From NCBI RefSeq assembly GCF_000014745.1, contig NC_008347.1, positions 124,001 to 188,000 on the forward strand: a stretch of 64,000 nt of DNA, written 5' to 3'. Of the stretch, positions 1 through 64,000 are shown piece by piece. The notes beneath the pieces are model-generated. The model saw only the letters and a list, made by a program, of their open reading frames with translations. It was not told where the DNA came from and did no database searches. Positions within the stretch are counted from its first letter, which is position 1, and every line of letters begins with the position of its first letter. The stretch comes from Maricaulis maris MCS10 (GTDB lineage Bacteria; Pseudomonadota; Alphaproteobacteria; Caulobacterales; Maricaulaceae). A program made the position numbers and the translations under genes.

Positions 1-1
1 C

Positions 2-436
2 CGAGATGCCTATGTCAGCGAGCTTGATGAGCTGGCGTCGTCGCTGGGCGTGGCGGACCGGGTCCACCGGGTCGGGCATTGCAGCGACATGCCGGCGGCA
101 CTGGCCTTGTGTGATCTGGTGCTGACACCGTCGGTGGAACCCGAGGCCTTTGGCCGGACGGCGGCCGAAGCTGGCGCGATGGGTCGGTTGGTCATTGCGG
201 CTGATCACGGCGGGGCCCGCGAAGTGGTTCGCGAGGGTGAAACCGGCTGGCGGGTCACCCCCGGCGATCCGGTAGCTTTGGCCTCCGCGATCAGGACCGC
301 ATTGACGATGGACCGGAATATGCATGACAGCATGGTCGCAGCCGCCCGCGACCACGTCGCGACGCATTTTTCTACCGTCTCCCTGCAAGCTTCGACTTTG
401 CGGGTCTATCGTGAGGTCCTAAACTCAGCGTCATGA
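2..436 (+). CDS. Glycosyltransferase family 4 protein, C-terminal part (runs off the left edge)
   Basis: The reading frame is open from base 2, so about 144 C-terminal residues are visible and the start lies outside the window. It transfers a sugar from a nucleotide sugar, probably in the cytoplasm during envelope polysaccharide or LPS synthesis. The GT-B donor-site signature is seen in PSVEPEAFGRTAAEAGAMG, with the E-x7-E pattern (EPEAFGRTAAE), followed by ADHGGAREVV and a typical EGETGWRVTPGDPVALASAI segment. The stop overlaps the next start by 4 nt (ATGA), so it is translationally coupled to the following GT9 gene. The exact acceptor cannot be told. Confidence 0.85.
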   Translation, partial: RDAYVSELDELASSLGVADRVHRVGHCSDMPAALALCDLVLTPSVEPEAFGRTAAEAGAMGRLVIAADHGGAREVVREGETGWRVTPGDPVALASAIRTALTMDRNMHDSMVAAARDHVATHFSTVSLQASTLRVYREVLNSAS

Positions 437-1416
437 CCGAGCCGCAGCGCGACATAACCTATATCCTTCACTGGGGTGACCTCACCTCGACGGTGCGCAT
501 GCTCGCGGCCGCGAAGACCATTCGCGACACTTTCCGCCGCGACCGCATCATCCTGCTGACCACGCCGGACTATGAGAGCTTTCTCAAGCATTGCCCGTGG
601 TTCAACGCGATCGAGACCGATGCATGTCCCGATACGCGTCCGATGGTCGGGCTGCGTGACAAGCGGATCAAGCTGGCCAAGCCGGTGCGGGTGTTCGACC
701 TCGTCGGCAGCGCCGACTCGCGCAAGATCAAGGGCAATTTCCGCTTTTCGAAATGCAAATGGTTCGACATTGCTGCCCGCGCCGAAGGGGCCGGGCATCC
801 GGTCGATGCCATGGCGGGGGCTCTCAATGATGCCCTGGGGCAGGGCCCGACCTTCTACCCGCTGGGCGGCGCGCCGTCGCCGGATGCCAGCTGGGTTGAT
901 TTCCTGGCCAAGCAGTCGCGCATGCTCGACCCGGAATATTTCGGGCTCAATGGGCCGTTCGCCTTGCTCGCGCCTGCCGGCGAGAGCGTCAAACCGGCAC
1001 TGAGATGGCCGAAAGAGAAGTGGGCGGCGCTGGCGCACGAACTCCTTCAATCCGGCATTACGCCGGCCCTGATCGGTGGACCGGACACACGCGATGTGGG
1101 GCGCCATGTCTCGCAAGTCGCCCCTGGCGCGCGGGACCTGACCGGCAAGGCCAAGCTTCCGCAGCTGGCCGGGCTGGCCCGGCGGACGAATTTCGTCTTT
1201 TCCGAAGACACACCGCTGGTCCATTTGCTGACGGCCGCCGGGGCTCCGGCTCTGGCGCTGTATGGCAATACTGATGACCCGGCACCGATCGCACCGCGCG
1301 GGTCGGCACCGGTGATCCTGATGCATGCGGTCACGCTGGCCCAGGTCACACCGGAAGAGGCGATCGCCGCGATGCGTTTCGCGGGTGGTTTCGATCGGGC
1401 TCCGGCCGCCGCGTGA
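433..1416 (+). CDS. Glycosyltransferase family 9 (heptosyltransferase-like)
   Basis: The 327-residue protein has the two-lobed layout of the ADP-heptose:LPS heptosyltransferase family. The N-terminal acceptor lobe begins ITYILHWGDLTSTVRMLAAA. The C-terminal lobe has RWPKEKWAALAHEL, ALIGGPDTRD, and the FSEDTPLVHLLTAAGAPALALYG segment that matches the GT9 nucleotide-sugar site. The start is the ATG overlapping the preceding glycosyltransferase stop. The pairing of a GT4 with a GT9 suggests lipopolysaccharide core or capsule assembly at the inner face of the inner membrane. Donor and acceptor cannot be named from sequence. Confidence 0.85.
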   Translation: MTEPQRDITYILHWGDLTSTVRMLAAAKTIRDTFRRDRIILLTTPDYESFLKHCPWFNAIETDACPDTRPMVGLRDKRIKLAKPVRVFDLVGSADSRKIKGNFRFSKCKWFDIAARAEGAGHPVDAMAGALNDALGQGPTFYPLGGAPSPDASWVDFLAKQSRMLDPEYFGLNGPFALLAPAGESVKPALRWPKEKWAALAHELLQSGITPALIGGPDTRDVGRHVSQVAPGARDLTGKAKLPQLAGLARRTNFVFSEDTPLVHLLTAAGAPALALYGNTDDPAPIAPRGSAPVILMHAVTLAQVTPEEAIAAMRFAGGFDRAPAAA

Positions 1417-1569
1417 ACCGCTATCCACGCTTGCCAATTGTGATCATTTCACCATAGTGCCCGCCTCCCGGCGGACCTGAGGCGCTATTTGCCTGTTTAG
1501 GGCTTGATCCAGCGCCCTCCCGGGAGGATTAGTAAGGTTCAGCTTTGGGGCAACCAGGGAGAAGATGCC

Positions 1570-2109
1570 ATAGCCCGTAGACCGCACGCTGCGCAACCGC
1601 CCAAAAAAGAGGGCCCGCGCATTAACCGGGATATCCGCGTACCGCGGGTGCTCCTGATCGACGAAACTGGTGAGAAGCAAGGCATTATGCCGACGGAAGC
1701 GGCCCTTGAGGCCGCCGAACAGGCTGGGCTCGACCTCGTTGAAGTGTCGCCGAATGCCGATCCGCCAGTTTGCAAGATCGTCGATTATGGCAAGCTGAAA
1801 TACCAGGATCAGAAGAAAAAGGCCGAGGCCAAGAAGAAGCAGAAGACCGTCGAGATCAAAGAGATCAAGATGCGTCCGAACATCGATATCCATGACTACC
1901 AGGTGAAAACCAAGGCCATGCATCGCTTCTTCGAGGCCGGTGACAAGGTCAAGGTGACCCTGCGTTTCCGGGGCCGTGAAATGGCTCACCAGAACCGCGG
2001 CATGGACATCATGAATCGCGTCAAGGAAGACTTCGACGAAGTGGCCAAGGTCGAGTTCGAGCCCAAGCTCGAAGGTCGCCTGATGGTCATGGTGATGGCA
2101 CCGCGTTAA
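1570..2109 (+). CDS. infC: Translation initiation factor IF-3 with AUA start codon
   Basis: The 179-residue IF-3 binds the 30S subunit, prevents premature 50S joining and proofreads the start codon. The N-terminal domain has [20 protein letters not shown] and the linker/C-domain has [22 protein letters not shown] and [14 protein letters not shown], all classic IF-3 blocks. Family members in related bacteria begin M(A)RRP just before the PP-x-GPR segment. Here the codon at that place is ATA (1570-1572), preceded by AGGGAG (1556-1561) at 8 nt. There is no in-frame ATG or GTG upstream; a TTG at 1504 would add 22 unconserved residues. A rare start codon is expected for infC because IF-3 represses its own translation by rejecting non-canonical starts. 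A terminator follows directly. Confidence 0.93.
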
Positions 2110-2132
2110 GCGGGTTTCACATGTCTGATACG

Positions 2133-2165
2133 AAAACGGCGCCTCCCGGGGCGCCGTTTTTGTTT
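2133..2165 (+). terminator. Rho-independent terminator after infC
   Basis: A GC-rich stem (AAAACGGCGC paired with GCGCCGTTTT) with an 8-nt loop is followed by a T run (TTTTTG). It lies 23 nt after the infC stop. It also faces the end of the convergent MFS gene and may serve both. Confidence 0.9.
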
Positions 2166-2178
2166 GTCTGCCGGAGGG

Positions 2179-3447
2179 TCAGGCAGACGGTTTTGCCGGC
2201 TCTTCGTCGATCTGGTCCAGCGCGTCGGTCTTCGCCAGTTGCGGGAAGAGCCGGAACCAGGCGGCGGCGGTGACCAGCGCCATGCCACCGCCGAGCAGGA
2301 CCGCGCCAATGGGGCCCATGAAGCGGGCGGCAACACCGGACTCGAACTCGCCCAGCTCGTTCGAAGCCGAGATGAAGATGAACTCCACCGCCGAAACCCG
2401 GCCGCGCATGCCAATCGGCGTTGCCAGCTGGATGATGGACTGGCGGATGAAGACCGAGATCATGTCGGCGGCCCCGGTCACGGCGAGGGCGATCATCGAC
2501 AGGATCAATACCTCCGACAGGGCAAAGCCGATCATGGCGACACCGTAGACGCCGATAGCCCCCAGCATCCAGATGCCGATCCTGCGGGTCAGCGGTCGCA
2601 CGGCCAGCAGGAAGGCAATCAGCCCGGCACCGATGGCCGGCGCGGTCCGCAACAAGCCCAGACCTACCGTGTCGGTGTGTAAAACGTCGCGCGCGAAAAC
2701 GGGCAGAAGCGCTGTCACGCCGCCGAACAGGACCACCACCAGATCAAGCGAGATTGCGCCCAGCACGACCTTGTTGTCGCGCACATAGCGCAGGCCTTCG
2801 ATCACCATCGACAGGCCGCGATGACCTTCCAGCTTTTCGTGCTTCGGCGTTCTCGCTGTCGCGATCACCACGGTCGCGACAACCAGCATGACGGCGCTGA
2901 CCAGATAGACCGTGCTCGGTCCGATAATATAGAGCAGGCCACCCACCGCCGGGCCCCCGATTGCTGCGACCTGGAAGCCCAGCGAATTCCAGGCAATGGC
3001 CTGGCGCATGTCATCGCGTGGCACAATCCGCGCCATCAGGGCGCTGGAAGCGGCGGGAGAGAAGGCATGGGTCACGCCGAGAAAGGTGGCAGCCGAAAAG
3101 ACGATGACCAGCGTCACCGGTCCGGATTGGAAGGGGCTGATGGCGAGGGCGATGGCGCAGGCGACCCGGATCAGGTTGGTGACGATCAGGATCAGCTTGC
3201 GGTCGAGCCGGTCGGCGGCCTGTCCGCCCAGCAGGGACAGGAAGAATACCGGCGCAAACATGGCCAGGCCGACAAACCCCAGCATCAAGGCCGATTCCTC
3301 AACCGAGCGGGTCTGGCGCGCTACGTCATAGACCTGCCAGCCGATCGCGACCGCCTGCATCTGCCGGGCTGCCGACAATAATTGCCGCATGATCCAGTAA
3401 TGCCGGTAAGGCTGAATAGCGAAAATCGACAGGGAAGGCGTGAGCAC
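2179..3447 (-). CDS. MFS transporter, EntS/MFS_3-type exporter
   Basis: The 422-residue integral membrane protein has about 12 hydrophobic segments. The DxADRxDRR-type loop-2/3 motif reads GGQAADRLDRKLIL, and PAASSALMARIVPRDDMRQAIAWNSLGFQVAAIGGPAVGG is typical of the MFS_3 (EntS-like) family. Such proteins export siderophores or small molecules across the inner membrane using the proton gradient. The start is the ATG (reverse strand) giving MLTPSLSIFAIQPYRHYW. It is transcribed toward infC and ends just after the shared terminator. The substrate is unknown. Confidence 0.85.
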   Translation of the reverse strand: MLTPSLSIFAIQPYRHYWIMRQLLSAARQMQAVAIGWQVYDVARQTRSVEESALMLGFVGLAMFAPVFFLSLLGGQAADRLDRKLILIVTNLIRVACAIALAISPFQSGPVTLVIVFSAATFLGVTHAFSPAASSALMARIVPRDDMRQAIAWNSLGFQVAAIGGPAVGGLLYIIGPSTVYLVSAVMLVVATVVIATARTPKHEKLEGHRGLSMVIEGLRYVRDNKVVLGAISLDLVVVLFGGVTALLPVFARDVLHTDTVGLGLLRTAPAIGAGLIAFLLAVRPLTRRIGIWMLGAIGVYGVAMIGFALSEVLILSMIALAVTGAADMISVFIRQSIIQLATPIGMRGRVSAVEFIFISASNELGEFESGVAARFMGPIGAVLLGGGMALVTAAAWFRLFPQLAKTDALDQIDEEPAKPSA

Positions 3448-3698
3448 GAGAATATCCTGAGCGCGCCGCAGGCGCGGCAGGAGTGCCGATTAACGCGCTT
3501 TCCTGCGGAAATTCAACAGGCTGGGCAAATGGTGATGCGCGACGCCTTATTGCTGCCGCGTGTATGCCCAAAGCGCGGCTCACCCATTCAGACGATATTC
3601 AGCGGCCAGGATTTCTGATGATATCCGAAACAAAGCATGTTCAACTGACAGGCGAAGCAATGGTGTTTCGCGATACCGCCCGAGCAGGAGCCATATTG

Positions 3699-4172
3699 AT
3701 GGGTCTTTGGCATTCCGCCCAGATTGCAGTGACCGTACTGGCCGTGACGGCCGGGTCGGGCGAGGCGTGGGGTGAGGGTGATGGGTCGGGCGACAGTCTC
3801 TACCTGTCGGCCGGTTTCACGCCGGACCCCAAGACCATCGATCTCCAGCTCGACGGCCGCATCGATGCCGCCATTGAGGTATCGGAGGCCTGCCACGGTT
3901 TCATCAGCGGCGAAGAGCCGGATGTCTCCGTCTATTATAATGCCGGGCCATTCCCGCTTATCCTGTCGGCGGATTCCGACGAGGACATGACGCTGGTCGT
4001 CAATGCGCCGGACGGTCAATGGTATTGCGATGACGACAGCGGCAGCGGCCTCAATCCGTCGATCCGCTTTGGCGAGCCGGTATCGGGTAATTACGAGATC
4101 TGGGTCGGCCGCTATCTCGGGCCCGGGCCGGCAACGGTCCGCCTGTCGATTTCCGAACTTTACAGCGAGTGA
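3699..4172 (+). CDS. Secreted protein with one Cys-containing beta repeat
   Basis: The product is about 157 residues, with a signal-peptide-like start (MGLWHSAQIAVTVLAVTAGSG, then EAWG). I chose this start because CAGGAG lies 8 nt upstream and because it puts the hydrophobic stretch at the N-terminus; an ATG at 3618 would add 27 residues. The mature part is one copy of the repeat found four times in the next protein. It has the order GFTPDP, CHGF, PLILSADSDEDMTLVVNAPDG, WYCDDDSGSGLNP, GNYEIWVGRY and ISEL. Two Cys per unit could form a disulphide. The pattern is reminiscent of the bacterial pre-peptidase C-terminal (PPC) beta domain, but I cannot assign a known family. No enzyme motif is seen. 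Confidence 0.7.
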   Translation: MGLWHSAQIAVTVLAVTAGSGEAWGEGDGSGDSLYLSAGFTPDPKTIDLQLDGRIDAAIEVSEACHGFISGEEPDVSVYYNAGPFPLILSADSDEDMTLVVNAPDGQWYCDDDSGSGLNPSIRFGEPVSGNYEIWVGRYLGPGPATVRLSISELYSE

Positions 4173-4195
4173 CACTTCAATCCTGGGGGAGAAAC

Positions 4196-5959
4196 ATGAT
4201 GAAGTTGCAATTGATGACCGGTGCCGCAGTGGCGGCCCTTCTTTTCGTCGCACCCGCGCAGGCGGTGCAGGATATCTCGGCCTCGCCCGCCTATGGGGCC
4301 GGCCAGCTGGAAGCCGGCTTCATCCCGGACCCGGTGTCGATCGGTCTGCGCGCGGGCGGCGCCATGCCGGCCAGTGATGTCTCGGAATGGTGCCCGGGTT
4401 TTGTCAGCTACCAGCCTTCCTACAATCTCAATTATTCGGCCGGTGATTTCAGCCTTTACCTGTCGGCCGCCTCTGATGTCGACACGGTGTTGCTGGTCAA
4501 CACGCCGGATGGTGCCTGGCACTGCGATGATGACGGCGCCGGAAGCGGTCTCAATGCCGGCATGATGTTCGACGAACCGCAGAGCGGTCTCTACAATATC
4601 TGGGTCGGGACCTTTGGCTCAGGTAGCGGTTACGAGCCGGCCATGCTGCACATTTCCGAACTCGGCTTCGAGGATGACAATCCCTATTCTCAGGCCCCCT
4701 CGGCCAACCTGCCGCCGCAATCCGGCACGATGAGCCTTCGCGAAGGCTTTGCCGATGATCCGCGGACAATGGCCGTCCAGGCGGGTGGTGAACTGCAGCT
4801 GGATCGTTTCGCCGACGGCATGTGCTGGGGTCAGGCGGACCGCGCGCCGGACGTCTGGGTCGATTATGCGGGAAGCGATACCTTTGACCTTTATTTCTCC
4901 ATGCAGGCCGAACAGGACACCACGATTGCCGTGCAATCGCCGGATGGCGACTGGCATTGCGATGATGACAGCGCCGAGAACCTGAATCCGGGTGTGCAGA
5001 TTAGCGATCCGCTGCCGGGGCGCTATGCCGTCTGGGCCGCGCGCTATTCCAGTGAAGCTCACATTCCGGCGACGCTTTATGTCTCCGAGCTTGGTTTCCT
5101 CGGCAATATCGATGAGCCGGCAGTGCTGGACTACTCGCTGCCGTCGCAGTCCGGATCCGCTTCGCTGCAGGCCGGTTTTATCCCTGATCCTTACAATGTC
5201 GATGTCATCGCTGGCGGCGGGACCGATATTTATGAGGCGGTCGCAGAGAATTGTCGCGGCTGGACTGACAGCGCGCCCGATTTCGATCTCGACTATGAGG
5301 CCGGTGAATTCGACCTCTACCTGTCGGCCAGCTATGACGGCGACGCGACCATGGTCGTCAATGCGCCGGACGGCAGCTGGCATTGTGATGATGACAGCGC
5401 CGGTGAGCTCGATCCGGGTATCGTGTTCAATGATCCGATGTCCGGCCGCTATGATGTCTGGGTCGGCACTTATAGCGAGTATGATGGCGGTCCCGCGACG
5501 CTGCACGTGTCCGAACTGGGCTTTGGTGGCGGCTTCCTGCCGGAAACCCCGCTCGATTACTCGCTGCCGGCCAATTACGGCAATGTTGAGCTGACCGGTG
5601 GTTTTGTCCCTGACCCCTATCTCGTCGAGCTGATGGCCGGCGGCGATGTCGAGGCTGAATCGGCGTCTGGCCAGCACTGCCGCGGTTTCGTCACCCTGGC
5701 ACCGGATGTCGAGCTCAGCTTTGAGCCTGGCGGTCTGGATCTTTACATCTCGGCCGTGTCCGATCGCGACACGACACTGGTGATCAATGGTCCGGACGGT
5801 GAGTGGTATTGCAATGATGACGGCGCCGGGAACCTGAATCCGGGTGTCCATTTCGCCGATCCGCAGGCCGGTGTCTATGATATCTGGGTCGGCACCTATT
5901 CGAGCGGTTCGCCGTCCGAGGCCGTTCTGGCAATTTCCGAGCTCGGCTTCCACGAATAG
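4196..5959 (+). CDS. Secreted protein made of four tandem Cys-containing repeats
   Basis: The 587-residue protein has a clear signal peptide (MMKLQLMTGAAVAALLFVAPAQA). GGGGGAG at 4185-4191 lies just upstream of the paired ATGs at 4196/4199. The mature part is four copies of a roughly 142-residue unit. Each has GF-x2-DP, a C-(R/P)-G-(F/W) Cys, a DLYLSA strand, a D-x-DTT-x-x-V-x-x-PDG-x-W-x-C-(D/N)DD motif, LNPG, G-x-Y-x-(I/V)WVG and a terminal (I/V)SELGF. The second Cys of each unit is at about residues 110, 255, 397 and 539. The single-repeat gene upstream ends 23 nt before, so the pair looks like a duplicated array. An extracellular or periplasmic binding or adhesive role is possible; no catalytic site is visible. 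Confidence 0.78.
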   Translation: MMKLQLMTGAAVAALLFVAPAQAVQDISASPAYGAGQLEAGFIPDPVSIGLRAGGAMPASDVSEWCPGFVSYQPSYNLNYSAGDFSLYLSAASDVDTVLLVNTPDGAWHCDDDGAGSGLNAGMMFDEPQSGLYNIWVGTFGSGSGYEPAMLHISELGFEDDNPYSQAPSANLPPQSGTMSLREGFADDPRTMAVQAGGELQLDRFADGMCWGQADRAPDVWVDYAGSDTFDLYFSMQAEQDTTIAVQSPDGDWHCDDDSAENLNPGVQISDPLPGRYAVWAARYSSEAHIPATLYVSELGFLGNIDEPAVLDYSLPSQSGSASLQAGFIPDPYNVDVIAGGGTDIYEAVAENCRGWTDSAPDFDLDYEAGEFDLYLSASYDGDATMVVNAPDGSWHCDDDSAGELDPGIVFNDPMSGRYDVWVGTYSEYDGGPATLHVSELGFGGGFLPETPLDYSLPANYGNVELTGGFVPDPYLVELMAGGDVEAESASGQHCRGFVTLAPDVELSFEPGGLDLYISAVSDRDTTLVINGPDGEWYCNDDGAGNLNPGVHFADPQAGVYDIWVGTYSSGSPSEAVLAISELGFHE

Positions 5960-5996
5960 GCCGAAAACCAGCCGCGCAGCGCGCGGGGATCAGGAG

Positions 5997-6026
5997 AGGG
6001 TGGCCCGGTCGGGTCGCCCTTTCTTG
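5997..6026 (+). terminator. Probable terminator after the repeat-protein gene
   Basis: AGGGTGGCCC can pair with GGGTCGCCCT across a 4-base loop, with two G-T wobbles. TTTCTTGTGTTT follows. It sits about 40 nt after the stop. The U run is imperfect, so it is a moderate candidate. Confidence 0.55.
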
Positions 6027-6083
6027 TGTTTGCCTGTCGGAAAATAAATGACCCGGTCGCGCAGTTCGGTCCTTTGCAAGGCG

Positions 6084-6105
6084 GAAATGTTATACTATAT
6101 CATCC
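6084..6105 (+). promoter_or_regulatory. Zur-like operator upstream of the merC-like gene
   Basis: The site reads GAAATGTTATACTATATCAT and is near-palindromic around the central C: TGTTATA on the left and TATATCA on the right (6 of 7 positions symmetric). This resembles the GTTATAnTATAAC-type operators of the zinc repressor Zur in proteobacteria. It lies 23 bp upstream of a gene for a His/Cys-tailed MerC-like protein, which fits metal control. No Zur gene is in the window. Confidence 0.55.
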
Positions 6106-6127
6106 AGGCAACGCAGCCGGATGCCCC

Positions 6128-6580
6128 ATGCCTCTTCACCGTCACATCGCCGACAACCAGGGCAAGCTCGACGCCACCGGCGTCGGCCTGTCCGCCTTGT
6201 GCATCGCCCACTGCCTGTTCCTGCCGGCTGCCGCGGCGGCGACGCCGATGCTGGCGCCCGAGGCCGGTGAATTGTTGGGCCTGAGCCATGACTGGCATCT
6301 CCTGCTGCTCGCCATCGCGGCGCCTGTCTCGCTGGTCGGCCTGGGCTGGAGCGTGCGGACGACCCGCGCCGGATGGCCGATCTTCGTGATTGGCCTGGTC
6401 GGACTGTCGATCATGGCGCTGGGGGCTTCGCATGTATTCTCGACGACGATCGAGACCGTGCTGACGCTGACCGGCGTGATCGTGCTCGCCGGGGCTCATT
6501 TCGCCAATTGGCGGACGCGCGCCCGAGCCGGGCATGTGCATGAGCGCGACTGCGGGCTGTGTGACGATCATTCGCACTGA
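6128..6580 (+). CDS. MerC-family membrane protein, putative metal handling
   Basis: The 150-residue protein has about four hydrophobic segments and the MerC-like block LSALCIAHCLFLPAAAA near residue 20, where the paired Cys/His could bind metal. The C-terminus HVHERDCGLCDDHSH and the N-terminal MPLHRH add more metal ligands. MerC proteins in mercury operons carry Hg(II) inward, but many chromosomal relatives are not linked to mercury genes. Here there are no mer neighbours, and a Zur-like box precedes the gene, so a zinc-related role is inferred. I chose the ATG giving MPLHRHIADNQGKLD because upstream codons are unconserved in character. Confidence 0.75.
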   Translation: MPLHRHIADNQGKLDATGVGLSALCIAHCLFLPAAAAATPMLAPEAGELLGLSHDWHLLLLAIAAPVSLVGLGWSVRTTRAGWPIFVIGLVGLSIMALGASHVFSTTIETVLTLTGVIVLAGAHFANWRTRARAGHVHERDCGLCDDHSH

Positions 6581-6737
6581 GTTTACGTGCGCCCGCGACT
6601 CGCATGACCGCTTGCAATCAGGGGCATTGAGGGTATAAACCCCCGCTTCCAACACCAGCCAACCGGGCCAAATCGACATGCCCGCTGGCTGAACCATCCA
6701 CCGGATGCGCTCGCCGCGTCCTGCAAAGGAGATGAAA

Positions 6738-6938
6738 ATGTCGAAGATGAAGACGAAGAGCGGCGCCAAAAAGCGCTTCAAGCTCACTGCCTCGGGTAAG
6801 GTGAAGGCCGGTCAAGCCGGCAAGCGCCATGGCATGATCAAGCGGACTCCCAAGCAGATCCGCAACAAACGCGGCCAGGTGACCCTGTCACCCCAGGACG
6901 CCAAGATCGTGAAAAAATACCTCCCGAACGGCCTTTAA
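6738..6938 (+). CDS. rpmI: 50S ribosomal protein L35
   Basis: The 66-residue basic protein ([47 protein letters not shown]) is full length for L35. AAAGGAG ends 6 nt before the ATG at 6738; the in-frame ATG at 6732 sits too close to that site. It is followed after 31 nt by rplT, the usual pair. In many bacteria infC heads this operon; here infC is about 4.6 kb upstream with unrelated genes between. Confidence 0.97.
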
Positions 6939-6969
6939 GGCCGCTGGCACCGAGTAGGAGCACTTAGAC

Positions 6970-7326
6970 ATGTCTCGAGTTACATCCGGACCGGCGACCG
7001 CTAAACGCCACAAGTCAGTCATCAAGAAAGCCAAGGGCTATTACGGCCGCCGCAAGAATACCTTCCGCGTTGCCGTCCAGGCCGTGGAAAAGGCCGGCCA
7101 GTACGCCTATCGCGACCGTCGCGCCAAGAAGCGCAATTTCCGCGCCCTGTGGATCCAGCGCATCAATGCCGGCGCCCGCCAGCACGAGATGAGCTATTCG
7201 GTCTTCATGAACGGCCTCACCAAGGCCGGCATCGAAGTCGACCGCAAGGTCCTCGCCGACATCGCCATGCACGAGCCGGACGCCTTCAAGGCCCTGGTCG
7301 ACCAGGCCCGCGCGGCTCTGGGCTAA
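6970..7326 (+). CDS. rplT: 50S ribosomal protein L20
   Basis: The 118-residue protein is full length for L20, an early assembly protein that binds 23S rRNA. It begins [35 protein letters not shown] and has the conserved [23 protein letters not shown] block. TAGGAG lies upstream. It is the second gene of the rpmI-rplT pair and is followed by a strong terminator. Confidence 0.98.
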
Positions 7327-7351
7327 TCGCCTGGCAGTTCGAGTTTTGAAG

Positions 7352-7389
7352 AGGCCCGCCAGCGTGACGTTGGCGGGCCTTTTTTGTTT
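7352..7389 (+). terminator. Rho-independent terminator after rplT
   Basis: AGGCCCGCCA pairs perfectly with TGGCGGGCCT across a 9-nt loop, followed by TTTTTGTTT. It ends the rpmI-rplT transcript 25 nt after the stop. Confidence 0.95.
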
Positions 7390-7400
7390 GTGGCAGAAAC

Positions 7401-7520
7401 CCCCTCACCCGACCCTTCGGGCCACCCTCTCCCGCGAGGGGAGAGGGCGTTCTTGTTAGCGGCGCACTGACACGCCTTCTCCCCTCGCGGGAGAAGGTCC
7501 CCGAAGGGGGGATGAGGGGG
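7401..7520. repeat. Inverted pair of palindromic extragenic repeats
   Basis: Two related units lie head to head between rplT and pheS. The first (7401-7447) reads CCCCTCACCC then a CTCTCCC-GGGAGAG-type hairpin. The second (7475-7520) has CCTTCTCCC-GGGAGAAGG and ends GATGAGGGGG, the reverse complement of the first unit's start. The same unit pair occurs at 26826-26932. This is a common repetitive extragenic family in alphaproteobacteria with no coding content. Confidence 0.8.
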
Positions 7521-7605
7521 CATTCTTGTTGCCCAGCCGCGCCCGGCAGTCGACACACAAAACCCCAGCCGCTAAATCCTTCCCGACCGTATGGGACGAC
7601 ATGAC

Positions 7606-8688
7606 ATGACTGACACTTCCAATCTCGACACGCTTGAAGCCGAGGTCCGCAGCCAGATCGATGGCGCGACCGATGAGGCCGGGCTGGACGCAGTTCGCGT
7701 TGCGGCGCTGGGCAAGAAGGGCTCGGTGTCGTTGATGATGCGCGAGCTGGGCAAGATGAGCCCGGAAGAACGTCAGGTGATGGGCCCGGCGCTCAACGGT
7801 CTCAAGACCCGGCTCAATGATGTTATCGAGGCGCGCAAGGCGGACCTCGAGGCCGCGGCCCTGAATGCGGCGCTGGCGTCGGAGACGGTCGATGTCACCC
7901 TGCCGGTGCGGCCGGAACCGAAGGGCTCCCTTCACCCGATCACCCAGGTGATGGAAGAGCTGGCGGTGATCTTCGCCGATATGGGCTTTGCCGTCGCAGA
8001 AGGGCCGGACGTGGAAACCGATTTCCACAATTTCACCGCCCTCAATTTCCCCGAAGGTCACCCGGCCCGCGACACCCAGGACACCTTCTTCATGAAGCCG
8101 GACGCTGAGGGCATGCGCAAGGTTCTGCGTACCCACACCTCGCCGGTGCAGATCCGCACCATGCTGGAAGGCAAGACCCCGATCCGCATCATCGCGCCGG
8201 GTCGTGTCTATCGCTGCGACTGGGACCAGACCCACACGCCCATGTTCCACCAGGTCGAGGGCCTGGTGATCGACAAGGAAACCCATATGGGTCACCTCAA
8301 GGGCACGCTGATGGATTTCATCGCCGCCTTCTTCGAGACCGACCAGGTGGAAGCGCAATTCCGTCCGCACCATTTCCCCTTCACCGAACCGTCGGCGGAG
8401 ATGGATGTGCGTTATGAGCGAGTCGGCGATGCGGTGAAAGTCGGATCCGGCGACAAGTGGATGGAAATCCTCGGCTGCGGCATGGTCCACCCGAATGTCA
8501 TCCGCAATTGCGGCCTCGACCCGGACGAATACCAGGGCTTCGCCTTCGGCATGGGCGTCGACCGTCTCGCCATGCTCAAATACGGCGCCCCCGACCTGCG
8601 CGATTTCTTCAACTCCGACGTCCGCTGGATGGCGCATTACGGCTTCAGCCCGCTGCTGCAGGCGAACCTGGCGACGGGTCTGAGCTGA
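7606..8688 (+). CDS. pheS: Phenylalanine-tRNA ligase alpha subunit
   Basis: The 360-residue catalytic subunit of the (alpha beta)2 class II synthetase charges tRNA-Phe. After an N-terminal coiled coil (residues 1-90) it has [42 protein letters not shown] (motif-1 region), [12 protein letters not shown], the motif-2 block [24 protein letters not shown] and motif 3 [17 protein letters not shown]. Three ATGs cluster at 7591, 7601 and 7606; the in-frame [13 protein letters not shown] start at 7606 matches the family best. pheT is downstream but separated by an unrelated gene. Confidence 0.96.
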
Positions 8689-8695
8689 TCCGATC

Positions 8696-9304
8696 ATGTG
8701 GCGCTGGCTCACAAATAACCACCAGACCCTGACCGGGATCGGCGCGATGCTTGTGGGTATCGCGGCGCTCTTTGTCGCCTGGGACCAGGGCCGGGTGATG
8801 CGGGCGCAACAGCATGGGGCGGTCTATCCGATCCTGCAGATCGACGGCTATTATTCCCATGAAGGCGATGTGGTGCGTCTGGGTGCCGGCGTCCGCAATG
8901 CCGGTGTCGGGCCGGCGGTCATCGAGCGCGTGGATATCCTGCGTCATGGCGAGATCGTGGAGGATTTCGGCCCCCTTCTCGCCACCCTGCCCGAAAGCGC
9001 CAATGTGAACTGGTCCTCCATGCTCGGCCGGGTGCTTGCAGCCGGCGATGACGTGCGTCCGATCGATTTCAGCTGGCGCGCTGCCGCGATGGATGAGGCA
9101 GGTCGGGACCGTCTTTTGGCTGAATGGGCGACATGGGGCTTGCGCGCTTGCTATTGCTCGGTGTTTGACCGCTGCTATGTCGTCGACACGAATGATCTGG
9201 CCGGTCGGCCGGAACCGGTCCGGCAATGCGTGCGCCCGACGACTGAAATCTTTGAACAACTTGGAAATGCGGTGCCCGGAATGGCGTCGCCGGAAGAAGG
9301 CTAG
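8696..9304 (+). CDS. Unknown membrane-anchored protein between pheS and pheT
   Basis: The 202-residue protein has one N-terminal membrane segment (TLTGIGAMLVGIAALFVAWDQG), then a soluble part with LGAGVRNAGVGPAVIERV. That strand pattern is seen in immunoglobulin-like beta domains of similar small inner-membrane proteins. Late Cys residues occur in LRACYCSVFDRCYV. It starts 7 nt after the pheS stop and ends 4 nt before the pheT ATG, so it must be co-transcribed with both. I do not recognise a family. pheS and pheT are normally adjacent, so this is an unusual insertion. Confidence 0.75.
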   Translation: MWRWLTNNHQTLTGIGAMLVGIAALFVAWDQGRVMRAQQHGAVYPILQIDGYYSHEGDVVRLGAGVRNAGVGPAVIERVDILRHGEIVEDFGPLLATLPESANVNWSSMLGRVLAAGDDVRPIDFSWRAAAMDEAGRDRLLAEWATWGLRACYCSVFDRCYVVDTNDLAGRPEPVRQCVRPTTEIFEQLGNAVPGMASPEEG

Positions 9305-9308
9305 CGTC

Positions 9309-11708
9309 ATGAAATTCCCGCTTTCCTGGCTGAAATACCACCTCGAGACCGAGGCCACGCTGGATGAGATCGCCGAGGCGATGACCATGGCCGGTCTGGA
9401 GATCGAGCATATCGACAACCCGCTGGAGAAATTCGCGGCCTTCACGGTCTGCCATGTCACGCATGCGGAAAAACATCCCGACGCCGACAAGCTGAAAGTG
9501 TGCACGGTGGAGACGGTCGACGGCACCAAGCAGATTGTCTGCGGCGCGCCCAATGCGCGGACCGGGATGTATGCGATCTACGCGCCGCTGGGGGCTTACA
9601 TCCCCGGCCTCGATTTCGCCCTCGACAAGAAGCCGCGCAAGATCCGCGGTGTTGAGAGCCATGGCATGATGTGCTCGGCCAAGGAGCTCGAGCTCGGCGA
9701 GGATCATGACGGCATCATCGATCTGCCCGAGCCCTTCGATGTCGGCACGCCGGCGGTGGTCGCGCTCGGCCAGGCCGATCCCGTGCTGGATTTCGAAGTC
9801 ACGCCCAACCGTCCCGACTGGCTGGGTGTGCGCGGCATTGCCCGCGACCTCGCCGCGACCGGGATTGGCACGCTGAAAACGCACGACATCGCCGAGATCC
9901 CCGGCAGCTTTCCCTGTCCGGTCAAGATCGAGCTGGACTGGTCGGAAGCCTGTCCGGTCTATGCCGGCCGTGTCATTCGGGGTGTCACCAATGGTGAAAG
10001 CCCGGACTGGCTGAAAAAGGCGATCAAGGCGATCGGCCTGCGTCCGATCAATTTCCTCGCCGACATGACCAACATGATCTCGGTCGACCGCTGCCGTCCG
10101 CTGCATGTCTATGACCTGGCCAAGCTGGACGGCCCGATCCGGGCCCGTCGCGGTCGCGGTGAGGCGGACCGTTTCGAGGCGCTCGACAACAAGGAATACG
10201 TGCCGGGCGAGGACCAGTGCGTCATTGCCGATGATGCCCGCTGCCTGGGCTTTGGCGGTATCATGGGCGGCACCTGGTCCGGCGTGACGTCCGAAACCAC
10301 CGATGTCTTCATCGAAAGCGCCTGGTTCGAACCGCTGATCACACGCGCGACCGCCAAGGCGACCGGGATCGACAGTGACGCCAAATACCGTTTCGAGCGC
10401 GGCGTCGACCCGGCCTCTCCACGCGCCGGTATCGAACAGGCGACCGAGCTGGTGCTGAAATATTGCGGCGGTGAGGCGTCCGAGGTGATTGTCGCCGGTG
10501 AAACACCGGCCGCGCCCGCTGATATCGATTTCCCAATCACCGAGGTCAAGCGCCTGACCGGGCTCGACCTGCCACGCGCCGAGATCATCCGCATCCTGGA
10601 AACCCTGGGCTTTGTGCCATCAGGCGAGGGGGATGTCCTCACCGTCGGCGTGCCGAGCTGGCGCATGGATTGTACCCAGAAGGCCGATCTGGTCGAAGAG
10701 GTCGCCCGCATTCACGGCTATGACAAGCTGGACGCCGTCTCCCTGCCGCGCCCGCCCGTACGCCGCGAGGCGCCGGCCACGGTGATGCAGCTGCGCGCCC
10801 GCCATGCCCGCCGTGCACTCGCCGGTCGGGGCTATTCGGAATCTGTCACCTGGTCCTTCTGCAATACGCAGCAGGCCAAGCTGTTTGGCGGTCATGGCGA
10901 CGGGCTGGAACTGGAAAACCCGATCTCCTCCGAGCTCGACGTGATGCGCCCGACGGCGCTGATCCACCTTCTCACCGCGCTGCAGGCCAATGCCGATCGC
11001 GGTCAGGATGATGCGCGCCTGTTCGAGGTCGGACCGATCTATCTCGACGACAGCGACAAGGGCCAGAAACTGGTCGCGACCGGCGTGCGCCGGGTCGAGG
11101 CCGGCCGCCATTGGGCCGGCACGCGCCAGCCGGACATTTTCGACGCCAAGGCCGATGCTCTGGCGGCACTGGCCGCGGCCGGCGCGCCGGTCGACAATCT
11201 GCAGGTCGTGGCCGAGGCGCGTGACTGGTGGCATCCGGGTCGTTCCGGCGTGCTGCGTCTGGGTCCCAAGAATGTCATGGCCGAGTTCGGCGAGATCCAT
11301 CCGGCTGTCCTCAAGGCGCTCGATATTGATGGTCGGGTCCTGGCCTTTGAAATCGTGCTCGACGCCATTCCGCAGCCCAAGAAGGCTTCCGGCCTCAAGG
11401 CCCGCACCCCGCTCGAGCGCGCCGACCTGACGCCGGTCACCCGCGACTTTGCCTTCCTGGCCGACAAGTCCGTCGCCGCCGACACGCTGGTCCGCGCCGC
11501 CAAGGGCGCCGACAAGCAGATGATCACCAATGTCTCGGTGTTCGACGTCTATGACGGCAAGGGCGTGCCGGAGGGGCAGGTCTCCCTAGCCATCGAGGTC
11601 ACCCTGCAGCCGCGCGACAAGACACTGACCGAAAAAGAGATCGAGGCGATCGCCGCTGGCATTGTGGCCAAGGTCGAGAAGGCCACCGGCGCCAGCCTGC
11701 GCAGCTGA
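9309..11708 (+). CDS. pheT: Phenylalanine-tRNA ligase beta subunit
   Basis: The 799-residue subunit begins MKFPLSWLKYHLETEATLDEIAEAMTMAGLE. It contains the EMAP-like tRNA-binding domain (VCHVTHAEKHPDADKLKVCTV, VCGAPNARTGM), B3/B4 editing (TPNRPDWLGVRGIARDLAA, RPINFLADMTN), B5 (KYRFERGVDP region onward), and a C-terminal ferredoxin-fold anticodon-binding domain (ADLTPVTRDFAFLADK). An open frame extends upstream to 9036, but that part overlaps the previous gene and is not family sequence. The stop is 2 nt before the next gene. Confidence 0.96.
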   Translation: MKFPLSWLKYHLETEATLDEIAEAMTMAGLEIEHIDNPLEKFAAFTVCHVTHAEKHPDADKLKVCTVETVDGTKQIVCGAPNARTGMYAIYAPLGAYIPGLDFALDKKPRKIRGVESHGMMCSAKELELGEDHDGIIDLPEPFDVGTPAVVALGQADPVLDFEVTPNRPDWLGVRGIARDLAATGIGTLKTHDIAEIPGSFPCPVKIELDWSEACPVYAGRVIRGVTNGESPDWLKKAIKAIGLRPINFLADMTNMISVDRCRPLHVYDLAKLDGPIRARRGRGEADRFEALDNKEYVPGEDQCVIADDARCLGFGGIMGGTWSGVTSETTDVFIESAWFEPLITRATAKATGIDSDAKYRFERGVDPASPRAGIEQATELVLKYCGGEASEVIVAGETPAAPADIDFPITEVKRLTGLDLPRAEIIRILETLGFVPSGEGDVLTVGVPSWRMDCTQKADLVEEVARIHGYDKLDAVSLPRPPVRREAPATVMQLRARHARRALAGRGYSESVTWSFCNTQQAKLFGGHGDGLELENPISSELDVMRPTALIHLLTALQANADRGQDDARLFEVGPIYLDDSDKGQKLVATGVRRVEAGRHWAGTRQPDIFDAKADALAALAAAGAPVDNLQVVAEARDWWHPGRSGVLRLGPKNVMAEFGEIHPAVLKALDIDGRVLAFEIVLDAIPQPKKASGLKARTPLERADLTPVTRDFAFLADKSVAADTLVRAAKGADKQMITNVSVFDVYDGKGVPEGQVSLAIEVTLQPRDKTLTEKEIEAIAAGIVAKVEKATGASLRS

Positions 11709-11710
11709 TC

Positions 11711-12325
11711 ATGACCGGTGACGCATCCGGCTGGACTGTTCCGCCCGAAGCGGACCAGTCGGCCTTTGTGATCGATGCGGTGATGGCCGACCCGTTGGCC
11801 CGCATCGTTCTGGAACGGGCGCATGGCCTTGATCTTCCCGATTGGGCCCTGATGGCGGGTGCGGTCTACAAGGCGGTGTGGAATGTCCAGACCGGGCGAC
11901 CCGGCGGGCATGGCATCAATGACTATGATCTCGGCTATTTTGATGCGTCTGATCTGGGTGCAGCGGCCGAGGCGGCGGTGGTCGGTCCCGCCGAAGCGCG
12001 CTTTGCTGACCTGCCTGTACCGGTCGAGGTCTGCAATCAGGCCCGCGTGCATATCTGGTTCAACGAGGCCTATGGCACCCGGCGTGACCCATTGGTCGAC
12101 ACCAATGATGCGCTTCGTCATTTTGCTTCCCTGACCCATGCGGTGGCGATCCGGCTGGACGGGGACGGTCAACCGGAATTGCTGGCGCCCTTCGGACTCG
12201 CTGCCGTGTTCTCGCGCACGATTCGCCCCACGCCCGATCTCGCCGGCCCTGAGGCCTGGAATCGCAAGATTGCCGAACAGTCGCGGCTCTGGCCCGAGCT
12301 CGATTTCCTTGCCGCTCCCGTGTGA
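11711..12325 (+). CDS. Nucleotidyltransferase-like family protein (NTP_transf_6)
   Basis: The 204-residue protein matches the COG3575-type family: LMAGAVYKAVWNVQTGRPGGHGINDYDLGYFDASDL, with the D-x-D of DYDLGYFD as probable metal ligands, then VEVCNQARVHIWFNEAYG and FASLTHAVAIRLD. The family has a nucleotidyltransferase fold of unknown substrate. It follows pheT by 2 nt and is probably the last gene of that transcript. The biochemical role is not known. Confidence 0.82.
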   Translation: MTGDASGWTVPPEADQSAFVIDAVMADPLARIVLERAHGLDLPDWALMAGAVYKAVWNVQTGRPGGHGINDYDLGYFDASDLGAAAEAAVVGPAEARFADLPVPVEVCNQARVHIWFNEAYGTRRDPLVDTNDALRHFASLTHAVAIRLDGDGQPELLAPFGLAAVFSRTIRPTPDLAGPEAWNRKIAEQSRLWPELDFLAAPV

Positions 12326-12506
12326 CGCGAATCTCGGCGCGCCGGGTTCAACCCTCGGGGGATAGCGCGAAAGAAATCCTGTCTGAAACGTGGATTTTTG
12401 GTCAATCGCGCGTGAGGCGTATGGCAAGCCCGTTGCACAACCGCTAGGGTCGTTAATGGAAACCTAACGGCAAGATCGACGATCCTCGGGGGAGATAACG
12501 TCTGAC

Positions 12507-13859
12507 ATGGAGCGCGTGACCGCCCTACTGGCCCAGGCTGCGGCAACGATTCTCGTCCTGATAGGGCTGGTCGTGGTTTTGGGCTACACCCATGCGCGCG
12601 CCTATGACGCCGGCTATTGTTCCGGACAGTATTGCCCGGAAACGAGTGGCGGCGGCTGGTGGCCGTTCGGCAATGATCGCCGCGCTAGTGTCCAGCCCCC
12701 TTCCGCCCCCCAGCCGGGGCGGGTCAGCCTGACCGGCAACCCGCCTACAAGCTATGCCGACCCTCCGCCGGACGTGCAGCCTGGCTTCACGGACTATTCG
12801 GGCGGCTCGACTCCCGGCGGTCTCAACGTATCACCAGGCGTGGCCGGCCCCGGCTCGTCGACCCAGGCCCGCCCGATCACTCGTCCGCCGGTTTTCGCGC
12901 GCGATCCCGGCGAGCGCATCTGCACGCCCGACAGCTATGATGTCGATGACGGCGCGATCGCCCGCTGCTGGTTGCGGGTGGGCGATGCCTATCAGGCCGT
13001 CGACCGGATCGATGAGGCGCGCGCCGCCTGGGACGAGGCCCTGCTGATCGGATCCTCGGTCGGTGGCGCCCAGGCTTCGCTGGTCGCCCATCAGCGGCTG
13101 CAGGCTGCCGTGCTGGAACGCTCCTGTCCGACCACGCCGCAGAGCCTGGCCCGGATCGCCTATGGCTTTGACCAGACAGAGGATGATGGCGACATCATCG
13201 AGCTGGCCCTGCGCCAGCGGGCGCTGGCAGCGCTGGGCTATTACAATGGCGAGGTGGACGGCAATTACGGGCCGATGACCCGTCGTTCGGTGCGCGACTT
13301 CCAGAGTGATCTCGGTTTTGACCTGACCGGCGTGCTGACCCCGGCCGAGACCGTCACCCTGGTCTGTCATGCCGCCCTGACTGCGCGGGACGCCCATGCC
13401 CAGAATCTGCTCGGCATCATGTTTGCCACAGGCTTGGGCCTCGACCAGAATATCGACACCTCGCTGGAATGGCTGGAAACGGCTGCGGAGCGCGGTCATG
13501 CCGGCGCCAATTTCAATCTCGCCGTCATGTATGGCACCGGTACCGTCCAGGGCAGTTATCGCCTGTGCGGCATCGTCGAGAGCCCGGAACGGGCCGATAG
13601 CTATCTGCGCCGCGCTGCCGATCTCGGTCATGATCGCGCCCGCCGCCTGCGCAGCGTGGTTGGCGTCAATGGTGAGCCAGGCGCGCGCTGGACCCGGATC
13701 TCGCAGGCTCTTATCGACGAGGCGCAGGAGAATGGCGACCGTTTCTATCTCGCCTGGCAGCGGCGCGTCGACGAAATGCGCCGCTCCAACGGTAATGAAC
13801 TGCACCAGCCCGGCTGTTATCAGGCGGCAATGGATGGAACCCCGCCCGCGGCCGACTAG
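12507..13859 (+). CDS. Membrane-anchored protein with peptidoglycan-binding and Sel1-like repeats
   Basis: The 450-residue protein has an N-terminal membrane segment (residues 8-30, ATILVLIGLVVVLGYTHA), then a Pro/Gly-rich linker to about 130. Next is a helical TPR-like part (IARCWLRVGDAYQAVDRIDEARAAWDEAL). A PG_binding_1 domain follows (QRALAALGYYNGEVDGNYG, then TRRSVRDFQSDLGF). The end carries Sel1-type repeats (AHAQNLLGIMFATGLGL, TSLEWLETAAERGHAGANFNLAVMYGTG, ADSYLRRAADLGHDRARRL). GGGGGAG precedes the ATG. A periplasmic cell-wall-linked scaffolding role is inferred; no enzyme motif is seen. Confidence 0.78.
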   Translation: MERVTALLAQAAATILVLIGLVVVLGYTHARAYDAGYCSGQYCPETSGGGWWPFGNDRRASVQPPSAPQPGRVSLTGNPPTSYADPPPDVQPGFTDYSGGSTPGGLNVSPGVAGPGSSTQARPITRPPVFARDPGERICTPDSYDVDDGAIARCWLRVGDAYQAVDRIDEARAAWDEALLIGSSVGGAQASLVAHQRLQAAVLERSCPTTPQSLARIAYGFDQTEDDGDIIELALRQRALAALGYYNGEVDGNYGPMTRRSVRDFQSDLGFDLTGVLTPAETVTLVCHAALTARDAHAQNLLGIMFATGLGLDQNIDTSLEWLETAAERGHAGANFNLAVMYGTGTVQGSYRLCGIVESPERADSYLRRAADLGHDRARRLRSVVGVNGEPGARWTRISQALIDEAQENGDRFYLAWQRRVDEMRRSNGNELHQPGCYQAAMDGTPPAAD

Positions 13860-13886
13860 GCGGCGGGGCGATGGAGGATGAGGACG

Positions 13887-14477
13887 ATGAAAACCTCGAA
13901 GACGATGTTGATGATGATGCTGGCCTCCGTTACCGCCCTGGGCGCTTGCGCCGGGCATACAAGCCAGCCGTCACCACCGCCCGGTCCGCGCCCCGTCATC
14001 AACCGGCCGCCACCGGTCGCTCCGGACACGGTCACACCGGCGATCAATATGTGCATGGTGGAAACCCTTGCTGAACAACGCCTCGAGATGTTGAGCGAAG
14101 TGCATGGCTATCGTGAGGCCATTCGCGCCGACGCGTTGGCCGGGGCCAATGTGGCGGACACCCGGACGCAGGAGATCATCGCCGCCTTCGAGACCGATCT
14201 GGACGCTTCCTACCGTTTCGCGACCTCGTCCTGCCGGACCTATAATCGCTGTCTTGAAGAAAACCGGTTTGAGGAGGCTGCCTGCCAGGACACGGCCGCG
14301 CTCTGGCATGACGGGCAGGATCGCTTCCACGACCTCTCCGAAACCCTGGCGGACGTGCGTGAACGCATTGCCACAGGCTGCACCGATTGTTCAGCGCCGC
14401 GCAGCCAGACCCGTAGCCGGCCTCGCCGTCATTCCGACGAAACGATCGGCTCGGTCTTCTCGACCGACGGACACTGA
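13887..14477 (+). CDS. Putative lipoprotein of unknown function
   Basis: The 196-residue product begins MKTSKTMLMMMLASVTALGAC, a lipoprotein signal with lipobox LGAC, followed by a Pro-rich stretch. GGAGG at 13873-13877 favours the ATG at 13887 over the one at 13878. The mature part is helical and Cys-containing (SSCRTYNRCLEENRFEEAAC, TGCTDCSAP). It lies 27 nt after the Sel1 protein and is probably cotranscribed with it. Its 3' end overlaps the convergent CDF gene by about 49 bp. The family is unrecognised. Confidence 0.68.
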   Translation: MKTSKTMLMMMLASVTALGACAGHTSQPSPPPGPRPVINRPPPVAPDTVTPAINMCMVETLAEQRLEMLSEVHGYREAIRADALAGANVADTRTQEIIAAFETDLDASYRFATSSCRTYNRCLEENRFEEAACQDTAALWHDGQDRFHDLSETLADVRERIATGCTDCSAPRSQTRSRPRRHSDETIGSVFSTDGH

Positions 14478-15115
14478 CCCCCGGTCGCCGCGTGGCCCGA
14501 AAGGTCGTTCCCGCGTCTTTCCGACAGGGCCTGGCGCAGGATCTGGATGGCGGAGCTGGTGAACAGGCCGGCCATGATCGCGGCAACCGCGAGGTCCGGC
14601 CAGGGTGAGGCCGTCCAGGCGACCAGGCCCGCCGCGACCAGAACCCCGACATTGCCGATCGCGTCATTGCGCGAGCACAGCCAGACCGAGCGGACATTGG
14701 CGTCGCCTTCACGCCAGCGCAGAAGGATCAGCACGCTGGCCAGATTGGCCAGCAGGGCCAGCACCGCGATCGAGCCCATCAGGGCCGGCTCGGGCTGCTG
14801 CGTGAAAATTACCCGCCACAGGGCGAGGCCGAGAATGGAAATTCCGATTGCCAGCAGGCTGACCGCCTTGATCATCGCTGCATTGGCCCGCCAGCGCGCC
14901 GGCTTGCCGATCACATAGAGCGACAGGCCGTAAGTCGCGGCATCGGCGGCGAAATCGAGGGCGTCCGCCTTGAGCGCCTGGGACCGGGCCGCCGCACCGG
15001 CCAGCATTTCGACGCCAAACATCACGGCATTGATCGCGATCACGATCCACAAAGCACGCCGGAAACCCGGAGCGCTGCCGTCGAAGTCCTGATGGTGTCC
15101 GCAACTGGCTGACAT
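14429..15115 (-). CDS. Cation efflux (CDF-like) transporter
   Basis: The 228-residue membrane protein resembles one bundle of the cation diffusion facilitator family. The N-terminus MSASCGHHQDFDG is metal-ligand rich. Membrane helices include RALWIVIAINAVMFGVEMLAGAAA and ALKADALDFAADAATYGLSLYV, where the DALDFAAD Asp residues match the CDF metal site, and a second site at SRNDAIGN. CDF proteins exchange Zn or Cd for protons across the inner membrane. The gene faces a MerR regulator, and its promoter carries the 19-bp-spacer operator described at 15151-15182. That context supports metal-induced efflux. Confidence 0.82.
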   Translation of the reverse strand: MSASCGHHQDFDGSAPGFRRALWIVIAINAVMFGVEMLAGAAARSQALKADALDFAADAATYGLSLYVIGKPARWRANAAMIKAVSLLAIGISILGLALWRVIFTQQPEPALMGSIAVLALLANLASVLILLRWREGDANVRSVWLCSRNDAIGNVGVLVAAGLVAWTASPWPDLAVAAIMAGLFTSSAIQILRQALSERRGNDLSGHAATGGQCPSVEKTEPIVSSE

Positions 15116-15150
15116 GGCCTGTTCCTGTCATTTCAAATCAACTAGGCTCA

Positions 15151-15182
15151 AACCTAATCCCTCTAGCGACTGGAGGTTCAAG
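15151..15182 (-). promoter_or_regulatory. MerR-type promoter/operator for the CDF gene
   Basis: On the reverse strand TTGAAC (15176-15181) and TAGGTT (15151-15156) are separated by 19 bp, the elongated spacing of MerR-activated promoters. Inside the spacer is the dyad CCTCCAGTCGCTAGAGG, close to the CadR/PbrR/ZntR operator style. It lies between the divergent CDF and merR genes and abuts the regulator's start, so it probably also autoregulates. Confidence 0.8.
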
Positions 15183-15187
15183 GGGTG

Positions 15188-15625
15188 ATGTCAGATATTT
15201 CCATTGGCCAGCTGTCCCGCCAGACCGGGGTCAAGGTCCCGACCATCCGCTATTACGAATCCATCGGCATGCTGGACGCTCCCGGCCGCTCTGCCGGCGG
15301 CCAGCGACGTTATGATGCCAGCCATCTCGAGCAATTGCGCTTTATCCGTCACGGCCGTGATCTCGGCTTTGGTCTGGATGATCTGCGCGCGCTGCAGGAC
15401 ATGACCCGCCAGCCTGACACCTCATGCGACGCGGCCGACAGCATCGCGCGGCAGCAACTGGCCGATGTCGAGCGTCGACTGGCCGGATTGCGCGCCGTGC
15501 GGACCGAACTCAAGCGCATGGTGGCGCAGTGCTCGCACGGGGTGGTCGATGATTGCCGCGTGATCCAGACCCTGTCGGACCACGGTCTGTGCGATGGCGA
15601 CCACAATCCGCGTGGATCGGCCTAG
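15188..15625 (+). CDS. MerR-family metal-responsive regulator (CadR/ZntR-like)
   Basis: The 145-residue protein has the MerR winged helix (ISIGQLSRQTGVKVPTIRYYESIGML, GGQRRYDASHLEQLRFIRHGRDLGFGLDDLRAL), a dimer helix, and C-terminal Cys residues in QCSHGVVDDCRVIQTLSDHGLC. The Cys-x-n-Cys end is typical of divalent-metal sensors (Cd, Zn, Pb). GTG at 15185 and ATG at 15188 are both possible starts. It is divergent from the CDF transporter, with the 19-bp-spacer promoter between them, so activation of that gene by metal is expected. Confidence 0.88.
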   Translation: MSDISIGQLSRQTGVKVPTIRYYESIGMLDAPGRSAGGQRRYDASHLEQLRFIRHGRDLGFGLDDLRALQDMTRQPDTSCDAADSIARQQLADVERRLAGLRAVRTELKRMVAQCSHGVVDDCRVIQTLSDHGLCDGDHNPRGSA

Positions 15626-16950
15626 CCGCGACCCATCCGGTTCTTCCAGTAGCCGACATCCTCGGCGTATTTGCCGACAATCTCGCCAAGCACGTTTTCC
15701 AGCAGCAGGCTGTCGAAGCCGATCCATTCATCCTGATTGATCTCGTCAATGCTCATCATCGAGCGGCGCAGAAAGCCGCCATAGATGATCAACATGCTGA
15801 TGAACAACAACACGAAGATGATGCCCAGATCAGCCAGTCGGGCCCCGGCGTCAAAGCCGGTCAGCTCGACGAGGGTGATGTTCAGCCCGGCCAGGACGGC
15901 CAGGAACAGCACCGGCACGAAGACGAGGTAATAGCCGGAATTGCGTAGCATCTGGAACATGATGTTGCGGACGAAGCTCTCCAGGAAGAAAATCCGCATG
16001 GCGATCCAAAGCACATTGGTGTGCCATTGCCGCGCCTCGTGGGAGACCTTGCTGGCATCTGTTTCCTGACCCACGGTGACAGACTTTGCCTGACCGGCAG
16101 CGGTCCGGAAATGATCGTTGAGCCGGGCCAGGTAACGGGTCACGAAATTCGACAGTTCGCGGAAATTATTTCGCTGGTAGGGCACGTATTCGACGAAATA
16201 GATCAGCCACATGAGGAAGGCCCCGCCCAACGTGGAGAGGGCGCCGAAAAAGGCCTGGTTTATGTCGGCGCCGCTCATGGCGAAGGGGCCGAGCGCAAGC
16301 GGCGCGGTCAGGCCCAGCATGCCGTGCAGATCGATGATCGAGCCGTCATTGTAGAGCAGGTTGATGACCAGCACGAAGGCGATGATGGTCGAGAATACCA
16401 CGGTCAGCTTGCGCACATTCGAATTGATCGTGGTGCGCATCTGGTTGAGCAGGTAAAGCGCGCCGTGATCGATCGGGAAATAGCTGGCGATCAGCGCCCC
16501 TTCCTCGTCCTCATAGAGGTTTTGCGGATTGGCGGAGATTTTGACTCGGCCATTGAGGAACTCGGTGCCCTGTTTGAAATAGTCCTCGGCGACATCCGGC
16601 GTCAGCTCGCCCGGGATGCGGATATAGCCGACCTTCACCGCCAGCCAGTGAAACAACAGGCCGCTGCGGCTCATGTGCGAGCGCTCATGGTCGAAACCGT
16701 CTCCCATCACGGATTCGGTTTCGGTCTTGTGGCGGGCCGCCCGTGACAGGGCCGCCCAGGCGCTCGGTCCCATATGGGCGGGACGGACGGTGCCGGGACC
16801 GGCCCGGGTGATGGCCTTCATGCCGAAGAGCTTGCCAAGAGGTCGGGTGATCGGTCCGAGCAGTCGACCGAGTATCTGCAGCGGTATCTGGCGGGCAAGG
16901 GCGAGGACGAACAGGACCCCGATGCTGACCAACAGGATGATGCCACTCAT
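15622..16950 (-). CDS. Multi-pass membrane protein of unknown function
   Basis: The 442-residue protein starts MSGIILLVSIGVLFVLALARQ (first membrane segment). It then has a soluble stretch to about residue 150, and further membrane segments around VVFSTIIAFVLVINLLY, FFGALSTLGGAFLMWLIYFV, YYLVFVPVLFLAVLAGLNITLV and LGIIFVLLFISMLIIYG. A C-terminal soluble tail ends in WKNRMGRG. An open frame extends 13 codons upstream, but MSGII has the better N-terminus. Its last codons overlap the convergent merR stop by 4 bp. I do not recognise a family. Confidence 0.7.
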   Translation of the reverse strand: MSGIILLVSIGVLFVLALARQIPLQILGRLLGPITRPLGKLFGMKAITRAGPGTVRPAHMGPSAWAALSRAARHKTETESVMGDGFDHERSHMSRSGLLFHWLAVKVGYIRIPGELTPDVAEDYFKQGTEFLNGRVKISANPQNLYEDEEGALIASYFPIDHGALYLLNQMRTTINSNVRKLTVVFSTIIAFVLVINLLYNDGSIIDLHGMLGLTAPLALGPFAMSGADINQAFFGALSTLGGAFLMWLIYFVEYVPYQRNNFRELSNFVTRYLARLNDHFRTAAGQAKSVTVGQETDASKVSHEARQWHTNVLWIAMRIFFLESFVRNIMFQMLRNSGYYLVFVPVLFLAVLAGLNITLVELTGFDAGARLADLGIIFVLLFISMLIIYGGFLRRSMMSIDEINQDEWIGFDSLLLENVLGEIVGKYAEDVGYWKNRMGRG

Positions 16951-17064
16951 GAATACCCCCTCACTCTGCAACGCCGGGCGCTGCCACAATTACAGTGGGA
17001 AGTATGGCACTGTCACAGCCAGAGCGAAAAGGGGGATGATGGGGTGCGGCTGTCCCGTCAGGAC

Positions 17065-17586
17065 TCACACGCCGAGAAAGGCAGGGTGGTAGTGCACGGT
17101 GGCAACACCGGATTCCGGTGGCGCGCCGTTCAGCGCGCGGGCCTGGAAGGCGGCAGCGAACTGCCCGTCCGGATCGCCGGCCCAGGACCAGTTCCAGGTC
17201 GCTGCCGGCACAAAGTCGAAGCGCTTGTAGTAGTCCGGGTCACCAAGCAGGACGCACCAGGGCACGCCCAGCGTGGTGAGATAGGTCAGCCCGGCTTCGA
17301 TCAATGCGACACCAATGCCGCGTGCCTGGTGTTCCGGCACAACGGCAACCGGACCCAGTCCGACGCCGAACAGATCGTCATCGCCCGAACCCGGTCTGGC
17401 TGTGACCGGCGAGAACATGATGCTGCCGACGACGCTTCCGTGATCTACCGCGACCAGTTCCAGCGTATCGGCGTCCGCAGCGCGCAGGGCTGTCACCAGA
17501 CGCGCCTCTCCCGGGCCGGGAAAGGCGGCCTTCAACAGGGCATCGACACCCGCCTCGTCGTCAGCCTCGAAGGCGCGCAGCTGCAT
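17065..17586 (-). CDS. GNAT-family N-acetyltransferase
   Basis: The 173-residue protein has the GNAT acetyl-CoA site: GLGPVAVVPEHQARGIGVALIEAGL, where (Q/R)-x-x-G-x-G/A is QARGIG. The later strand VLLGDPDYYKRFDFVPA is typical of the YhbS-like subgroup. It transfers acetyl from acetyl-CoA to an unknown amine. Its ATG overlaps the DUF1134 stop by one base (TGATG), so the two are translationally coupled. Confidence 0.87.
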   Translation of the reverse strand: MQLRAFEADDEAGVDALLKAAFPGPGEARLVTALRAADADTLELVAVDHGSVVGSIMFSPVTARPGSGDDDLFGVGLGPVAVVPEHQARGIGVALIEAGLTYLTTLGVPWCVLLGDPDYYKRFDFVPAATWNWSWAGDPDGQFAAAFQARALNGAPPESGVATVHYHPAFLGV

Positions 17587-18188
17587 CAGAAAGGCAGCCA
17601 GGCTCGGCGGCGGGAATAGGCCAGATAGCCGACATTCGCCCCGGCGCGCAGACCAACCCCCGAACGAATGGGGGCCAGGGTGACGTCGTCGGCACGCTGA
17701 TAGTTGACGCCAAGCCCGGCGACGAAATAGGCCGTGCCCTCGACGCCCGGAAAGCGCTGGTAGAGGCGGTCCACATCATCGAGATTATAGACCAGCACGA
17801 ACACCCGGCTGGCATTGCCGCCGGCATCGAATCCAATCGACGGGCCGCGCCAGTATACTTTCTGGCGCTCGCCAAGCCCGCGCAGCGTCAGATAGCCTTC
17901 GCCATAGCGCAGGCCGATGCCGGCCGCGCCGGCGATTTCCTCGCCGGCGATATAGCCGACCGGCCGGCCCAGGTCTGAAAACACGCGCTCCATGGCGCTC
18001 GCCGCTGCTTCAGCGGTGACACCGAAAAAGTCGGAAACGGCATCGACAATCTCGTCCTGGGAATAGGATTCGACCGGCTCGGAATACTCGCTCGGTTGGC
18101 CATAATCAGTGGTTTCCTGCGCCTGTGCGAAGACCGGCGCGGGTACGCCGAAGGCAAGCGCAGCGATGACAGTCATGAGGGCACGCAT
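17586..18188 (-). CDS. DUF1134 (EipA-type) periplasmic protein
   Basis: The 200-residue protein has a signal peptide (MRALMTVIAALAFGVPAPVFAQA) and the conserved DUF1134 core: FFGVTAEAAASAMERVFSDLGRPVGYIAGEEIAGA, GLRYGEGYL, YWRGPSIGFDAGGNASRVFVLVYNL, YFVAGLGVNYQ and RSGVGLRAGANVGYL. GGAG with 6-nt spacing supports the ATG at 18188 over one at 18200. The family is common in alphaproteobacteria and includes the envelope-integrity protein EipA of Brucella; that role is carried over by family, not shown here. It is upstream of and coupled to the GNAT gene. Confidence 0.85.
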   Translation of the reverse strand: MRALMTVIAALAFGVPAPVFAQAQETTDYGQPSEYSEPVESYSQDEIVDAVSDFFGVTAEAAASAMERVFSDLGRPVGYIAGEEIAGAAGIGLRYGEGYLTLRGLGERQKVYWRGPSIGFDAGGNASRVFVLVYNLDDVDRLYQRFPGVEGTAYFVAGLGVNYQRADDVTLAPIRSGVGLRAGANVGYLAYSRRRAWLPF

Positions 18189-18328
18189 GGAAAGCTCCAT
18201 TGGCAAACGGGACCTGCCGCTTTTCGCAGGTGATTGGGGCGACAGAGCGGCGAAAGGGTTATGGCTTCGTTAACGTCGCCCCGCGACCGTGCCATGATTG
18301 CGCGATCGCGGGGAAGGGCGGACACGCC

Positions 18329-19687
18329 ATGACGCAGACGAAACATGATGTGGTGGTGATTGGCGCCGGCCTGTCAGGCCTGCGTGCTGCGCAATTGCTG
18401 GCGGATGAGTTTGATGTCTGCGTGCTGGAAGCGCGTGACCGGGTCGGCGGGCGGGCGATGGCTCACACCTTCGCCAATGGCGACACCGTCGATGTCGGTG
18501 GTCAGTGGGTCGGTCCGGGTCAGGACCGTCTCTACACACTGATTGAGGCCGAGGGACGGTCAGTCTACCCGCTGCATGATGATGGCGACCGGCTGATGCT
18601 CAATAGGGGTCGGTTGTCGCGCTATACGGGCACCATTCCGAAACTCGCCCCTCATGTCCTCGCCAATGTCCATCTGATGATGAGCGGCTTTGATGCTCTC
18701 GCGGCGCAAATCGACCCGGTCTCGCCCTGGCTGCATCCCAAGGCGGCGCTCTGGGACTCGATGACGGTTGCCGAATGGATGCGCAGGAAGGCCTGGAGCC
18801 GCGACGCTTTCGATCTGTTTGCGGTTGGAATCGGTGCGGTTTTTGCCGCCGAACCGCATGAAATCTCGCTCTTGCACGGCCTCTTCTATGCCCGCGCCGG
18901 AACCTCGCTGGACAATCTGGTCTCGACCACCGGCGGGGCTCAGCAGGACCGGGTACATGGCGATATGGCCGGTCTGGCGCGCGGTATCGCCGACGGGCTG
19001 GGTGAGCGGGTGCGCCTGTCCTCGGCCGTCCGGACGATCCGCTGGACTGATGAGGGTGTCGAGCTCGACACTGCGACCGGTTCGCTGGCCGCCCGGCGGG
19101 CCATTCTCGCTCTGCCGCCCAACCAGGCGATGCGGATTGACTGGGATCCGGTATTGCCCGCAGCCAAGTCCGGCCTGTGGCTGCGCATGCCGCCGGGCGC
19201 CTGCATCAAATGTGTCGCGCAGTATGACACGCCTTTCTGGCGAGACAGCGGGCTGGCCGGTCAGGCGGTTGCCCCGCAACTGGATGTCCGGGTCACCTTC
19301 GACAATACCGAGGCCGGCAAGTCGGCGGGGCAGTTGCTGGGTTTCATCGAGGGTGATCAGGCCCGCCTGTGGGCCACACGCGATCCGCAGGAGCGGCGGG
19401 CCGCCGTGCTTGAGGCTTTTGCCGGCTGTTACGGCGAACAGGCCCTCCATCCCATCGACTATGTTGATCAGGACTGGACGTCGGAGGTCTGGTCGCGCGG
19501 CTGTTATGCGGCCCTGATGGGGCCGGGCGTCTGGACCGGACATGGCGCGCATTTGCGCACACCGCTGGGGCCTGTCCACATGGCCGGTACCGAGACGGCG
19601 AGCCAGTATTACGGATATTTCGAGGGCGCGCTGGAGGCGGCCGAACGGGCCGTCAGTGAAGTGCGGGCGGCGTTGGAGAATGGTTGA
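18329..19687 (+). CDS. Flavin monoamine oxidase family protein
   Basis: The 452-residue FAD enzyme has the Rossmann dinucleotide motif VVVIGAGLSGLRAAQLL at residues 8-25 and VLEARDRVGGRAMAHTF. The flavin-containing amine oxidase signature (GGQWVGPGQDRLY) follows. The C-terminal FAD-binding end is MAGTETASQYYGYFEGALEAAERA. Such enzymes oxidise amines to aldehydes with H2O2 release. The substrate is unknown. The stop overlaps the next start by one base (TGATG). The start is MTQTKHDVVVIG; the frame is open upstream without family sequence. Confidence 0.9.
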   Translation: MTQTKHDVVVIGAGLSGLRAAQLLADEFDVCVLEARDRVGGRAMAHTFANGDTVDVGGQWVGPGQDRLYTLIEAEGRSVYPLHDDGDRLMLNRGRLSRYTGTIPKLAPHVLANVHLMMSGFDALAAQIDPVSPWLHPKAALWDSMTVAEWMRRKAWSRDAFDLFAVGIGAVFAAEPHEISLLHGLFYARAGTSLDNLVSTTGGAQQDRVHGDMAGLARGIADGLGERVRLSSAVRTIRWTDEGVELDTATGSLAARRAILALPPNQAMRIDWDPVLPAAKSGLWLRMPPGACIKCVAQYDTPFWRDSGLAGQAVAPQLDVRVTFDNTEAGKSAGQLLGFIEGDQARLWATRDPQERRAAVLEAFAGCYGEQALHPIDYVDQDWTSEVWSRGCYAALMGPGVWTGHGAHLRTPLGPVHMAGTETASQYYGYFEGALEAAERAVSEVRAALENG

Positions 19688-20832
19688 TGTGTGACACCCT
19701 GGTCGTCCGTGGCGGCGGCGCCGTCTGGTTCGCCAAGAATTCCGACCGTGAGCCGGGCGAGGTCCAGCGGGTCGAGCGGCATGCCGCGGTCGCCGACGAC
19801 ACCACTGAAAAGCTCGCCTGCACCCATATCGAGATCGACCAGATCCCGGATCGTCAGGCTACCATCCTGTCGCGCCCGTCCTGGATGTGGGGCGCCGAGA
19901 TGGGCGTCAATGCGTCCGGCGTGGTGATCGGCAATGAAGCCGTGTTCTCGCGCAAGGTGATGAAACGGGGCAAGGCCCTGCTGGGCATGGACCTTGTCCG
20001 CCTGGGACTGGAGCGGGGCAGCTCGGCACATGAATCGGCGGCGATCATCATCCATCTGCTGGAAACCCATGGGCAGGGCGGACCGGCCGGCTGGCGCAAT
20101 AAGGGGTTTCGTTATGACAACAGCTTCCTGATTGCCGACGCTGCCGAGGTGCTGGTGCTGGAGACCTGCGGCCGCGACTGGCGGCTGGAGCGCGTGAAAC
20201 GCCACGCGGCGATCTCCAACGCCTATACCCTTGAAGGCCCGGTGACCATGGCTTCGGAGGGAGCGCCGATCGAGGGCTTTGGCGCGAGTGACGAGACCTG
20301 GCTGCGCCCGACATTAGGACGGGCCCGCGAGCGCCGGGCCTGTGCCCTGGCGGCGCTGGAACGCCTCGACAGGCCGGACTTTGCCAGCCTGGCGAAAATC
20401 ATGCGCTCGCATGACCGGGGCGACGGCTTCACCAAGGGCTCCAACCGCGATCTGTGCCTCCATCATGGCGGCCTCATGCGACCCAGCCAAACGACCAATT
20501 CCATGCTGGTACGGCTGGCGCCCGGCGAGGCCCCGGCCGTCGCCATGACCGGCACCAAGACACCCTGTGTCTCCCTCTTTCGCCCGGTGGCCTTCGACGG
20601 TGGGTCCAGCCTGTTCTCGGACACGCTCTGGGAGCAGGGCTCAAAGCGCCACGACGCGCTGGCCCGCGACCCGTCAGCCCGCCAGCAGGTCCGCAATCGC
20701 ATCGCCGCGGCGGAGGCGCATATCCTGCCGGCCATCGAGGCCGGCCGACCGGATGTGGCGGAGGCCCTGGTCACGGCCTGGGATGATCATGGACTGGATG
20801 CGGGCCGTGCCGGGACCGAGCCGTCCGGCTGA
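19687..20832 (+). CDS. C69/secernin-like N-terminal-Cys hydrolase
   Basis: The 381-residue protein begins MCDTLVV, the N-terminal nucleophile pattern of the C69 dipeptidase/secernin group. Cys2 would be exposed after Met removal. Supporting blocks are FAKNSDREPGEVQ, SRPSWMWGAEMGVNASGVVIGNEAVF, LVRLGLERG, DNSFLIADAAEVLVLET and YTLEG. It probably cleaves amide bonds in a small peptide or acyl amide, most likely in the cytoplasm as no signal is seen. It is coupled to the amine oxidase, which suggests a shared amine/peptide catabolic route (inference). Confidence 0.82.
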   Translation: MCDTLVVRGGGAVWFAKNSDREPGEVQRVERHAAVADDTTEKLACTHIEIDQIPDRQATILSRPSWMWGAEMGVNASGVVIGNEAVFSRKVMKRGKALLGMDLVRLGLERGSSAHESAAIIIHLLETHGQGGPAGWRNKGFRYDNSFLIADAAEVLVLETCGRDWRLERVKRHAAISNAYTLEGPVTMASEGAPIEGFGASDETWLRPTLGRARERRACALAALERLDRPDFASLAKIMRSHDRGDGFTKGSNRDLCLHHGGLMRPSQTTNSMLVRLAPGEAPAVAMTGTKTPCVSLFRPVAFDGGSSLFSDTLWEQGSKRHDALARDPSARQQVRNRIAAAEAHILPAIEAGRPDVAEALVTAWDDHGLDAGRAGTEPSG

Positions 20833-20983
20833 TCGGGACAAGGACCGTCTGGCGGGGCACCGAAATCAGGGCGCAAACATCGCGCAGTCCGGGACAACGG
20901 CTGTGCAGATGGTGAAAACTTCATTTTTGCGACAGGCCGTGGACGGCTAGTGTGCGCGCAGGATTTTCCGGGGAGCATTCCAG

Positions 20984-23188
20984 ATGCGCAAACTTATGAT
21001 GATCACTGCGAGCACGGCCGCGCTTTTTGCCGCCGCCTGCACGCCTGCCCAAGACGCCGCCGAGACGGATGAAACCAGCGCGATGACCGACACCACCGAC
21101 ACCGCAGCCAACGCGGCTGACACTGCGCCGGCCACATTCGACAATCCGCTGCTCGCCGAGTGGACCGGCCCCTATGGCGGAACGCCGGACTTCGACGCGG
21201 CCAGCCTCGATGATCTGAGCGCCGCGCTGCGTGAGGGCATGAGGCTGAACCTGGCCGAGATCGACGCGATCACCGCCAATCCCGAGCCGGCCACGTTCGC
21301 GAACACCATTCTCGAGCTGGAACGCGCCGGTGCACCGCTGGGGCGTGTCTTCAGCCATTGGGGCATCTGGTCGTCCAACATGTCGTCGCCGGAGTTCCGC
21401 GACATCCAGCGCGAAATGTCCGGCGAGCTGTCGGCCTTCTCGTCGCAGATAACCCAGAATGAAGAGCTCTTCGGCCGCGTTCGTGCGGTCTATGAAGGCG
21501 AGGAAATGGCGACGTTGACGCCGGCCCAACAGCGCGTCGTGCAGCTGACCTATGATGGCTTTGCCCGCAATGGCGCGATGCTGGAAGGCGAAGCAGCCGA
21601 GCGCTATGCCGCGATCAATGCCCGGCTCGCCGAGCTGCACCGCACCTTCGGCAACAACGTCCTCAATGACGAGGAAAATTACGTCACCTATCTCAGCGAA
21701 GACCAGCTGGCCGGCCTGCCGGCGGACTTCGTTGCGGCCTCGGCGGCGGCTGCCGCGACACGGGATCATGAGGGCGAGTACGCCATCATCAATACCCGCT
21801 CCTCGATGGACCCCTTCCTGACCTTCTCCGACGAGCGCGATCTGCGCGAGCAGGTCTGGAACAATTATTATTCGCGCGGCGATAATGGCGGCGAGTACGA
21901 CAACAATGCCGTCATCAGCGAGATCCTGCAGCTGCGCCACGAGCGCGTCGGTCTGCTTGGCTATGACAATTACGCTTCCTGGCGTCTGGAAAACCGCATG
22001 GCCGGGACGCCGGAGCGCGCCCAGGCCCTGATGGAAGGCGTATGGACCGCTGCCGTCGCCCGCATCGAGGAAGAGGTCGCCGACATGCAGGCCCTGGCCG
22101 ATGCCAATGGCGACGACATCACCATCCAGCCCTGGGACTACCGCTACTACGCCGAGCAGGTCCGTTCGGCCCGCTATGACCTCGACAGTGAAGAGGTGAA
22201 GCAATACCTGCAGCTCGATAACCTGCGCGAAGGCATGTTCTACGTCGCTGGCGAGCTGTTCGGCTTTGCCTTCCGCGAACTGCCCGAGGGCGAGGTCTCG
22301 GTCTGGCATCCGACGGTGCGGGTCTGGGAGGTCACCAATCGCGAGACCGGCGCCAATGTCGGCCTGTGGTATCTTGATCCCTTCGCCCGCCAGGGCAAGC
22401 GTTCGGGCGCCTGGGCGAATTCCTTCCGTTCGCACACCACGATTGATGGCGAGACCAATGTCCTGGCCACCAACAACTCGAACTTCGTCGAAGGGGCTCC
22501 GGGCGAGCCGGTCCTCGTCTCGTTTGATGATGCGACGACCTTCTTCCACGAATTCGGTCACGCCCTGCACACGCTGTCGTCCAATGTCGATTATCCGACG
22601 CTCAATGGCGGCGTGCGCGACTATACCGAATTCCAGTCACAGCTGCTCGAGCGCTGGGTCCTGACCGACCCGGTGGTCAACAATTTCCTGACCCATGTCG
22701 AGACCGGCGAGCCGATGCCGCAAGCCCTGATCGACCGCATCCGGGCGGCCGCCAATTTCAACCAGGGTTTCTCGACCGGCGAATATCTCGCCTCGGCGCT
22801 GATGGACATGGTCTATCACACGACCGATCCGGCCGAGATGAGCGATCCGGACACGTTCGAGCGTGAAACGCTGGAGCGTCTGGGCATGCCGAGCGAGATC
22901 GTCATGCGTCACCGCTCGCCGCATTTCGGGCATATCTTCTCGGGTGAGGGCTATTCGGCCGGCTATTACGGCTACATGTGGGCCGATGTGCTGACCGCCG
23001 ACGCCGCCGAGGCCTTCCAGGACGCGCCGGGTGGTTTCTACGATCCGGAGGTTTCGGCCCGTCTGGTCGAGTATCTCTTCGCCCCGCGCAACTCGATGGA
23101 CCCGGCCGAGGCCTACCGCCTTTTCCGTGGCCGCGACGCCGAGGTGTCGGCCCTGATGCGTGATCGCGGTTTCCCGGTCACCGAATAG
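20984..23188 (+). CDS. M3-family peptidyl-dipeptidase, predicted lipoprotein
   Basis: The 734-residue metallopeptidase resembles Dcp. The zinc motif is HEFGHALH with H522, E523 and H526. A third ligand candidate is E549 in DYTEFQSQLLERW, matching the DFVE-x-x-SQ-x-LE block of the family. The C-terminal catalytic block is SAGYYGYMWADVL. Unlike cytoplasmic Dcp, it starts MRKLMMITASTAALFAAAC, a lipoprotein signal with lipobox AAAC, then an acidic linker, so it should sit on the periplasmic face of a membrane. It would release C-terminal dipeptides from oligopeptides. Confidence 0.92.
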   Translation: MRKLMMITASTAALFAAACTPAQDAAETDETSAMTDTTDTAANAADTAPATFDNPLLAEWTGPYGGTPDFDAASLDDLSAALREGMRLNLAEIDAITANPEPATFANTILELERAGAPLGRVFSHWGIWSSNMSSPEFRDIQREMSGELSAFSSQITQNEELFGRVRAVYEGEEMATLTPAQQRVVQLTYDGFARNGAMLEGEAAERYAAINARLAELHRTFGNNVLNDEENYVTYLSEDQLAGLPADFVAASAAAAATRDHEGEYAIINTRSSMDPFLTFSDERDLREQVWNNYYSRGDNGGEYDNNAVISEILQLRHERVGLLGYDNYASWRLENRMAGTPERAQALMEGVWTAAVARIEEEVADMQALADANGDDITIQPWDYRYYAEQVRSARYDLDSEEVKQYLQLDNLREGMFYVAGELFGFAFRELPEGEVSVWHPTVRVWEVTNRETGANVGLWYLDPFARQGKRSGAWANSFRSHTTIDGETNVLATNNSNFVEGAPGEPVLVSFDDATTFFHEFGHALHTLSSNVDYPTLNGGVRDYTEFQSQLLERWVLTDPVVNNFLTHVETGEPMPQALIDRIRAAANFNQGFSTGEYLASALMDMVYHTTDPAEMSDPDTFERETLERLGMPSEIVMRHRSPHFGHIFSGEGYSAGYYGYMWADVLTADAAEAFQDAPGGFYDPEVSARLVEYLFAPRNSMDPAEAYRLFRGRDAEVSALMRDRGFPVTE

Positions 23189-23212
23189 GGGCTTTCAAAG
23201 CCTGATTGGAAC

Positions 23213-23246
23213 GAGGCCGGCGGGGCAAACTGCCGGCCTTTTTTCT
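23213..23246 (+). terminator. Rho-independent terminator after the M3 peptidase
   Basis: GAGGCCGGC pairs with GCCGGCCTT across GGGGCAAACT, followed by TTTTTTCTT. It lies 24 nt after the stop codon and between convergent genes. Confidence 0.88.
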
Positions 23247-23279
23247 TGCCGGCCTTTTTTGGGCTGCGATGCGGGCGGA

Positions 23280-23756
23280 TCAGTCCGGCGGGTCTGTCAC
23301 CCCGAAATGCGGGCCGGCGCCGAGGCCGGCGAGGCGGTCGCGCGGATTGTAGAGCTGGCAGGCCTTCAGCGACAGGCAACCGCAACCGATACAGCTGTCC
23401 AGCCGCCCGCGCATTCGTGTCAGTGCTTCGATCTGCTGGTCGAGCCGGCCCTTGAGGCCGGTGCTGATCCGGGCCCAGTCGGCCTGGGTCGGCGTGCGCC
23501 GGTCGGGCAGGGCGGTGAGGGCTTCACCGATCTCACGGATCGTCAGCCCCAGTTGCTGGGCGATCAGGATGAAGGAGATGCGCCGCACATCGGCGCGTTT
23601 GAAACGGCGCTGTCCGCCGGCATTCCGGCTCGGCTGGACCAGGCCCTTGTTCTCGTAAAAACGGATCGCAGAGACCGAAACGCCGGTGCGTTCAGCCAGC
23701 TGTCCGATTGACAGGGGATCGGCGGCGGATGGTGATGTGAGTTTTTTCGTTTCCAA
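23280..23756 (-). CDS. soxR: Redox-sensitive transcriptional activator SoxR
   Basis: The 158-residue MerR-family protein has the winged helix (LSIGQLAERTGVSVSAIRFYENKGLV, GGQRRFKRADVRRISFI) and the [2Fe-2S] cluster motif C-x2-C-x-C-x5-C in SCIGCGCLSLKAC. Oxidation of the cluster by redox-cycling compounds activates target promoters. It is divergent from a VOC-family gene, with a SoxS-promoter-like site between them. In non-enteric bacteria SoxR usually controls a few detoxification genes directly, which fits this layout. Confidence 0.95.
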   Translation of the reverse strand: METKKLTSPSAADPLSIGQLAERTGVSVSAIRFYENKGLVQPSRNAGGQRRFKRADVRRISFILIAQQLGLTIREIGEALTALPDRRTPTQADWARISTGLKGRLDQQIEALTRMRGRLDSCIGCGCLSLKACQLYNPRDRLAGLGAGPHFGVTDPPD

Positions 23757-23759
23757 AGC

Positions 23760-23790
23760 TTGACCTCAACCAAGGTTAAGCAATTATCTC
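23760..23790 (+). promoter_or_regulatory. SoxR-type promoter/operator
   Basis: The site starts TTGACCTCAACCAAGGTTAA and ends GCAATTATCTC. It aligns without gaps over 31 positions to the well-known E. coli soxS promoter as I recall it: TT-x-ACCTCAA at the left, AATTAT near the right. -35 TTGACC and -10 TATCTC are 19 bp apart, with the dyad CTCAACC/GGTTAAG inside the spacer. It faces the VOC gene and overlaps the soxR upstream region. Confidence 0.82.
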
Positions 23791-23836
23791 ACAGCCTGTC
23801 CACGCGGCCAAGCCGGTCGCAGTACAGGAGATTCCC

Positions 23837-24202
23837 ATGACAAATGCGAAGCTTGAACACGTCAATGTGACGGTCAGCGATCCCAGGGCCACCGCCGGGC
23901 GCCTGACCGAATGGTTCGGCTGGCAGGTGCGCTGGCACGGTCCGGCAAAGAATGGCGGCACCACCTATCATGTCGGCAACGAGGACAGCTATGTCGCCGT
24001 TTATGCCTACGCCAAGCCGACTGAGACACCGACCGGGCGCCTCAACCATATCGGTGTCCTGGTTGATGATCTTGACGCCGCCGAAGCGCGGATCACCGCC
24101 AGCGGCATTCACACCCACTCCCATGCCGACTACGAGCCGGGCCGGCGTTTCTACTTCGACGATCCGGACGGGATCGAGTTCGAGGTGATCAGCTACGCCT
24201 GA
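23837..24202 (+). CDS. VOC-family protein (glyoxalase/dioxygenase fold)
   Basis: The 121-residue protein has paired beta-alpha-beta-beta-beta units of the vicinal oxygen chelate fold: LEHVNVTVSDPRATAGRLTEWFGW, LNHIGVLVDDLDAAEARI and FYFDDPDGIEFEVISY. Possible metal ligands are His near the start (LEHVN), the His of LNHIG and the Glu of IEFEV. It is predicted to be switched on by SoxR from the promoter upstream, so a role in handling redox-cycling electrophiles or antibiotics is likely. The substrate is unknown. Confidence 0.87.
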   Translation: MTNAKLEHVNVTVSDPRATAGRLTEWFGWQVRWHGPAKNGGTTYHVGNEDSYVAVYAYAKPTETPTGRLNHIGVLVDDLDAAEARITASGIHTHSHADYEPGRRFYFDDPDGIEFEVISYA

Positions 24203-24266
24203 TCGGGCGGGCTCGTGGTCGGCGGAGTTTGTTGGCACGATGGGCGGATGCGGCTAGCGTCCGTTC

Positions 24267-25343
24267 ATGGATGACGCATCGGCTCCCATCACCGGCGATC
24301 AAGCCGACCCGAAACGCCCGCTCGCGGCCGCCCGGGCGCTCGATCCGGTCCGTTATGTCGGGCCTGAGGCCTTGGCGCTCGATCAGCGTGAGATCCTCGC
24401 CCGCGGCTGGCAGGTCGTGGCGCCGGTTTCGGCCCTGGCCGGGCCCGGTGATCACATCGTGCGCGAGATCGGCGGCGTGCCGATCCTGCTGGTGCGCAAT
24501 GCGGCCGGGCAGCTCAACGGTTTCCTGAATATCTGCCGCCACCGGGCCGGGCCGCTAGCCCTTTGCGATGGCAAGGGCGCCAAGCGATTGCGCTGTGCCT
24601 ATCACGGCTGGGCCTATGATCTGGACGGGCAATTGCGCACCGCGCCGGAAATGCAGGCCGCCGAGGGGTTCGACCATCACGATATCGCGCTGGCGCGGAT
24701 CGAGGTCGAGGTGTGGGGCGGGCTGGTCTTCGCCCGCACCAGACCGGGGCCAGGCTTTGCAGAGATCATGGCCGGCATGGATGCGATCGCGGACACCGCC
24801 GAACTGGCCGGGCTGCACCATCACCATTCCCGCATTTATGACGTGGCCTGCAACTGGAAAGTCTATGTCGATAATTATCTCGAAGGCTATCACCTGCCCT
24901 TCGTCCATCCCGACCTGACCCAGGTCGTTTCCTATCCCGATTACACGACCGAGCTGGGGCGTTACTGGTCCCTGCAACGCTCGCCGGTCGACGCCGAGAC
25001 CGAAGCCTATGCGGCCGGTGAGGCGCTCTATTTTTTCATTTATCCCAACACCATGCTCAATATCCTGCCGGGCCGCATGCAGACCAATCGTGTGGTGGCC
25101 AATGGGCCGGACGCCTGCCGGGTCGAATTTGATTTCTACTATGCCGACGGTGAAGCCGGTCGGGCCGAGGCCGATGACGCCTTCTCCGACAGTGTCCAGG
25201 ACGAGGACCGCATGATCTGTGAACACGTCCAGAAAGGCCTCGCCTCAGGCGCCTACCGGCCCGGTCGGCTCTCGCCCGACCAGGAGGCCGGCGTCTGGCA
25301 CTGGCACAATCTTTTACGGGATGCCTACGCCAATTCCGGCTGA
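24267..25343 (+). CDS. Rieske non-heme iron oxygenase, alpha-subunit type
   Basis: The 358-residue protein has a Rieske [2Fe-2S] domain with C90-x-H92 (NICRHRAGP) and C110-x2-H113 (CAYHGWAYDLDG). The catalytic domain carries the mononuclear-iron ligands H209 and H214 in DNYLEGYHLPFVHPDL. Family members oxygenate aromatic rings or demethylate quaternary amines. The lone alpha subunit without a beta gene resembles choline/carnitine-type monooxygenases. It needs a reductase partner that is not adjacent. It is followed after 23 nt by an APC permease, which may import a substrate. Confidence 0.9.
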   Translation: MDDASAPITGDQADPKRPLAAARALDPVRYVGPEALALDQREILARGWQVVAPVSALAGPGDHIVREIGGVPILLVRNAAGQLNGFLNICRHRAGPLALCDGKGAKRLRCAYHGWAYDLDGQLRTAPEMQAAEGFDHHDIALARIEVEVWGGLVFARTRPGPGFAEIMAGMDAIADTAELAGLHHHHSRIYDVACNWKVYVDNYLEGYHLPFVHPDLTQVVSYPDYTTELGRYWSLQRSPVDAETEAYAAGEALYFFIYPNTMLNILPGRMQTNRVVANGPDACRVEFDFYYADGEAGRAEADDAFSDSVQDEDRMICEHVQKGLASGAYRPGRLSPDQEAGVWHWHNLLRDAYANSG

Positions 25344-25366
25344 CAGGCTCCGGTCCGGGGGGACAG

Positions 25367-26713
25367 ATGAGCGACACCACCAAGGAAGAGACAAAGACGC
25401 TGGCCGGGAAACCGGCCCACAATGCAATCGGTTTCTGGGGCTGTTGGTCTCTCGTCGTCGGCATCATGATCGGATCGGGGATTTTTCTCCTGCCGTCCGT
25501 GCTCGCGCCCTATGGCCTGATCGGGTTTTCCGGCTGGCTGGTGACCGCCGGCGGTTCGATTCTGTTGGCGCTGGTTCTCGGTCGGCTGTCACATCGAACC
25601 ACCCGGACCGGCGGGCCCATCGCCTTTGCCCATGACGCCTTTGGCGATCTTACGGGCTTTCTGGTCGCATGGGGGTATTGGGCGTCATACTGGATCGGCA
25701 TGCCGGCCATCGCGATTGCCTTTGTCGGCTATCTGACAGTGTTTGTCCCGGCTCTGGAAACATCGCCCATCTTGCAGATGGGGTGCGGTCTGGCCCTGAT
25801 CTGGGGGCTTGGCCTTGTGTCCCTGCACGGCATTCGCGATGCGAGCTTCGTGCAACTGGTCATGACCATCCTGAAGTTGATCCCGATCTTCATTGTCATC
25901 GGCATCGGGTTTGTGGCCGGTGATGTCGCCAACCTGCCCGCGGTCAATCCGTCGGGTGGCAATTTCCTGTCCGTTCTGGCGATAACCGCGCTCCTGACAA
26001 TGTGGGCCTTTGCCGGCCTGGAATCCTCGACCGTCCCGGCAGGCGATGTACGTGACGCCGCCACAAACGTGCCGCGTGCCACCATCATCGGAACGGTCAC
26101 GGTCGCCGTAGTCTATATCGCCGCAACCGCGTCCGTGATGCTGGTCGTACCAGCGGCCGACCTTGCCAATTCCACCTCCCCATTCTCCGACGCCGCTCGC
26201 ATTCTGGGGCCCTGGGGTCCCGGACTGATCGCGGCGGGGGCTATGGTCTCCACTGCCGGAGCCCTGAACGGGACGATCCTTCTGTCAGGCCAACTGCCGA
26301 TGGCGGTGGCGCTCGACAGGCTGGCACCGGCTGCCCTTGGTCGCCGCAACAAGGGAGGTGCACCGCAACTATCCCTGCTCCTCTCGCTGGGGCTGGGCTC
26401 GATCCTGCTGGTGGCGAACTATTCCCGCGGTCTCGTTGGCGCTTTTACTTTCCTGCTGATGATGAGCACTGTCTGCCTGCTCCTGCCACTGCTGGTCAGC
26501 GCACTGGCCGAGCTCAAGCATTCCTGGCGCTCGGCCCGTGGCTGGGCGATCATTGCCCTGGCTGCCGGCGCCTATGCTGCCTTCGCCGTCCTGGGCTCCG
26601 GCCTCGAGGTGTTGGCCTGGGGCGGTGTGCTGATCCTGGCCGGTCTGCCGGCCTATTGGTTGGGCAAGCCGAAGGCGGTGACAGTGTCTCGCCCGGACCA
26701 GGCGAAGGGGTGA
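25367..26713 (+). CDS. APC-superfamily amino acid/polyamine permease
   Basis: The 448-residue inner-membrane protein has about 12 helices. Helix 1 has the substrate-backbone motif IGSGIFLLPSVLAPYG. The TRTGGPIAFAHDAFGD and TMWAFAGLESSTVPAGDVRD blocks are characteristic of APC amine/amino acid carriers (AdiC/PotE relatives). It lies just after the Rieske oxygenase gene and probably shares its transcript. The transported compound cannot be told. Confidence 0.88.
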   Translation: MSDTTKEETKTLAGKPAHNAIGFWGCWSLVVGIMIGSGIFLLPSVLAPYGLIGFSGWLVTAGGSILLALVLGRLSHRTTRTGGPIAFAHDAFGDLTGFLVAWGYWASYWIGMPAIAIAFVGYLTVFVPALETSPILQMGCGLALIWGLGLVSLHGIRDASFVQLVMTILKLIPIFIVIGIGFVAGDVANLPAVNPSGGNFLSVLAITALLTMWAFAGLESSTVPAGDVRDAATNVPRATIIGTVTVAVVYIAATASVMLVVPAADLANSTSPFSDAARILGPWGPGLIAAGAMVSTAGALNGTILLSGQLPMAVALDRLAPAALGRRNKGGAPQLSLLLSLGLGSILLVANYSRGLVGAFTFLLMMSTVCLLLPLLVSALAELKHSWRSARGWAIIALAAGAYAAFAVLGSGLEVLAWGGVLILAGLPAYWLGKPKAVTVSRPDQAKG

Positions 26714-26739
26714 GGGTGGCGTCTGGGTCTCATGCTTTT

Positions 26740-26793
26740 TTGTCATCCCGGGCGCAGCCCTGACTTGATCAGGGCGAAGATCCGGGATGACAA
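26740..26793. repeat. Inverted repeat TTGTCATCCCGG
   Basis: TTGTCATCCCGG at 26740-26751 is the perfect reverse complement of CCGGGATGACAA at 26782-26793. An inner GCCCTGA/TCAGGGC pair extends the hairpin. This is a common dispersed intergenic palindrome type in alphaproteobacteria. It could also work as a terminator-like hairpin for the permease gene. Confidence 0.75.
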
Positions 26794-26825
26794 AATTTTG
26801 CGCCTTTATCCCCGCCATGCGCCCC

Positions 26826-26932
26826 TTTCCTTCTCCCTTGGGAGAAGGTGGCCGGAGGCCGGATGAGGGGGGATTTCTCATGCGCTCACCGGGATTTACC
26901 CCTCACCCTGGCCCTCTCCCAGGGGAGAGGGA
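26826..26932. repeat. Second inverted pair of palindromic extragenic repeats
   Basis: CCTTCTCCC-TTGGGAGAAGG at 26829-26848 runs into GGATGAGGGGG. The inverted mate ACCCCTCACCCTGGCCCTCT starts at about 26898 and ends in an AGGGGAGAGGG hairpin arm. This is the same family as the pair at 7401-7520. Confidence 0.8.
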
Positions 26933-27427
26933 AAGTGAGCTCAGCGAAAAAATCCGGAAAACTAATCCTCCCCCCTTTTGCGCCATCGCATAATCCTTCC
27001 CGTTCCCAGGCCATCTTGAGGCCCGGATTGGTTATCCGGGGGCGTGGGGAGGACGGAGCTCGTCCGGTTGGGTGGAGTTGACCACCACCTGACCCGGCGT
27101 GGCCATCGGCAGGACGGCGGCACAAAGCTCGACCGTTTGATCCTGTCGGTTTCGAGACGGGACCCGTAAGGGACCTGAGTAAATCTCCGTGTGCGAGGTG
27201 CCCCCGGCGCCACCCACGAACACTTCCATAGCTAGGCACCGGCAAGGCACCTCGCACCCCTCTACTGCCCAAACCGCCAGGTGGAAACACCGTGGCGCGG
27301 GCAAACCTGTCGATCACTTCAAACATCAAGAAAGGAGACCTCTTGGCCCGCCTTCCCGCCCGCCCTTCGGGCATTGCGGTCTGACGCGCTCCGCGTCGCC
27401 AGGCGGGCGGGAGGGCCGCTGAACGTC

Positions 27428-27473
27428 GGACAGGTAGAATTAGCGCGAATAGCGGCGCTAATTCTACCTGTCC
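27428..27473. repeat. 19-bp perfect palindrome, REP-like element
   Basis: GGACAGGTAGAATTAGCGC (27428-27446) and its exact reverse complement (27455-27473) flank an 8-base loop, and CCCATTTCG follows. The GACAGGTAGAATTAGC/TACCTGTCCCC wording is like REP elements mobilised by RAYT (IS200-like) transposases. No transposase is nearby, so it may be a solitary non-autonomous copy. Confidence 0.7.
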
Positions 27474-27537
27474 CCATTTCGCTCAAACAGCCTATCCCGC
27501 TTGGCCAAACCCGTTGTCGATGCTACCTGCCCGCTCC

Positions 27538-29346
27538 ATGACCATAGATCCGTCCCTCATCCGCAATTTCTCCATCGTGGCGCATATCGACCACGGCAAA
27601 TCCACGCTGGCCGACCGCCTGATCCAGGTGACCGGCGGACTGACCCAGCGCGAGATGAAAGAGCAAGTGCTCGACAATATGGAACTCGAGCGTGAGCGCG
27701 GCATCACGATCAAGGCCCAGACCGTGCGTCTCGACTACACGGCCAAGGACGGCAAGACCTATGTTCTCAACCTGATCGACACGCCCGGACACGTTGACTT
27801 CGCCTATGAGGTCAACCGCTCGCTGGCCGCCTGTGAAGGCTCTTTGCTGGTCGTCGATGCCTCGCAGGGCGTCGAGGCCCAGACCCTGGCCAATGTCTAT
27901 CAGGCGATCGAGGTCAATCACGAGATCGTACCGGTGCTCAACAAGATCGACCTGCCGGCCGCCGAGCCGGAGCGGGTCAAGGAGCAGATCGAGGATGTGA
28001 TCGGGCTGGACGCCTCTGATGCCGTGATGATCTCGGCCAAGACCGGCCTGGGTATCGAGGATGTGCTGGAAGCCGTCGTCACCCGCCTGCCGCCGCCCGC
28101 TGCCGGCGACCCGAACGGGCCCCTGAAGGCGATGCTGGTCGACAGCTGGTATGACCCCTATCTCGGCGTCATCTGCCTGGTGCGGGTCATCGAAGGCACG
28201 CTGAAGAAGGGCATGAAAGTGCGCCTGATGGGCACGGGTGCGACCTATCCGGTCGACGGTGTCGGCGTGTTCCGGCCCAAGAAAGAGGCCATCGACAGCC
28301 TCGGTCCGGGCGAGCTGGGCTATCTCAACGCCTCGATCAAACAGGTCCGCGATGCCCGCGTCGGCGACACCGTCACCGATGACCGGCGTCCCGCCGACAA
28401 GGCGCTCACGGGCTACAAGCCGGCCCAGCCGGTGGTCTTTTGTGGTCTTTTCCCGGTCGACAGTGCCGAGTTCGAGGATCTGCGCGAGGCGATCGAGCGG
28501 CTGGCCCTCAATGATGCCTCCTTCTCCTACGAGATGGAGACCTCGGCGGCGCTCGGCTTCGGTTTCCGCTGCGGCTTCCTCGGCCTGCTGCACCTGGAAG
28601 TCATCCGCGAGCGTCTCGAGCGCGAATACAATATCGAGCTGATCACCACGGCTCCGTCGGTGGTCTATCGCCTGCACATGAATGATGGCAGCGAGATCGA
28701 CCTGCACAACCCGGCCGACATGCCGGATCCGGTCAAGATCGACACCATCGCCGAACCCTGGATCAAGGCGACCATCCTGGTGCCGGACGAGTATCTCGGT
28801 GGCGTGCTGAAGCTGTGCCAGGACCGGCGCGGCAACCAGGTCGAACTGACTTATGCCGGCAATCGCGCCCTGGTCGTCTATGAGCTGCCGCTCAATGAAG
28901 TCGTGTTCGACTTCTATGACCGCCTGAAATCGATCTCCAAGGGCTATGCCTCATTCGACTATCAGTGGATCGAGGACCGCGTCGGCGATCTGGTCCGCAT
29001 GTCCATCCTGGTCAATGACGAGCCGGTCGACGCGCTGTCCATGGTCGTACACCGGGCGCGGGCCGAGCTGCGGGGCCGGGCCATGTGCGAGAAGCTGAAA
29101 GAGCTGATCCCGCGGCACATGTTCAAGATCCCGATCCAGGCCGCCCTGGGTGGCCGCATCGTCGCCCGCGAAACCCTGTCCGCCCTGCGCAAGGACGTGA
29201 CCGCCAAATGTTATGGCGGCGACGCCAGCCGCAAGCGCAAGCTGCTGGACAAGCAAAAGGCCGGCAAAAAGAAGATGCGCCAGTTCGGCAAGGTCGAAAT
29301 CCCGCAGGAAGCCTTCATCGCCGCCCTGAAGATGGATGATAATTGA
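27538..29346 (+). CDS. lepA: Elongation factor 4 (LepA)
   Basis: The 602-residue translational GTPase has G1 AHIDHGKST near residue 15, the G2 region [15 protein letters not shown]3 DTPGHVDF and G4 NKID. After domains II and III come the LepA-specific domain V block (YFDF-type [21 protein letters not shown]) and the C-terminal domain ending [45 protein letters not shown]. It acts on elongating or assembling ribosomes. [20 protein letters not shown] is the natural start; a frame upstream adds 8 unlikely residues. Confidence 0.97.
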
Positions 29347-29419
29347 TCGGGGCTTGCCAAGTGAGGCAGACGCCCCATCTTTGTTGCCAGACAGACGGCA
29401 TCAACCGGGGAGTTTCCTG

Positions 29420-29950
29420 ATGCGCCATATTCTTGCTGCCAGCCTAGCCGCCACCATGGCCCTTGCGGCTCCAGCCCTTGCCGAGCTTGACCCCGGCGAT
29501 GCCGCGGCTGATTTCACCGTGTCCGGCTTCCAGGCCGGTGAAGCGGTCTCCTTCCATCTGGCCGAGGCCCTGGCGACAGGTCCGGTGGTGCTGTTCTTCT
29601 TCCCGGCGGCCTTCACCTCGGGCTGTGAAGCCCAGGCGGCGGCCTTTGCCGAGGCGATTGACCAGTTCACCGCCGAAGGCGCGACCGTGATCGGTGTGAC
29701 CGGCGGCAATACCGACCGTCTGGCCGAGTTCTCGACCCAGCATTGCGCGTCGGCATTCCCGGTCTTCGCAATCGAGGAGGGGATGGCCCGTGACTATGAT
29801 GCCCGCATGATGATGCGTCCGGGCTGGACCAATCGCACCTCCTATGTGATCGATCAAAATTCGACCATTGCCTTTTCCTGGTCGGAAATGAGCCCCTATG
29901 AGCATGTTGATCAGACGCTTGCCGCTGTTCGGGCGCTGAATGTCGAATAA
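29420..29950 (+). CDS. Secreted peroxiredoxin (AhpC/TSA family)
   Basis: The 176-residue protein has a signal peptide (MRHILAASLAATMALAAPALA) and a peroxiredoxin domain with the peroxidatic site FFPAAFTSGC, giving C69 in the P-x3-T-x2-C pattern. A second Cys in STQHCASAF could act as resolving residue. It would reduce peroxides in the periplasm with an unknown thiol donor. GGGGAG at 29407-29412 supports the ATG at 29420; the open frame before it overlaps lepA's end. Confidence 0.86.
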   Translation: MRHILAASLAATMALAAPALAELDPGDAAADFTVSGFQAGEAVSFHLAEALATGPVVLFFFPAAFTSGCEAQAAAFAEAIDQFTAEGATVIGVTGGNTDRLAEFSTQHCASAFPVFAIEEGMARDYDARMMMRPGWTNRTSYVIDQNSTIAFSWSEMSPYEHVDQTLAAVRALNVE

Positions 29951-30084
29951 TATTGCTTCTACGATTGTCGGGGCGGGGTCTCGTTAGCGATATCATGCGG
30001 TAGACAAGCGCAGCTGCATCGTGTTGCGGTGCGCCATGAAATGCGGCGATTCTGGCCGCGTCCACGCGCCGAGGTAATGCCGCA

Positions 30085-31305
30085 ATGCCTGATCCCGTCC
30101 AAGCCGGTCCAGTGGTCCTGTTCGAGAATATCCATCCGGTGGCGGATGTGGTGTTCGACGCGGCCGGTTTTTCGATCGAGCGCCACGCTGCGGCGCTTGA
30201 GATCGCTGATCTCCACGCGGCGCTCGGACCGGCCCGCTTGGCCGGGATCCGCTCGCGCACCAAGATGAACAAGGCCGCCTTCGATGCCGCGCCCAGCCTT
30301 CTGGCACTGGGCTGTTTCTGCATCGGTACCAACCAGGTCGATCTCGACGTGGCGGCAGCCCGGGGTATCCCGGTCTTCAACGGCCCGTTCGGCAATACCC
30401 GCTCGGTTGCCGAGCTGACCCTGGCCTCGATCATCATGCTGATGCGCGGCATCCCGATGCGCTCAAGCGCGGCCCGGCGCGGCGAGTGGCAGAAGTCAGC
30501 GACCAATTCGCACGAGGTCCGGGCCAAGAATTTGGGCATTGTCGGCTATGGCAATATCGGCTCGCAATTGTCGGTGCTGGCCAGTGCGCTCGGCATGCAT
30601 GTCTATTTTTACGACACCGAACCGAAGTTGGCGCATGGCAATGCCCGTGCCTGCGCCAGTCTGGATGAATTGCTCGAGATCTCCGACGTCGTGACCCTGC
30701 ACGTGCCCTCGACCGAGCAGACCCGCAACATCATGGATGCGGCCGCCATCGCGAAGATGAAAAAGGGCGCCATCCTGATCAACCAGGCCCGCGGTGACCT
30801 GGTCGATATCGACGCTCTGGCCGGCGCCCTGGAGCGCGGCGACCTGATCGGCGCGGCTGTCGACGTTTTCCCCAAGGAGCCGGCGTCCAAGGACGAGGCT
30901 TTTGTCTCGCCGCTGCAGAAGTTCTCCAACATTATCCTCACCCCGCATATCGGCGGTTCGACGCTGGAGGCCCAGCAGGCGATTGGTGAGGATGTGTCGG
31001 GCAAGCTGGCCCGCTATGTGGCGTTGGGTGCCACCAAGGGCGCGGTCAACGTACCCGAAATCGAGCCGGGCCAGGTCAAGCCCGGCCGGACGCGTCTGTT
31101 GAGCTTTCACTCAAACGCGCCCGGCTTCCTGTCGCGCCTCAACGACGCGGTCAGCGCCTCGGGCGCCAACATCGCCGCCCAGCATCTCGAGACCCGGGGT
31201 GAATTGGGATATGTCGCTGCCGATCTGGAAGGGGACATCCCGAGCGGGTTCATCGATCACGTCCGGGCGCTCGACGGATCGATCCGGGCGCGGCTGGTGC
31301 GCTAA
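30085..31305 (+). CDS. serA: D-3-phosphoglycerate dehydrogenase with ACT domain
   Basis: The 406-residue NAD-dependent enzyme makes 3-phosphohydroxypyruvate in serine synthesis. It has GCFCIGTNQVDLDVAAARGIPVFNGPFGNTRSVAEL, the Rossmann motif LGIVGYGNIGSQL, substrate/catalytic blocks LINQARGDLVDIDAL (Arg) and the catalytic His in LTPHIGGSTLEAQ. The C-terminal ACT domain (about residues 335-406) gives serine feedback as in the E. coli-length form. A serB-like gene lies 0.8 kb downstream on the other strand. The stop overlaps the convergent DUF4386 gene. Confidence 0.95.
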   Translation: MPDPVQAGPVVLFENIHPVADVVFDAAGFSIERHAAALEIADLHAALGPARLAGIRSRTKMNKAAFDAAPSLLALGCFCIGTNQVDLDVAAARGIPVFNGPFGNTRSVAELTLASIIMLMRGIPMRSSAARRGEWQKSATNSHEVRAKNLGIVGYGNIGSQLSVLASALGMHVYFYDTEPKLAHGNARACASLDELLEISDVVTLHVPSTEQTRNIMDAAAIAKMKKGAILINQARGDLVDIDALAGALERGDLIGAAVDVFPKEPASKDEAFVSPLQKFSNIILTPHIGGSTLEAQQAIGEDVSGKLARYVALGATKGAVNVPEIEPGQVKPGRTRLLSFHSNAPGFLSRLNDAVSASGANIAAQHLETRGELGYVAADLEGDIPSGFIDHVRALDGSIRARLVR

Positions 31306-32015
31306 CCGGTTGCTTCCCACTTCTGGCGACTGAGGCCGACAATCAGCAACCACCCAGCGAGAATGAATTCGGGCAATGCCGCCGACAACAAGAGCAGGCC
31401 GCCAACCCCGTCCAATGCCGGCAAGGCGAAATGGACAATGCCGAGTGCCAGGTAGCTGAACCCGGACACGCCCATCGCCAAGCCAAGAATGGCCGGGAAA
31501 AAGGGTGCCCTGAAAAGCAGCACGCCAAGACAGAGGCAGTGCAGGCCGAACAGCATGAGGGCGAGGATATAGCCCTCATTGTGGAGCGCCAGTAAGGTCA
31601 GTGCGGCCTGACCCGCCATTATGGGGTCCAGTTGTACGGCAACGGGTGAGTCACCCAGTAGAAGCAGGGGTGCGATCTGCGCGAGCAAGGCCACGGCCAA
31701 GGCGCCGCTCATGACCAGACGGATGGCCAAGGCAAACAGGGCCACACCCCGGTCGACCGGGGCCAGCAGGCGGTAGAAAGTCACTGCCAGCACGACGTCC
31801 AGACACAGGACCGTGAAATCGGCGAGAATGCCGAGGCGAAGCAGGCCCGTCTGCTCGCGGATCCGGTCGGCAGTCGCGCTGGCAGCCTGCCAGTCGATCA
31901 GTTCTCCGCGGACGGCGATCTGGGCAAAAATGCCGCACAGGATGATGGCGAGATAGGCGAGGCCCGACAGGCGGGCGAGGGTGACGGGATTGTCGGGGCG
32001 GGGGGCAGAACTCAT
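31302..32015 (-). CDS. DUF4386-family membrane protein
   Basis: The 237-residue protein has about six hydrophobic helices and the DUF4386 order: RLSGLAYLAIILCGIFAQIAVRGELI, LGILADFTVLCLDVVLAVTFYRLLAPVDRGVALFALAIRLV, LLALHNEGYILALMLFGLHCLCLGVLLF and a C-terminal GWLL helix. CGGAG lies 6 nt before the ATG at 32015, so I prefer MSSAPRPDN over a longer frame. The function of the family is unknown. It overlaps the serA end by 4 bp. Confidence 0.8.
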   Translation of the reverse strand: MSSAPRPDNPVTLARLSGLAYLAIILCGIFAQIAVRGELIDWQAASATADRIREQTGLLRLGILADFTVLCLDVVLAVTFYRLLAPVDRGVALFALAIRLVMSGALAVALLAQIAPLLLLGDSPVAVQLDPIMAGQAALTLLALHNEGYILALMLFGLHCLCLGVLLFRAPFFPAILGLAMGVSGFSYLALGIVHFALPALDGVGGLLLLSAALPEFILAGWLLIVGLSRQKWEATG

Positions 32016-32132
32016 AACGACTCCGGTTTCAGCGTGGAACATGGTGCCACACTGAAACCTGGTCGGCTGACCTGTCTTGCCGATTTGGAAATCGGCCAAA
32101 CGGGAATGTCAGGCCGGCTCGCCTGCCGAGCC

Positions 32133-32807
32133 TCAGACGCCCAGCGCCTTGGCCAGACCGCCCACCGTGCGCACATAGCTGGCGCCTGACCACTCACAAG
32201 CGGCGACTACCACCTCGCGCTTGGCGATGACGCCAAAGCCGATGAAGCGGTCGGCGGCGCCGGCTTCGAAGGCTTCGAAATCGGTCATGCCGTCGCCGAC
32301 CATGATGGTCTCATGGGCCTGTCCCGAAATGCTGTTCAGGATCTCGGCCTTGCCGCCATTGCGCGAGAGGGGATAGTCAGTATCGAGGCCGCTGACCGCC
32401 TCGCCGGTCCAGACAAAGCGGTTGGCATGGATATCGCCTTGACCAAAACCGAGATCGGTCAGGACCGGCTCCAGCAGGTCGGCAAATCCGCCTGAAATGG
32501 CGTGCAACACATCACCGCGATCGCGCAGTTTGCGGATCAGGGGAGCCATGCCGGGCGTCAGCCGCTGTCGTAATTGTTCGCCTACGACCCTCACCTGTTC
32601 GCGATCGAGGGCCGCCAGCTGCAGGCGCGCCTCGAGACTGTCGCGCAGGGCCATGCTGCCGGACATGCCGGCACGGGTGATCTCGTGCAGCCGGGCTTTG
32701 GCTGCGCCCCTGTCCTCACGCCCGGCCAAGGCGGCCTCAAGCGCCGTGTCCAGCGACTCAACACGCAGCAGTGTGGAATCCACATCAAAGGCTATCAGTC
32801 GTGTCAC
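32133..32807 (-). CDS. serB: HAD phosphatase, phosphoserine phosphatase-like
   Basis: The 224-residue HAD enzyme has motif I FDVDSTLL (nucleophile D8, acid/base D10), the cap region with E18-type Glu, motif II HAISGGF, motif III Lys in NGGKAEIL, and motif IV VGDGMTDFEA. These match SerB, the last serine-synthesis step. SerB is usually a little different in motif I (DMDST), so a relative acting on another phosphomonoester is possible. Nearness to serA supports SerB. Confidence 0.75.
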   Translation of the reverse strand: MTRLIAFDVDSTLLRVESLDTALEAALAGREDRGAAKARLHEITRAGMSGSMALRDSLEARLQLAALDREQVRVVGEQLRQRLTPGMAPLIRKLRDRGDVLHAISGGFADLLEPVLTDLGFGQGDIHANRFVWTGEAVSGLDTDYPLSRNGGKAEILNSISGQAHETIMVGDGMTDFEAFEAGAADRFIGFGVIAKREVVVAACEWSGASYVRTVGGLAKALGV

Positions 32808-32895
32808 GCCGTCATCCTGATCATTCGAGCCGATCCGTCTGGCTCGAGTCTAGACACGCCGCTCCGGGCTGTCAGCGCTTTTGAGCCTGGTCGGA

Positions 32896-33549
32896 TCAGG
32901 TCGGCGCGTGGCGGCCGATCGGGCAGACCACGCCGGTGCCACCAATTCCGCAATAACCGGACGGGTTGCGGGCCAGATATTGCTGGTGCTCGTCCTCGGC
33001 GTAATAGAAAGGACCCGCCTTGACGATCTCGGTGGTGATCGTCCCCAGCCCGGCGCCGTCAAGCTCGGCCTGGTAGCGGGCAGCGGCGTCATGGGCCGCC
33101 ACCAGCTGTTCCGGCGTGGTGGCATAAATCGCCGACCGGTACTGGGTGCCTCGGTCATTGCCCTGGCGCATGCCCTGGGTCGGATCATGCCCCTCCCAGA
33201 AAATCTTCAGCACCTGGTCGAGCGACAACATCTCCGGATCGAAGACCACGCGGACCAGTTCGGCATGCCCGGTCGCACCGGAACAGGTTTCCTGATAGGT
33301 GGGGTTGGGCGTCGTGCCACCGCCATAGCCGACCGCCGTGTGCCAGACACCGTCGGTTTCCCAGAACAGGCGTTCCGCGCCCCAGAAACAACCAAGCCCC
33401 AGGAAGATTTCTTGCATGCCTTCCGGTGTGTCAGCCTTGATCTCGCGTCCGGTGATGGCATGGCTTGTCGTCGGCGACAGGGCGTCCGCTCGGCCTGGCA
33501 GGGCCTGCTCGGCAGGGATGATGCGTGATTTCCAGATCGGGTCTGACAT
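32896..33549 (-). CDS. msrA: Peptide methionine-S-sulfoxide reductase A
   Basis: The 217-residue protein has the MsrA active site GLGCFWGAE with C54. Further blocks are TAVGYGGGTTPNPTYQETCSGATGHAE, FWEGHDPTQGMRQGNDRGTQYRSAIY and a C-terminal EDEHQQYLARNPSGYCGIGGTG with a resolving Cys candidate. It repairs S-methionine sulfoxide in proteins. It carries about 45 residues before the core, as in the longer MsrA forms; no signal peptide is evident. Confidence 0.95.
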   Translation of the reverse strand: MSDPIWKSRIIPAEQALPGRADALSPTTSHAITGREIKADTPEGMQEIFLGLGCFWGAERLFWETDGVWHTAVGYGGGTTPNPTYQETCSGATGHAELVRVVFDPEMLSLDQVLKIFWEGHDPTQGMRQGNDRGTQYRSAIYATTPEQLVAAHDAAARYQAELDGAGLGTITTEIVKAGPFYYAEDEHQQYLARNPSGYCGIGGTGVVCPIGRHAPT

Positions 33550-33781
33550 GGCGGGCTCCGAAGCCTAAGAACTGGCTTCAAGATAGGTGTCCCGCTCCGA
33601 AAAACCAGTGCCGGCGGCTGCAATGACTGCCGATCCCGTCATGTCCAAGCCCCGCTTCCGGCGGTCGTTCCGGTCCGCATAACCGGCCGATTGTTTTTGG
33701 TGCCCATCATCCCGGTGCCCTCGCCCGAGAGAAGCGCTGAAAAAACTCCGACCAGAGCGCTAAAATGCTGAGCAAGACGCC

Positions 33782-33809
33782 TTGCCTCTGCCCGCCCGAT
33801 GCGTATAGT
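33782..33809 (+). promoter_or_regulatory. Probable promoter of tRNA-Ser
   Basis: TTGCCT (33782-33787) and TATAGT (33804-33809) are 16 bp apart and end 12 bp before the mature tRNA 5' end, a good sigma-70-type layout for a tRNA gene. Confidence 0.6.
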
Positions 33810-33821
33810 CCGCGCCTTCGC

Positions 33822-33911
33822 GGTGAGGTGGCCGAGTGGTCGAAGGCGCACGCCTGGAACGCGTGTAGGCGGGTAACCGTCTCGTGGGTTCGAATCCCAC
33901 CCTCACCGCCA
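33822..33911 (+). tRNA. tRNA-Ser (anticodon GGA), site of island integration
   Basis: The 90-nt gene encodes CCA. The acceptor GGTGAGG pairs with CCTCACC (33901-33907). The anticodon stem is CACGC/GCGTG with loop CTGGAAC, so the anticodon is GGA. A long variable arm (GTAGGCGGGTAACCGTCTC) and T arm GTGGGTTCGAATCCCAC mark a class II tRNA-Ser. The last 19 bases plus two more form the left copy of the 21-bp island repeat, so integration leaves the tRNA intact. Confidence 0.97.
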
Positions 33912-33913
33912 CT
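33893..33913 (+). other. attL core: left 21-bp direct repeat of the island
   Basis: AATCCCACCCTCACCGCC plus ACT lies at the tRNA-Ser 3' end and recurs exactly at 56618-56638. The bases on each side differ (G versus A before; A versus C after). This is the expected product of tyrosine-integrase insertion into a tRNA gene. Confidence 0.93.
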
Positions 33914-33976
33914 ATTCCCAAAACCGCAAACCCCTCCAACGGTTACGATTTTGGCGTTTGGCCGCCAGGCTAAAAC

Positions 33977-33997
33977 GTTCCTATTACCTGTTCCTAT
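33977..33997 (+). repeat. Left-arm GTTCCTAT repeats (candidate integrase arm sites)
   Basis: GTTCCTAT occurs at 33977-33984 and 33990-33997. The first copy is 84 bp from the start of the attL core. The same octamer family occurs beside the internal core and beside attR, always in the same orientation. Confidence 0.65.
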
Positions 33998-34019
33998 TCC
34001 TCCTGCCGGAGGCGGCCCG

Positions 34020-35726
34020 ATGAGCGGCCGCCGGGTGCAACACCTCGTCGTGCGCGGAAAGAGCTTCCAGGTCCGGCTCTATGTGCCGGTCGATCTCCAG
34101 TCGGTCTTAGATCGAAGAGAGCTGCGCTGGTCAGTTCGAACGCGTGAGCCGTCGGTTGCGAAAAGTAGGGCGCTCAACGCGAGCCTCGCCTTTCACCGTC
34201 TCTGCGATAAGCTACGTCTTATGAAGAAGTTGAGCGTCGATGATGCCCGCGAGATCGCGCGGGCGTTCTACCAGAAACTCGCGGATAGCTATCAAACCCC
34301 GGAGCCCGTGCATCCGGCGGATCAAGACTGGCTCGACCACACCCAGGAGCAGATTGTCGAGGAGATGGTGCTGGACCTGGGGCGGGAGATCAGCAACCAG
34401 GTCTATTCTGCACCTGTGGTTACAACGGCCAGGACGGTCGCAGGCGAGGCTGGCTACGATTTTCCGAGCGAGGGAACCGAAGCGTTCAGAGCGATTTGTC
34501 AGGGCATCGCTCGCGCCCAGGTCGAGCATGCGCGCTACACGCTCTTCCGGCAGCAGGACTTGCTTAAGCCGTACGAGACGCAGGACGAACTATTCCGGGG
34601 TGGAGCCAAGGCCGCTTCATCATCCGTGTTGAATGTTGCTGAGGTGATCCAGGGTGGCCTGTCGTTGGGCGAGGCCATCGAAAAGTATGTCGCTGCGCAT
34701 GCCAGCGGGCCAAATGCCTGGAAGCCCAAAACCGGAGAAGAGAAGGAGCGGACCTTCAAAATGGTTCAGGCCCTTCTGGGGGCGAACCGTCCAATTAAGC
34801 AGATCAAGACGGAGCATGTACGCGAGCTGCGTGATTTCCTCCAGGCGGTGAAGGCCAAGGCGAAGCTCAATGAAAGCCAGCCCGAAAAAATGCTGGCCAA
34901 AGCAGAACAAGACCGGCTCAACCCGAAGACCGCCGCGAAGTATTTCGGCTACGTCCGGGCCTTGTTGAGGTGGCTTGTTGCCGAGGGGTATCTGGAGGCA
35001 GAGCCGGGGGCGACCATAAAGCTGGCAACGCCAAAAGGCGGAGGAAAGAAAGCCGTCCGTCCTTTCTCCACAGATGAGCTGGATCAGGTGTTTACCTCGC
35101 CGCTCTATGCGGGTTTCAAATCCACCAACCAGCGTCATCTGCCCGGTAAGATGAAGCGGCAGGACGGGATTTACTGGATGCTCCTGCTCGGTCTTCACAC
35201 AGGCATGCGGTCCGGAGAGCTACTTCAACTCGCCAAGTCGGATATCCGGTTAAACGAAGAAATTCCTTACATCGATATCAGGGGAGACCTCGACCTGAAG
35301 ACCGAGGCGTCCGTCCGGCAGGTGCCAATCCATTCTAACCTGTTCAGCTACGGTTTGGCCGGTTGGCTGGCCGCACGGCCGAAACAGGCCGAGGAGAGGC
35401 TGTTCTGCGAGATCAAACTCGGTGCGGCTGGGCATCGGACCAGTGCGGCATCGAAGAAGCTCAATGGATACCTGGCACGCATTGGAGTGAAGAAAGGGCG
35501 CGAGCTGGTGTTTCATAGCTTCCGGCACGCGTTCATTGATGCGGCTCGCAGTAGCGAGGTCCCGGATGAACGCATCAGGGAGATCGTCGGGCACAAAGAT
35601 ACGAGCATCACCGGTGGTTATGGTCAGGGTGCGAGTTTGGCGGCCCTGATGAAGGAAATGACCAAGATCGAGTTCGGGCTAGCTGAGGCGACACGGACGC
35701 TGTTGCAGGGCAACGCGCTGAAATAG
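34020..35726 (+). CDS. Tyrosine-type site-specific integrase of the island
   Basis: The 568-residue recombinase starts [23 protein letters not shown] and has an N-terminal DUF6538-like/arm-binding region and a central core-binding helical domain. The catalytic domain has R397 (HTGMRSGE), H499 and R502 (HSFRHAF), H525 (VGHKD) and nucleophile Y534 (TGGYGQG). It would recombine the attP/attB cores at tRNA-Ser. An open frame extends back through the tRNA to 33765; the true start is after the arm repeats. It is placed next to attL, pointing inward, as is usual. Confidence 0.95.
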
Positions 35727-35862
35727 TCGGGACAGCGTTTTGGACATTTGACCTCCCCAGGCTTAGCGGGCCTGTCATGTCTCGATTTGAGACGTCTATA
35801 GGCGCGCTATGGGGCGCACCTTGGGGGGTACGGCCAATTGGACGCGCTCACGACCGACGAGC

Positions 35863-36210
35863 TCAACGAACGATAAGATCAATGGCGGCCGTCACGCGGT
35901 CCAGGTCGTCGTCCTCCAGCTCCTCTAAGCGGAGATGAAGGGCGCGGAGCTTCGGATTAATCTCAACGCTCGATGAGTGTGCCGGGCCGCCGAACAGAAA
36001 CGCCGGATCGATCTCAAGAGCTTCAACCAGGCGGGCGAGCGCGTTGAAGGATGGGAAGCTCGTTCCCCGTTCGATGCGGCTGACCATGTCCACCGTGAGA
36101 TCACTGGCCTCAGCCAGCGCGCTCTGTGTCATTCGGCGGTTGGAGCGGGCCTGTTTTAGGCGTGAGCAGAAGAGCGCCTGAAGCTCGTCCTTGGAAATCG
36201 GGTCGGTCAT
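35863..36210 (-). CDS. XRE-family HTH regulator
   Basis: The 115-residue protein has a helix-turn-helix at about residues 15-70: FCSRLKQARSNRRMTQSALAEASDLTVDMVSRIERGTSFPSFNALARLVEAL. A short C-terminal helical tail follows. It is divergent from the next gene, and the AT-rich gap between them probably holds its operator. In integrative elements such regulators often control excision or element genes; which ones here is unknown. Confidence 0.88.
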   Translation of the reverse strand: MTDPISKDELQALFCSRLKQARSNRRMTQSALAEASDLTVDMVSRIERGTSFPSFNALARLVEALEIDPAFLFGGPAHSSSVEINPKLRALHLRLEELEDDDLDRVTAAIDLIVR

Positions 36211-36266
36211 GTACCCGAACTAATCTTCTGGCTGTTGCGCGAACAGGTAACAAAATTCTGGACAAC

Positions 36267-36295
36267 TTGACGTGTAAGAATATGGTTCTTTTATT
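36267..36295 (+). promoter_or_regulatory. Candidate promoter for the small secreted protein
   Basis: TTGACG (36267-36272) and TTTATT (36290-36295) are 17 bp apart. The AAGAA/GGTTCTT partial dyad inside the spacer could bind the divergent XRE regulator. Confidence 0.45.
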
Positions 36296-36324
36296 CCACG
36301 ATACAAGAACAGGATAAGTCTAGA

Positions 36325-36822
36325 ATGGAACGAATGATGATGATCGTAGCTGCCACGATGGCAGCGGCTGTAGCGAACTCAGCGGAGGCTCAGGAATGGT
36401 CCGGGTGGGAATTCAATCAGACCTCAAATGCGTTTTCCGACAACGCATCCTGGTCAGTCTCGAATGTTGAGGCCAATGCTCTATCTCCGGCACAGATTGC
36501 CCTGATCTGTCACGATAGCGGGCCCGTAGGCCTCGTATTCGACGATGGTGAGATCCCTATCCCGCGGACGCCTCGCATTCAATTCAGGATCGACGAGGAT
36601 GACGCCTTCTCAGGCGCATCCGTTCGAGCATCGTCTGACAGATATCTGATCGCGAACCCATTCATTGCGGAGCGCGTCGTAGAAGAGATGCGGGAAGGCG
36701 AAGAACTGGTCTTCCAGATCGGGAACAACGCACCCCGGTTCGTCTCACTCGAGGGCTTCGCGGATGCCATGCATCTGTTCGAGGAAAACTGCCCGCATCC
36801 GGTTAATCGACAGAGGCGATAG
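36325..36822 (+). CDS. Small secreted protein of unknown function
   Basis: The 165-residue product has a signal peptide (MERMMMIVAATMAAAVANSAEAQ). The mature part has a beta-rich look (SWSVSNVEANALSPAQIALICHDSGPVGLVFDDGEIPIP) and two Cys (ICHD, ENCPH) that could be disulphide bonded. I do not recognise a family. It is a cargo gene on element A, divergent from the XRE regulator. Confidence 0.65.
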   Translation: MERMMMIVAATMAAAVANSAEAQEWSGWEFNQTSNAFSDNASWSVSNVEANALSPAQIALICHDSGPVGLVFDDGEIPIPRTPRIQFRIDEDDAFSGASVRASSDRYLIANPFIAERVVEEMREGEELVFQIGNNAPRFVSLEGFADAMHLFEENCPHPVNRQRR

Positions 36823-36946
36823 AGAGAGCATAATTCTTACCAGGAAAAAAATAAGAATATTGATCTGTGCGGTGAAATCTGTTTAGATGTTCCGGTCTTG
36901 AGATTGGTCGCTAATCTCGGGTGGTGAGCCGCCCAGAGAACCGATC

Positions 36947-38074
36947 TTGACCTCCAAAATATTGAAAATATCGGATGCCTACAGTTTTCCCTCTAACAGC
37001 CCAGAGATAGGCATCGAGGAAAAGCGCGTCTGTAAGGTTATCCCAGCCACAGATACCCATAAGGTTGTCGTCCTCAAACCCATTATCGACAAACTCCGTC
37101 TTACCTTCTCTGGGCTGGGGGTGATCCAGCACATCAAAAACCTCCAGGCGACAGAATATTGGCCCCACGTCTACGCCAGCGCGCTTTCAGCCGGAGAGGC
37201 AGACGATCTTCCTTACATCAAACCGTGCAGGATTGAAGGATACTGGATAGGCCTGCGAATTGAACATGACGGAAGTTCAGTGGCGACGCTCGGTCTCAAT
37301 CCAAAAAACAAGAAACAGGCTTCAGCCCGCCTGGAGCTAAATCCTTCGCAGCTCACCGAGGAGCACCTCCAGAAACTGTTCCGTGCTTGGAAGCATTTAG
37401 AGGGTGATACGATCCCACTCGCGGCTCATCTAACTTCGGCTCGGGCGACGCGATGCGACGTCGCGGTGGACGTGCTCAATCTCAAAATATCTGACCTCTT
37501 TGTCCATTGCCCCGTGGTATGGAAAGTATGGGCTTGCACGTCGATGGAAGGAGGGGTGCAGACGCTCAATTTCTATAAGGCGAAGAAGAGTCAGCCAGTC
37601 TTCGTCGATCCGAAGTCCCGCTCGAACGTAACGGTGTACGATAAGCGTGCAGAGCGACAGGCGGTCGGAGCTGAACCGGAGTTTGGTCCTCTGGCTCATA
37701 CGCGGATTGAGTTCAATTTGAACAAGACGGCGTTATTCAAAGGGCTGAAGAACACCCAGTTCCCCGCGAAGGGGTGGGTGTTCAGCCGGACGATTTTTAA
37801 AAAGCCTCCGCTTCCCATGGGGCGTTGGCAGCAGTTCCTTGATAGCGCCCGTTATCGAGGTTTTATGGCAGCTCAGGCGTTGCTGACGAAGCAGGAGCTC
37901 GCCGCTCTGGAGGATGCTGAGGAGAGCCCAGACAGAACTTTCAAGAATTTGGTCGACAAGAGCATCTGGAAGCATTGGCCAGAAGCAATCGAGGCACCCG
38001 CCATCGCTCAGCTTCTGAAGTTCGCCGCGGCCGACCCGAAGGAGATGATCGAAACAACGGTATTCGAGCTTTGA
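36947..38074 (+). CDS. Rep_trans-like replication initiation/relaxase-type protein
   Basis: The 375-residue protein has features like the Rep_trans (rolling-circle replication factor) family. VVLKPIIDKLRLTFSG is followed by ATRCDVAVDVLNL (the R-x-D-x-A-x-D strand), VQTLNFYKAKKSQPVFVDPKSR, NVTVYDKRAERQA and LAHTRIEFNLNKTALF. In ICEBs1 the NicK relaxase belongs to this family, so a nick/replication role for element A is plausible. The start looks like TTG at 36947, with another TTG at 36962; no ATG is available. Similarity is by motif order only. Confidence 0.55.
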   Translation: MTSKILKISDAYSFPSNSPEIGIEEKRVCKVIPATDTHKVVVLKPIIDKLRLTFSGLGVIQHIKNLQATEYWPHVYASALSAGEADDLPYIKPCRIEGYWIGLRIEHDGSSVATLGLNPKNKKQASARLELNPSQLTEEHLQKLFRAWKHLEGDTIPLAAHLTSARATRCDVAVDVLNLKISDLFVHCPVVWKVWACTSMEGGVQTLNFYKAKKSQPVFVDPKSRSNVTVYDKRAERQAVGAEPEFGPLAHTRIEFNLNKTALFKGLKNTQFPAKGWVFSRTIFKKPPLPMGRWQQFLDSARYRGFMAAQALLTKQELAALEDAEESPDRTFKNLVDKSIWKHWPEAIEAPAIAQLLKFAAADPKEMIETTVFEL

Positions 38075-38189
38075 GTGCAGATTGCAATTAATTGCAATTC
38101 CGCCGAACTCAAATTTGACCCTGCCGCTCACCCAGTCACGATAGTAGTGGGTCCGGATGCCCGGAGGTCTCCCGCAAAGGAGGTTTCCA

Positions 38190-39281
38190 ATGATCAACGA
38201 ATTTCTCGCCGGGGTCCGGCAGCAGGTTGTCGCCGACGCAATGACGGCGGAATTCCCCGAGACGCCCTATCTTCGATCCACCCTGCATATCGCCGCGTCG
38301 CTTCTCCAGAAATCGATCCGAAGAGGGCGTCAGGACCTCGCCTTGCAGGCTGCACAACGCCTCTTTGATGCCCAACCGGCCCGTTTCTGGCGGCGGCTGT
38401 GTATCACCCTGTTCGAGGATGTCGGTCTTCTTGACCGGCAGCTCGCGCTCGATGTCCTAGCTTGTGCTCCGCGGCGAGGCGCATCGAAGGTCTCCTGGAC
38501 AGTCGTGGCATATCTCGTCGGGCGACTATGCGAAGCCACGAAAACCCAGGTGGCCAACAACCTGTTGCACCTCGGTCTCTACGACCTGCATGAAGCCGGG
38601 CCGCTGGAAGAATTCGACCTTCTGTCAGTCGACGCGGCCGCTTCATGGGTGACCGATGGAGAGGCGTCGCTGGTTCAGCAAGCAAAAGCGGTCTGGCAGC
38701 TGAGCGGCATTTCTTGTGCGGGCCTGGTGCTGCGACATCCTCAAGCTGACCGCGAGCGCGCTCTGTTCCTGGTGTCGGAGCTGGCGGCTAGCCCCGTCCT
38801 GGAGATTATCGCTCGTGCAGGTCTGCGGACTACTGGCCATGTCCTCCCGCTCGTGTCGGTTCTGGAGGCATCAATCTCGTCTCAGAGGAAAGGGTTTGAT
38901 GTGGTGCCGGATCCGATGCCCGAAGAGGAGATCATCGCAGGTCTACCGAGCTGGACGTTCGACCAATACACCTGGCCGGGAAAAGCAGCATTGCGACGGG
39001 CGCGTACAGAATGCCCCGCCATCGCAGCAGACCTTTCAGGTCGGGCAGGGAATGCAGACCAACGCTTCAGGGCCCTGGCGGATGCTCATTTTGAATTCGA
39101 AAGCGCCAACCTCTCCCTCAGGGCTCAAATTCCAGCTCATATAGCCCTTTGGAGGCGCGTTCAGGCCCTGGGCCCTCACAGGCATCCCGAAACGGCTCAG
39201 GCGCTCTATGGGGCCCTCAGGGAGGATTGGGAGGCTTTTCAAACACTCAGGCGTCTATCGGAGCAGTCGCCTAATATGTAG
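38190..39281 (+). CDS. Unknown protein with a RarA C-terminal-like helical segment
   Basis: The 363-residue protein has a strong RBS (AAAGGAGG, 6-nt spacer) before its ATG. Residues about 35-95 (LLQKSIRRGRQDLALQAAQRLFDAQPARFWRRLCITLFEDVGLLDRQLALDVLA) resemble the helical C-terminal region of RarA/MgsA (ARRLVRFASEDIGLADP). No ATPase P-loop is present. The rest is alpha-helical without known motifs. It follows the Rep_trans-like gene and precedes the defence operon. A DNA-transaction role is only a guess. Confidence 0.55.
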   Translation: MINEFLAGVRQQVVADAMTAEFPETPYLRSTLHIAASLLQKSIRRGRQDLALQAAQRLFDAQPARFWRRLCITLFEDVGLLDRQLALDVLACAPRRGASKVSWTVVAYLVGRLCEATKTQVANNLLHLGLYDLHEAGPLEEFDLLSVDAAASWVTDGEASLVQQAKAVWQLSGISCAGLVLRHPQADRERALFLVSELAASPVLEIIARAGLRTTGHVLPLVSVLEASISSQRKGFDVVPDPMPEEEIIAGLPSWTFDQYTWPGKAALRRARTECPAIAADLSGRAGNADQRFRALADAHFEFESANLSLRAQIPAHIALWRRVQALGPHRHPETAQALYGALREDWEAFQTLRRLSEQSPNM

Positions 39282-39307
39282 TGTGGTGGTGCTTGACGCG
39301 CCTAAAG

Positions 39308-39349
39308 GATGTGTATAGAAAGGCGACCCATAAACAAACTATACACATC
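39308..39349 (+). promoter_or_regulatory. 11-bp inverted-repeat operator before the defence operon
   Basis: GATGTGTATAG (39308-39318) and CTATACACATC (39339-39349) are perfect inverted repeats 20 bp apart, ending 11 bp before the WYL regulator ATG. WYL/wHTH regulators of the BrxR/CapW type bind such inverted repeats to repress their own defence operons, so this is the likely operator. Confidence 0.8.
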
Positions 39350-39360
39350 AGGGGTTGGCG

Positions 39361-40212
39361 ATGGTGCCGGTCGAAGACATCAGTTGGAGTGTGGAGCAAC
39401 GGCTCGAATTTATCGAGTTTCGTCTCTTCTGGTATGGCGGCGTAAATCGCGGCGACATTGCCGGTGAATTTGGTGTTTCGGTCCCGCAGGCGTCTAAAGA
39501 TCTCAGTCGGTACCAGGAGGTCTGTCCGAGTAACGTTCGGTATGACGCGAGTGAAAAGCGGTACACGACGACGGATCAGTTTAGTCCGCGCTTTATAAGT
39601 CTGGACCCGGATGCCTTTCTGCGCGGATTAGTTGGCGAGAAGGGTGCGACTGTTGGTGCCGTGCAGGCTGAAGCTTGCCCAGTGCCGCGTCGGAAGGTTG
39701 ATCCTCACACTCTACGTGAAATCGTCGCCGCTGTTCGGGCCGAGAAGTCGGTTGAGATCAGATATCAGTCGATGTCATCCCATAAACCCGACCCGGAGTG
39801 GCGGTGGGTGTCGCCGCATGCTTTCGGATCGGATGGTTTGCGTTGGCATGTTCGTGCATTCTGCCACCAGGATCGGAAGTTTAAGGACTTCCTGCTTTCC
39901 CGGTGTTCTGGTGCCCGTGGGGCATCACCGGCCGAAGCCTCGTCGGATGCGGATCTTAGTTGGGCGCGGTCCTTTGAAGTCGAGCTTGAGCCCAACCCGC
40001 GGCTCAGCGACAGCCAGCAAAGCGCGGTGGCGACCGATTTCTGCATGGAGGGCGGGCTTTCCCGCGTTCAGGTGCGTCGCGCCATGCTCTACCATTTCTT
40101 TCGTCGCATGAGACTAGATGCCGTTGACCAGGTCGATGGCCCCCAGGAAGCGCCTGTTGTCATTCGTAATCGTGAGGCTTTTGACGCCGCCTTGGCGGAG
40201 GCGCTGGCATGA
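39361..40212 (+). CDS. WYL-domain regulator (BrxR/CapW-like)
   Basis: The 283-residue protein has an N-terminal winged helix (RLEFIEFRLFWYGGVNRGDIAGEFGVSVPQASKDLSRY) and a central WYL domain (VEIRYQSMSSHKPDPEWRWVSPHAFGSDGLRWHVRAFCHQDRKFKDFLLSRC). A C-terminal dimerisation domain follows. This is the layout of BrxR/CapW repressors of phage-defence loci. The perfect inverted repeat upstream and the 4-nt overlap with hsdR support autorepression of the whole operon. The ligand that relieves repression is unknown. Confidence 0.87.
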   Translation: MVPVEDISWSVEQRLEFIEFRLFWYGGVNRGDIAGEFGVSVPQASKDLSRYQEVCPSNVRYDASEKRYTTTDQFSPRFISLDPDAFLRGLVGEKGATVGAVQAEACPVPRRKVDPHTLREIVAAVRAEKSVEIRYQSMSSHKPDPEWRWVSPHAFGSDGLRWHVRAFCHQDRKFKDFLLSRCSGARGASPAEASSDADLSWARSFEVELEPNPRLSDSQQSAVATDFCMEGGLSRVQVRRAMLYHFFRRMRLDAVDQVDGPQEAPVVIRNREAFDAALAEALA

Positions 40213-43200
40213 AGTCCGTCAATTTCGAAATCCTGCGTAAAGACTGGCCAGAGCTCGCTCAGCTGGGCGCGTTTGCTGAGACATACGCGCATACAGACGC
40301 GGCGAGCGCCCTGGTTAAGCTTCGGCTGTTCGCGGAAAATCTCACTAAGGATATCTACCGCGATCTGCGCCTGCCTCGTGAAGATCGTATGTCCTTTGTC
40401 GACATGCTTGGTGGCAGCGCGTTTCAGTCAGCAATCCCGCGTGTTGTGATCGATAAGCTTCATGCGATCCGTGTCCACGGAAACAAGGCGGCCCATGGTG
40501 AGCAGGCGACCATTAAGACGGCTCTCTTTCTGCTGAAGGAAGCGCACGGATTGGCGCGGTGGCTGCTTGTGGCGTTTAAGCGCCAGAAAGCAGACGATCT
40601 TCCGCTTTTCAAAGAGCTGGATAACCCTGTCCAGGGAGCAAGTGCCACCGAGCTTCAACGCGAGAAAAAGCGGGCAATGGAGCGCCTGGCGGCCCAAGAA
40701 GCACAGATGCAGGTGCTGCTGAAAGAGCTCGAGGCGGAGCGCGAGAAAGCCAAGGCGGCTGAGGCGAAGACGGAGGAGCTTTCCGCTGCCCGTGAGGAAG
40801 GCGACAAGGCGGCATCGGAGCTTGAATTCGACGAGGCGACAACTCGAGCTCGGATCATCGACATGATGCTCGCCTCGGCTGGGTGGGATGTCGCCAACGG
40901 TCTCAAATCGACGGAACAGGTTGCCAAGGAGTTGGAAGTCGCCGACCAGCCGACCGAGACCGGCAAAGGCTATGTCGACTACGTCCTGCGTGATGGCGAC
41001 GGTATGCCGCTCGCAGTCGTGGAGGCGAAGCGAACCTCAAAGAACGCCGAACTGGGTCGCAAACAGGCGGAGCTCTATGCCAATGCGCTGGAGAAGCAGT
41101 ACGGTATCCGTCCGGCGATCTTTTACACGAATGGCTATGACATTTGGCTGTGGGACGATGCGGGCGGTTTCCCGCCGCGCAAGGTCTACGGCTACTACTC
41201 GCCGGATAGCCTCCAATATCTGGTGCGGTTCCAGCGGGCGAATAAGCAGCCGCTGACGGCGCTGCCGCCAAACAAGGACATCGCCGGCCGCCTCTACCAG
41301 GTTGAGACCATCAAGCGCGTCAGTGAGCGGTTCGAAGATAAGCACCGCAAGGCCCTGATCGTTCAGGCGACGGGGACCGGTAAGACGCGGGTCGCCATCG
41401 CGCTGTCAGAGCTGCTGATCCGCGCCAAATGGGCCAAGCGGGTGCTCTTTCTGTGTGACCGGAGGGAGCTCCGCAAACAGGCTAAAAACGCATTCGGAAA
41501 TTTCCTCAAGGGCGAGCCGATCCGCGTCGTCAACTCGGCCATTCGCGGGAATGCGAACGAACGGATATTCGTCGCGACCTACCCGGCGATGCTGAAGGTC
41601 TATCAGGCGTTTGACGTCGGATTTTTCGACCTGATCATCGCGGACGAGAGCCATCGCAGCATCTACAATGTCTATGGCGACCTGTTTTACTACTTTGATT
41701 GTCCCCAGGTTGGCCTGACCGCGACCCCTGTCGATTTCGTCACGCGGTCGACCTTCGATCTCTTCAAGTGCGAGGGGCAGAACCCGACCGCGAACTATGA
41801 GCTCGAACAGGCTATCGAAGAGGGCTACCTTACCCCGTTCGAAGTCTATGAGCACACGACCAAATTCCTGCGGGAAGGTATCCGCCTAGAGGGTCTGACC
41901 AAGGCCCAGCGCCAGCAGCTCGAGGATCAGGGCGAAGACCCGGATCAATACGACTATTCCTCAGAAGTCGTCGACAAGGCGATCTTCAACAAGGACACGA
42001 ACCGCGCCGTCCTGCGCAATCTGATGGAAAACGGCCTGCGGGACGCCAGCGGACAGACCATCGGCAAGACGATCATCTTTGCGCGCAGCCATGCCCACGC
42101 CCTCTTGCTGCGCGAGGTGTTCGATGAGCTCTATCCGCAATATGGTGGCCGCTTCTGCCAGGTCATCGACAACTATGATCCGCGCGCAGAGCAGCTGATC
42201 GACGACTTCAAAGGCGACGGCGCGAACAAGGACCTCACTATCGCGATCTCCGTGGACATGCTGGACACGGGCATCGACGTTCCGGAAATTCTCAACCTGG
42301 TCTTTGCAAAGCCGGTCCGCTCGCCGGTGAAGTTCTGGCAAATGGTGGGGCGCGGGACGCGTCTGTGTGAGGATTTGTTCGGTCCCGGCCAGCACAAGAC
42401 CGTTTTCCGCATCTTCGATCACTGGGGCAATTTCGAGCGTTTCGAGACCGGCTACAAACCCGCAGAGCCACGCCCGTCCAAATCGCTTCTGCAACAGCTC
42501 TTCGAGCAGCGGATCGACCTGGCGGAGACGGCCCTCCGCAAGAGTGAAATCCCGGTCTTCGAGACAGTCGTGCAATTAATTGCAGCCGACGTTTCGGCCC
42601 TGCCGGAAAACTCCATCGCCGTTCGTGAGAAGTGGCGGGAGAAGCGGCAATTCGCCGACCTTGAAACGGTCAAATCCTTCGCCCCGACAACGGTGGCGGC
42701 GCTTCGCCAGACCATCGCGCCTCTGATGCAGTGGCGGGATGTGCGGGGCAAAACCGAAGCCCATGCGTTTGATCTGTTGATCGCCCGGCTCCAGACGGCG
42801 GCCCTTCAAGGGTCTGCGGAGGTCGAGGACCTAAGAGCGGACATGATGGGACGGCTCGACACGCTGCAAATGCACCTGAACCCCGTCCGCGAGCGGGCGG
42901 AAATCATCAAAGAGGTGAAGTCGGCTGCGTTCTGGTCCGACCTCAAGCCGTTGGACCTGGAGCGGGTTCGCATCCCGCTTCGCGAGATCATCCACCACCA
43001 TGACCGCAAGGCCGGGCCGAAAGTACCGGCGAAGGTCATCGATGTGGAAGAGGAGGCGTCGGAGTTTCAATACGGCCGCCGGGCCACCTCCTACACCGCC
43101 AATGAGATGAAGGCGTTCAAGCAGGCGGTGGATGCCGAGCTGAAGAAGCATATCGAGACCAACCCCATCCTGCAGAAAATCCGCAATGGCGAGCCGGTCA

Positions 43201-43622
43201 CAGATGCCGACCTGCAAGCTATCGTCTCTCTCGTCCTGACCCAGAACCCGGATCTCAGTGAAGCCCAGCTCAACGAATTCTTCTCGCCAACGGCGGAGAA
43301 TTTGTTGTTCAAACTGCGGGAAATGACGGGCCTGGAGGCCACGACGGTGCGGGACCGCTTTGCGGACTTCGTGAACGCGCACCCTACACTGACGGCCAAG
43401 CAGACCCGCTTCCTCAACCTGTTGCAGAACCATCTGATCAAGTTCGGCGTCATCACGGTCGACCGGCTGTATGACCAGCCTTTCACGGTGGTCGATGCGG
43501 ATGGACCGGACGGGGTCTTCGACGAGCCCGATCTGATGAACGAACTCATGACCATCATTTCTCAATTCGCGCCGCCCTCAACGAGCCGTGAGAGCGCGGA
43601 AGATAAAAGGACGCCCAACTAA
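40209..43622 (+). CDS. hsdR: Type I restriction endonuclease subunit R, with DUF4145-like N-terminus
   Basis: The 1137-residue protein begins with a DUF4145-like helical domain ([32 protein letters not shown]). A coiled coil (residues 150-200) and the HSDR_N nuclease part follow ([29 protein letters not shown], with D and E-x-K). The SF2 motor has Walker [13 protein letters not shown] (K392), ADESHRS and the [13 protein letters not shown] motif VI. It cuts DNA after translocation when the target is unmethylated. The gene overlaps its neighbours (4 nt before, 1 nt after). Confidence 0.95.
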
Positions 43623-45148
43623 TGCTGACGAGTGAATTACGACGCCGCGTCGACGCGCTCTGGACTGAATTCTGGCAAGGCGGGATCACCAACCCGCTGA
43701 CAGTGATCGAACAGATCACCTTCCTGATGTTCATCCGTCTCCTGGACGTCAACGAGACGCGGGACGAGAAGCACCAGAACCGCACCGGCTATGAGTTCAA
43801 GCGGCGCTTCGGCCCGGATGAGCAAAATCTGCGCTGGAATGAGTTCCGCCATTTGGGCGGCGACGAGATGCTCGTGCGCGTCCGTGATGGCGTATTCCCG
43901 CATCTGCGCAAGTCGAGCCCGACAGGGTCCAGCTTCGCCGAGTTCATGAAGGACGCGCAGCTGATGATCCAGAAGCCCTCTCTGTTGGTGAAGGCGGTCA
44001 GCATCGTCAATGATTTGCCGCTGACCGAGGGTGATACCAAGGGCGATCTCTACGAATATCTGCTCAGCAAGCTCACGACAGCGGGCATCAACGGCCAGTT
44101 CCGCACGCCCCGGCACATCATCAAGCTGATGGTGGACATGCTGGAACCGAAACCCACGGACCGCATTTCAGACCCGTCCTGCGGCACCGGCGGGTTCCTC
44201 GTGAACGTCATGGAATACCTGCTACGGGCCTATACCTCGCCGGAAGCCGTGATCAAGGAGACGGACCCGGAAACCGGCAAGACGGAAACCCTCTATCCCG
44301 GCGATCAGCTGGAGGGGCATTGGGACCACATCAAGGGCGACATGTTCCACGGCTTCGACTTCGACGCCTCCATGCTACGCATCGCGGCGATGAACCTCAT
44401 GCTGCATGGCGTCGATAATCCGGACATCCACTATCAGGACACGCTGAGCGGCAGCTTCACCGACAATTTCCAGGCCTCGGCCACGGAAGGCTTCGATGTC
44501 ATCCTCGCCAATCCGCCCTTTAAGGGCAGCCTGGATTATGAGGATGTCCATCCCAACCTGTTGAGCGCGGTCAAGACTAAGAAGACCGAGCTGCTCTTCC
44601 TGGTCCTGATCCTGCGCATGCTGAAGCCCGGCGGCCGGTCGGCGACGATTGTGCCGGATGGTGTGTTGTTCGGCTCGTCCACGGCCCACACAGCGCTCCG
44701 TAAGAAGCTGATCGACCAGAACCAGCTGGAAGCCGTCATCTCGCTCCCCAGCGGCGTGTTCAAACCCTATGCGGGCGTGTCGACCGGCATCCTGGTCTTC
44801 TCGAAGGGCGGGGAAACGCGGGACGTGTTTTTCTACGATGTCGAAGGGGACGGTTTCTCGCTGGACGACAAGCGCGATCCGCGACCCGATGAAGACGATT
44901 TGCCGGATTGCTTGGCGCGCTGGAAGGCGCGGGACCCGGCCAAGGACACGGACCGGACCTGCAAGGCCTTCTTTGTCCCGGCCACTGAGATCCGGGAGGC
45001 GAATTACGACCTATCCCTCAGCCGCTACAAGGAGCGGGTCTATGAGGAGGAAGAATACGATCCGCCAAAGGATATTCTCGGCCGGATGAAGGCGCTGAAT
45101 GCGGAGATCGATCAAGACCTGGCAGCTCTGGAGGAGATGCTGGGATGA
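43622..45148 (+). CDS. hsdM: Type I DNA methyltransferase subunit M
   Basis: The 508-residue N6-adenine methylase has an HsdM N-terminal helical domain ([28 protein letters not shown]). The SAM-binding motif I is [12 protein letters not shown] (from residue 184) and the catalytic motif IV NPPF is at N297. The specificity is set by the downstream HsdS. Start and stop are coupled to hsdR (TAATG) and hsdS (4-nt overlap). Confidence 0.97.
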
Positions 45149-46296
45149 GCCCCACAATTGCGCTCGGCGATATTGTCAAACTCCGTAAAGGCCGGAAGGC
45201 GCAGGAAGTTCTTTCTGCCGCAGCTGCCGGCGCGCTCCCGTATATCCAGATTGACGAGGTAAGAGGGGTAGCGCCCACGAAATACGCAAAAGATCCTAGC
45301 GCGGTAGACGTCGGCCCAGACGACCTTTGTATTGTTTGGGACGGAGCAAATGCGGGTACGGTTGGTTATGGGCTCAGCGGCGCAATTGGGAGCACTGTTG
45401 CCCGCATTCGCTTTTCAGATCACGGCCAATGGGATGCTGCATTTGTTGGTCGCCTGCTCCAAGGAAAATTTCGACAGCTTAACGATCAGGCTCAAGCGCG
45501 AGGCGCGACCATCCCTCACGTGGACAAGTCTAAGCTCGAACAGCTCGCTATTCCGCGCATTGATTTGGATGAACAACGCCGGATCGCGGCGATCCTGGAC
45601 AAGGCGGATGCGATCCGCCGCAAGCGCGAAGAGGCCCTCGCCCTCGCCGACGACTTCCTGAAATCGACCTTCTTAGAGATGTTTGGTGATCCGCTTGCGC
45701 CGGAGCCGCACGGTAGTATCAGCACGATCGACACAGAGTGCGATTTGTTTGCCGGAAACTCTCTGCCAAGAGGCGAGGAATTCAGAGGACAAGACCGTGG
45801 GTGTCTACTTTTGAAGGTTTCAGACCTCAATTCAGAGGGGAATGAAACTCAAATTGTTTCATCAAAGCTTTGGGTGCCACCAAACGAAAAATTGCGCGCC
45901 AGTATGGTTGCACCCGCTGGATCAATTGTTTTTCCCAAGAGGGGAGGGGCTATATCAACCAATAAGAAGCGCGTTCTTAGCCGCCCCGCTGTTCTAGACC
46001 CTAACCTAATGGGGGTCGCACCCAAATCTGGCTCCTCAATTTCGTTTCGCTACCTTCGAAACTGGTTTGAACTCCTGGACTTGGTGACGATATCAAGCGG
46101 GAGTACCGTGCCCCAATTGAACAAGAAAGACGTGGGGCCATTAAGGATTGTTGTCCCGACACCTGTCGATCTGGAGCGTTTCGACAACATCTATGAGCGG
46201 TCCGCGAAATTGCGGGAGAAGCTGCGGTCGGCGTGGGATAGCTCAGCGCACCTTTTCGCCTCCCTCTCCCAGCGCGCATTCCGGGGCGAATTGTGA
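45145..46296 (+). CDS. hsdS: Type I specificity subunit S
   Basis: The 383-residue protein has two target-recognition domains. TRD1 is about residues 5-150 ([17 protein letters not shown], ending [41 protein letters not shown], the central conserved helix). TRD2 is about residues 175-350, closing with [29 protein letters not shown]. It recognises a split DNA sequence that cannot be read from the protein. TRD2 (45.7-46.1 kb) is visibly more AT-rich than its surroundings, consistent with TRD exchange. Confidence 0.95.
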
Positions 46297-46814
46297 GCCC
46301 GGCGGTTCATACTCTCACCCTGCCAGGGCCGATGCTTCAGCGCGGCTTCTGGCTCTATGTCTGGCGGGTGCGCACGCCTGGGGGCGAGATGCTGTATGTC
46401 GGCCGGACCGGCGACAGCTCTAGCCCGCACGCTACTGCTCCCTATACGCGCATGGGCCAGCATCTGGGCTTCGCGAAGGCCAGCAATAGTCTGCGCCGTC
46501 TCCTCCTGGAAAACGAAGTAGAGCCGGAGGCCTGCGAGGCGTTCGACCTCGTTTCTTTCGGTCCGATCTTCCCTGAGGTCAGCGCCGAGGCCGGTGCGGA
46601 TCGCAATGAACGCATGAAGCATCACAAGCCGATCCGCGACACGCTCGCGGGTCTGGAAAAGCAGCTCCGTGATGCGCTTCACACGTCGGGCTACCAGGTC
46701 CTGAATATCGTGCACTCGAAGAAACCGGTCAACGCCGCCTTGTGGGCAGATGTGCGGGACGCCTTCGCGGGGCATTTCCCCAAACTCACCGACCTGGACG
46801 ATGGAGTGACCTGA
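46293..46814 (+). CDS. GIY-YIG-like small protein in the restriction operon
   Basis: The 173-residue protein starts with GTG overlapping the hsdS stop by 4 nt. Residues 19-55 (FWLYVWRV, GGEMLYVGRTGDSS, YTRMGQHLGF) have the strand-loop-strand-helix order of GIY-YIG nucleases: a (W)LYV strand, a YVGRTG strand, then a helix with Arg. The catalytic Glu is not certain. It could be a nuclease or a degenerate binder. Tight coupling suggests work with the restriction system, but such a partner is not standard for type I systems. Confidence 0.6.
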   Translation: MSPAVHTLTLPGPMLQRGFWLYVWRVRTPGGEMLYVGRTGDSSSPHATAPYTRMGQHLGFAKASNSLRRLLLENEVEPEACEAFDLVSFGPIFPEVSAEAGADRNERMKHHKPIRDTLAGLEKQLRDALHTSGYQVLNIVHSKKPVNAALWADVRDAFAGHFPKLTDLDDGVT

Positions 46815-46817
46815 CCG

Positions 46818-47735
46818 ATGAGCGATCTGAAACTCTTCCGCCTGGACGGGCCGTCGGTCTGTGAGATCGAAGGCTCATCCGCCGCGCTGGAAAAATCCCT
46901 TCAGGACCTGATCGAGCGTAATCTGGAGACCTTTCTGGGCGTGCGCTTCCTGGCGTCGGAATTCTCGACCGGGCGCGAGCATGGCGGGCGGATGGACACA
47001 CTCGGGATCGATGAAAACGGCTGCCCCGTGATCATTGAGTACAAGCACGCCACCAACGCCAACGTCATCAATCAGGGCCTCTTCTACCTCGATTGGCTGG
47101 TCACTCATCGCGGTGACTTCGAGATGCTGGTGCTCAAGGCGTTCGGGCAGGAGGCGGCGCAAAGCGTCGAGTGGACAGCGCCGCGGCTTATCTGCATCGC
47201 CGGTGATTTCAGCCGGTATGACGAACACGCCATCAAGCAGATGAACCACAATATCGAGCTGATCCGCTATGTCCGCTTTGGCGAGGACTTGTTGATGCTG
47301 GAGCAGGTCAATGCGGTGTCGGCGACGGGCAATGGAGCGGCTACAGGCGCTCTCTCCTCGTCGGGCGGTGGCGCCCAATACAAGACGGTCACCGAATACC
47401 TGGGAGACGCTGACCAGGCACTCACGGACCGTTTCGAGGCGCTGAAAGAGCACCTGTTCAATCTCGGTGACGACGTCCAGCTGAAGACGCTGAAATACTA
47501 TCTGGCCTTCAAGCGCATCAAGAATTTCGCCTGTGTCGAGCTGCGCAACCGGTCCGGCGTGATCCTGGTTTATCTGAAAATCGATCCGGACAGCGTCCAG
47601 CTAGAGGACGGGTTCACCCGCGATGTCCGCAAGATCGGTCATTACGGGACCGGCGATCTGGAGGTGACGTTGCGCTCCGCGGATGATCTGGAAAAAGCCA
47701 AACCGCTGGTCGAACGCAGCTATGAGAGCGCGTGA
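46818..47735 (+). CDS. DUF5655/PD-(D/E)xK nuclease-like protein
   Basis: The 305-residue protein has an N-terminal PD-(D/E)xK-type core: LETFLGVRFLASEF, GGRMDTLGIDENGCPVIIEYKHATNANVINQGLFYLDWL, with D of RMDTLGID and E-x-K of IEYK as candidate catalytic residues. A low-complexity linker (about 175-195) is followed by a DUF5655-like C-terminal domain (ALKEHLFNLGDDVQLKTLKYYLAFKRIKNFACVEL, VYLKIDPDSV, GTGDLEVTLRSADDLEKAKPLVERSY). It lies 3 nt after the GIY-YIG-like gene. Relatives often occur beside restriction genes. Confidence 0.8.
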   Translation: MSDLKLFRLDGPSVCEIEGSSAALEKSLQDLIERNLETFLGVRFLASEFSTGREHGGRMDTLGIDENGCPVIIEYKHATNANVINQGLFYLDWLVTHRGDFEMLVLKAFGQEAAQSVEWTAPRLICIAGDFSRYDEHAIKQMNHNIELIRYVRFGEDLLMLEQVNAVSATGNGAATGALSSSGGGAQYKTVTEYLGDADQALTDRFEALKEHLFNLGDDVQLKTLKYYLAFKRIKNFACVELRNRSGVILVYLKIDPDSVQLEDGFTRDVRKIGHYGTGDLEVTLRSADDLEKAKPLVERSYESA

Positions 47736-47744
47736 GGGGTTTAG

Positions 47745-49532
47745 ATGCGACTGACACGAATAGAGATCGAAAACTTCAAGGGCATCGGCAAACGCCAGGT
47801 GATCGACCTCGCGCCCATCACGCTCCTGTTCGGGCCGAACAGCGCCGGCAAGAGTACCGTCCTGCAGGCGCTTCATTACGTCCGGGAGATATTGGAGCGC
47901 CAGAACCCGGACCCGGATGAAACCATCGCGGGCGGGCTCATTGACCTAGGAGGGTTCACTTCGCTCGTGCACCGGCATGAGCTGGACCGGGCGATACAGA
48001 TCAAGCTGGTGGGCTCGCTCAACGAAGGTGAGGTCAACGAGTACCTGGAACTAAACACCGGCGAGTTTCTCATTGATGATCGCTTCGCCGCCCTGCCTAT
48101 TCGATACCTGATCGGCGAAAATTCGGACCTTAAGGATCGCGGCGTTGTTGAGACCGTCGCCGTCGAGTTCAGTGTCAGTTGGAGTGACGCGCACGACGCT
48201 CCCTACGTTGACCGCATCAGCTTTGAGATGGACGGTGAGCGCACCCTATCGATTGAAAGCAAGCCGGATCGAGGTCGCGCTATTCTCACCGGTTTTAACT
48301 TCAAACACCCTCTGTTCCAGCAGTTCATCGACCTGGATGATGAACTCGACGAAGAGGAGCTTGATGGGCTCGCCTCGGATCCAAGTGAGGCACCTGAGGA
48401 CCCATTCTCATCCCCACTGGGAAGCGAGGTCTGGGAGCTTTCAGCCGACCTCTCGATGGAAACATCGCCACTCGCGGGCAGTGAATTCCGCGTCGCAGCC
48501 TGGACCCCCTTTGGTGCGCTTCCGGATTTGGATCGAGATTTGGACATCGCGCTTACGGAGGTGGATGAGAGCGAGGTACAGGATAAGCACTCAAGCGGCG
48601 CTGCGGTGCAACGTTTGACCAAGTCCGCCCAGGAAGAAGTGAAGCGCGAGCTAATCGGAGAGGCCCGCCGCCGAGACGCGCTCGAAGAAACGCTCGATGA
48701 GCTAGTTCGAGGGCCGTTGCGGATTTTAAGGGCACATCTTAAGGCGACGAGGTATGTGGGGCCGCTTCGGGACATCCCTTCACGTTCGTTCTCGCCAAAA
48801 GCCTCACCCGATGAAGGCCGGTGGGCTTCGGGATTGGCCGCTTGGGATCGCTTGGCACAACCAGGCTCGGAACGGTTGCTGCGCGAAACAAATGCTTGGT
48901 TGGCAGACAGTGATCGGTTGAACATTGGCTGTCAGGTCGAGCGTTTGCACTATCGGGAAGTGCCGGTTCCAGGGGCTATATCCGCGTTGTTTGAGCGCGG
49001 GTTGACCGAAGATGATCTGGGTCTTCTTCAGGAGCTCTACCAGGATCTCGCGGTTCGTACCGAATTGTCGCTTCGCGATCTGAAGGCGGGTGTTGTGGTC
49101 GCGCCTGCGGACGTTGGGGTGGGGGTGTCTCAACTCGTGCCGGTCGTTGTCGCGTGCCTCGATGACTATGAAAGCATCCTGGCTATCGAACAGCCTGAGC
49201 TTCACATTCATCCGGCCGTGCAGGTTGGGTTGGGTGACCTCTTCATTTCTGCTGCAGCCAATGCTGATCTCGATACGGGCAGCACAACTCTACTCGTCGA
49301 AACGCACAGCGAGCATCTGATGTTGCGCCTCCTGCGGCGCATTCGAGAGGCCTCGGAGGGCGACATTCCTCCATGTGGTCACTCACTGCGGCCTGAGGAA
49401 CTGTCCGTCATCTACGTAGAGGCGACAGATGAGGCGGTACGTTTCAAGCGTCTGCGGATCGATAGCGATGGGGAATTCATAGATCGCTGGCCCAAAGGCT
49501 TCTTTGAAGAACGGGCGGAGGAGCTTTTCTGA
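47745..49532 (+). CDS. AAA ATPase with DUF3696, putative defence component
   Basis: The 595-residue SMC/ABC-like ATPase has Walker A GPNSAGKST at residues 30-38 and Walker B LAIEQPELHIHP. The H-loop region is LLVETHSEHLMLRLLRRI, and the C-terminal DUF3696 end is SDGEFIDRWPKGFFEERAEELF. A long acidic insertion lies between the two ATP-binding halves (about residues 200-240). ATPases of this type act as the sensor half of several two-gene anti-phage systems. Its stop overlaps the start of a PLD-like gene by one base, which points to a sensor/effector pair. Confidence 0.88.
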   Translation: MRLTRIEIENFKGIGKRQVIDLAPITLLFGPNSAGKSTVLQALHYVREILERQNPDPDETIAGGLIDLGGFTSLVHRHELDRAIQIKLVGSLNEGEVNEYLELNTGEFLIDDRFAALPIRYLIGENSDLKDRGVVETVAVEFSVSWSDAHDAPYVDRISFEMDGERTLSIESKPDRGRAILTGFNFKHPLFQQFIDLDDELDEEELDGLASDPSEAPEDPFSSPLGSEVWELSADLSMETSPLAGSEFRVAAWTPFGALPDLDRDLDIALTEVDESEVQDKHSSGAAVQRLTKSAQEEVKRELIGEARRRDALEETLDELVRGPLRILRAHLKATRYVGPLRDIPSRSFSPKASPDEGRWASGLAAWDRLAQPGSERLLRETNAWLADSDRLNIGCQVERLHYREVPVPGAISALFERGLTEDDLGLLQELYQDLAVRTELSLRDLKAGVVVAPADVGVGVSQLVPVVVACLDDYESILAIEQPELHIHPAVQVGLGDLFISAAANADLDTGSTTLLVETHSEHLMLRLLRRIREASEGDIPPCGHSLRPEELSVIYVEATDEAVRFKRLRIDSDGEFIDRWPKGFFEERAEELF

Positions 49533-50455
49533 TGCTCTATGAATATGCGGTGGACCCCGAAATTACCCGGCGAGAGGTTGCTGAGCTCCAGCACCTCTTC
49601 GCGCTCTTCGGACTGGATCGCGGGAGGTACATCTCCAAGTTTCCAGAGCGGCGATGGCTTCGATTAGCGTATCAAGCCGTTGCTGGTCGCCCAGAAGTCG
49701 AGAAGAAGCGCATCGAAATTCTGTTGGGTCGAGCCAAGTCCGACAAACTATTTTTCAGCTATCGGAACTATGACCCCAATATTGGATGGTCAGATAATGT
49801 GGTCGCAGAGCACACGGCTCGTCCATTTCAAGCAATTATTGCTGAAGAGGCCGACCCAGGGGTGGCGGCCTGGGTAGCGAGCGAGAACGTCGATGAAGGG
49901 CACGAGCTGTTCGCGTGTGCGCCGACCTGTCGAGTTCCGAGGACCGCTGCGGCTATTGCTGAGAAATTGGCCCCGATAGCCATGGCAGGAAACAGGTTCG
50001 TCCTGGTGGACCCTTATCTCGATTTGCGAAACCTGAAAGGACAGGACCACCGCTCAACCATTCGTGAATTGTTGGGATTGCTCGCAGCGAACGGTCTTGA
50101 AAATGTGACCTTGGAGCTGCACTGGCGAACCCACGATACACGTCCTCCTGAAAGCTTCGTTGTTTCGCACGCTAGCGGGTGGTGCAAAGGCATTCTTCCC
50201 GCTGGCTACAAGTTGGAGATTTATGAGTGGTCCGAACGCCAGGGTGGCGAGGATTTCCACGACCGCTTCTTCTTGACCGACGCAGGGGGAGTAGTGGTCG
50301 GAGCAGGTTTCGAAGTCATTGGAGCGCATGAGCAGGTTCAAATCGGGTTGCTAGCTCCCGCAGATGTGGCGTCTCACTTGGCCGACCTCGATCCAGCGAA
50401 CGGAGCTTTCGATTTGGTCTTCGGTCCGGTGATAGTGGAAAGTGATCAAGCCTGA
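49532..50455 (+). CDS. PLD-like putative effector nuclease paired with the ATPase
   Basis: The 307-residue protein ends with a phospholipase D-like half-site: EDFHDRFFLTDAGGVVVGAGFEVIGAHEQVQIGLL, where H-x-(K/R)-x-n-D is HDRFFLTD. Upstream is FVLVDPYLDLRNL, the strand typical of this fold. The N-terminal 120 residues (ITRREVAELQHLFALFGLDRGRYI, DKLFFSYRNYDPNIGW) match nothing I know. One half-site implies a dimer, as in Nuc-type nucleases. The start is coupled to the ATPase (TGATG). Nuclease action is inferred. Confidence 0.68.
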   Translation: MLYEYAVDPEITRREVAELQHLFALFGLDRGRYISKFPERRWLRLAYQAVAGRPEVEKKRIEILLGRAKSDKLFFSYRNYDPNIGWSDNVVAEHTARPFQAIIAEEADPGVAAWVASENVDEGHELFACAPTCRVPRTAAAIAEKLAPIAMAGNRFVLVDPYLDLRNLKGQDHRSTIRELLGLLAANGLENVTLELHWRTHDTRPPESFVVSHASGWCKGILPAGYKLEIYEWSERQGGEDFHDRFFLTDAGGVVVGAGFEVIGAHEQVQIGLLAPADVASHLADLDPANGAFDLVFGPVIVESDQA

Positions 50456-50512
50456 ACGGTCTCTGGGCCGGATTGGTCTAATTTCGAATACATAACGTGC
50501 GCGGCCGGACTT

Positions 50513-50543
50513 GTTCCGATATCGTTCCTATAACAATTCCTAT
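50513..50543 (+). repeat. Right-arm repeats of the internal att site
   Basis: GTTCCGAT (50513-50520), GTTCCTAT (50524-50531) and ATTCCTAT (50536-50543) precede the internal core by 100, 89 and 77 bp. The attR copies precede their core by 90, 77 and 64 bp, so two distances match. Confidence 0.65.
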
Positions 50544-50611
50544 TCCAATTGACCCCGCTGCTCCCTGTGTAACAATTTCAATGTCTTACACGGGGTAAAA
50601 CCATGGTCATC

Positions 50612-50622
50612 AAATCCCACCC
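50612..50622 (+). other. Internal, partial att core between elements A and B
   Basis: AAATCCCACCC matches the first 11 bases of the attR region (56617-56627), including the A before the repeat. The next bases (GCAAG) diverge. GTTCC-type arms stand on both sides at the distances seen at the island ends. The gene content changes strand and theme exactly here. Confidence 0.6.
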
Positions 50623-50696
50623 GCAAGTTCGGGGGTGCGGATTTTGTAGATGTTCCCGAGGGTTAGCTGTCGCAGCTCTGTGGAGCCATAATAAGT

Positions 50697-50704
50697 GTTC
50701 CGAT
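50697..50704 (+). repeat. Left-arm repeat of the internal att site
   Basis: GTTCCGAT starts 84 bp after the AATCCC of the internal core; the attL arm repeat starts 84 bp after the AATCCC of the attL core. Confidence 0.55.
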
Positions 50705-50709
50705 CGCGT

Positions 50710-53268
50710 CTAAAGCCGCGGATCAACCGGCTCTGTCTCCAGGGCCAGAACACCAAAGACGCACTCGTGCACCCGCGCTAGCGGTGCGTGCTGGGTGAAG
50801 CGGTCGAGTGCCTCCAGGCCCAAGCTGAATTCACGCAAGGCGAGTGATCTCTTCCGGCCGAGCCCGCGCTCCCGCAATCGTTCGAGATGCGCTGGGGCGT
50901 CATAGTCGGGGCCGTAAATGATGCGGAGGTATTCCTTACCCCGCACTTTGACGGCGGGCTGGATGAGCCCCTTCTTGCCGCGAGCGATGAAGGTCGACGG
51001 TTTGACGACCATGCCTTCGCCGCCCTTCGCCGTCATATCGTCCCACCATTGCGCCGCTGCCTCACAAGCGGAAGCGTCGGACAGGTCGACCGAGCGCCAG
51101 CGGGTGCTCATCAGAAGCGGATCGTTCTGGTTTGCCAGCTCCGCCAGAGTTTCCATGTGCCAGCTGTGCGGTTTGTCGGTGTGGACATGGCCATCACTGG
51201 CGAGAATATGGAAAGGTGCGATCTTGAGATCGTCCAGGCCCTCTACCGGCCAGACATATTGCCGGTAGGCGTCTCCGAACCCTTTGATCGCCTCGAGGCG
51301 TTCTGCGTTAGCCTTCGCCTCCCCGGACAGATCAACGCCGCGTTCCAGAGCCTTCTCCAGCACGGACTGCGCAGCTATGAGGCCCAAGAGACCGGCGCTG
51401 CCCACGCGGGCGTATTGATGCTCGATCAGGCTTTGAGCCTTGGTCGACCAAGGCAAAATTTCCATGTCGAGACAGAACCAGCTCGCGTCGAACTTGTCCC
51501 ACCAACCCGCCTTTGTGATGGCATCGCGCATCCGCGCGGTGACCTGGCGTTCTTGCTCGGCGGAGAAGAACGGCCGCCCCGTCCGGGTATAGATCACGCC
51601 GGTCCGGCTGGACGACTTGAAGTGTGTCTCGGCTGCGTCCTCGTCACGGCAGATGACGGCCACGGCGCGAGAGCCCATATGCTTTTCTTCGCAAACGACG
51701 GCGTCGACGCCTCGCGATCGATAGAAATCGAAGGCTTCCTCCGGCCGCTCAAGCCAACCCTCTTTCTGACAGGTCTCGACCGGCGACATTGTGGGCGGCA
51801 GATAGATCAGCCAGCGAGGGTCTACGGCGAAACGGCTCATCGTCTCTAATGCACCTGCGGAATGCGCTTCGGAGATTGTCACCAGACCGTTCGTGCCGGT
51901 CTCGATAGAGCGTTTTCCGAGGACATCGTCCAGCCGGATGGCGGTCGGGTCAGCGGCCGTAGCGACCTTAACCAGTGGCTTGACGGGTTCACACCAGACC
52001 TGCTCGGCCGGGACGTCGACAATCTCTTGTTCCGGCCAGCGCAAAGCCGTCAGCTTGCCGCCGAAGACACAGCCCGTGTCGATACAGATGGTTCCGTTGA
52101 CCCATTCAGCCTCGGGCGTCGGCGTGTGACCGTAGACGACCTTGGCGCGTCCGCGATAATTCGCGGCCCAGTCCGCACGAACGGGCAAGCCGAATTCGTC
52201 GATTTCACCGGTCGTATCGCCATACATGGCAAAGCTGCGCACCTTGCCGCTGGCACGGTTGTGCATGTCTTCGCTCAAGCCCGCATGCGCGACGACCAAT
52301 TTGCCCTCGTCGAAGACATAGTGGCTGATCAGACCATCCAGCCAGACGCGCATCTCTTCGGCAAAACCCTCCGGCTGAGCCTCGAATTGTTCCACTGTCT
52401 CGGCCAGGCCGTGGGTCAGCTGGACATTGCGACCATTCAGCTTGCGGACCAGCTTGTTTTCGTGATTGCCGATGACGCAAAAAGCCGTACCCGCCTCGAC
52501 CATACCTTTGACGAGACGCAGCACATCGGGCGAACGCGGGCCGCGGTCGACGAGGTCGCCGACGAAGATGGCGCGGCGGCCCTCTGGCGGTGTCACCTCA
52601 TAGCTGCGCAGTCCCGGTTCGCCGTCGCGAGCGATGGTGTAGCCGAGCTCTTCCAGCAGGCTTTCCAGCTCACCGGCGCAACCATGGATGTCGCCGATGA
52701 TGTCGAATGGGCCACTCTCTGACCGCTTGTCCGGCCAGAGCGGCATGCGCTCGATGGCTGCCAGCGCGTCCATCTCCTCCGGCGTGTCGAAGACGTGAAC
52801 ATTGCGCACGCCCTCGCGCTTCTGCAGACCCTTGAAGCCACGTTTCATGGCCTTGAGATGATTGCGCACGACGTGCGAGCCAAAGCTGCGGTTCTCGCGT
52901 TGCTGATTGCGCGCGCGGCAGATTTTCTCGTCGATGAAGAAGGCCAGGGCAACGGGCAGCGCGTGGTATTTCCGGGCCAGCGCTACAAATCGCGCGCGAT
53001 CCTCGGGCTTCACATTGGTGGCGTCGATAACCGTCAGGCGGCGCGCGGTGAGGCGCTTTTCCGCAATGAACTCGACCAACTCGAACGCGTCCTTGGTCAC
53101 GGACTGATCCGTCTCGTCATCGGCCAGCAGAGCGCGGCAGGTATCCGAGGAAACAATCTCGGTTTCCTTGAAATGCTTGCGTGCGAAGGTCGACTTTCCC
53201 GAACCGGACGGACCGATCAGGAGGATGAGGCAAAACTCGGGAATGGAGATGGAGGTGCGGCCTCTCAT
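50710..53268 (-). CDS. pnkp: Polynucleotide kinase-phosphatase-ligase (bacterial Pnkp)
   Basis: The 852-residue three-domain RNA-repair enzyme has an N-terminal 5'-kinase with P-loop GPSGSGKST (residues 19-27). The central metallophosphoesterase (2',3'-phosphatase) has DIIGDIHGCAGEL, FVGDLVDRG, VIGNHENKL, VVAHAGL and YGHTPTP. The C-terminal ligase-like adenylyltransferase has nucleophile Lys in CEEKHMGSRAV. The size agrees with Clostridium thermocellum Pnkp, which heals and, with Hen1, seals tRNAs cut by ribotoxins. It is the last gene of the hen1 operon; the start overlaps the SMI1-like stop by 4 nt. Confidence 0.95.
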   Translation of the reverse strand: MRGRTSISIPEFCLILLIGPSGSGKSTFARKHFKETEIVSSDTCRALLADDETDQSVTKDAFELVEFIAEKRLTARRLTVIDATNVKPEDRARFVALARKYHALPVALAFFIDEKICRARNQQRENRSFGSHVVRNHLKAMKRGFKGLQKREGVRNVHVFDTPEEMDALAAIERMPLWPDKRSESGPFDIIGDIHGCAGELESLLEELGYTIARDGEPGLRSYEVTPPEGRRAIFVGDLVDRGPRSPDVLRLVKGMVEAGTAFCVIGNHENKLVRKLNGRNVQLTHGLAETVEQFEAQPEGFAEEMRVWLDGLISHYVFDEGKLVVAHAGLSEDMHNRASGKVRSFAMYGDTTGEIDEFGLPVRADWAANYRGRAKVVYGHTPTPEAEWVNGTICIDTGCVFGGKLTALRWPEQEIVDVPAEQVWCEPVKPLVKVATAADPTAIRLDDVLGKRSIETGTNGLVTISEAHSAGALETMSRFAVDPRWLIYLPPTMSPVETCQKEGWLERPEEAFDFYRSRGVDAVVCEEKHMGSRAVAVICRDEDAAETHFKSSSRTGVIYTRTGRPFFSAEQERQVTARMRDAITKAGWWDKFDASWFCLDMEILPWSTKAQSLIEHQYARVGSAGLLGLIAAQSVLEKALERGVDLSGEAKANAERLEAIKGFGDAYRQYVWPVEGLDDLKIAPFHILASDGHVHTDKPHSWHMETLAELANQNDPLLMSTRWRSVDLSDASACEAAAQWWDDMTAKGGEGMVVKPSTFIARGKKGLIQPAVKVRGKEYLRIIYGPDYDAPAHLERLRERGLGRKRSLALREFSLGLEALDRFTQHAPLARVHECVFGVLALETEPVDPRL

Positions 53269-53864
53269 GCAAAAAATCCGTCCGTAGACTCGACGAAGTC
53301 GCTCCAAACAGGAATGCGGCGTTTTAGGTTCGGGAATGGTCGCTCACCTGGCCCGGATACAAACTCTCTCACGAGGTAGTCTGCCAAATCTGCCCCATAG
53401 TAGATGATGTCGGTTTGCCAGATCGAGAAGACAGGGTTTCTGTCTAGGCATGGATCGACGGGGAGATATCGATGTCCCGAAACTGGAACGAGGCGGGGCC
53501 AGGTTTTCATGTCCGCATCGGCAATTGCTTTCGCTTCAGCCAACGAGGAAGGGCGCTGCCCCCAACGGGAGAGCCAAATCTTGTTGTGTTCGATGTCAAA
53601 GTGGATACCGCTGTAAACACGCTCAATCGACGCTTTGTAACTCGCCAATGTGAACTCGGCCCACGGAAAGAAAACACCTCCGGGGTCCTGAACATGGGTC
53701 AGCAGAAAACGAAGGTCCGGCGGAAGGTCGAACCCCAAATCACGCTCAATGGCGTCAAGTTCATGGTTTGATACACCTTTGACGCCGTACTTGGGTGCTT
53801 GCCTGTTTCCGGTATGCTGATGCGCGTTCAGCTCGTCAAACAGGTCCTGGGAGAGCGTGATCAT
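53265..53864 (-). CDS. SMI1/KNR4-family protein in the RNA-repair operon
   Basis: The 199-residue protein has the SMI1/KNR4 (SUKH) pattern: GVSNHELDAIERDLGFDLPPDLRFLLTHVQDPGGVFFPW at residues 30-70 and VFSIWQTDIIYYGADLADYLVREF. SUKH proteins are often immunity proteins against nuclease toxins. Here it lies between rlaP and pnkp with 4-nt overlaps on both sides, so it belongs to the repair operon. Whether it neutralises an RNA-cutting toxin is an inference. Confidence 0.82.
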   Translation of the reverse strand: MITLSQDLFDELNAHQHTGNRQAPKYGVKGVSNHELDAIERDLGFDLPPDLRFLLTHVQDPGGVFFPWAEFTLASYKASIERVYSGIHFDIEHNKIWLSRWGQRPSSLAEAKAIADADMKTWPRLVPVSGHRYLPVDPCLDRNPVFSIWQTDIIYYGADLADYLVREFVSGPGERPFPNLKRRIPVWSDFVESTDGFFA

Positions 53865-54673
53865 CCACTGCCCTCCACGATATCGCGAAACAGGCCATCC
53901 GCCTCGTCGCGCAGGTTCCTGCGCTCAGACTTCAGCCCCTTGCTCACCTCGCGTGCCCAGTCGAACTCGGCCTCGATAAAAGCGTCGATCACCCCAACGC
54001 GTGGCGCTAGACCTACCTCTTTTGATTGGCTTTTGGCGATCAGGAGTTCGTTCAACGCATCCGTCAGTTCAGCGGACACATCGATACCGGCCAGCAATTC
54101 CTGGAAGTTCATCGGCGGGATGATGTCCGCATGCATGCGCACCCAGCGCAGCGCCATCGCCGGGCGGACAATGTAGAAATACTTCTTCAGGTTTACCTGA
54201 TCCTTCGGCGCGATGTGCCTATTCAGCAGGCTTTCACCAAGATTGAAATAGTGGTGCACGCAAGCCGGGCCGTGGGCGACGCGTTCGGCAAAGCCTTTCA
54301 GACGTGCGCAGGTCGTTTCATCCCACATGTAGCGGATCGGGCTCGACAGCCATTCCAGCAGGACTGGGTTAGGCTTCAAGAGCAGGTTCAGTGCCTTCTT
54401 GATGTCCCAGCCATTGATGTCGAGGTCGCCATCAATGGGCAACTCGATTACGTCCCGGCCCGGTTCAAGCGAGAGATACCAGTCGCGCGGACGGGCGTAG
54501 ACAAAGCGAGCGTCATAATCGCTATCCGGCGAGGGAAAACCCCAGGCCCGGCTGCCGCTCTCTATGGCGAACAGGATGCGTACGTTCTCCCGCGTCTCGA
54601 TCTGCCGGAGCTGGTTGAGGATGGTGTCGTGCATCGCCGGGGAAATGGACGGGTTGAACGCGATGGTGGTCAC
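53861..54673 (-). CDS. RlaP-type nucleotidyltransferase
   Basis: The 270-residue protein belongs to the YcgL/COG3541 nucleotidyltransferase family, often linked to RNA ligases (RlaP). It has ILFAIESGSRAWGFPSPDSDYDARFVYARPRDWYLSL with the G-S and D-x-D metal motif, then DINGWDIKKALNLLLKPNPVLLEWLSSPI and a helical C-terminus. I chose the GTG at 54673 because it overlaps the upstream stop by 4 nt, like every other junction in this operon; an ATG at 54634 (MHDTILNQL) is the alternative. It may repair or modify RNA ends. Confidence 0.83.
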   Translation of the reverse strand: MTTIAFNPSISPAMHDTILNQLRQIETRENVRILFAIESGSRAWGFPSPDSDYDARFVYARPRDWYLSLEPGRDVIELPIDGDLDINGWDIKKALNLLLKPNPVLLEWLSSPIRYMWDETTCARLKGFAERVAHGPACVHHYFNLGESLLNRHIAPKDQVNLKKYFYIVRPAMALRWVRMHADIIPPMNFQELLAGIDVSAELTDALNELLIAKSQSKEVGLAPRVGVIDAFIEAEFDWAREVSKGLKSERRNLRDEADGLFRDIVEGSG

Positions 54674-55023
54674 AATGCCGCTCCCCCGGTTACTTCCGAA
54701 GGTCGCTCGTCGCGAACAAGCGTGGCCAGGTCCTCGTACCAGGAACAATCCATTCCAAAATACTCATCATCGGCGAAGATAAGGCCCCAAGGAGCGCCGA
54801 GGGCACCGTGTCCGCCTTCGCAATAGGCGATGACAATCTTGCGACCGCCCGCCGTCCCAACTTCTCCGACAATCCAGGCTGGGAACGCTTCGTCCTTCCC
54901 ATACTCCCAATGCAGCGTGGTTGTACGCGGCTCGATGAGCCGCTCGCTCAGCCAAGAGCGAGCCGCGTCATCAATTATCAGGCCGAGCTGCTCCTCAACC
55001 TTTCTGGTGACCGGGCTGTTCAT
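54670..55023 (-). CDS. Small unknown protein in the RNA-repair operon
   Basis: The 117-residue protein begins MNSPVTRKVEEQLGLIIDDAARSWLSERLIE and has a beta-rich middle (TTTLHWEYGKDEAFPAWIVGEV, IVIAYCEGGHGALGAPWGLIF). The end is ADDEYFGMDCSWYEDLATLVRDE. I do not recognise a family; the size and acidic WYEDL end recall small immunity-type proteins. It overlaps hen1 and rlaP by 4 nt each, so it is certainly part of the operon. Confidence 0.72.
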   Translation of the reverse strand: MNSPVTRKVEEQLGLIIDDAARSWLSERLIEPRTTTLHWEYGKDEAFPAWIVGEVGTAGGRKIVIAYCEGGHGALGAPWGLIFADDEYFGMDCSWYEDLATLVRDERPSEVTGGAAL

Positions 55024-56429
55024 TCCGTCGCTCCCCGGGTGAACACGGCCATTTGCGTCGGGTACCCGAACTCGTTGTGTGCCTCGCCAATGCCCTCGAA
55101 CGCGACCTCATAACCCTGTCGCTCGCAGACGCCTTGCGCCCACGCTTCGAACTCCGCGCGCGTCCATTCGAAGCGGTGATCCGCATGGCGCAGGCGTCCG
55201 GCCTCCAGGTTTTCAAAGGTCTGGTTGAACTCGATATTGGGCGTGGAGACGAGCACCGCGCCGGGACGGGCCTTGGCAAAGACAACACGCTCCAGAGCGT
55301 CCAGGCGCTCGGCATCGACGTGCTCGATCACTTCGACCAAGGTGATGGCATCAAACCCGTTGAGCCGTTCGTCCTCGTAAACGAGAGAGCCGCGCACGAT
55401 GTCGATGCGGGCGCGCTGGGACGGCGACATGCGTTCCAGCTTGAGCTTGCGCTCGGATTTCTCCAGCTCGGGTGTCGAGACCTCGACGCCCTGCACGTAT
55501 TCGATGGATTTCTCCTGCATCAGCCGACGCAGGAGCTTGCCTTCACCACTGCCTAGATCGCACACCCGACGGGCACCGGTTTTGAGCAGCGCAGCCGTTA
55601 CGGCTTCGTAGCGCAGATCATTCAGGCGCATGGGCTTTTCCAGGGCTTCCTCGCCCGCCGCCTGTTCCGGCTCTTCGGTCTCGTCCTCGGCAATCCCGAA
55701 TTTTTCATCCAGCAGTGTCAGGGCGTCCTGGGCGAACTGGCGTTTGCGCAGGTAGCGATTGGCAATGAGGTCGCGTTCCGGGTGGGATTGCAGCCAGTCG
55801 CCCGCCTTGTCGATCAGTTTTTCGACCTCATCACTGCCGACCCAGTAGTGCTTGGCATTATCCAGAACCGGGATCAGGACATAGAGATGTGTCAACGCGT
55901 CAGCGAGGCGCTTTGTGGCCTTCAGGCGGACGGTGCGATAGGGGCTTTCCCCCCAGTCCGGATAGGCCTCATCAAGGAGCGCCGTATGGGTCTCGATCTC
56001 GTAACCCAATGGTTCGAACAAGCGATGGACGATTTCATCATTTCCCTTGCAAGGCAGGGGAGTGATTTCCAGCTCTAGCGGAATGGCGGTCGCTGCGAGG
56101 TCTTCACGTTCTTTGGCACGTCCGGCCATCGCGTCACGCAGGACGCGGCTGATCGCAACACTCAGGAATGAGGAGGCCGCATAAGGCCGATCATTGACGT
56201 AATGCGCCAGCATGCCGTCGCCCTTGGCTGTCTTGCGACCGCGGACAAGCTGGATCGGGTCGACTTCCAGGAGAAGGGCAGCCTCGCAACGTTCAGCGGA
56301 GGTCTCAGGATAGAAAAAGACCGACTTGCCAAACGGAAGGTCTGCCCGGTGAACATTCGCCGGGTTCTTCCGAAGCAGGAAGCCAAGGTCCGTAGCGGGC
56401 TGGTGCGTTGTTGCAATCTTCAAGAGCAT
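55020..56429 (-). CDS. hen1: Hen1-type 3'-terminal RNA ribose 2'-O-methyltransferase
   Basis: The 469-residue bacterial Hen1 marks repaired tRNA 3' ends by 2'-O-methylation so that ribotoxins cannot recut them. The N-terminal Hen1-specific domain starts MLLKIATTHQPATDLGFLLRKNP. It contains SVFFYPETSAERCEAALLLEVDP. The C-terminal methyltransferase has SAM motif CDLGSGEGKLL and the metal-binding E-x2-E-H of TLVEVIEHVDAERL, then VSTPNIEFN and HADHRFEWTRAEF. It is the first gene of the operon that ends with pnkp. Its upstream region holds the attR arm repeats. Confidence 0.96.
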   Translation of the reverse strand: MLLKIATTHQPATDLGFLLRKNPANVHRADLPFGKSVFFYPETSAERCEAALLLEVDPIQLVRGRKTAKGDGMLAHYVNDRPYAASSFLSVAISRVLRDAMAGRAKEREDLAATAIPLELEITPLPCKGNDEIVHRLFEPLGYEIETHTALLDEAYPDWGESPYRTVRLKATKRLADALTHLYVLIPVLDNAKHYWVGSDEVEKLIDKAGDWLQSHPERDLIANRYLRKRQFAQDALTLLDEKFGIAEDETEEPEQAAGEEALEKPMRLNDLRYEAVTAALLKTGARRVCDLGSGEGKLLRRLMQEKSIEYVQGVEVSTPELEKSERKLKLERMSPSQRARIDIVRGSLVYEDERLNGFDAITLVEVIEHVDAERLDALERVVFAKARPGAVLVSTPNIEFNQTFENLEAGRLRHADHRFEWTRAEFEAWAQGVCERQGYEVAFEGIGEAHNEFGYPTQMAVFTRGATE

Positions 56430-56527
56430 GGCGCTGGTTTTAAACCAAGGGCGCAGGAGCTCAATCCTCGTAGGCAGGGTTGTCAGTTTCTCAATGAAAT
56501 CAGAGCCTTCGCAAATGCGGCGGAAAT

Positions 56528-56561
56528 GTTCCTATAAAACGTTCCTATTTACTGTTCCGAT
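56528..56561 (+). repeat. Right-arm repeats of attR (candidate integrase arm sites)
   Basis: GTTCCTAT (56528-56535), GTTCCTAT (56541-56548) and GTTCCGAT (56554-56561) are spaced 13 bp apart and precede the attR core by 90, 77 and 64 bp. The 13-bp period and shared orientation fit arm-type binding sites of a tyrosine integrase. They also lie in the hen1 promoter region. Confidence 0.65.
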
Positions 56562-56617
56562 GAGGATTTTTTGGACAATAAAAACAATAACTTATATGCT
56601 GTTGCAGATGTTCCCTA

Positions 56618-56638
56618 AATCCCACCCTCACCGCCACT
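56618..56638 (+). other. attR core: right 21-bp direct repeat of the island
   Basis: This is an exact copy of the tRNA-Ser 3' end at 33893-33913, about 22.7 kb away. Only the T-arm 3' half, acceptor 3' strand and CCA are repeated, so no second tRNA is made. Confidence 0.93.
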
Positions 56639-57005
56639 CAGACCGGCAGGTCTCGTCTCTTTCCATGAACTGGCAATTTCTTCCCCAAGTTTCCGGGGCT
56701 TGCGAAGCCGTGTCTGGAACTGAGACGCGCCCAACGCACCCCAATACCCCCGAAAACCCCGAAAGTCTCAAACCGCCATGTTCGGTGGTCCGAGTACTGT
56801 AGATTTCCCTGATGGTGGCGGAAAAACAGGGATTTTGAACCAATACGCTTCTCCGGATTGATCCGGAGCGCCTCCAGGTCTCTGTATTTACGTGACAAAA
56901 TGAGAAATTCCCTGCTCAACGGAACAGGGAATTCGAAATTCTGTGCAGGGAATTTTCAGGCGAGAAGAGGGAGGAAAATGCTCGATCAGGAAATTTGATT
57001 TCCCG
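56639..57005. other. Intergenic region with CAGGGAATT repeats before the serine recombinase
   Basis: No gene is supported in these 367 bp. AATTCCCTG (56906-56914) is inverted relative to CAGGGAATT at 56925-56933 and 56946-56954, just beyond the recombinase stop. These could be part of the element end or a recombinase-binding site. Confidence 0.5.
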
Positions 57006-58643
57006 CTAGTTCGTGAACCCGAAGAGAGCCTCCTGGTCTGACCAGTCGAGCGGAATATCGGCGCGCACGAAAGTGTTGCTGGTCAGGTGAGCGGGCTGCG
57101 TGCCTTTAAGTATCGCGTCCATGATCTTCGGTGATAGGAAGGCCATCTGAAGGCGATCACGGATGAACCGGGAGGAGAGGTTTTCTCTTTCTGCGATCTC
57201 TTCCATTCGGACGCCAGCATGGATGTCTTCGAGCCAGGCGAGGGCGCGGCCGAGGTTCTTTTGAAGATTGGCATCCGGCGTGGGCGCTTGGTCGGAAAGA
57301 ATGAGCTTGGTTTCAACGCCGCGTCTTCTGTGAGTGAATGGAGCCACAAAGGTCACAAGTTCCTCATCAGCGCGAGCATCTCCATCGGACCTAACGAGCT
57401 CAGCGGTAATCGTGAGTTTACCGGGCTCAATCACGACCTTCTGGATGGTAGCCAGCCGTGTTTCCTGATCGGATTTTGCCAGCGCTTCGAGCGTGTTCGT
57501 CCGTTTTGATATTTCAGTGACTGACGTGTTCTGTCCTGCAGAGAGTTCGCCCTGGCATTCAGAGAGATACTTGCTCAGGCATGCGGCAACGGCGTCTTCG
57601 AGCGTCTTGGCCGGCAGGCGTAGCCCGTCCACATTCGTGTTTCCCGATTTCCTGATCAGATCGCGTGACACGTAATATCTAAAACGTCTTGAACCTCGCG
57701 AGGTGTGCGAGGGAGTCAGGCGTCGGCCTTGATCGTCAAAGACCTTGCCAGCCAGCAGGCTAACTATCTTTCCAGGATTGCCTGCCCTTCGTTTGTCCGC
57801 CCGACGTGATGCGGCGTCGAGTTTTTCCTGAACCCTTTTGAAAACCTCGTCATCAACGATCCCGCTATGCTGGCCTTCGTGGATGATGTCCTTGTGCCGG
57901 ATCTTCCCGATGTAGAGCGGATTGCGGAGCAGGTTTTGAATGCGCCCGCGTGAGAAGGACTTGCCGCCTCGCATTTTCGGGTCGTTCGCCTCTCGGGTTT
58001 TCGTGCGAAGGCCTTCCCGTACGGCAGCCTGTTCGACCAGCCGGAGGCATCCCAGTTCATCGTACAGATTGAAGATTCTCCGTACGGTTTGCGCCTCATC
58101 GGGAACGATATCCAGCGTGCGTCCGTTGGGTGTGTAACCCAGTGGGATATAGCCGCCCATCCAGAGGCCCTTCGCTTTGGATTGCGCAAGCTTGTCTTGG
58201 ATGCGTTCCGCAGTCACTTCCCGTTCAAACTGAGCGAAGGAGAGCAAGACATTCAGGGTAAGGCGGCCCATAGAGGTCGAGGTGTTGAATGATTGGGTGA
58301 CGGAGACGAAGGAGGCACCTGCGGCATCGAGGCGTTCGATAAGCTTGGCAAAATCTGGAAGTGACCGTGTCAGCCGGTCGACTTTGTAAACGACGACCAG
58401 GTCAATCCGGCCTGCATCGATGTCTGCAAGCAAACGCTGCAGTGCAGGGCGCTCAAGCGTACCGCCGGATATGCCGCCATCGTCATAATGCTCGGCGAGT
58501 TGTTTCCAGCCCTCATGGCGCTGAGAGGCGATGTAAGCCTCGCAGGCTTCGCGCTGGGCATCGAGCGAGTTGAAGTCCTGATCCAATCCCTCTTCTGAGG
58601 ATTTGCGGGTGTAGATAGCGCAGCGAAGCGTGGTCTCACTCAT
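57006..58643 (-). CDS. Large serine recombinase
   Basis: The 545-residue protein has a resolvase domain with the serine nucleophile in YTRKSSEEG, plus VVYKVDRLTRS and FAQFEREVTAERI. The recombinase domain follows (RGGKSFSRGRIQNLLRNPLYIGKIRHKDIIHEGQHSGIVDDEVFKRVQ), then a Cys-poor zinc-ribbon-like region and a C-terminal helical part. It moves an integrative element by site-specific strand exchange. I chose MSETTLRCAIYTRKS because it overlaps the DUF2924 stop by 4 nt. DUF2924 and DUF3489 partners upstream are a familiar alphaproteobacterial trio. Confidence 0.93.
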   Translation of the reverse strand: MSETTLRCAIYTRKSSEEGLDQDFNSLDAQREACEAYIASQRHEGWKQLAEHYDDGGISGGTLERPALQRLLADIDAGRIDLVVVYKVDRLTRSLPDFAKLIERLDAAGASFVSVTQSFNTSTSMGRLTLNVLLSFAQFEREVTAERIQDKLAQSKAKGLWMGGYIPLGYTPNGRTLDIVPDEAQTVRRIFNLYDELGCLRLVEQAAVREGLRTKTREANDPKMRGGKSFSRGRIQNLLRNPLYIGKIRHKDIIHEGQHSGIVDDEVFKRVQEKLDAASRRADKRRAGNPGKIVSLLAGKVFDDQGRRLTPSHTSRGSRRFRYYVSRDLIRKSGNTNVDGLRLPAKTLEDAVAACLSKYLSECQGELSAGQNTSVTEISKRTNTLEALAKSDQETRLATIQKVVIEPGKLTITAELVRSDGDARADEELVTFVAPFTHRRRGVETKLILSDQAPTPDANLQKNLGRALAWLEDIHAGVRMEEIAERENLSSRFIRDRLQMAFLSPKIMDAILKGTQPAHLTSNTFVRADIPLDWSDQEALFGFTN

Positions 58644-59056
58644 GCTGACGCCTCCCGTGTCGAGATGCCGAAGAAGCGCGGTCCAGACCATCGCGTGCCG
58701 GTAATGGCTTGCGCGATCGCGGAAAGAGAACGGTAGGTCTTACCGCGCCAGGAGAAGCCTTTCTCGAGAACCTCTACCTCATGCGCGACCCCATTCCATT
58801 CGCGGATGAGCCGCCCGCCGGCGACGAGGCCGGGAGCACTCGGCCGGGCGCCTCCTCGCGCGAGCTTCATGAGCCTCTTCTGATCTCGTTTGGGAAATCG
58901 CCGCTTCGCATCTGCCTGTATTTGGTGAGCAAGGATGCGTCGCATGAGGGTGGCGCTCAGGCGCTTGGGGGGCTGCGTTTTGTAGGTGTCGATCCAGAGA
59001 GGGCAGAGTTCGGCGTGCGACATGTCTTTGAGTGCTTCGATCGCTTGAGCTGTCAT
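58640..59056 (-). CDS. DUF2924-family protein
   Basis: The 138-residue basic protein has the DUF2924 core: LCPLWIDTYKTQPPKRLSATLMRRILAHQIQADAKRR, then LVAGGRLIREWNGVAHEVEVLEKGFSWRGKTYRSLSAIAQAITGTRWSGPRFFG. The last block looks like a small DNA-binding beta-hairpin domain. Genes of this family regularly precede serine recombinases and are thought to assist them; the function is unproven. It overlaps the recombinase by 4 nt. Confidence 0.88.
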   Translation of the reverse strand: MTAQAIEALKDMSHAELCPLWIDTYKTQPPKRLSATLMRRILAHQIQADAKRRFPKRDQKRLMKLARGGARPSAPGLVAGGRLIREWNGVAHEVEVLEKGFSWRGKTYRSLSAIAQAITGTRWSGPRFFGISTREASA

Positions 59057-59059
59057 CTT

Positions 59060-59341
59060 CTAGCCCTCTCGCGCGAGCCGGTAGCGGCTATGGTTGGTGT
59101 CTTTGAGGGGTGGCAACTTCTCGATGACGACGCCGTCTTTCTTCAAACCGGTCAGGGCAGCCCGTGTCGTATGCGGAAGCCATCCAAGCGTTGCGGCGAG
59201 GTGATCGACGGTCACGCCCTTTGCCGGTGCGAGGAGGTCAAGAAGGCGCGCCTTCTTGGTGCCGGTACGATACCCAGTCTTGCGCGTCTGGGTTTTCCCC
59301 GGGGCGAGGACTTGGTCTGCTGGGATAGATGTGGTTGGCAT
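59060..59341 (-). CDS. DUF3489-family protein
   Basis: The 93-residue protein ends with a winged-helix-like DUF3489 domain: KKARLLDLLAPAKGVTVDHLAATLGWLPHTTRAALTGLKKDGVVIEKLPPLKDTNHSRYRLA. The N-terminus is a short polar stretch. It is the first gene of the recombinase operon. Its start lies 38 bp from the IS6 left end, so the original promoter may have been displaced by the insertion. Confidence 0.83.
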   Translation of the reverse strand: MPTTSIPADQVLAPGKTQTRKTGYRTGTKKARLLDLLAPAKGVTVDHLAATLGWLPHTTRAALTGLKKDGVVIEKLPPLKDTNHSRYRLAREG

Positions 59342-59378
59342 TGAAGCCTCCGTGTTGTGGGAGGCGGTTGATCCAGCA

Positions 59379-60177
59379 GTGTCAGAGGAACTTGGGCTTG
59401 AGCGTGGGGCGTCGGTTTCATAGCCTCGTATGATGCGTAACCCGTTCAAGTATTTCAAAACTTCGCCAGAGATCATCCGCCTTACGGTGATGATGTATGT
59501 CCGGTTCCCGCTCTCTCTTCGCAACGTCGAGGATCTGCTCCACGAGCGCGGCATCGACATAACGCATGAGACGGTACGCTTTTGGTGGAACCGGTTCGGT
59601 CCACTCTTCGCTAAATCGATCCGCAAACGGCGGGTCGAAAACCGCTTCTACTCGAACTGGGCCTGGCATTTGGATGAGGTTTTCGTCCGTATCAACGGGG
59701 AGCTTCACTATCTTTGGCGCGCGGTCGATCACGAGGGCGAGGTGCTTGAGGCGTACGTCACGAAACGCCGTGATCGCAAGGCAGCGTTGAAGTTTTTGCG
59801 CAAAGCGATGAAGCGGTATGGCCGTCCCGAGGCGATCGTCACCGACAAGCTCCCTTCCTACAAAGCCGCGATGCGCGAAATCGGAAATAAGGACTGCCAG
59901 GAGACGGGGAGATGGCTCAACAATCGGGCCGAAAACTCGCATCAACCGCTACGGCGGCGAGAGAAAGTCATGTCGCGGTTCAGGTCGATGCGAAGTCTTC
60001 AGAAATTTGCCGCTTTCCAATCGTCCATCCACAATCACTTCAATCTCGAACGCCATTTCTACCGCCGCGAAGAATTCAAGGAGAACCGATCCGCCGCCCT
60101 GGCCGAATGGCGTCAACTCGCGGCCTGAGTTAGGCTCAAACCCGGTCTTTTGAGACCGATCCGTTTTTGTCTGACAC
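59379..60177 (+). mobile_element. IS6-family insertion sequence
   Basis: About 800 bp contain one transposase. The ends share GTGTCAGA (59379-59386) and its inverse TCTGACAC (60170-60177). The short inverted repeats are my best boundary guess; no 8-bp target duplication is seen (ATCCAGCA versus CACCATTC), which is common after IS6-type replicative rearrangement. It separates the recombinase module from the metal efflux operon. Confidence 0.65.
59430..60128 (+). CDS. IS6-family transposase
   Basis: The 232-residue DDE transposase has an N-terminal HTH (MYVRFPLSLRNVEDLLHERGIDITHETVRFWWNRFG). The DDE triad lies in WAWHLDEVFVRI (D), AIVTDKLPSY (D) and NNRAENSHQPLRRRE (E). This is full length for IS6/IS26 relatives, so the element may be active. 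The start is ATG at 59430 or 59433. Confidence 0.95.
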   Translation: MMRNPFKYFKTSPEIIRLTVMMYVRFPLSLRNVEDLLHERGIDITHETVRFWWNRFGPLFAKSIRKRRVENRFYSNWAWHLDEVFVRINGELHYLWRAVDHEGEVLEAYVTKRRDRKAALKFLRKAMKRYGRPEAIVTDKLPSYKAAMREIGNKDCQETGRWLNNRAENSHQPLRRREKVMSRFRSMRSLQKFAAFQSSIHNHFNLERHFYRREEFKENRSAALAEWRQLAA

Positions 60178-60265
60178 CACCATTCGGCATGCTGTGAGGG
60201 ATACTGGGGCGAGCTGCGTAATTACCTCGAAAAGCCTCGCCAGAGGCACTTCGCCTAGGGACAAA

Positions 60266-60634
60266 ATGTATCTGAAATTCCCCAACATAATCGCGCTCGT
60301 GGTGCTGCTTTTAGCGCTTTCTCTTGTGGGAGCTTCTGGCGCTATGTTGCCAATCGACGCGCAAAATGCCCGCGATTGCCACACTATTTCCAGTGCAACG
60401 TGTTGCGAGAAGACCGGTTCGCTGCACACCGCCGGTGGGCTGGGCGACATTGGAATTTGCGAGGCCTGCGACAACGCACGTTGCACGGTGCACCACACTT
60501 TTTCTTCCGTCTCGATAAATCGCGCCGACGGTCAGGTCGCGCAGCTATCTCCCTCACAAACGAATGCGCAAACGACACATGATCGATTTCGCGCAACGAC
60601 ACATCCCGTTCCCAAACAGCCACCACGCCAATGA
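60266..60634 (+). CDS. Small Cys/His-rich secreted or anchored protein of the efflux operon
   Basis: The 122-residue protein has an N-terminal hydrophobic segment (MYLKFPNIIALVVLLLALSLVGASGA) and then many possible metal ligands: DCHTISSATCCEKTG, ICEACDNARCTVHHTF. AGGGA precedes the ATG. It lies 58 nt before the CusC-like gene, so it is probably the first gene of the operon. The family is not recognised; a periplasmic metal-binding role is inferred from the residues and the neighbours. Confidence 0.6.
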   Translation: MYLKFPNIIALVVLLLALSLVGASGAMLPIDAQNARDCHTISSATCCEKTGSLHTAGGLGDIGICEACDNARCTVHHTFSSVSINRADGQVAQLSPSQTNAQTTHDRFRATTHPVPKQPPRQ

Positions 60635-60692
60635 GGCAGCGTGCCGCAATCGCGGGCAAGACGACCTCGTAGGACGATGACTGGAGATAGAC

Positions 60693-61937
60693 ATGACTGG
60701 ATTTATTGGCGCAGCGCTCGCGATATCGCTGTCAGCGCTTTCACAAGACGCAATTGAGCAAACGCCTCTGAGCTTGGCAGAAGCCGTAATGATCGCTGAA
60801 CAGGCTGAAGATGCTTCCGTTCAGGTCTGGCAAGCGCGAGCGCAAGCACTTGAACATCGCGGCGAGTCCGAAAATGCGCTGCCAGATCCGATGATGCGCG
60901 TGGGATTGGCAAACGTTCCACTGAGCGATTTCGACCTGAACCGTGAGGCCATGACGCAGGCCCAAATTGGCGTGCGACAAATGTTTCCGCGCGGCGAGAC
61001 CCGCGAACTAAACCGGCTACGCCGCCGAGCCCAAGCAACCAGCGCGCGCGAAGGCGGCGACCTCGAACAGGCACGCATTCGGTTGTCCGTTCGCGAAGCT
61101 TGGCTGGAAACATATTACTGGCAGCGGGCGGACGCGTTGACGCGACAAAGCCAGACGTCGATCACGCAGCTTGGCGAGATCGCAACCGCGAGCTTTGCAA
61201 CGGGCCGCCGCAATAGTCACGACGTTATCCGGATCGATTTGGAAACGTCTATTCTTGACACGCGTCTGATCCAGATCGAGCGGCAGTTGGAAATGGCACA
61301 AGCAAACTTGGAGCGCTTTGTGACGCCCGATGCTGCTCGTCAACCACTCACCCCACAGCTTCCAGTCCTGCCAGCTATGCCGCAAGAAATTGAATCCGCG
61401 CAGTCGAGGCTCGTCAGCCACCCCATGGTGCGCATGTTGGACGCGCAGGTCGAAGCGCGCGGACGGGAAGTCGATCTGGCACTTCAACAATATCGCCCAG
61501 GCTGGGCCGTCGAAGCGGGTTATGGTTTGCGGGATACCCGATCCGATACCGCTAGCGTTGCTGTTACAGTCGAAGTGCCGCTATTTAGTCGCCGCCGACA
61601 AGATGAGGGTGTAGCGGCGGCACGCCAGGAAGAGGCAGCAGACCTACTCAGTCGTCAAGCAACCTTGCTCGAAATGAACCGGCAGCTGGAACGAGAGTTC
61701 TCACGCTATGTCCGCCTTAGCGAAGAGCGCATTCTTTTCGATGAAGACGTTCTTGAACGGGCTCGCCAGACGGCCACGGCCGTTCTCATCGCCTATGAGA
61801 ACGAGCAGGCAGACTTCGCTGAACTGGTTCGCGCCGAGCTCGCTCTTCTAGACGCAGAACTCGCTTTTGTTCGCTTAAATATTGATGCGCTGCAGAGCCA
61901 AGCTCGCATCCTCTACCTGGTTGGAGAAGTCCAATGA
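60693..61937 (+). CDS. TolC/CusC-like outer-membrane efflux protein
   Basis: The 414-residue protein has a short N-terminal hydrophobic signal (MTGFIGAALAISLSALS) and two helical OEP repeats: PLSLAEAVMIAEQAEDASVQVWQARAQALE at the first half and SHPMVRMLDAQVEARGREVDLALQQYRPGWAVEAGYG at the second. The VEVPLFSRRRQDEGVAAARQE strand follows. It forms the outer-membrane channel for the RND pump encoded downstream. The stop overlaps the adaptor start by 4 nt. Confidence 0.9.
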   Translation: MTGFIGAALAISLSALSQDAIEQTPLSLAEAVMIAEQAEDASVQVWQARAQALEHRGESENALPDPMMRVGLANVPLSDFDLNREAMTQAQIGVRQMFPRGETRELNRLRRRAQATSAREGGDLEQARIRLSVREAWLETYYWQRADALTRQSQTSITQLGEIATASFATGRRNSHDVIRIDLETSILDTRLIQIERQLEMAQANLERFVTPDAARQPLTPQLPVLPAMPQEIESAQSRLVSHPMVRMLDAQVEARGREVDLALQQYRPGWAVEAGYGLRDTRSDTASVAVTVEVPLFSRRRQDEGVAAARQEEAADLLSRQATLLEMNRQLEREFSRYVRLSEERILFDEDVLERARQTATAVLIAYENEQADFAELVRAELALLDAELAFVRLNIDALQSQARILYLVGEVQ

Positions 61938-63463
61938 CCCTCAAATCTTATTTGCTTGGCGCAGCGCTTGTCGGCGCCGGCCTTACCGTCGGCTTTTTCT
62001 CCGCATCATTTTTAAACGCAGATGGTTCCGGCAGTAGCGATAGTACGGAGCCCCGCGTTCTCTATTGGCAGGCGCCGATGGATCCAAGTTTTAGAAGCGA
62101 CACCCCGGGAAAATCACCGATGGGTATGGATCTGATTCCCGTCTATGAGGGTGAAGAAGCCGACCCCGATGGCGCGGTTTTGATTTCGCCAGCTGTTGAG
62201 AACAATATCGGCGTTCGCACAGCGCAGGTTGCCCGCGCAGATTTTTATCACACCGTTTCAAGCGTTGGATATGTGCGACCTGATGAAGACCAAACGTCCG
62301 TAGTTGATGTGCGCGCGGAAGGTTGGATTGAAGTACTGCCCGTTGCAGCAGTCGGGGATGTCGTTAGTGCCGGCGATTTGCTTTTCCGCATGTACTCGCC
62401 GGAGATCGCAACCGCTCAAGCAGAATATCTGCAAGCGCTCCGGATCGGCCGAGACACGTTAACGTCCGCTTCGCGATCACGATTGATGGCCCTTGGTGTA
62501 ACGCGCGATCAAATCAGCCGCATCGCCCGAACCGGAAATGCCGGTGAACTCGTCGAAGTGCGGGCCGGTCAGGATGGCGTGGTGATCGCTGTTGCCGTGC
62601 GCGAAGGATCCCATGTGCGCCCGGGGACACAACTCATGACGATTTCCGACCTTTCATCGGTATGGATCCTCGTGGATGTGTTTGAAGACGACGCCCTCAT
62701 GGTTTCACCGGGTCAAGATGTTCATATCCGATCGACGTCGGATCCGAGCCGAACTTGGCATGGTGAGGTCGAATACGTTTATCCAACCGTTGATCCGCAA
62801 AGCCGTAGCGTACCTGTTCGCATCCGCTCGTCGAACGCTGATGGCGCGTTGCGCCCAGAGACCTACGTCAATGTCGCCATCGATACTGAACCTCATGTAC
62901 AGGCTTTGACCATTCCACGCGAAGCTGTCATCCGGGGCGGCCAATCAGACCGCGTAATTATTGCTGAAGGAGAGGGGCGATACCGGCCTGCACGAGTTGA
63001 AACCGGGATGGAATCAGATGGGCGGATTGAGATCCTTGCCGGGCTCGCCGAAGGCGAACGCATCGTCGTTTCCAGTCAATTTTTGATCGATTCTGAAGCC
63101 AGCCTTCAGGGCGCTGCATTGCGGATGAGCCCACCTGGAGCAGTCGATGAAGACGCCGGCATTCAACTGGACCAAGCACAAGGACAGGGTGTCATCGTTA
63201 GCCTGATGGCCGGCCACGGAATGATCGACCTTGAGCATGACCCGATCGATGAACTGGGCTGGCCCGCCATGTCCATGTCATTTTTGGCACTGGAGGGTGT
63301 CGATCTGAGTGATTTCACCGTTGGGCAAGCCGTCACTTTCGAACTTCAACGCAATGAAGAAGGCGAGTGGCGCATATCCGCCATAATGGCACGGGATATG
63401 GATATGTCGCCGACCCCGAGTGAACCTGAGCAGGGCGATCACGCCGGACATGGGGGTCACTGA
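61934..63463 (+). CDS. cusB: CusB-type RND adaptor fused to a CusF-like domain
   Basis: The 509-residue periplasmic adaptor has an N-terminal membrane anchor or signal ([21 protein letters not shown]). A heavy-metal-binding domain follows ([28 protein letters not shown], with Met ligands), then the barrel-sandwich ([35 protein letters not shown]), beta-barrel and membrane-proximal parts. From about residue 420 there is a CusF-like domain with W and M ligands ([37 protein letters not shown]). The tail is HAGHGGH. The fusion would carry Cu(I)/Ag(I) chaperone function in cis. Confidence 0.9.
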
Positions 63464-63465
63464 TC

Positions 63466-64000
63466 ATGATTGCTTCAATCATCCGCTGGTCGATCGGCAA
63501 TCGTCTAATCGTCCTCATCATGGCGGTCTTGTTGGCTGTATTTGGAGCCTTCTCGCTTAGCCGCACGCCGCTTGATGCCATCCCCGACCTGTCCGATGTT
63601 CAGGTCATCATCAAAACGACCTATCCTGGACAGGCGCCCCAAGTCGTTGAAGATCAGGTCACCTACCCACTGACAACCGCGATGTTGGCGGTCCCGGGCG
63701 CGGTAACCGTTCGAGGCTATTCTTTCTTCAACGACAGTTATGTTTACATCATCTTCGAGGATGGGACCGACCTATACTGGGCGCGGTCGCGCGTCTTGGA
63801 ATATCTCTCTCAGGTCGCCCCCACCCTGCCAGAGGGGGCATCTCCAGCCTTGGGCCCTGATGCAACCGGGGTTGGTTGGATTTATCAATATGCGCTTGTA
63901 GACCGTACCGGTCAGCACGACCTGTCCGAGCTGCGTTCGCTACAAGACTGGTTCCTCAAATTCGAGCTTCAAACGATTGAGGGCGTTTCCGAAGTCGCGA
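63466..64000 (+). CDS. cusA: CusA-type heavy-metal RND pump, N-terminal part (runs off the right edge)
   Basis: The first 178 residues are visible. They hold the first membrane helix ([49 protein letters not shown]) and the start of the periplasmic porter domain ([63 protein letters not shown]). The wording matches the HME-RND CusA/SilA group, which exports Cu(I)/Ag(I) using the proton gradient. It begins 2 nt after the cusB stop. Confidence 0.93.

Follow-up and report, generated by a model that had tools for sequence, protein, structure and literature searches.

What do four additional genes do behind a type I RM set, and do they belong together? The question is raised by an operon of Maricaulis maris MCS10, which we analysed within a window of 64,000 nucleotides whose numbering is used throughout. 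Eight open reading frames, all on the (+) strand, fill positions 39361-50455 with successive junctions of -4, -1, -4, -4, +3, +9 and -1, exactly as an earlier note on this DNA had described them, and they are likely to form one transcription unit, as it had also proposed (Table 1). That note saw the four genes beyond hsdS as a second, layered system. Its view probably holds for the last two, an ATPase gene and a gene for a PLD-fold protein, which by comparison of related loci are a conserved, translationally coupled partner of hsdRMS, but not for the GIY-like and DUF5655 genes as fixed members; the extra genes do not make up a single block of four. We propose that the operon probably combines two layers of phage defence in one unit, comprising RM, a two-protein add-on and a slot for nuclease cassettes.

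Table 1. Positions in the window of the operon's features and of the island that carries it.
Feature	Coordinates	Strand	Basis
ORF with tyrosine integrase	33765..35726	+	Pfam Phage_integrase E 4.9e-16
Left att-like repeat, 3′ end of tRNA-Ser(GGA) 33822-33911	33893..33913	+	21-bp exact direct repeat
Promoter and proposed operator	39293..39349	+	TTGACG 39293-39298, N15, TATAGA; inverted repeat overlaps
WYL-domain repressor, CapW/BrxR family	39361..40212	+	Solved-chain homology, Pfam WYL
HsdR, DUF4145 N-terminus	40209..43622	+	PADLOC REase_I 961.7 bits; motifs
HsdM N6-adenine methyltransferase	43622..45148	+	PADLOC MTase_I 590.5 bits; DPSCGTGG, NPPF found
HsdS specificity subunit	45145..46296	+	PADLOC Specificity_I 156.4 bits
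GIY-YIG-like optional cassette	46293..46814	+	Alignment of seven, weak Pfam, precise insertion in the S-ATPase junction
DUF5655 protein, PADLOC candidate PDC-S18, optional cassette	46818..47735	+	PDC-S18 485.9 bits; Pfam DUF5655 E 5.3e-11
OLD/PARIS-like ABC ATPase, C-terminal DUF3696	47745..49532	+	Pfam, PADLOC, solved-chain matches
PLD-fold protein, altered motif HxRx4D	49532..50455	+	AlphaFold2 model, Foldseek, motif
Right att-like repeat, proposed island end	56618..56638	+	21-bp exact direct repeat

The first gene is predicted to encode a CapW/BrxR-type repressor with full-length homology to solved members: CapW chain 9c5g aligns to residues 8-271 of 283 (E 2.2e-50), CapW chain 7tb5 and BrxR 7t8k are matched at E 1e-46 and E 2.5e-36, and Pfam recognises WYL (E 1.2e-9). 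The perfect 11-bp inverted repeat that had been put forward as its operator (arms 39308-39318 and 39339-39349, separated by a loop of 20) stops 11 bp 5′ of the ATG at 39361 and overlaps the -10 element; when the 200 upstream bases were shuffled 400 times with their dinucleotides kept, the longest repeat to arise was 10 bp, short of the 11 seen here. Chain homology and the promoter-overlapping repeat thus support the idea of a CapW/BrxR-like repressor with a good candidate operator. A matching promoter pattern precedes the orthologous WYL gene in 12 of 16 cases, where shuffled sequence gives 0.2 on average, and AAACTATA/TATAGAAA-type boxes lie upstream of 9 of the 16; the exact 11-bp repeat is not kept upstream of these relatives. 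Next comes a predicted complete type I RM set, HsdR, HsdM and HsdS, with catalytic motifs in R and M. Nuclease-like, Walker A, DESH and QxxGRxxR motifs were all found in HsdR and, with the PADLOC scores of the three subunits and the HsdM motifs, they bear out the RM identity assigned earlier.

Of 18 clade loci, 11 have no gene at the junction between hsdS and the ATPase gene; the GIY-like gene is missing in 11 and the DUF5655 gene in 16, and on these counts we rejected the four extra genes as one system. DUF5655 genes occur elsewhere beside other type I RMs or on their own, and the two genes are separate optional cassettes in the hsdS-ATPase slot. The kinds of cassette seen in the slot are GIY-like, DUF5655 and EVE/T5orf172. 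The earlier note knew of no system with exactly this content; one other genome, L025, nearly matches it, with one more gene. In the GIY-YIG superfamily, the motif order is GIY/YIG, R, H, E, N. This order is found in the GIY-like protein, where LYVW and YVGRT occupy the two tripeptide sites and are conserved, with R53, H57, E122 and N138, in an alignment of seven. The motif order fits the GIY-YIG-like label, which is nevertheless weaker than the earlier note has it: the window protein itself has no Pfam GIY-YIG match, and a structure search with its predicted model (pLDDT 72.7) gave no fold match. Four of the seven aligned relatives match Pfam GIY-YIG weakly (best E 0.015), and an hhalign comparison using four of the eight GIY-YIG proteins of the same genome gave a probability of 10, versus 0.5 and 0.2 for two controls. 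The DUF5655/PD-(D/E)xK-like label stands, with the Pfam match and an N-terminal D60, E74, K76 motif behind it.

The DUF3696 label of the ATPase also holds, with a Pfam E-value of 3.5e-5 that is barely past the cut-off. Two conserved lobes (residues 1-77 and 332-595) enclose a highly variable segment (78-331), and solved OLD, GajA, PtuA and SMC chains align to the N-lobe only. Closest among the PADLOC matches listed are PDC-M55A (143.6 bits) and NsnB (138.9 bits); AriA scores 69.7 bits. Pfam finds no effector domain of known type in this protein. PrrC is a two-domain protein, and neither PrrC nor HEPN is among the families listed for the operon proteins (for the ATPase, 25 of 121 in PADLOC).

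The start codon of the last gene overlaps the ATPase stop codon, and the body of its product (41-307) is highly variable. Its AlphaFold2 model (pLDDT 90.9) matches phospholipase D in Foldseek (E 9.6e-5, prob 1.00) with a TMq of only 0.34; Pfam gives no match, and searches with defence profiles, PADLOC included, give no family match. The canonical PLD (HKD) motif is HxKx4D. HxR replaces HxK in all 24 copies that were read, D/E being kept in 21; the other three have lost the acidic residue. The PLD-like label therefore survives as a predicted fold but not as a canonical motif or Pfam family, and nuclease activity of this protein is doubtful because HxKx4D is missing throughout. For the same reason, and with the GIY fold unconfirmed by structure search, the three nuclease folds of the earlier note were an overstatement. 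It is conceivable, if unlikely, that the PLD-fold protein is a variable sensor or adaptor rather than a nuclease, with the effector role falling to the ATPase or some other protein, which would be compatible with the guard model set out below; the uniform HxR, the lost acidic residues and the strong, HsdS-like allele variation point that way. Against it, the His, the Arg and a GG turn are invariant across a 17-sequence alignment despite this variation, which suggests a retained site, and the ATPase has no recognised effector domain.

The pair is closely tied to RM. Starting from the pair itself, we surveyed 16 loci, 14 of them assessable, and hsdRMS lies directly upstream of the ATPase-PLD genes, or of cassettes preceding them, in 13. 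Starting from HsdR, relatives of at least 63% identity, a line set after inspection of the data, occur in 3 of 299 genomes of the order (that of the window, G207 and G275), and the pair is found in the same three, in agreement with the linkage of extra genes to hsdRMS that had been expected. A Methylocella plasmid whose HsdR is 66% identical also has the pair, so that all three close relatives at or above this line in the HsdR-based search, beyond the window itself, have it. Behind hsdS, the pair extends through several alphaproteobacterial orders to Gammaproteobacteria and one Akkermansia MAG; in two gammaproteobacterial cases (Vibrio, Azotobacter plasmids) a different regulator stands over RM and pair. 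A one-base stop/start overlap joins the two genes in 23 of 25 pairs. The window PLD-fold protein found no match in phage records, nor did the Vibrio PLD gene, searched as DNA, in E. coli genomes, and the Vibrio and Azotobacter PLD proteins as queries gave no new plasmid relatives. In the open-licence PMC papers searched, the add-on is not described in any of the titles and abstract beginnings listed.

The linkage has exceptions on both sides: the pair occurs without RM on one Deinococcus plasmid and in one Verrucomicrobia MAG, and it is missing in G596 (HsdR at 56% identity) and beside four of six plasmid HsdRs of 43-50% identity. Copies without RM, together with cassettes that clearly come and go next door, would suit a pair that works against phage on its own and has no more in common with RM than the promoter, in line with the clustering of defence genes; BrxR regulators have been described next to type I RM and mixed islands (PMC9122601). 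We nevertheless regard this as rather improbable. The position and order of the pair are constant across several orders and under both types of regulator, the ATPase lobes and HsdR have one history, and no examined locus with an HsdR of at least 63% lacks the pair, most loci having been found through the pair or the GIY gene.

That common history is seen in pairwise distances, which correlate at 0.96 between the HsdR motor and the ATPase C-lobe (0 of 2000 permutations as high) and at 0.10 between the ATPase middle and the PLD body (530 of 2000). Both variable parts track HsdR weakly (middle, r 0.48, 3/2000; PLD body, r 0.45, 46/2000). In 17 locus pairs with HsdR at least 87% identical, the two ATPase lobes average 0.94 and 0.89 identity, whereas the middle averages 0.58 and the PLD body 0.50, and between L013 and L023 the DNA changes sharply just inside the PLD gene (94 before; 78, then 35). 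On these comparisons the ATPase lobes have evolved in step with HsdR and HsdM. The ATPase middle and PLD body vary much more strongly and are exchanged separately, like HsdS target domains. Tentatively, and as a less probable elaboration, the operon might carry two exchangeable specificities, HsdS reading DNA and the ATPase middle and PLD-fold protein reading phage proteins, with sensor alleles swapped by recombination, engine parts fixed and the neighbouring slot open to further nucleases.

Covariation of the ATPase lobes with HsdR and HsdM, and the fixed position behind hsdS, would also fit a pair that takes part in restriction itself, brought in by the HsdRMS complex to process or cut DNA flagged by RM. 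The distal HsdS target domain does correlate weakly with the ATPase middle (r 0.41, 4 of 5000 permutations); however, this link may reflect physical proximity, and the window, L017 and L011 have a common HsdS domain with differing ATPase segments. HsdRs that manage without the pair, and pairs that lack RM, likewise count against such a role, which we think quite unlikely.

The reading we prefer, at somewhat under an even chance, is RM accompanied by a PARIS-like guard or backup pair that meets phage proteins with its variable parts. The CapW/BrxR-type repressor would keep the operon low in vivo, type I RM would mark host DNA and cut unmarked phage DNA, and the coupled pair would serve as guard or backup, the ATPase holding or timing its PLD-fold partner. 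Sensing of blocked restriction, or of a phage protein such as an antirestriction protein, could then release or activate the partner, with nucleic-acid damage or growth arrest as the possible outcome. The ATPase middle and PLD body, touched by fast-changing phage proteins, would be replaced allele by allele in the manner of HsdS target domains, and the nuclease-like slot cassettes may widen the range. Consistent with such a guard are the linkage seen from both the pair and HsdR, recruitment under another regulator, the gene overlap, the joint evolution of HsdR motor and C-lobe beside a variable middle and PLD body, and the AriA score and N-lobe matches of the ATPase. There are precedents in two papers: PARIS is described as an RM guard that detects Ocr, and PrrC detects the blocking of EcoPrrI (PMC12707154), and an OLD-ABC protein with a changeable nuclease acts as backup in BREX and RM-like systems (PMC12839542). 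On the other side stand the higher scores of PDC-M55A and NsnB than of AriA among the matches listed, a partner that is not TOPRIM/DUF4435 and lacks HxKx4D in every copy, the occurrence of pair and HsdR without each other, and the weak tracking of HsdR by both variable parts; high variability would also suit a part that evades inhibitors made by phages instead of sensing triggers.

The tRNA-Ser island that holds the RM operon also holds a Pnkp/RlaP/Hen1 RNA-repair cluster. Since the listed integrase ORF runs over the tRNA, its real start probably lies further inside. The RNA-repair cluster is probably island cargo and not a functional partner of the pair, because the related loci examined outside the window's own genome contain no Hen1 or RlaP relative and a single short Pnkp-like match (89 residues, L059). 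One mobile island would bring together restriction, an effector that may arrest growth, and genes for RNA repair. The operon offers a concrete, testable case of restriction equipped with a second layer of its own, namely a conserved ATPase and PLD-fold pair with very variable parts, and shows where extra nuclease-like genes insert in RM operons. If the variable parts are sensors, their natural alleles would be ready tools for finding the phage proteins that act as triggers.

Comparison with known systems places the operon near several of them. The HsdM-, HsdS- and ATPase-like parts weakly match MAD2, MAD5 and MAD3 of MADS, but at 134.3 of 720, 27.2 of 400 and 32.8 of 420 bits all three profiles are far under their curated cut-offs, for which reason we rejected membership; unlike MADS, the window has a true HsdR. 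It shares with BrxR/CapW-regulated loci the repressor family and a link to type I RM, which PMC9122601 reports for 34 of 210 BrxR-linked systems; an ATPase-PLD pair is not mentioned in the passages considered, and the described repeat has a loop of 5 bp instead of 20. EcoprrI-PrrC likewise places an additional effector within a type I RM locus (PMC12707154), but PrrC is a single gene and the window has a separate ATPase and PLD-fold protein. PARIS (AriA-AriB) also joins an OLD-type ABC ATPase to a small partner. AriB is a TOPRIM (DUF4435) protein, however, and the product of the window's last gene is not, on which ground we rejected PARIS membership; moreover, the window pair sits inside an hsdRMS operon, and its ATPase has DUF3696 and scores higher to PDC-M55A and NsnB than to AriA. 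Although the partners named in the available part of PMC12839542 are TOPRIM, HNH, PD-(D/E)XK and PIN, with HKD/PLD not among them, the backups of BREX and RM-like systems resemble the window's pair in combining an OLD-ABC protein with a changeable partner.

The earlier note had tied all four genes that follow hsdRMS in the operon to the type I restriction-modification (RM) system. The link to hsdRMS is real, and the unit is the RM genes together with the last two genes, which encode an OLD/PARIS-like ABC ATPase with DUF3696 and a PLD-fold protein (hereafter the pair), plus a slot at the hsdS-ATPase junction in which the GIY-like and DUF5655 genes are optional cassettes. A profile search with the PLD protein recovered 16 loci in genome contigs, of which L020 and L022 start too near a contig end for their upstream regions to be judged. 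At 13 of the 14 assessable loci, hsdR-hsdM-hsdS lies directly upstream of the pair or of cassette genes preceding it, the sole exception being L027, from a Verrucomicrobia MAG. At L028 (Akkermansia MAG) a different RM precedes the pair, its HsdR being 34% identical to that of the window, and no WYL gene was seen at this locus. L025 is truncated within hsdR; L015, the same locus as G207/L010, carries fragmented hsdR and ATPase genes; and L026 is an eroded copy in which WYL, R, M and S are broken and the ATPase is full-length. Over 8.3 kb, L026 shares 95% identity with L019 (an Acidomonas record), and L019 is 99.7% identical over 18 kb to L024 (a Pleomorphomonas record), so these three are not independent. 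The identity of L019 and L024 across distant genera points to recent transfer or contamination.

Viral contigs and plasmids carry the pair as well. The PLD search placed the operon in four viral-contig loci, two of them on contigs that also yielded L029 and L030. At L080, the operon adjoins genes that by eye resemble phage-tail genes on a 41-kb viral contig, and it may therefore be prophage-borne. On a Methylocella plasmid the pair follows hsdRMS, as it does on Vibrio and Azotobacter plasmids (PLD profile E 7e-37 and 1e-50), where the whole set lies downstream of a sigma-54-type regulator gene. No RM adjoins the pair on a Deinococcus plasmid (L007); the gene upstream of the pair there gave a weak match to Piwi (E 2.8e-5, under the Pfam threshold), and for this reason an Argonaute may be another system served by the pair.

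A reverse search used HsdR as query, so that loci were not chosen by the pair itself. At 1e-100, HsdR matched in 9 of 299 genomes of the order. A cut at 63% HsdR identity or more, chosen after the data were seen, leaves the window genome, G275 (66%) and G207 (in two pieces, of 69 and 54%). All three contain the pair. Seven HsdR loci of 37-40% from six genomes of the order had no pair within stretches of 15-20 kb. The remaining PLD match in the 299 genomes, in G229, is weak, partial and interrupted by a stop, with no operon-gene relatives around it. HsdR matched in 9 of 385 genomes of the class, the window's included; in G596 (56%) neither the pair nor a WYL gene adjoins HsdR, and the other seven (36-42%) lack the pair. 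Among 36 plasmid records with HsdR matches, two from a single Methylocella species reach 66%, and the one examined has the pair; the six records at 43-50% were all examined, and the pair is present in two and absent from four. Setting the window aside, the pair accompanies 3/3 close HsdRs, 2/7 at 43-56% and no more distant HsdR examined.

Features of the window and of compared loci (L numbers: genome, plasmid or viral contigs), with slot contents in 18 clade loci
Feature	Locus	Position	Strand	Remark
Direct repeat, left copy	window	33893-33913		21 bp, tRNA-Ser(GGA) 3′ end
Inverted repeat, both arms	window	39308-39318 / 39339-39349		11 bp, perfect
Operon, eight genes	window	39361-50455	plus	
ATPase gene	window	47745-49532	plus	
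PLD-fold gene	window	49532-50455	plus	
RNA-repair cluster (Pnkp, SUKH-like, RlaP, Hen1)	window	50710-56429	minus	SUKH-like weak, under cut-off
Direct repeat, right copy	window	56618-56638		21 bp, tRNA-Ser(GGA) 3′ end
Serine-recombinase-type gene	window	57006-58691		directly after right repeat
Integrase and two upstream genes	L064 (genome G133)	1431-7769		
Operon beside phage-tail-like genes	L080	10383-19927		
Gene with weak Piwi match	L007	10138-11895		
Slot empty	L006, L011, L015, L016, L017, L018, L019, L021, L026, L078, L080			11/18
Slot with GIY alone	L013, L014, L023, L030			4/18
Slot with GIY, EVE/T5orf172-like protein and relic of ATPase start	L029	10586-11707 (EVE/T5orf172-like protein)		1/18
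Slot with GIY, DUF5655 and EVE/T5orf172 protein	L025	7293-8270 (EVE/T5orf172 protein)		1/18
Slot with GIY and DUF5655	window			1/18

The slot census (see the table) excludes L024, a copy of L019, and retains L026; the L025 domains were assigned with Pfam (T5orf172 above and EVE below cut-off), and the L029 protein was named by eye from its likeness. The junctions are regular. In empty slots, 7-10 bases, usually 9, separate the hsdS stop from the ATPase start; when GIY is present, the window copy excepted, its start follows hsdS after 9 bases, and at the four loci with GIY alone the GIY stop overlaps the start of the ATPase gene. Both cassettes also occur elsewhere. With GIY as query four loci were found, two of which are this operon (L029, L030); in Thioclava GIY is flanked by hsdS and hsdR of a different type I RM, in Agrobacterium it adjoins another DNA methyltransferase, and among the 385 class genomes the window's own copy is the one found. 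DUF5655, matched in 41 plasmid records, adjoins type I RM genes in four of six contexts examined, one of the four (Aeromonas) being assigned from a 24% match to HsdM and by visual inspection; the Streptomyces context is not beside such genes, and the Lichenicola record starts at the gene, leaving one flank visible. Separately, other type I RMs (L064, L066, L083, L085 and L088) carry between hsdS and hsdR a different, W-rich protein of about 300-325 aa that begins MRG, a likeness judged by eye and extended, by length alone, perhaps to L061; at L064 and L088 it is accompanied by a further gene or genes.

The eight same-strand genes and their junctions were confirmed in the window sequence, and the perfect inverted repeat reported before the first gene is present. 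It overlaps the -10 of a promoter, TTGACG-N15-TATAGA, and across 400 dinucleotide shuffles of the 200 bases upstream of the repressor gene no repeat reached 11 bp. A TTGAC-N15..19-TATA-type pattern, picked after the sequences were inspected, precedes 12 of 16 orthologous repressor genes (shuffle mean 0.2, maximum 3; near-copies L024 and L026 excluded), and AAACTATA/TATAGAAA-type boxes are present at 9 of the 16. The WYL repressor matches the solved structures of CapW (E 2.2e-50) and BrxR (E 2.5e-36). PADLOC assigns HsdR, HsdM and HsdS to its type I profiles, and the catalytic motifs of HsdR and HsdM are present.

Within the pair, the ATPase stop and PLD start share one base in 23 of 25 cases, near-copies counted, as TGATG, TAATG or, once, TAGTG, and GGAG or GGAA, resembling a ribosome-binding site, lies within the final ATPase codons; the overlap is missing from two, L027 and L028, both from Verrucomicrobiota. 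The structure predicted for the PLD protein is confident (pLDDT 90.9), among solved structures it matches phospholipases D best (E 9.6e-5, TMq 0.34), and HxR replaces the family HxK in 24 of 24 copies; a PLD fold is therefore likely, and the canonical PLD active site was found in none of the 24, which makes nuclease activity doubtful. At the acidic position of the motif, 21 copies have D or E, and those from Deinococcus, Vibrio and Azotobacter have N, A or K.

The operon is an evolutionary mosaic. Mean pairwise identity across 13 loci falls from HsdM (0.84) and HsdR (0.78) through the ATPase (0.68) and WYL (0.58) to PLD (0.48) and HsdS (0.34). In a close set of 17 locus pairs with HsdR of at least 87%, drawn from 7 loci, the ATPase lobes (residues 1-77 and 332-595) remain at 0.94 and 0.89; the ATPase middle (78-331) is at 0.58, the PLD body (41-307) at 0.50 and the HsdS target domains at 0.29 and 0.23. 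L006 and L029 are 87% identical in the ATPase middle and 32% in the PLD body; for L006 and L014 the two figures are 45% and 83%. Between L013 and L023, DNA identity is 83-100% up to the ATPase end, 78% over the first 100 bases of PLD and 35-65% thereafter. ATPase middle and PLD body show no covariation (r 0.10, a value reached in 530 of 2000 permutations), and each weakly tracks HsdR (r 0.48 and 0.45, respectively); permutation counts serve as guides, since the loci are few and partly related. This separate exchange of alleles in two parts is the unexpected piece of the finding. The WYL gene is variable too between close pairs (0.66 and 0.61), which may reflect separate exchange.

The operon is enclosed by the tRNA-derived direct repeats, and the left end of the island carries a tyrosine integrase. 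The RNA-repair cluster shares the island with an RM system that has a possible growth-arrest effector; relatives of Hen1 and RlaP were absent from the other compared loci. In G133, from the same family, an integrase (56% to the window's) and two upstream genes (58% and 65%) adjoin a different type I RM, and the element type therefore seems to swap cargo. The serine-recombinase-type gene right after the island suggests a second element in tandem beyond 56638.

In its arrangement the operon resembles known guards of restriction. PMC12707154 describes PARIS as an OLD-type ATPase sensor joined to a nuclease that answers Ocr, and PrrC as lying within a type I locus and answering inhibition of that type I system; PMC12839542 describes OLD-ATPase modules with changeable nucleases as BREX backups. 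By analogy, the favoured reading is that the pair acts as a guard or backup of its type I RM and that the variable ATPase middle and PLD body are the parts met by phage proteins. We regard the operon as a new variation on a familiar theme, restriction that is guarded or layered.
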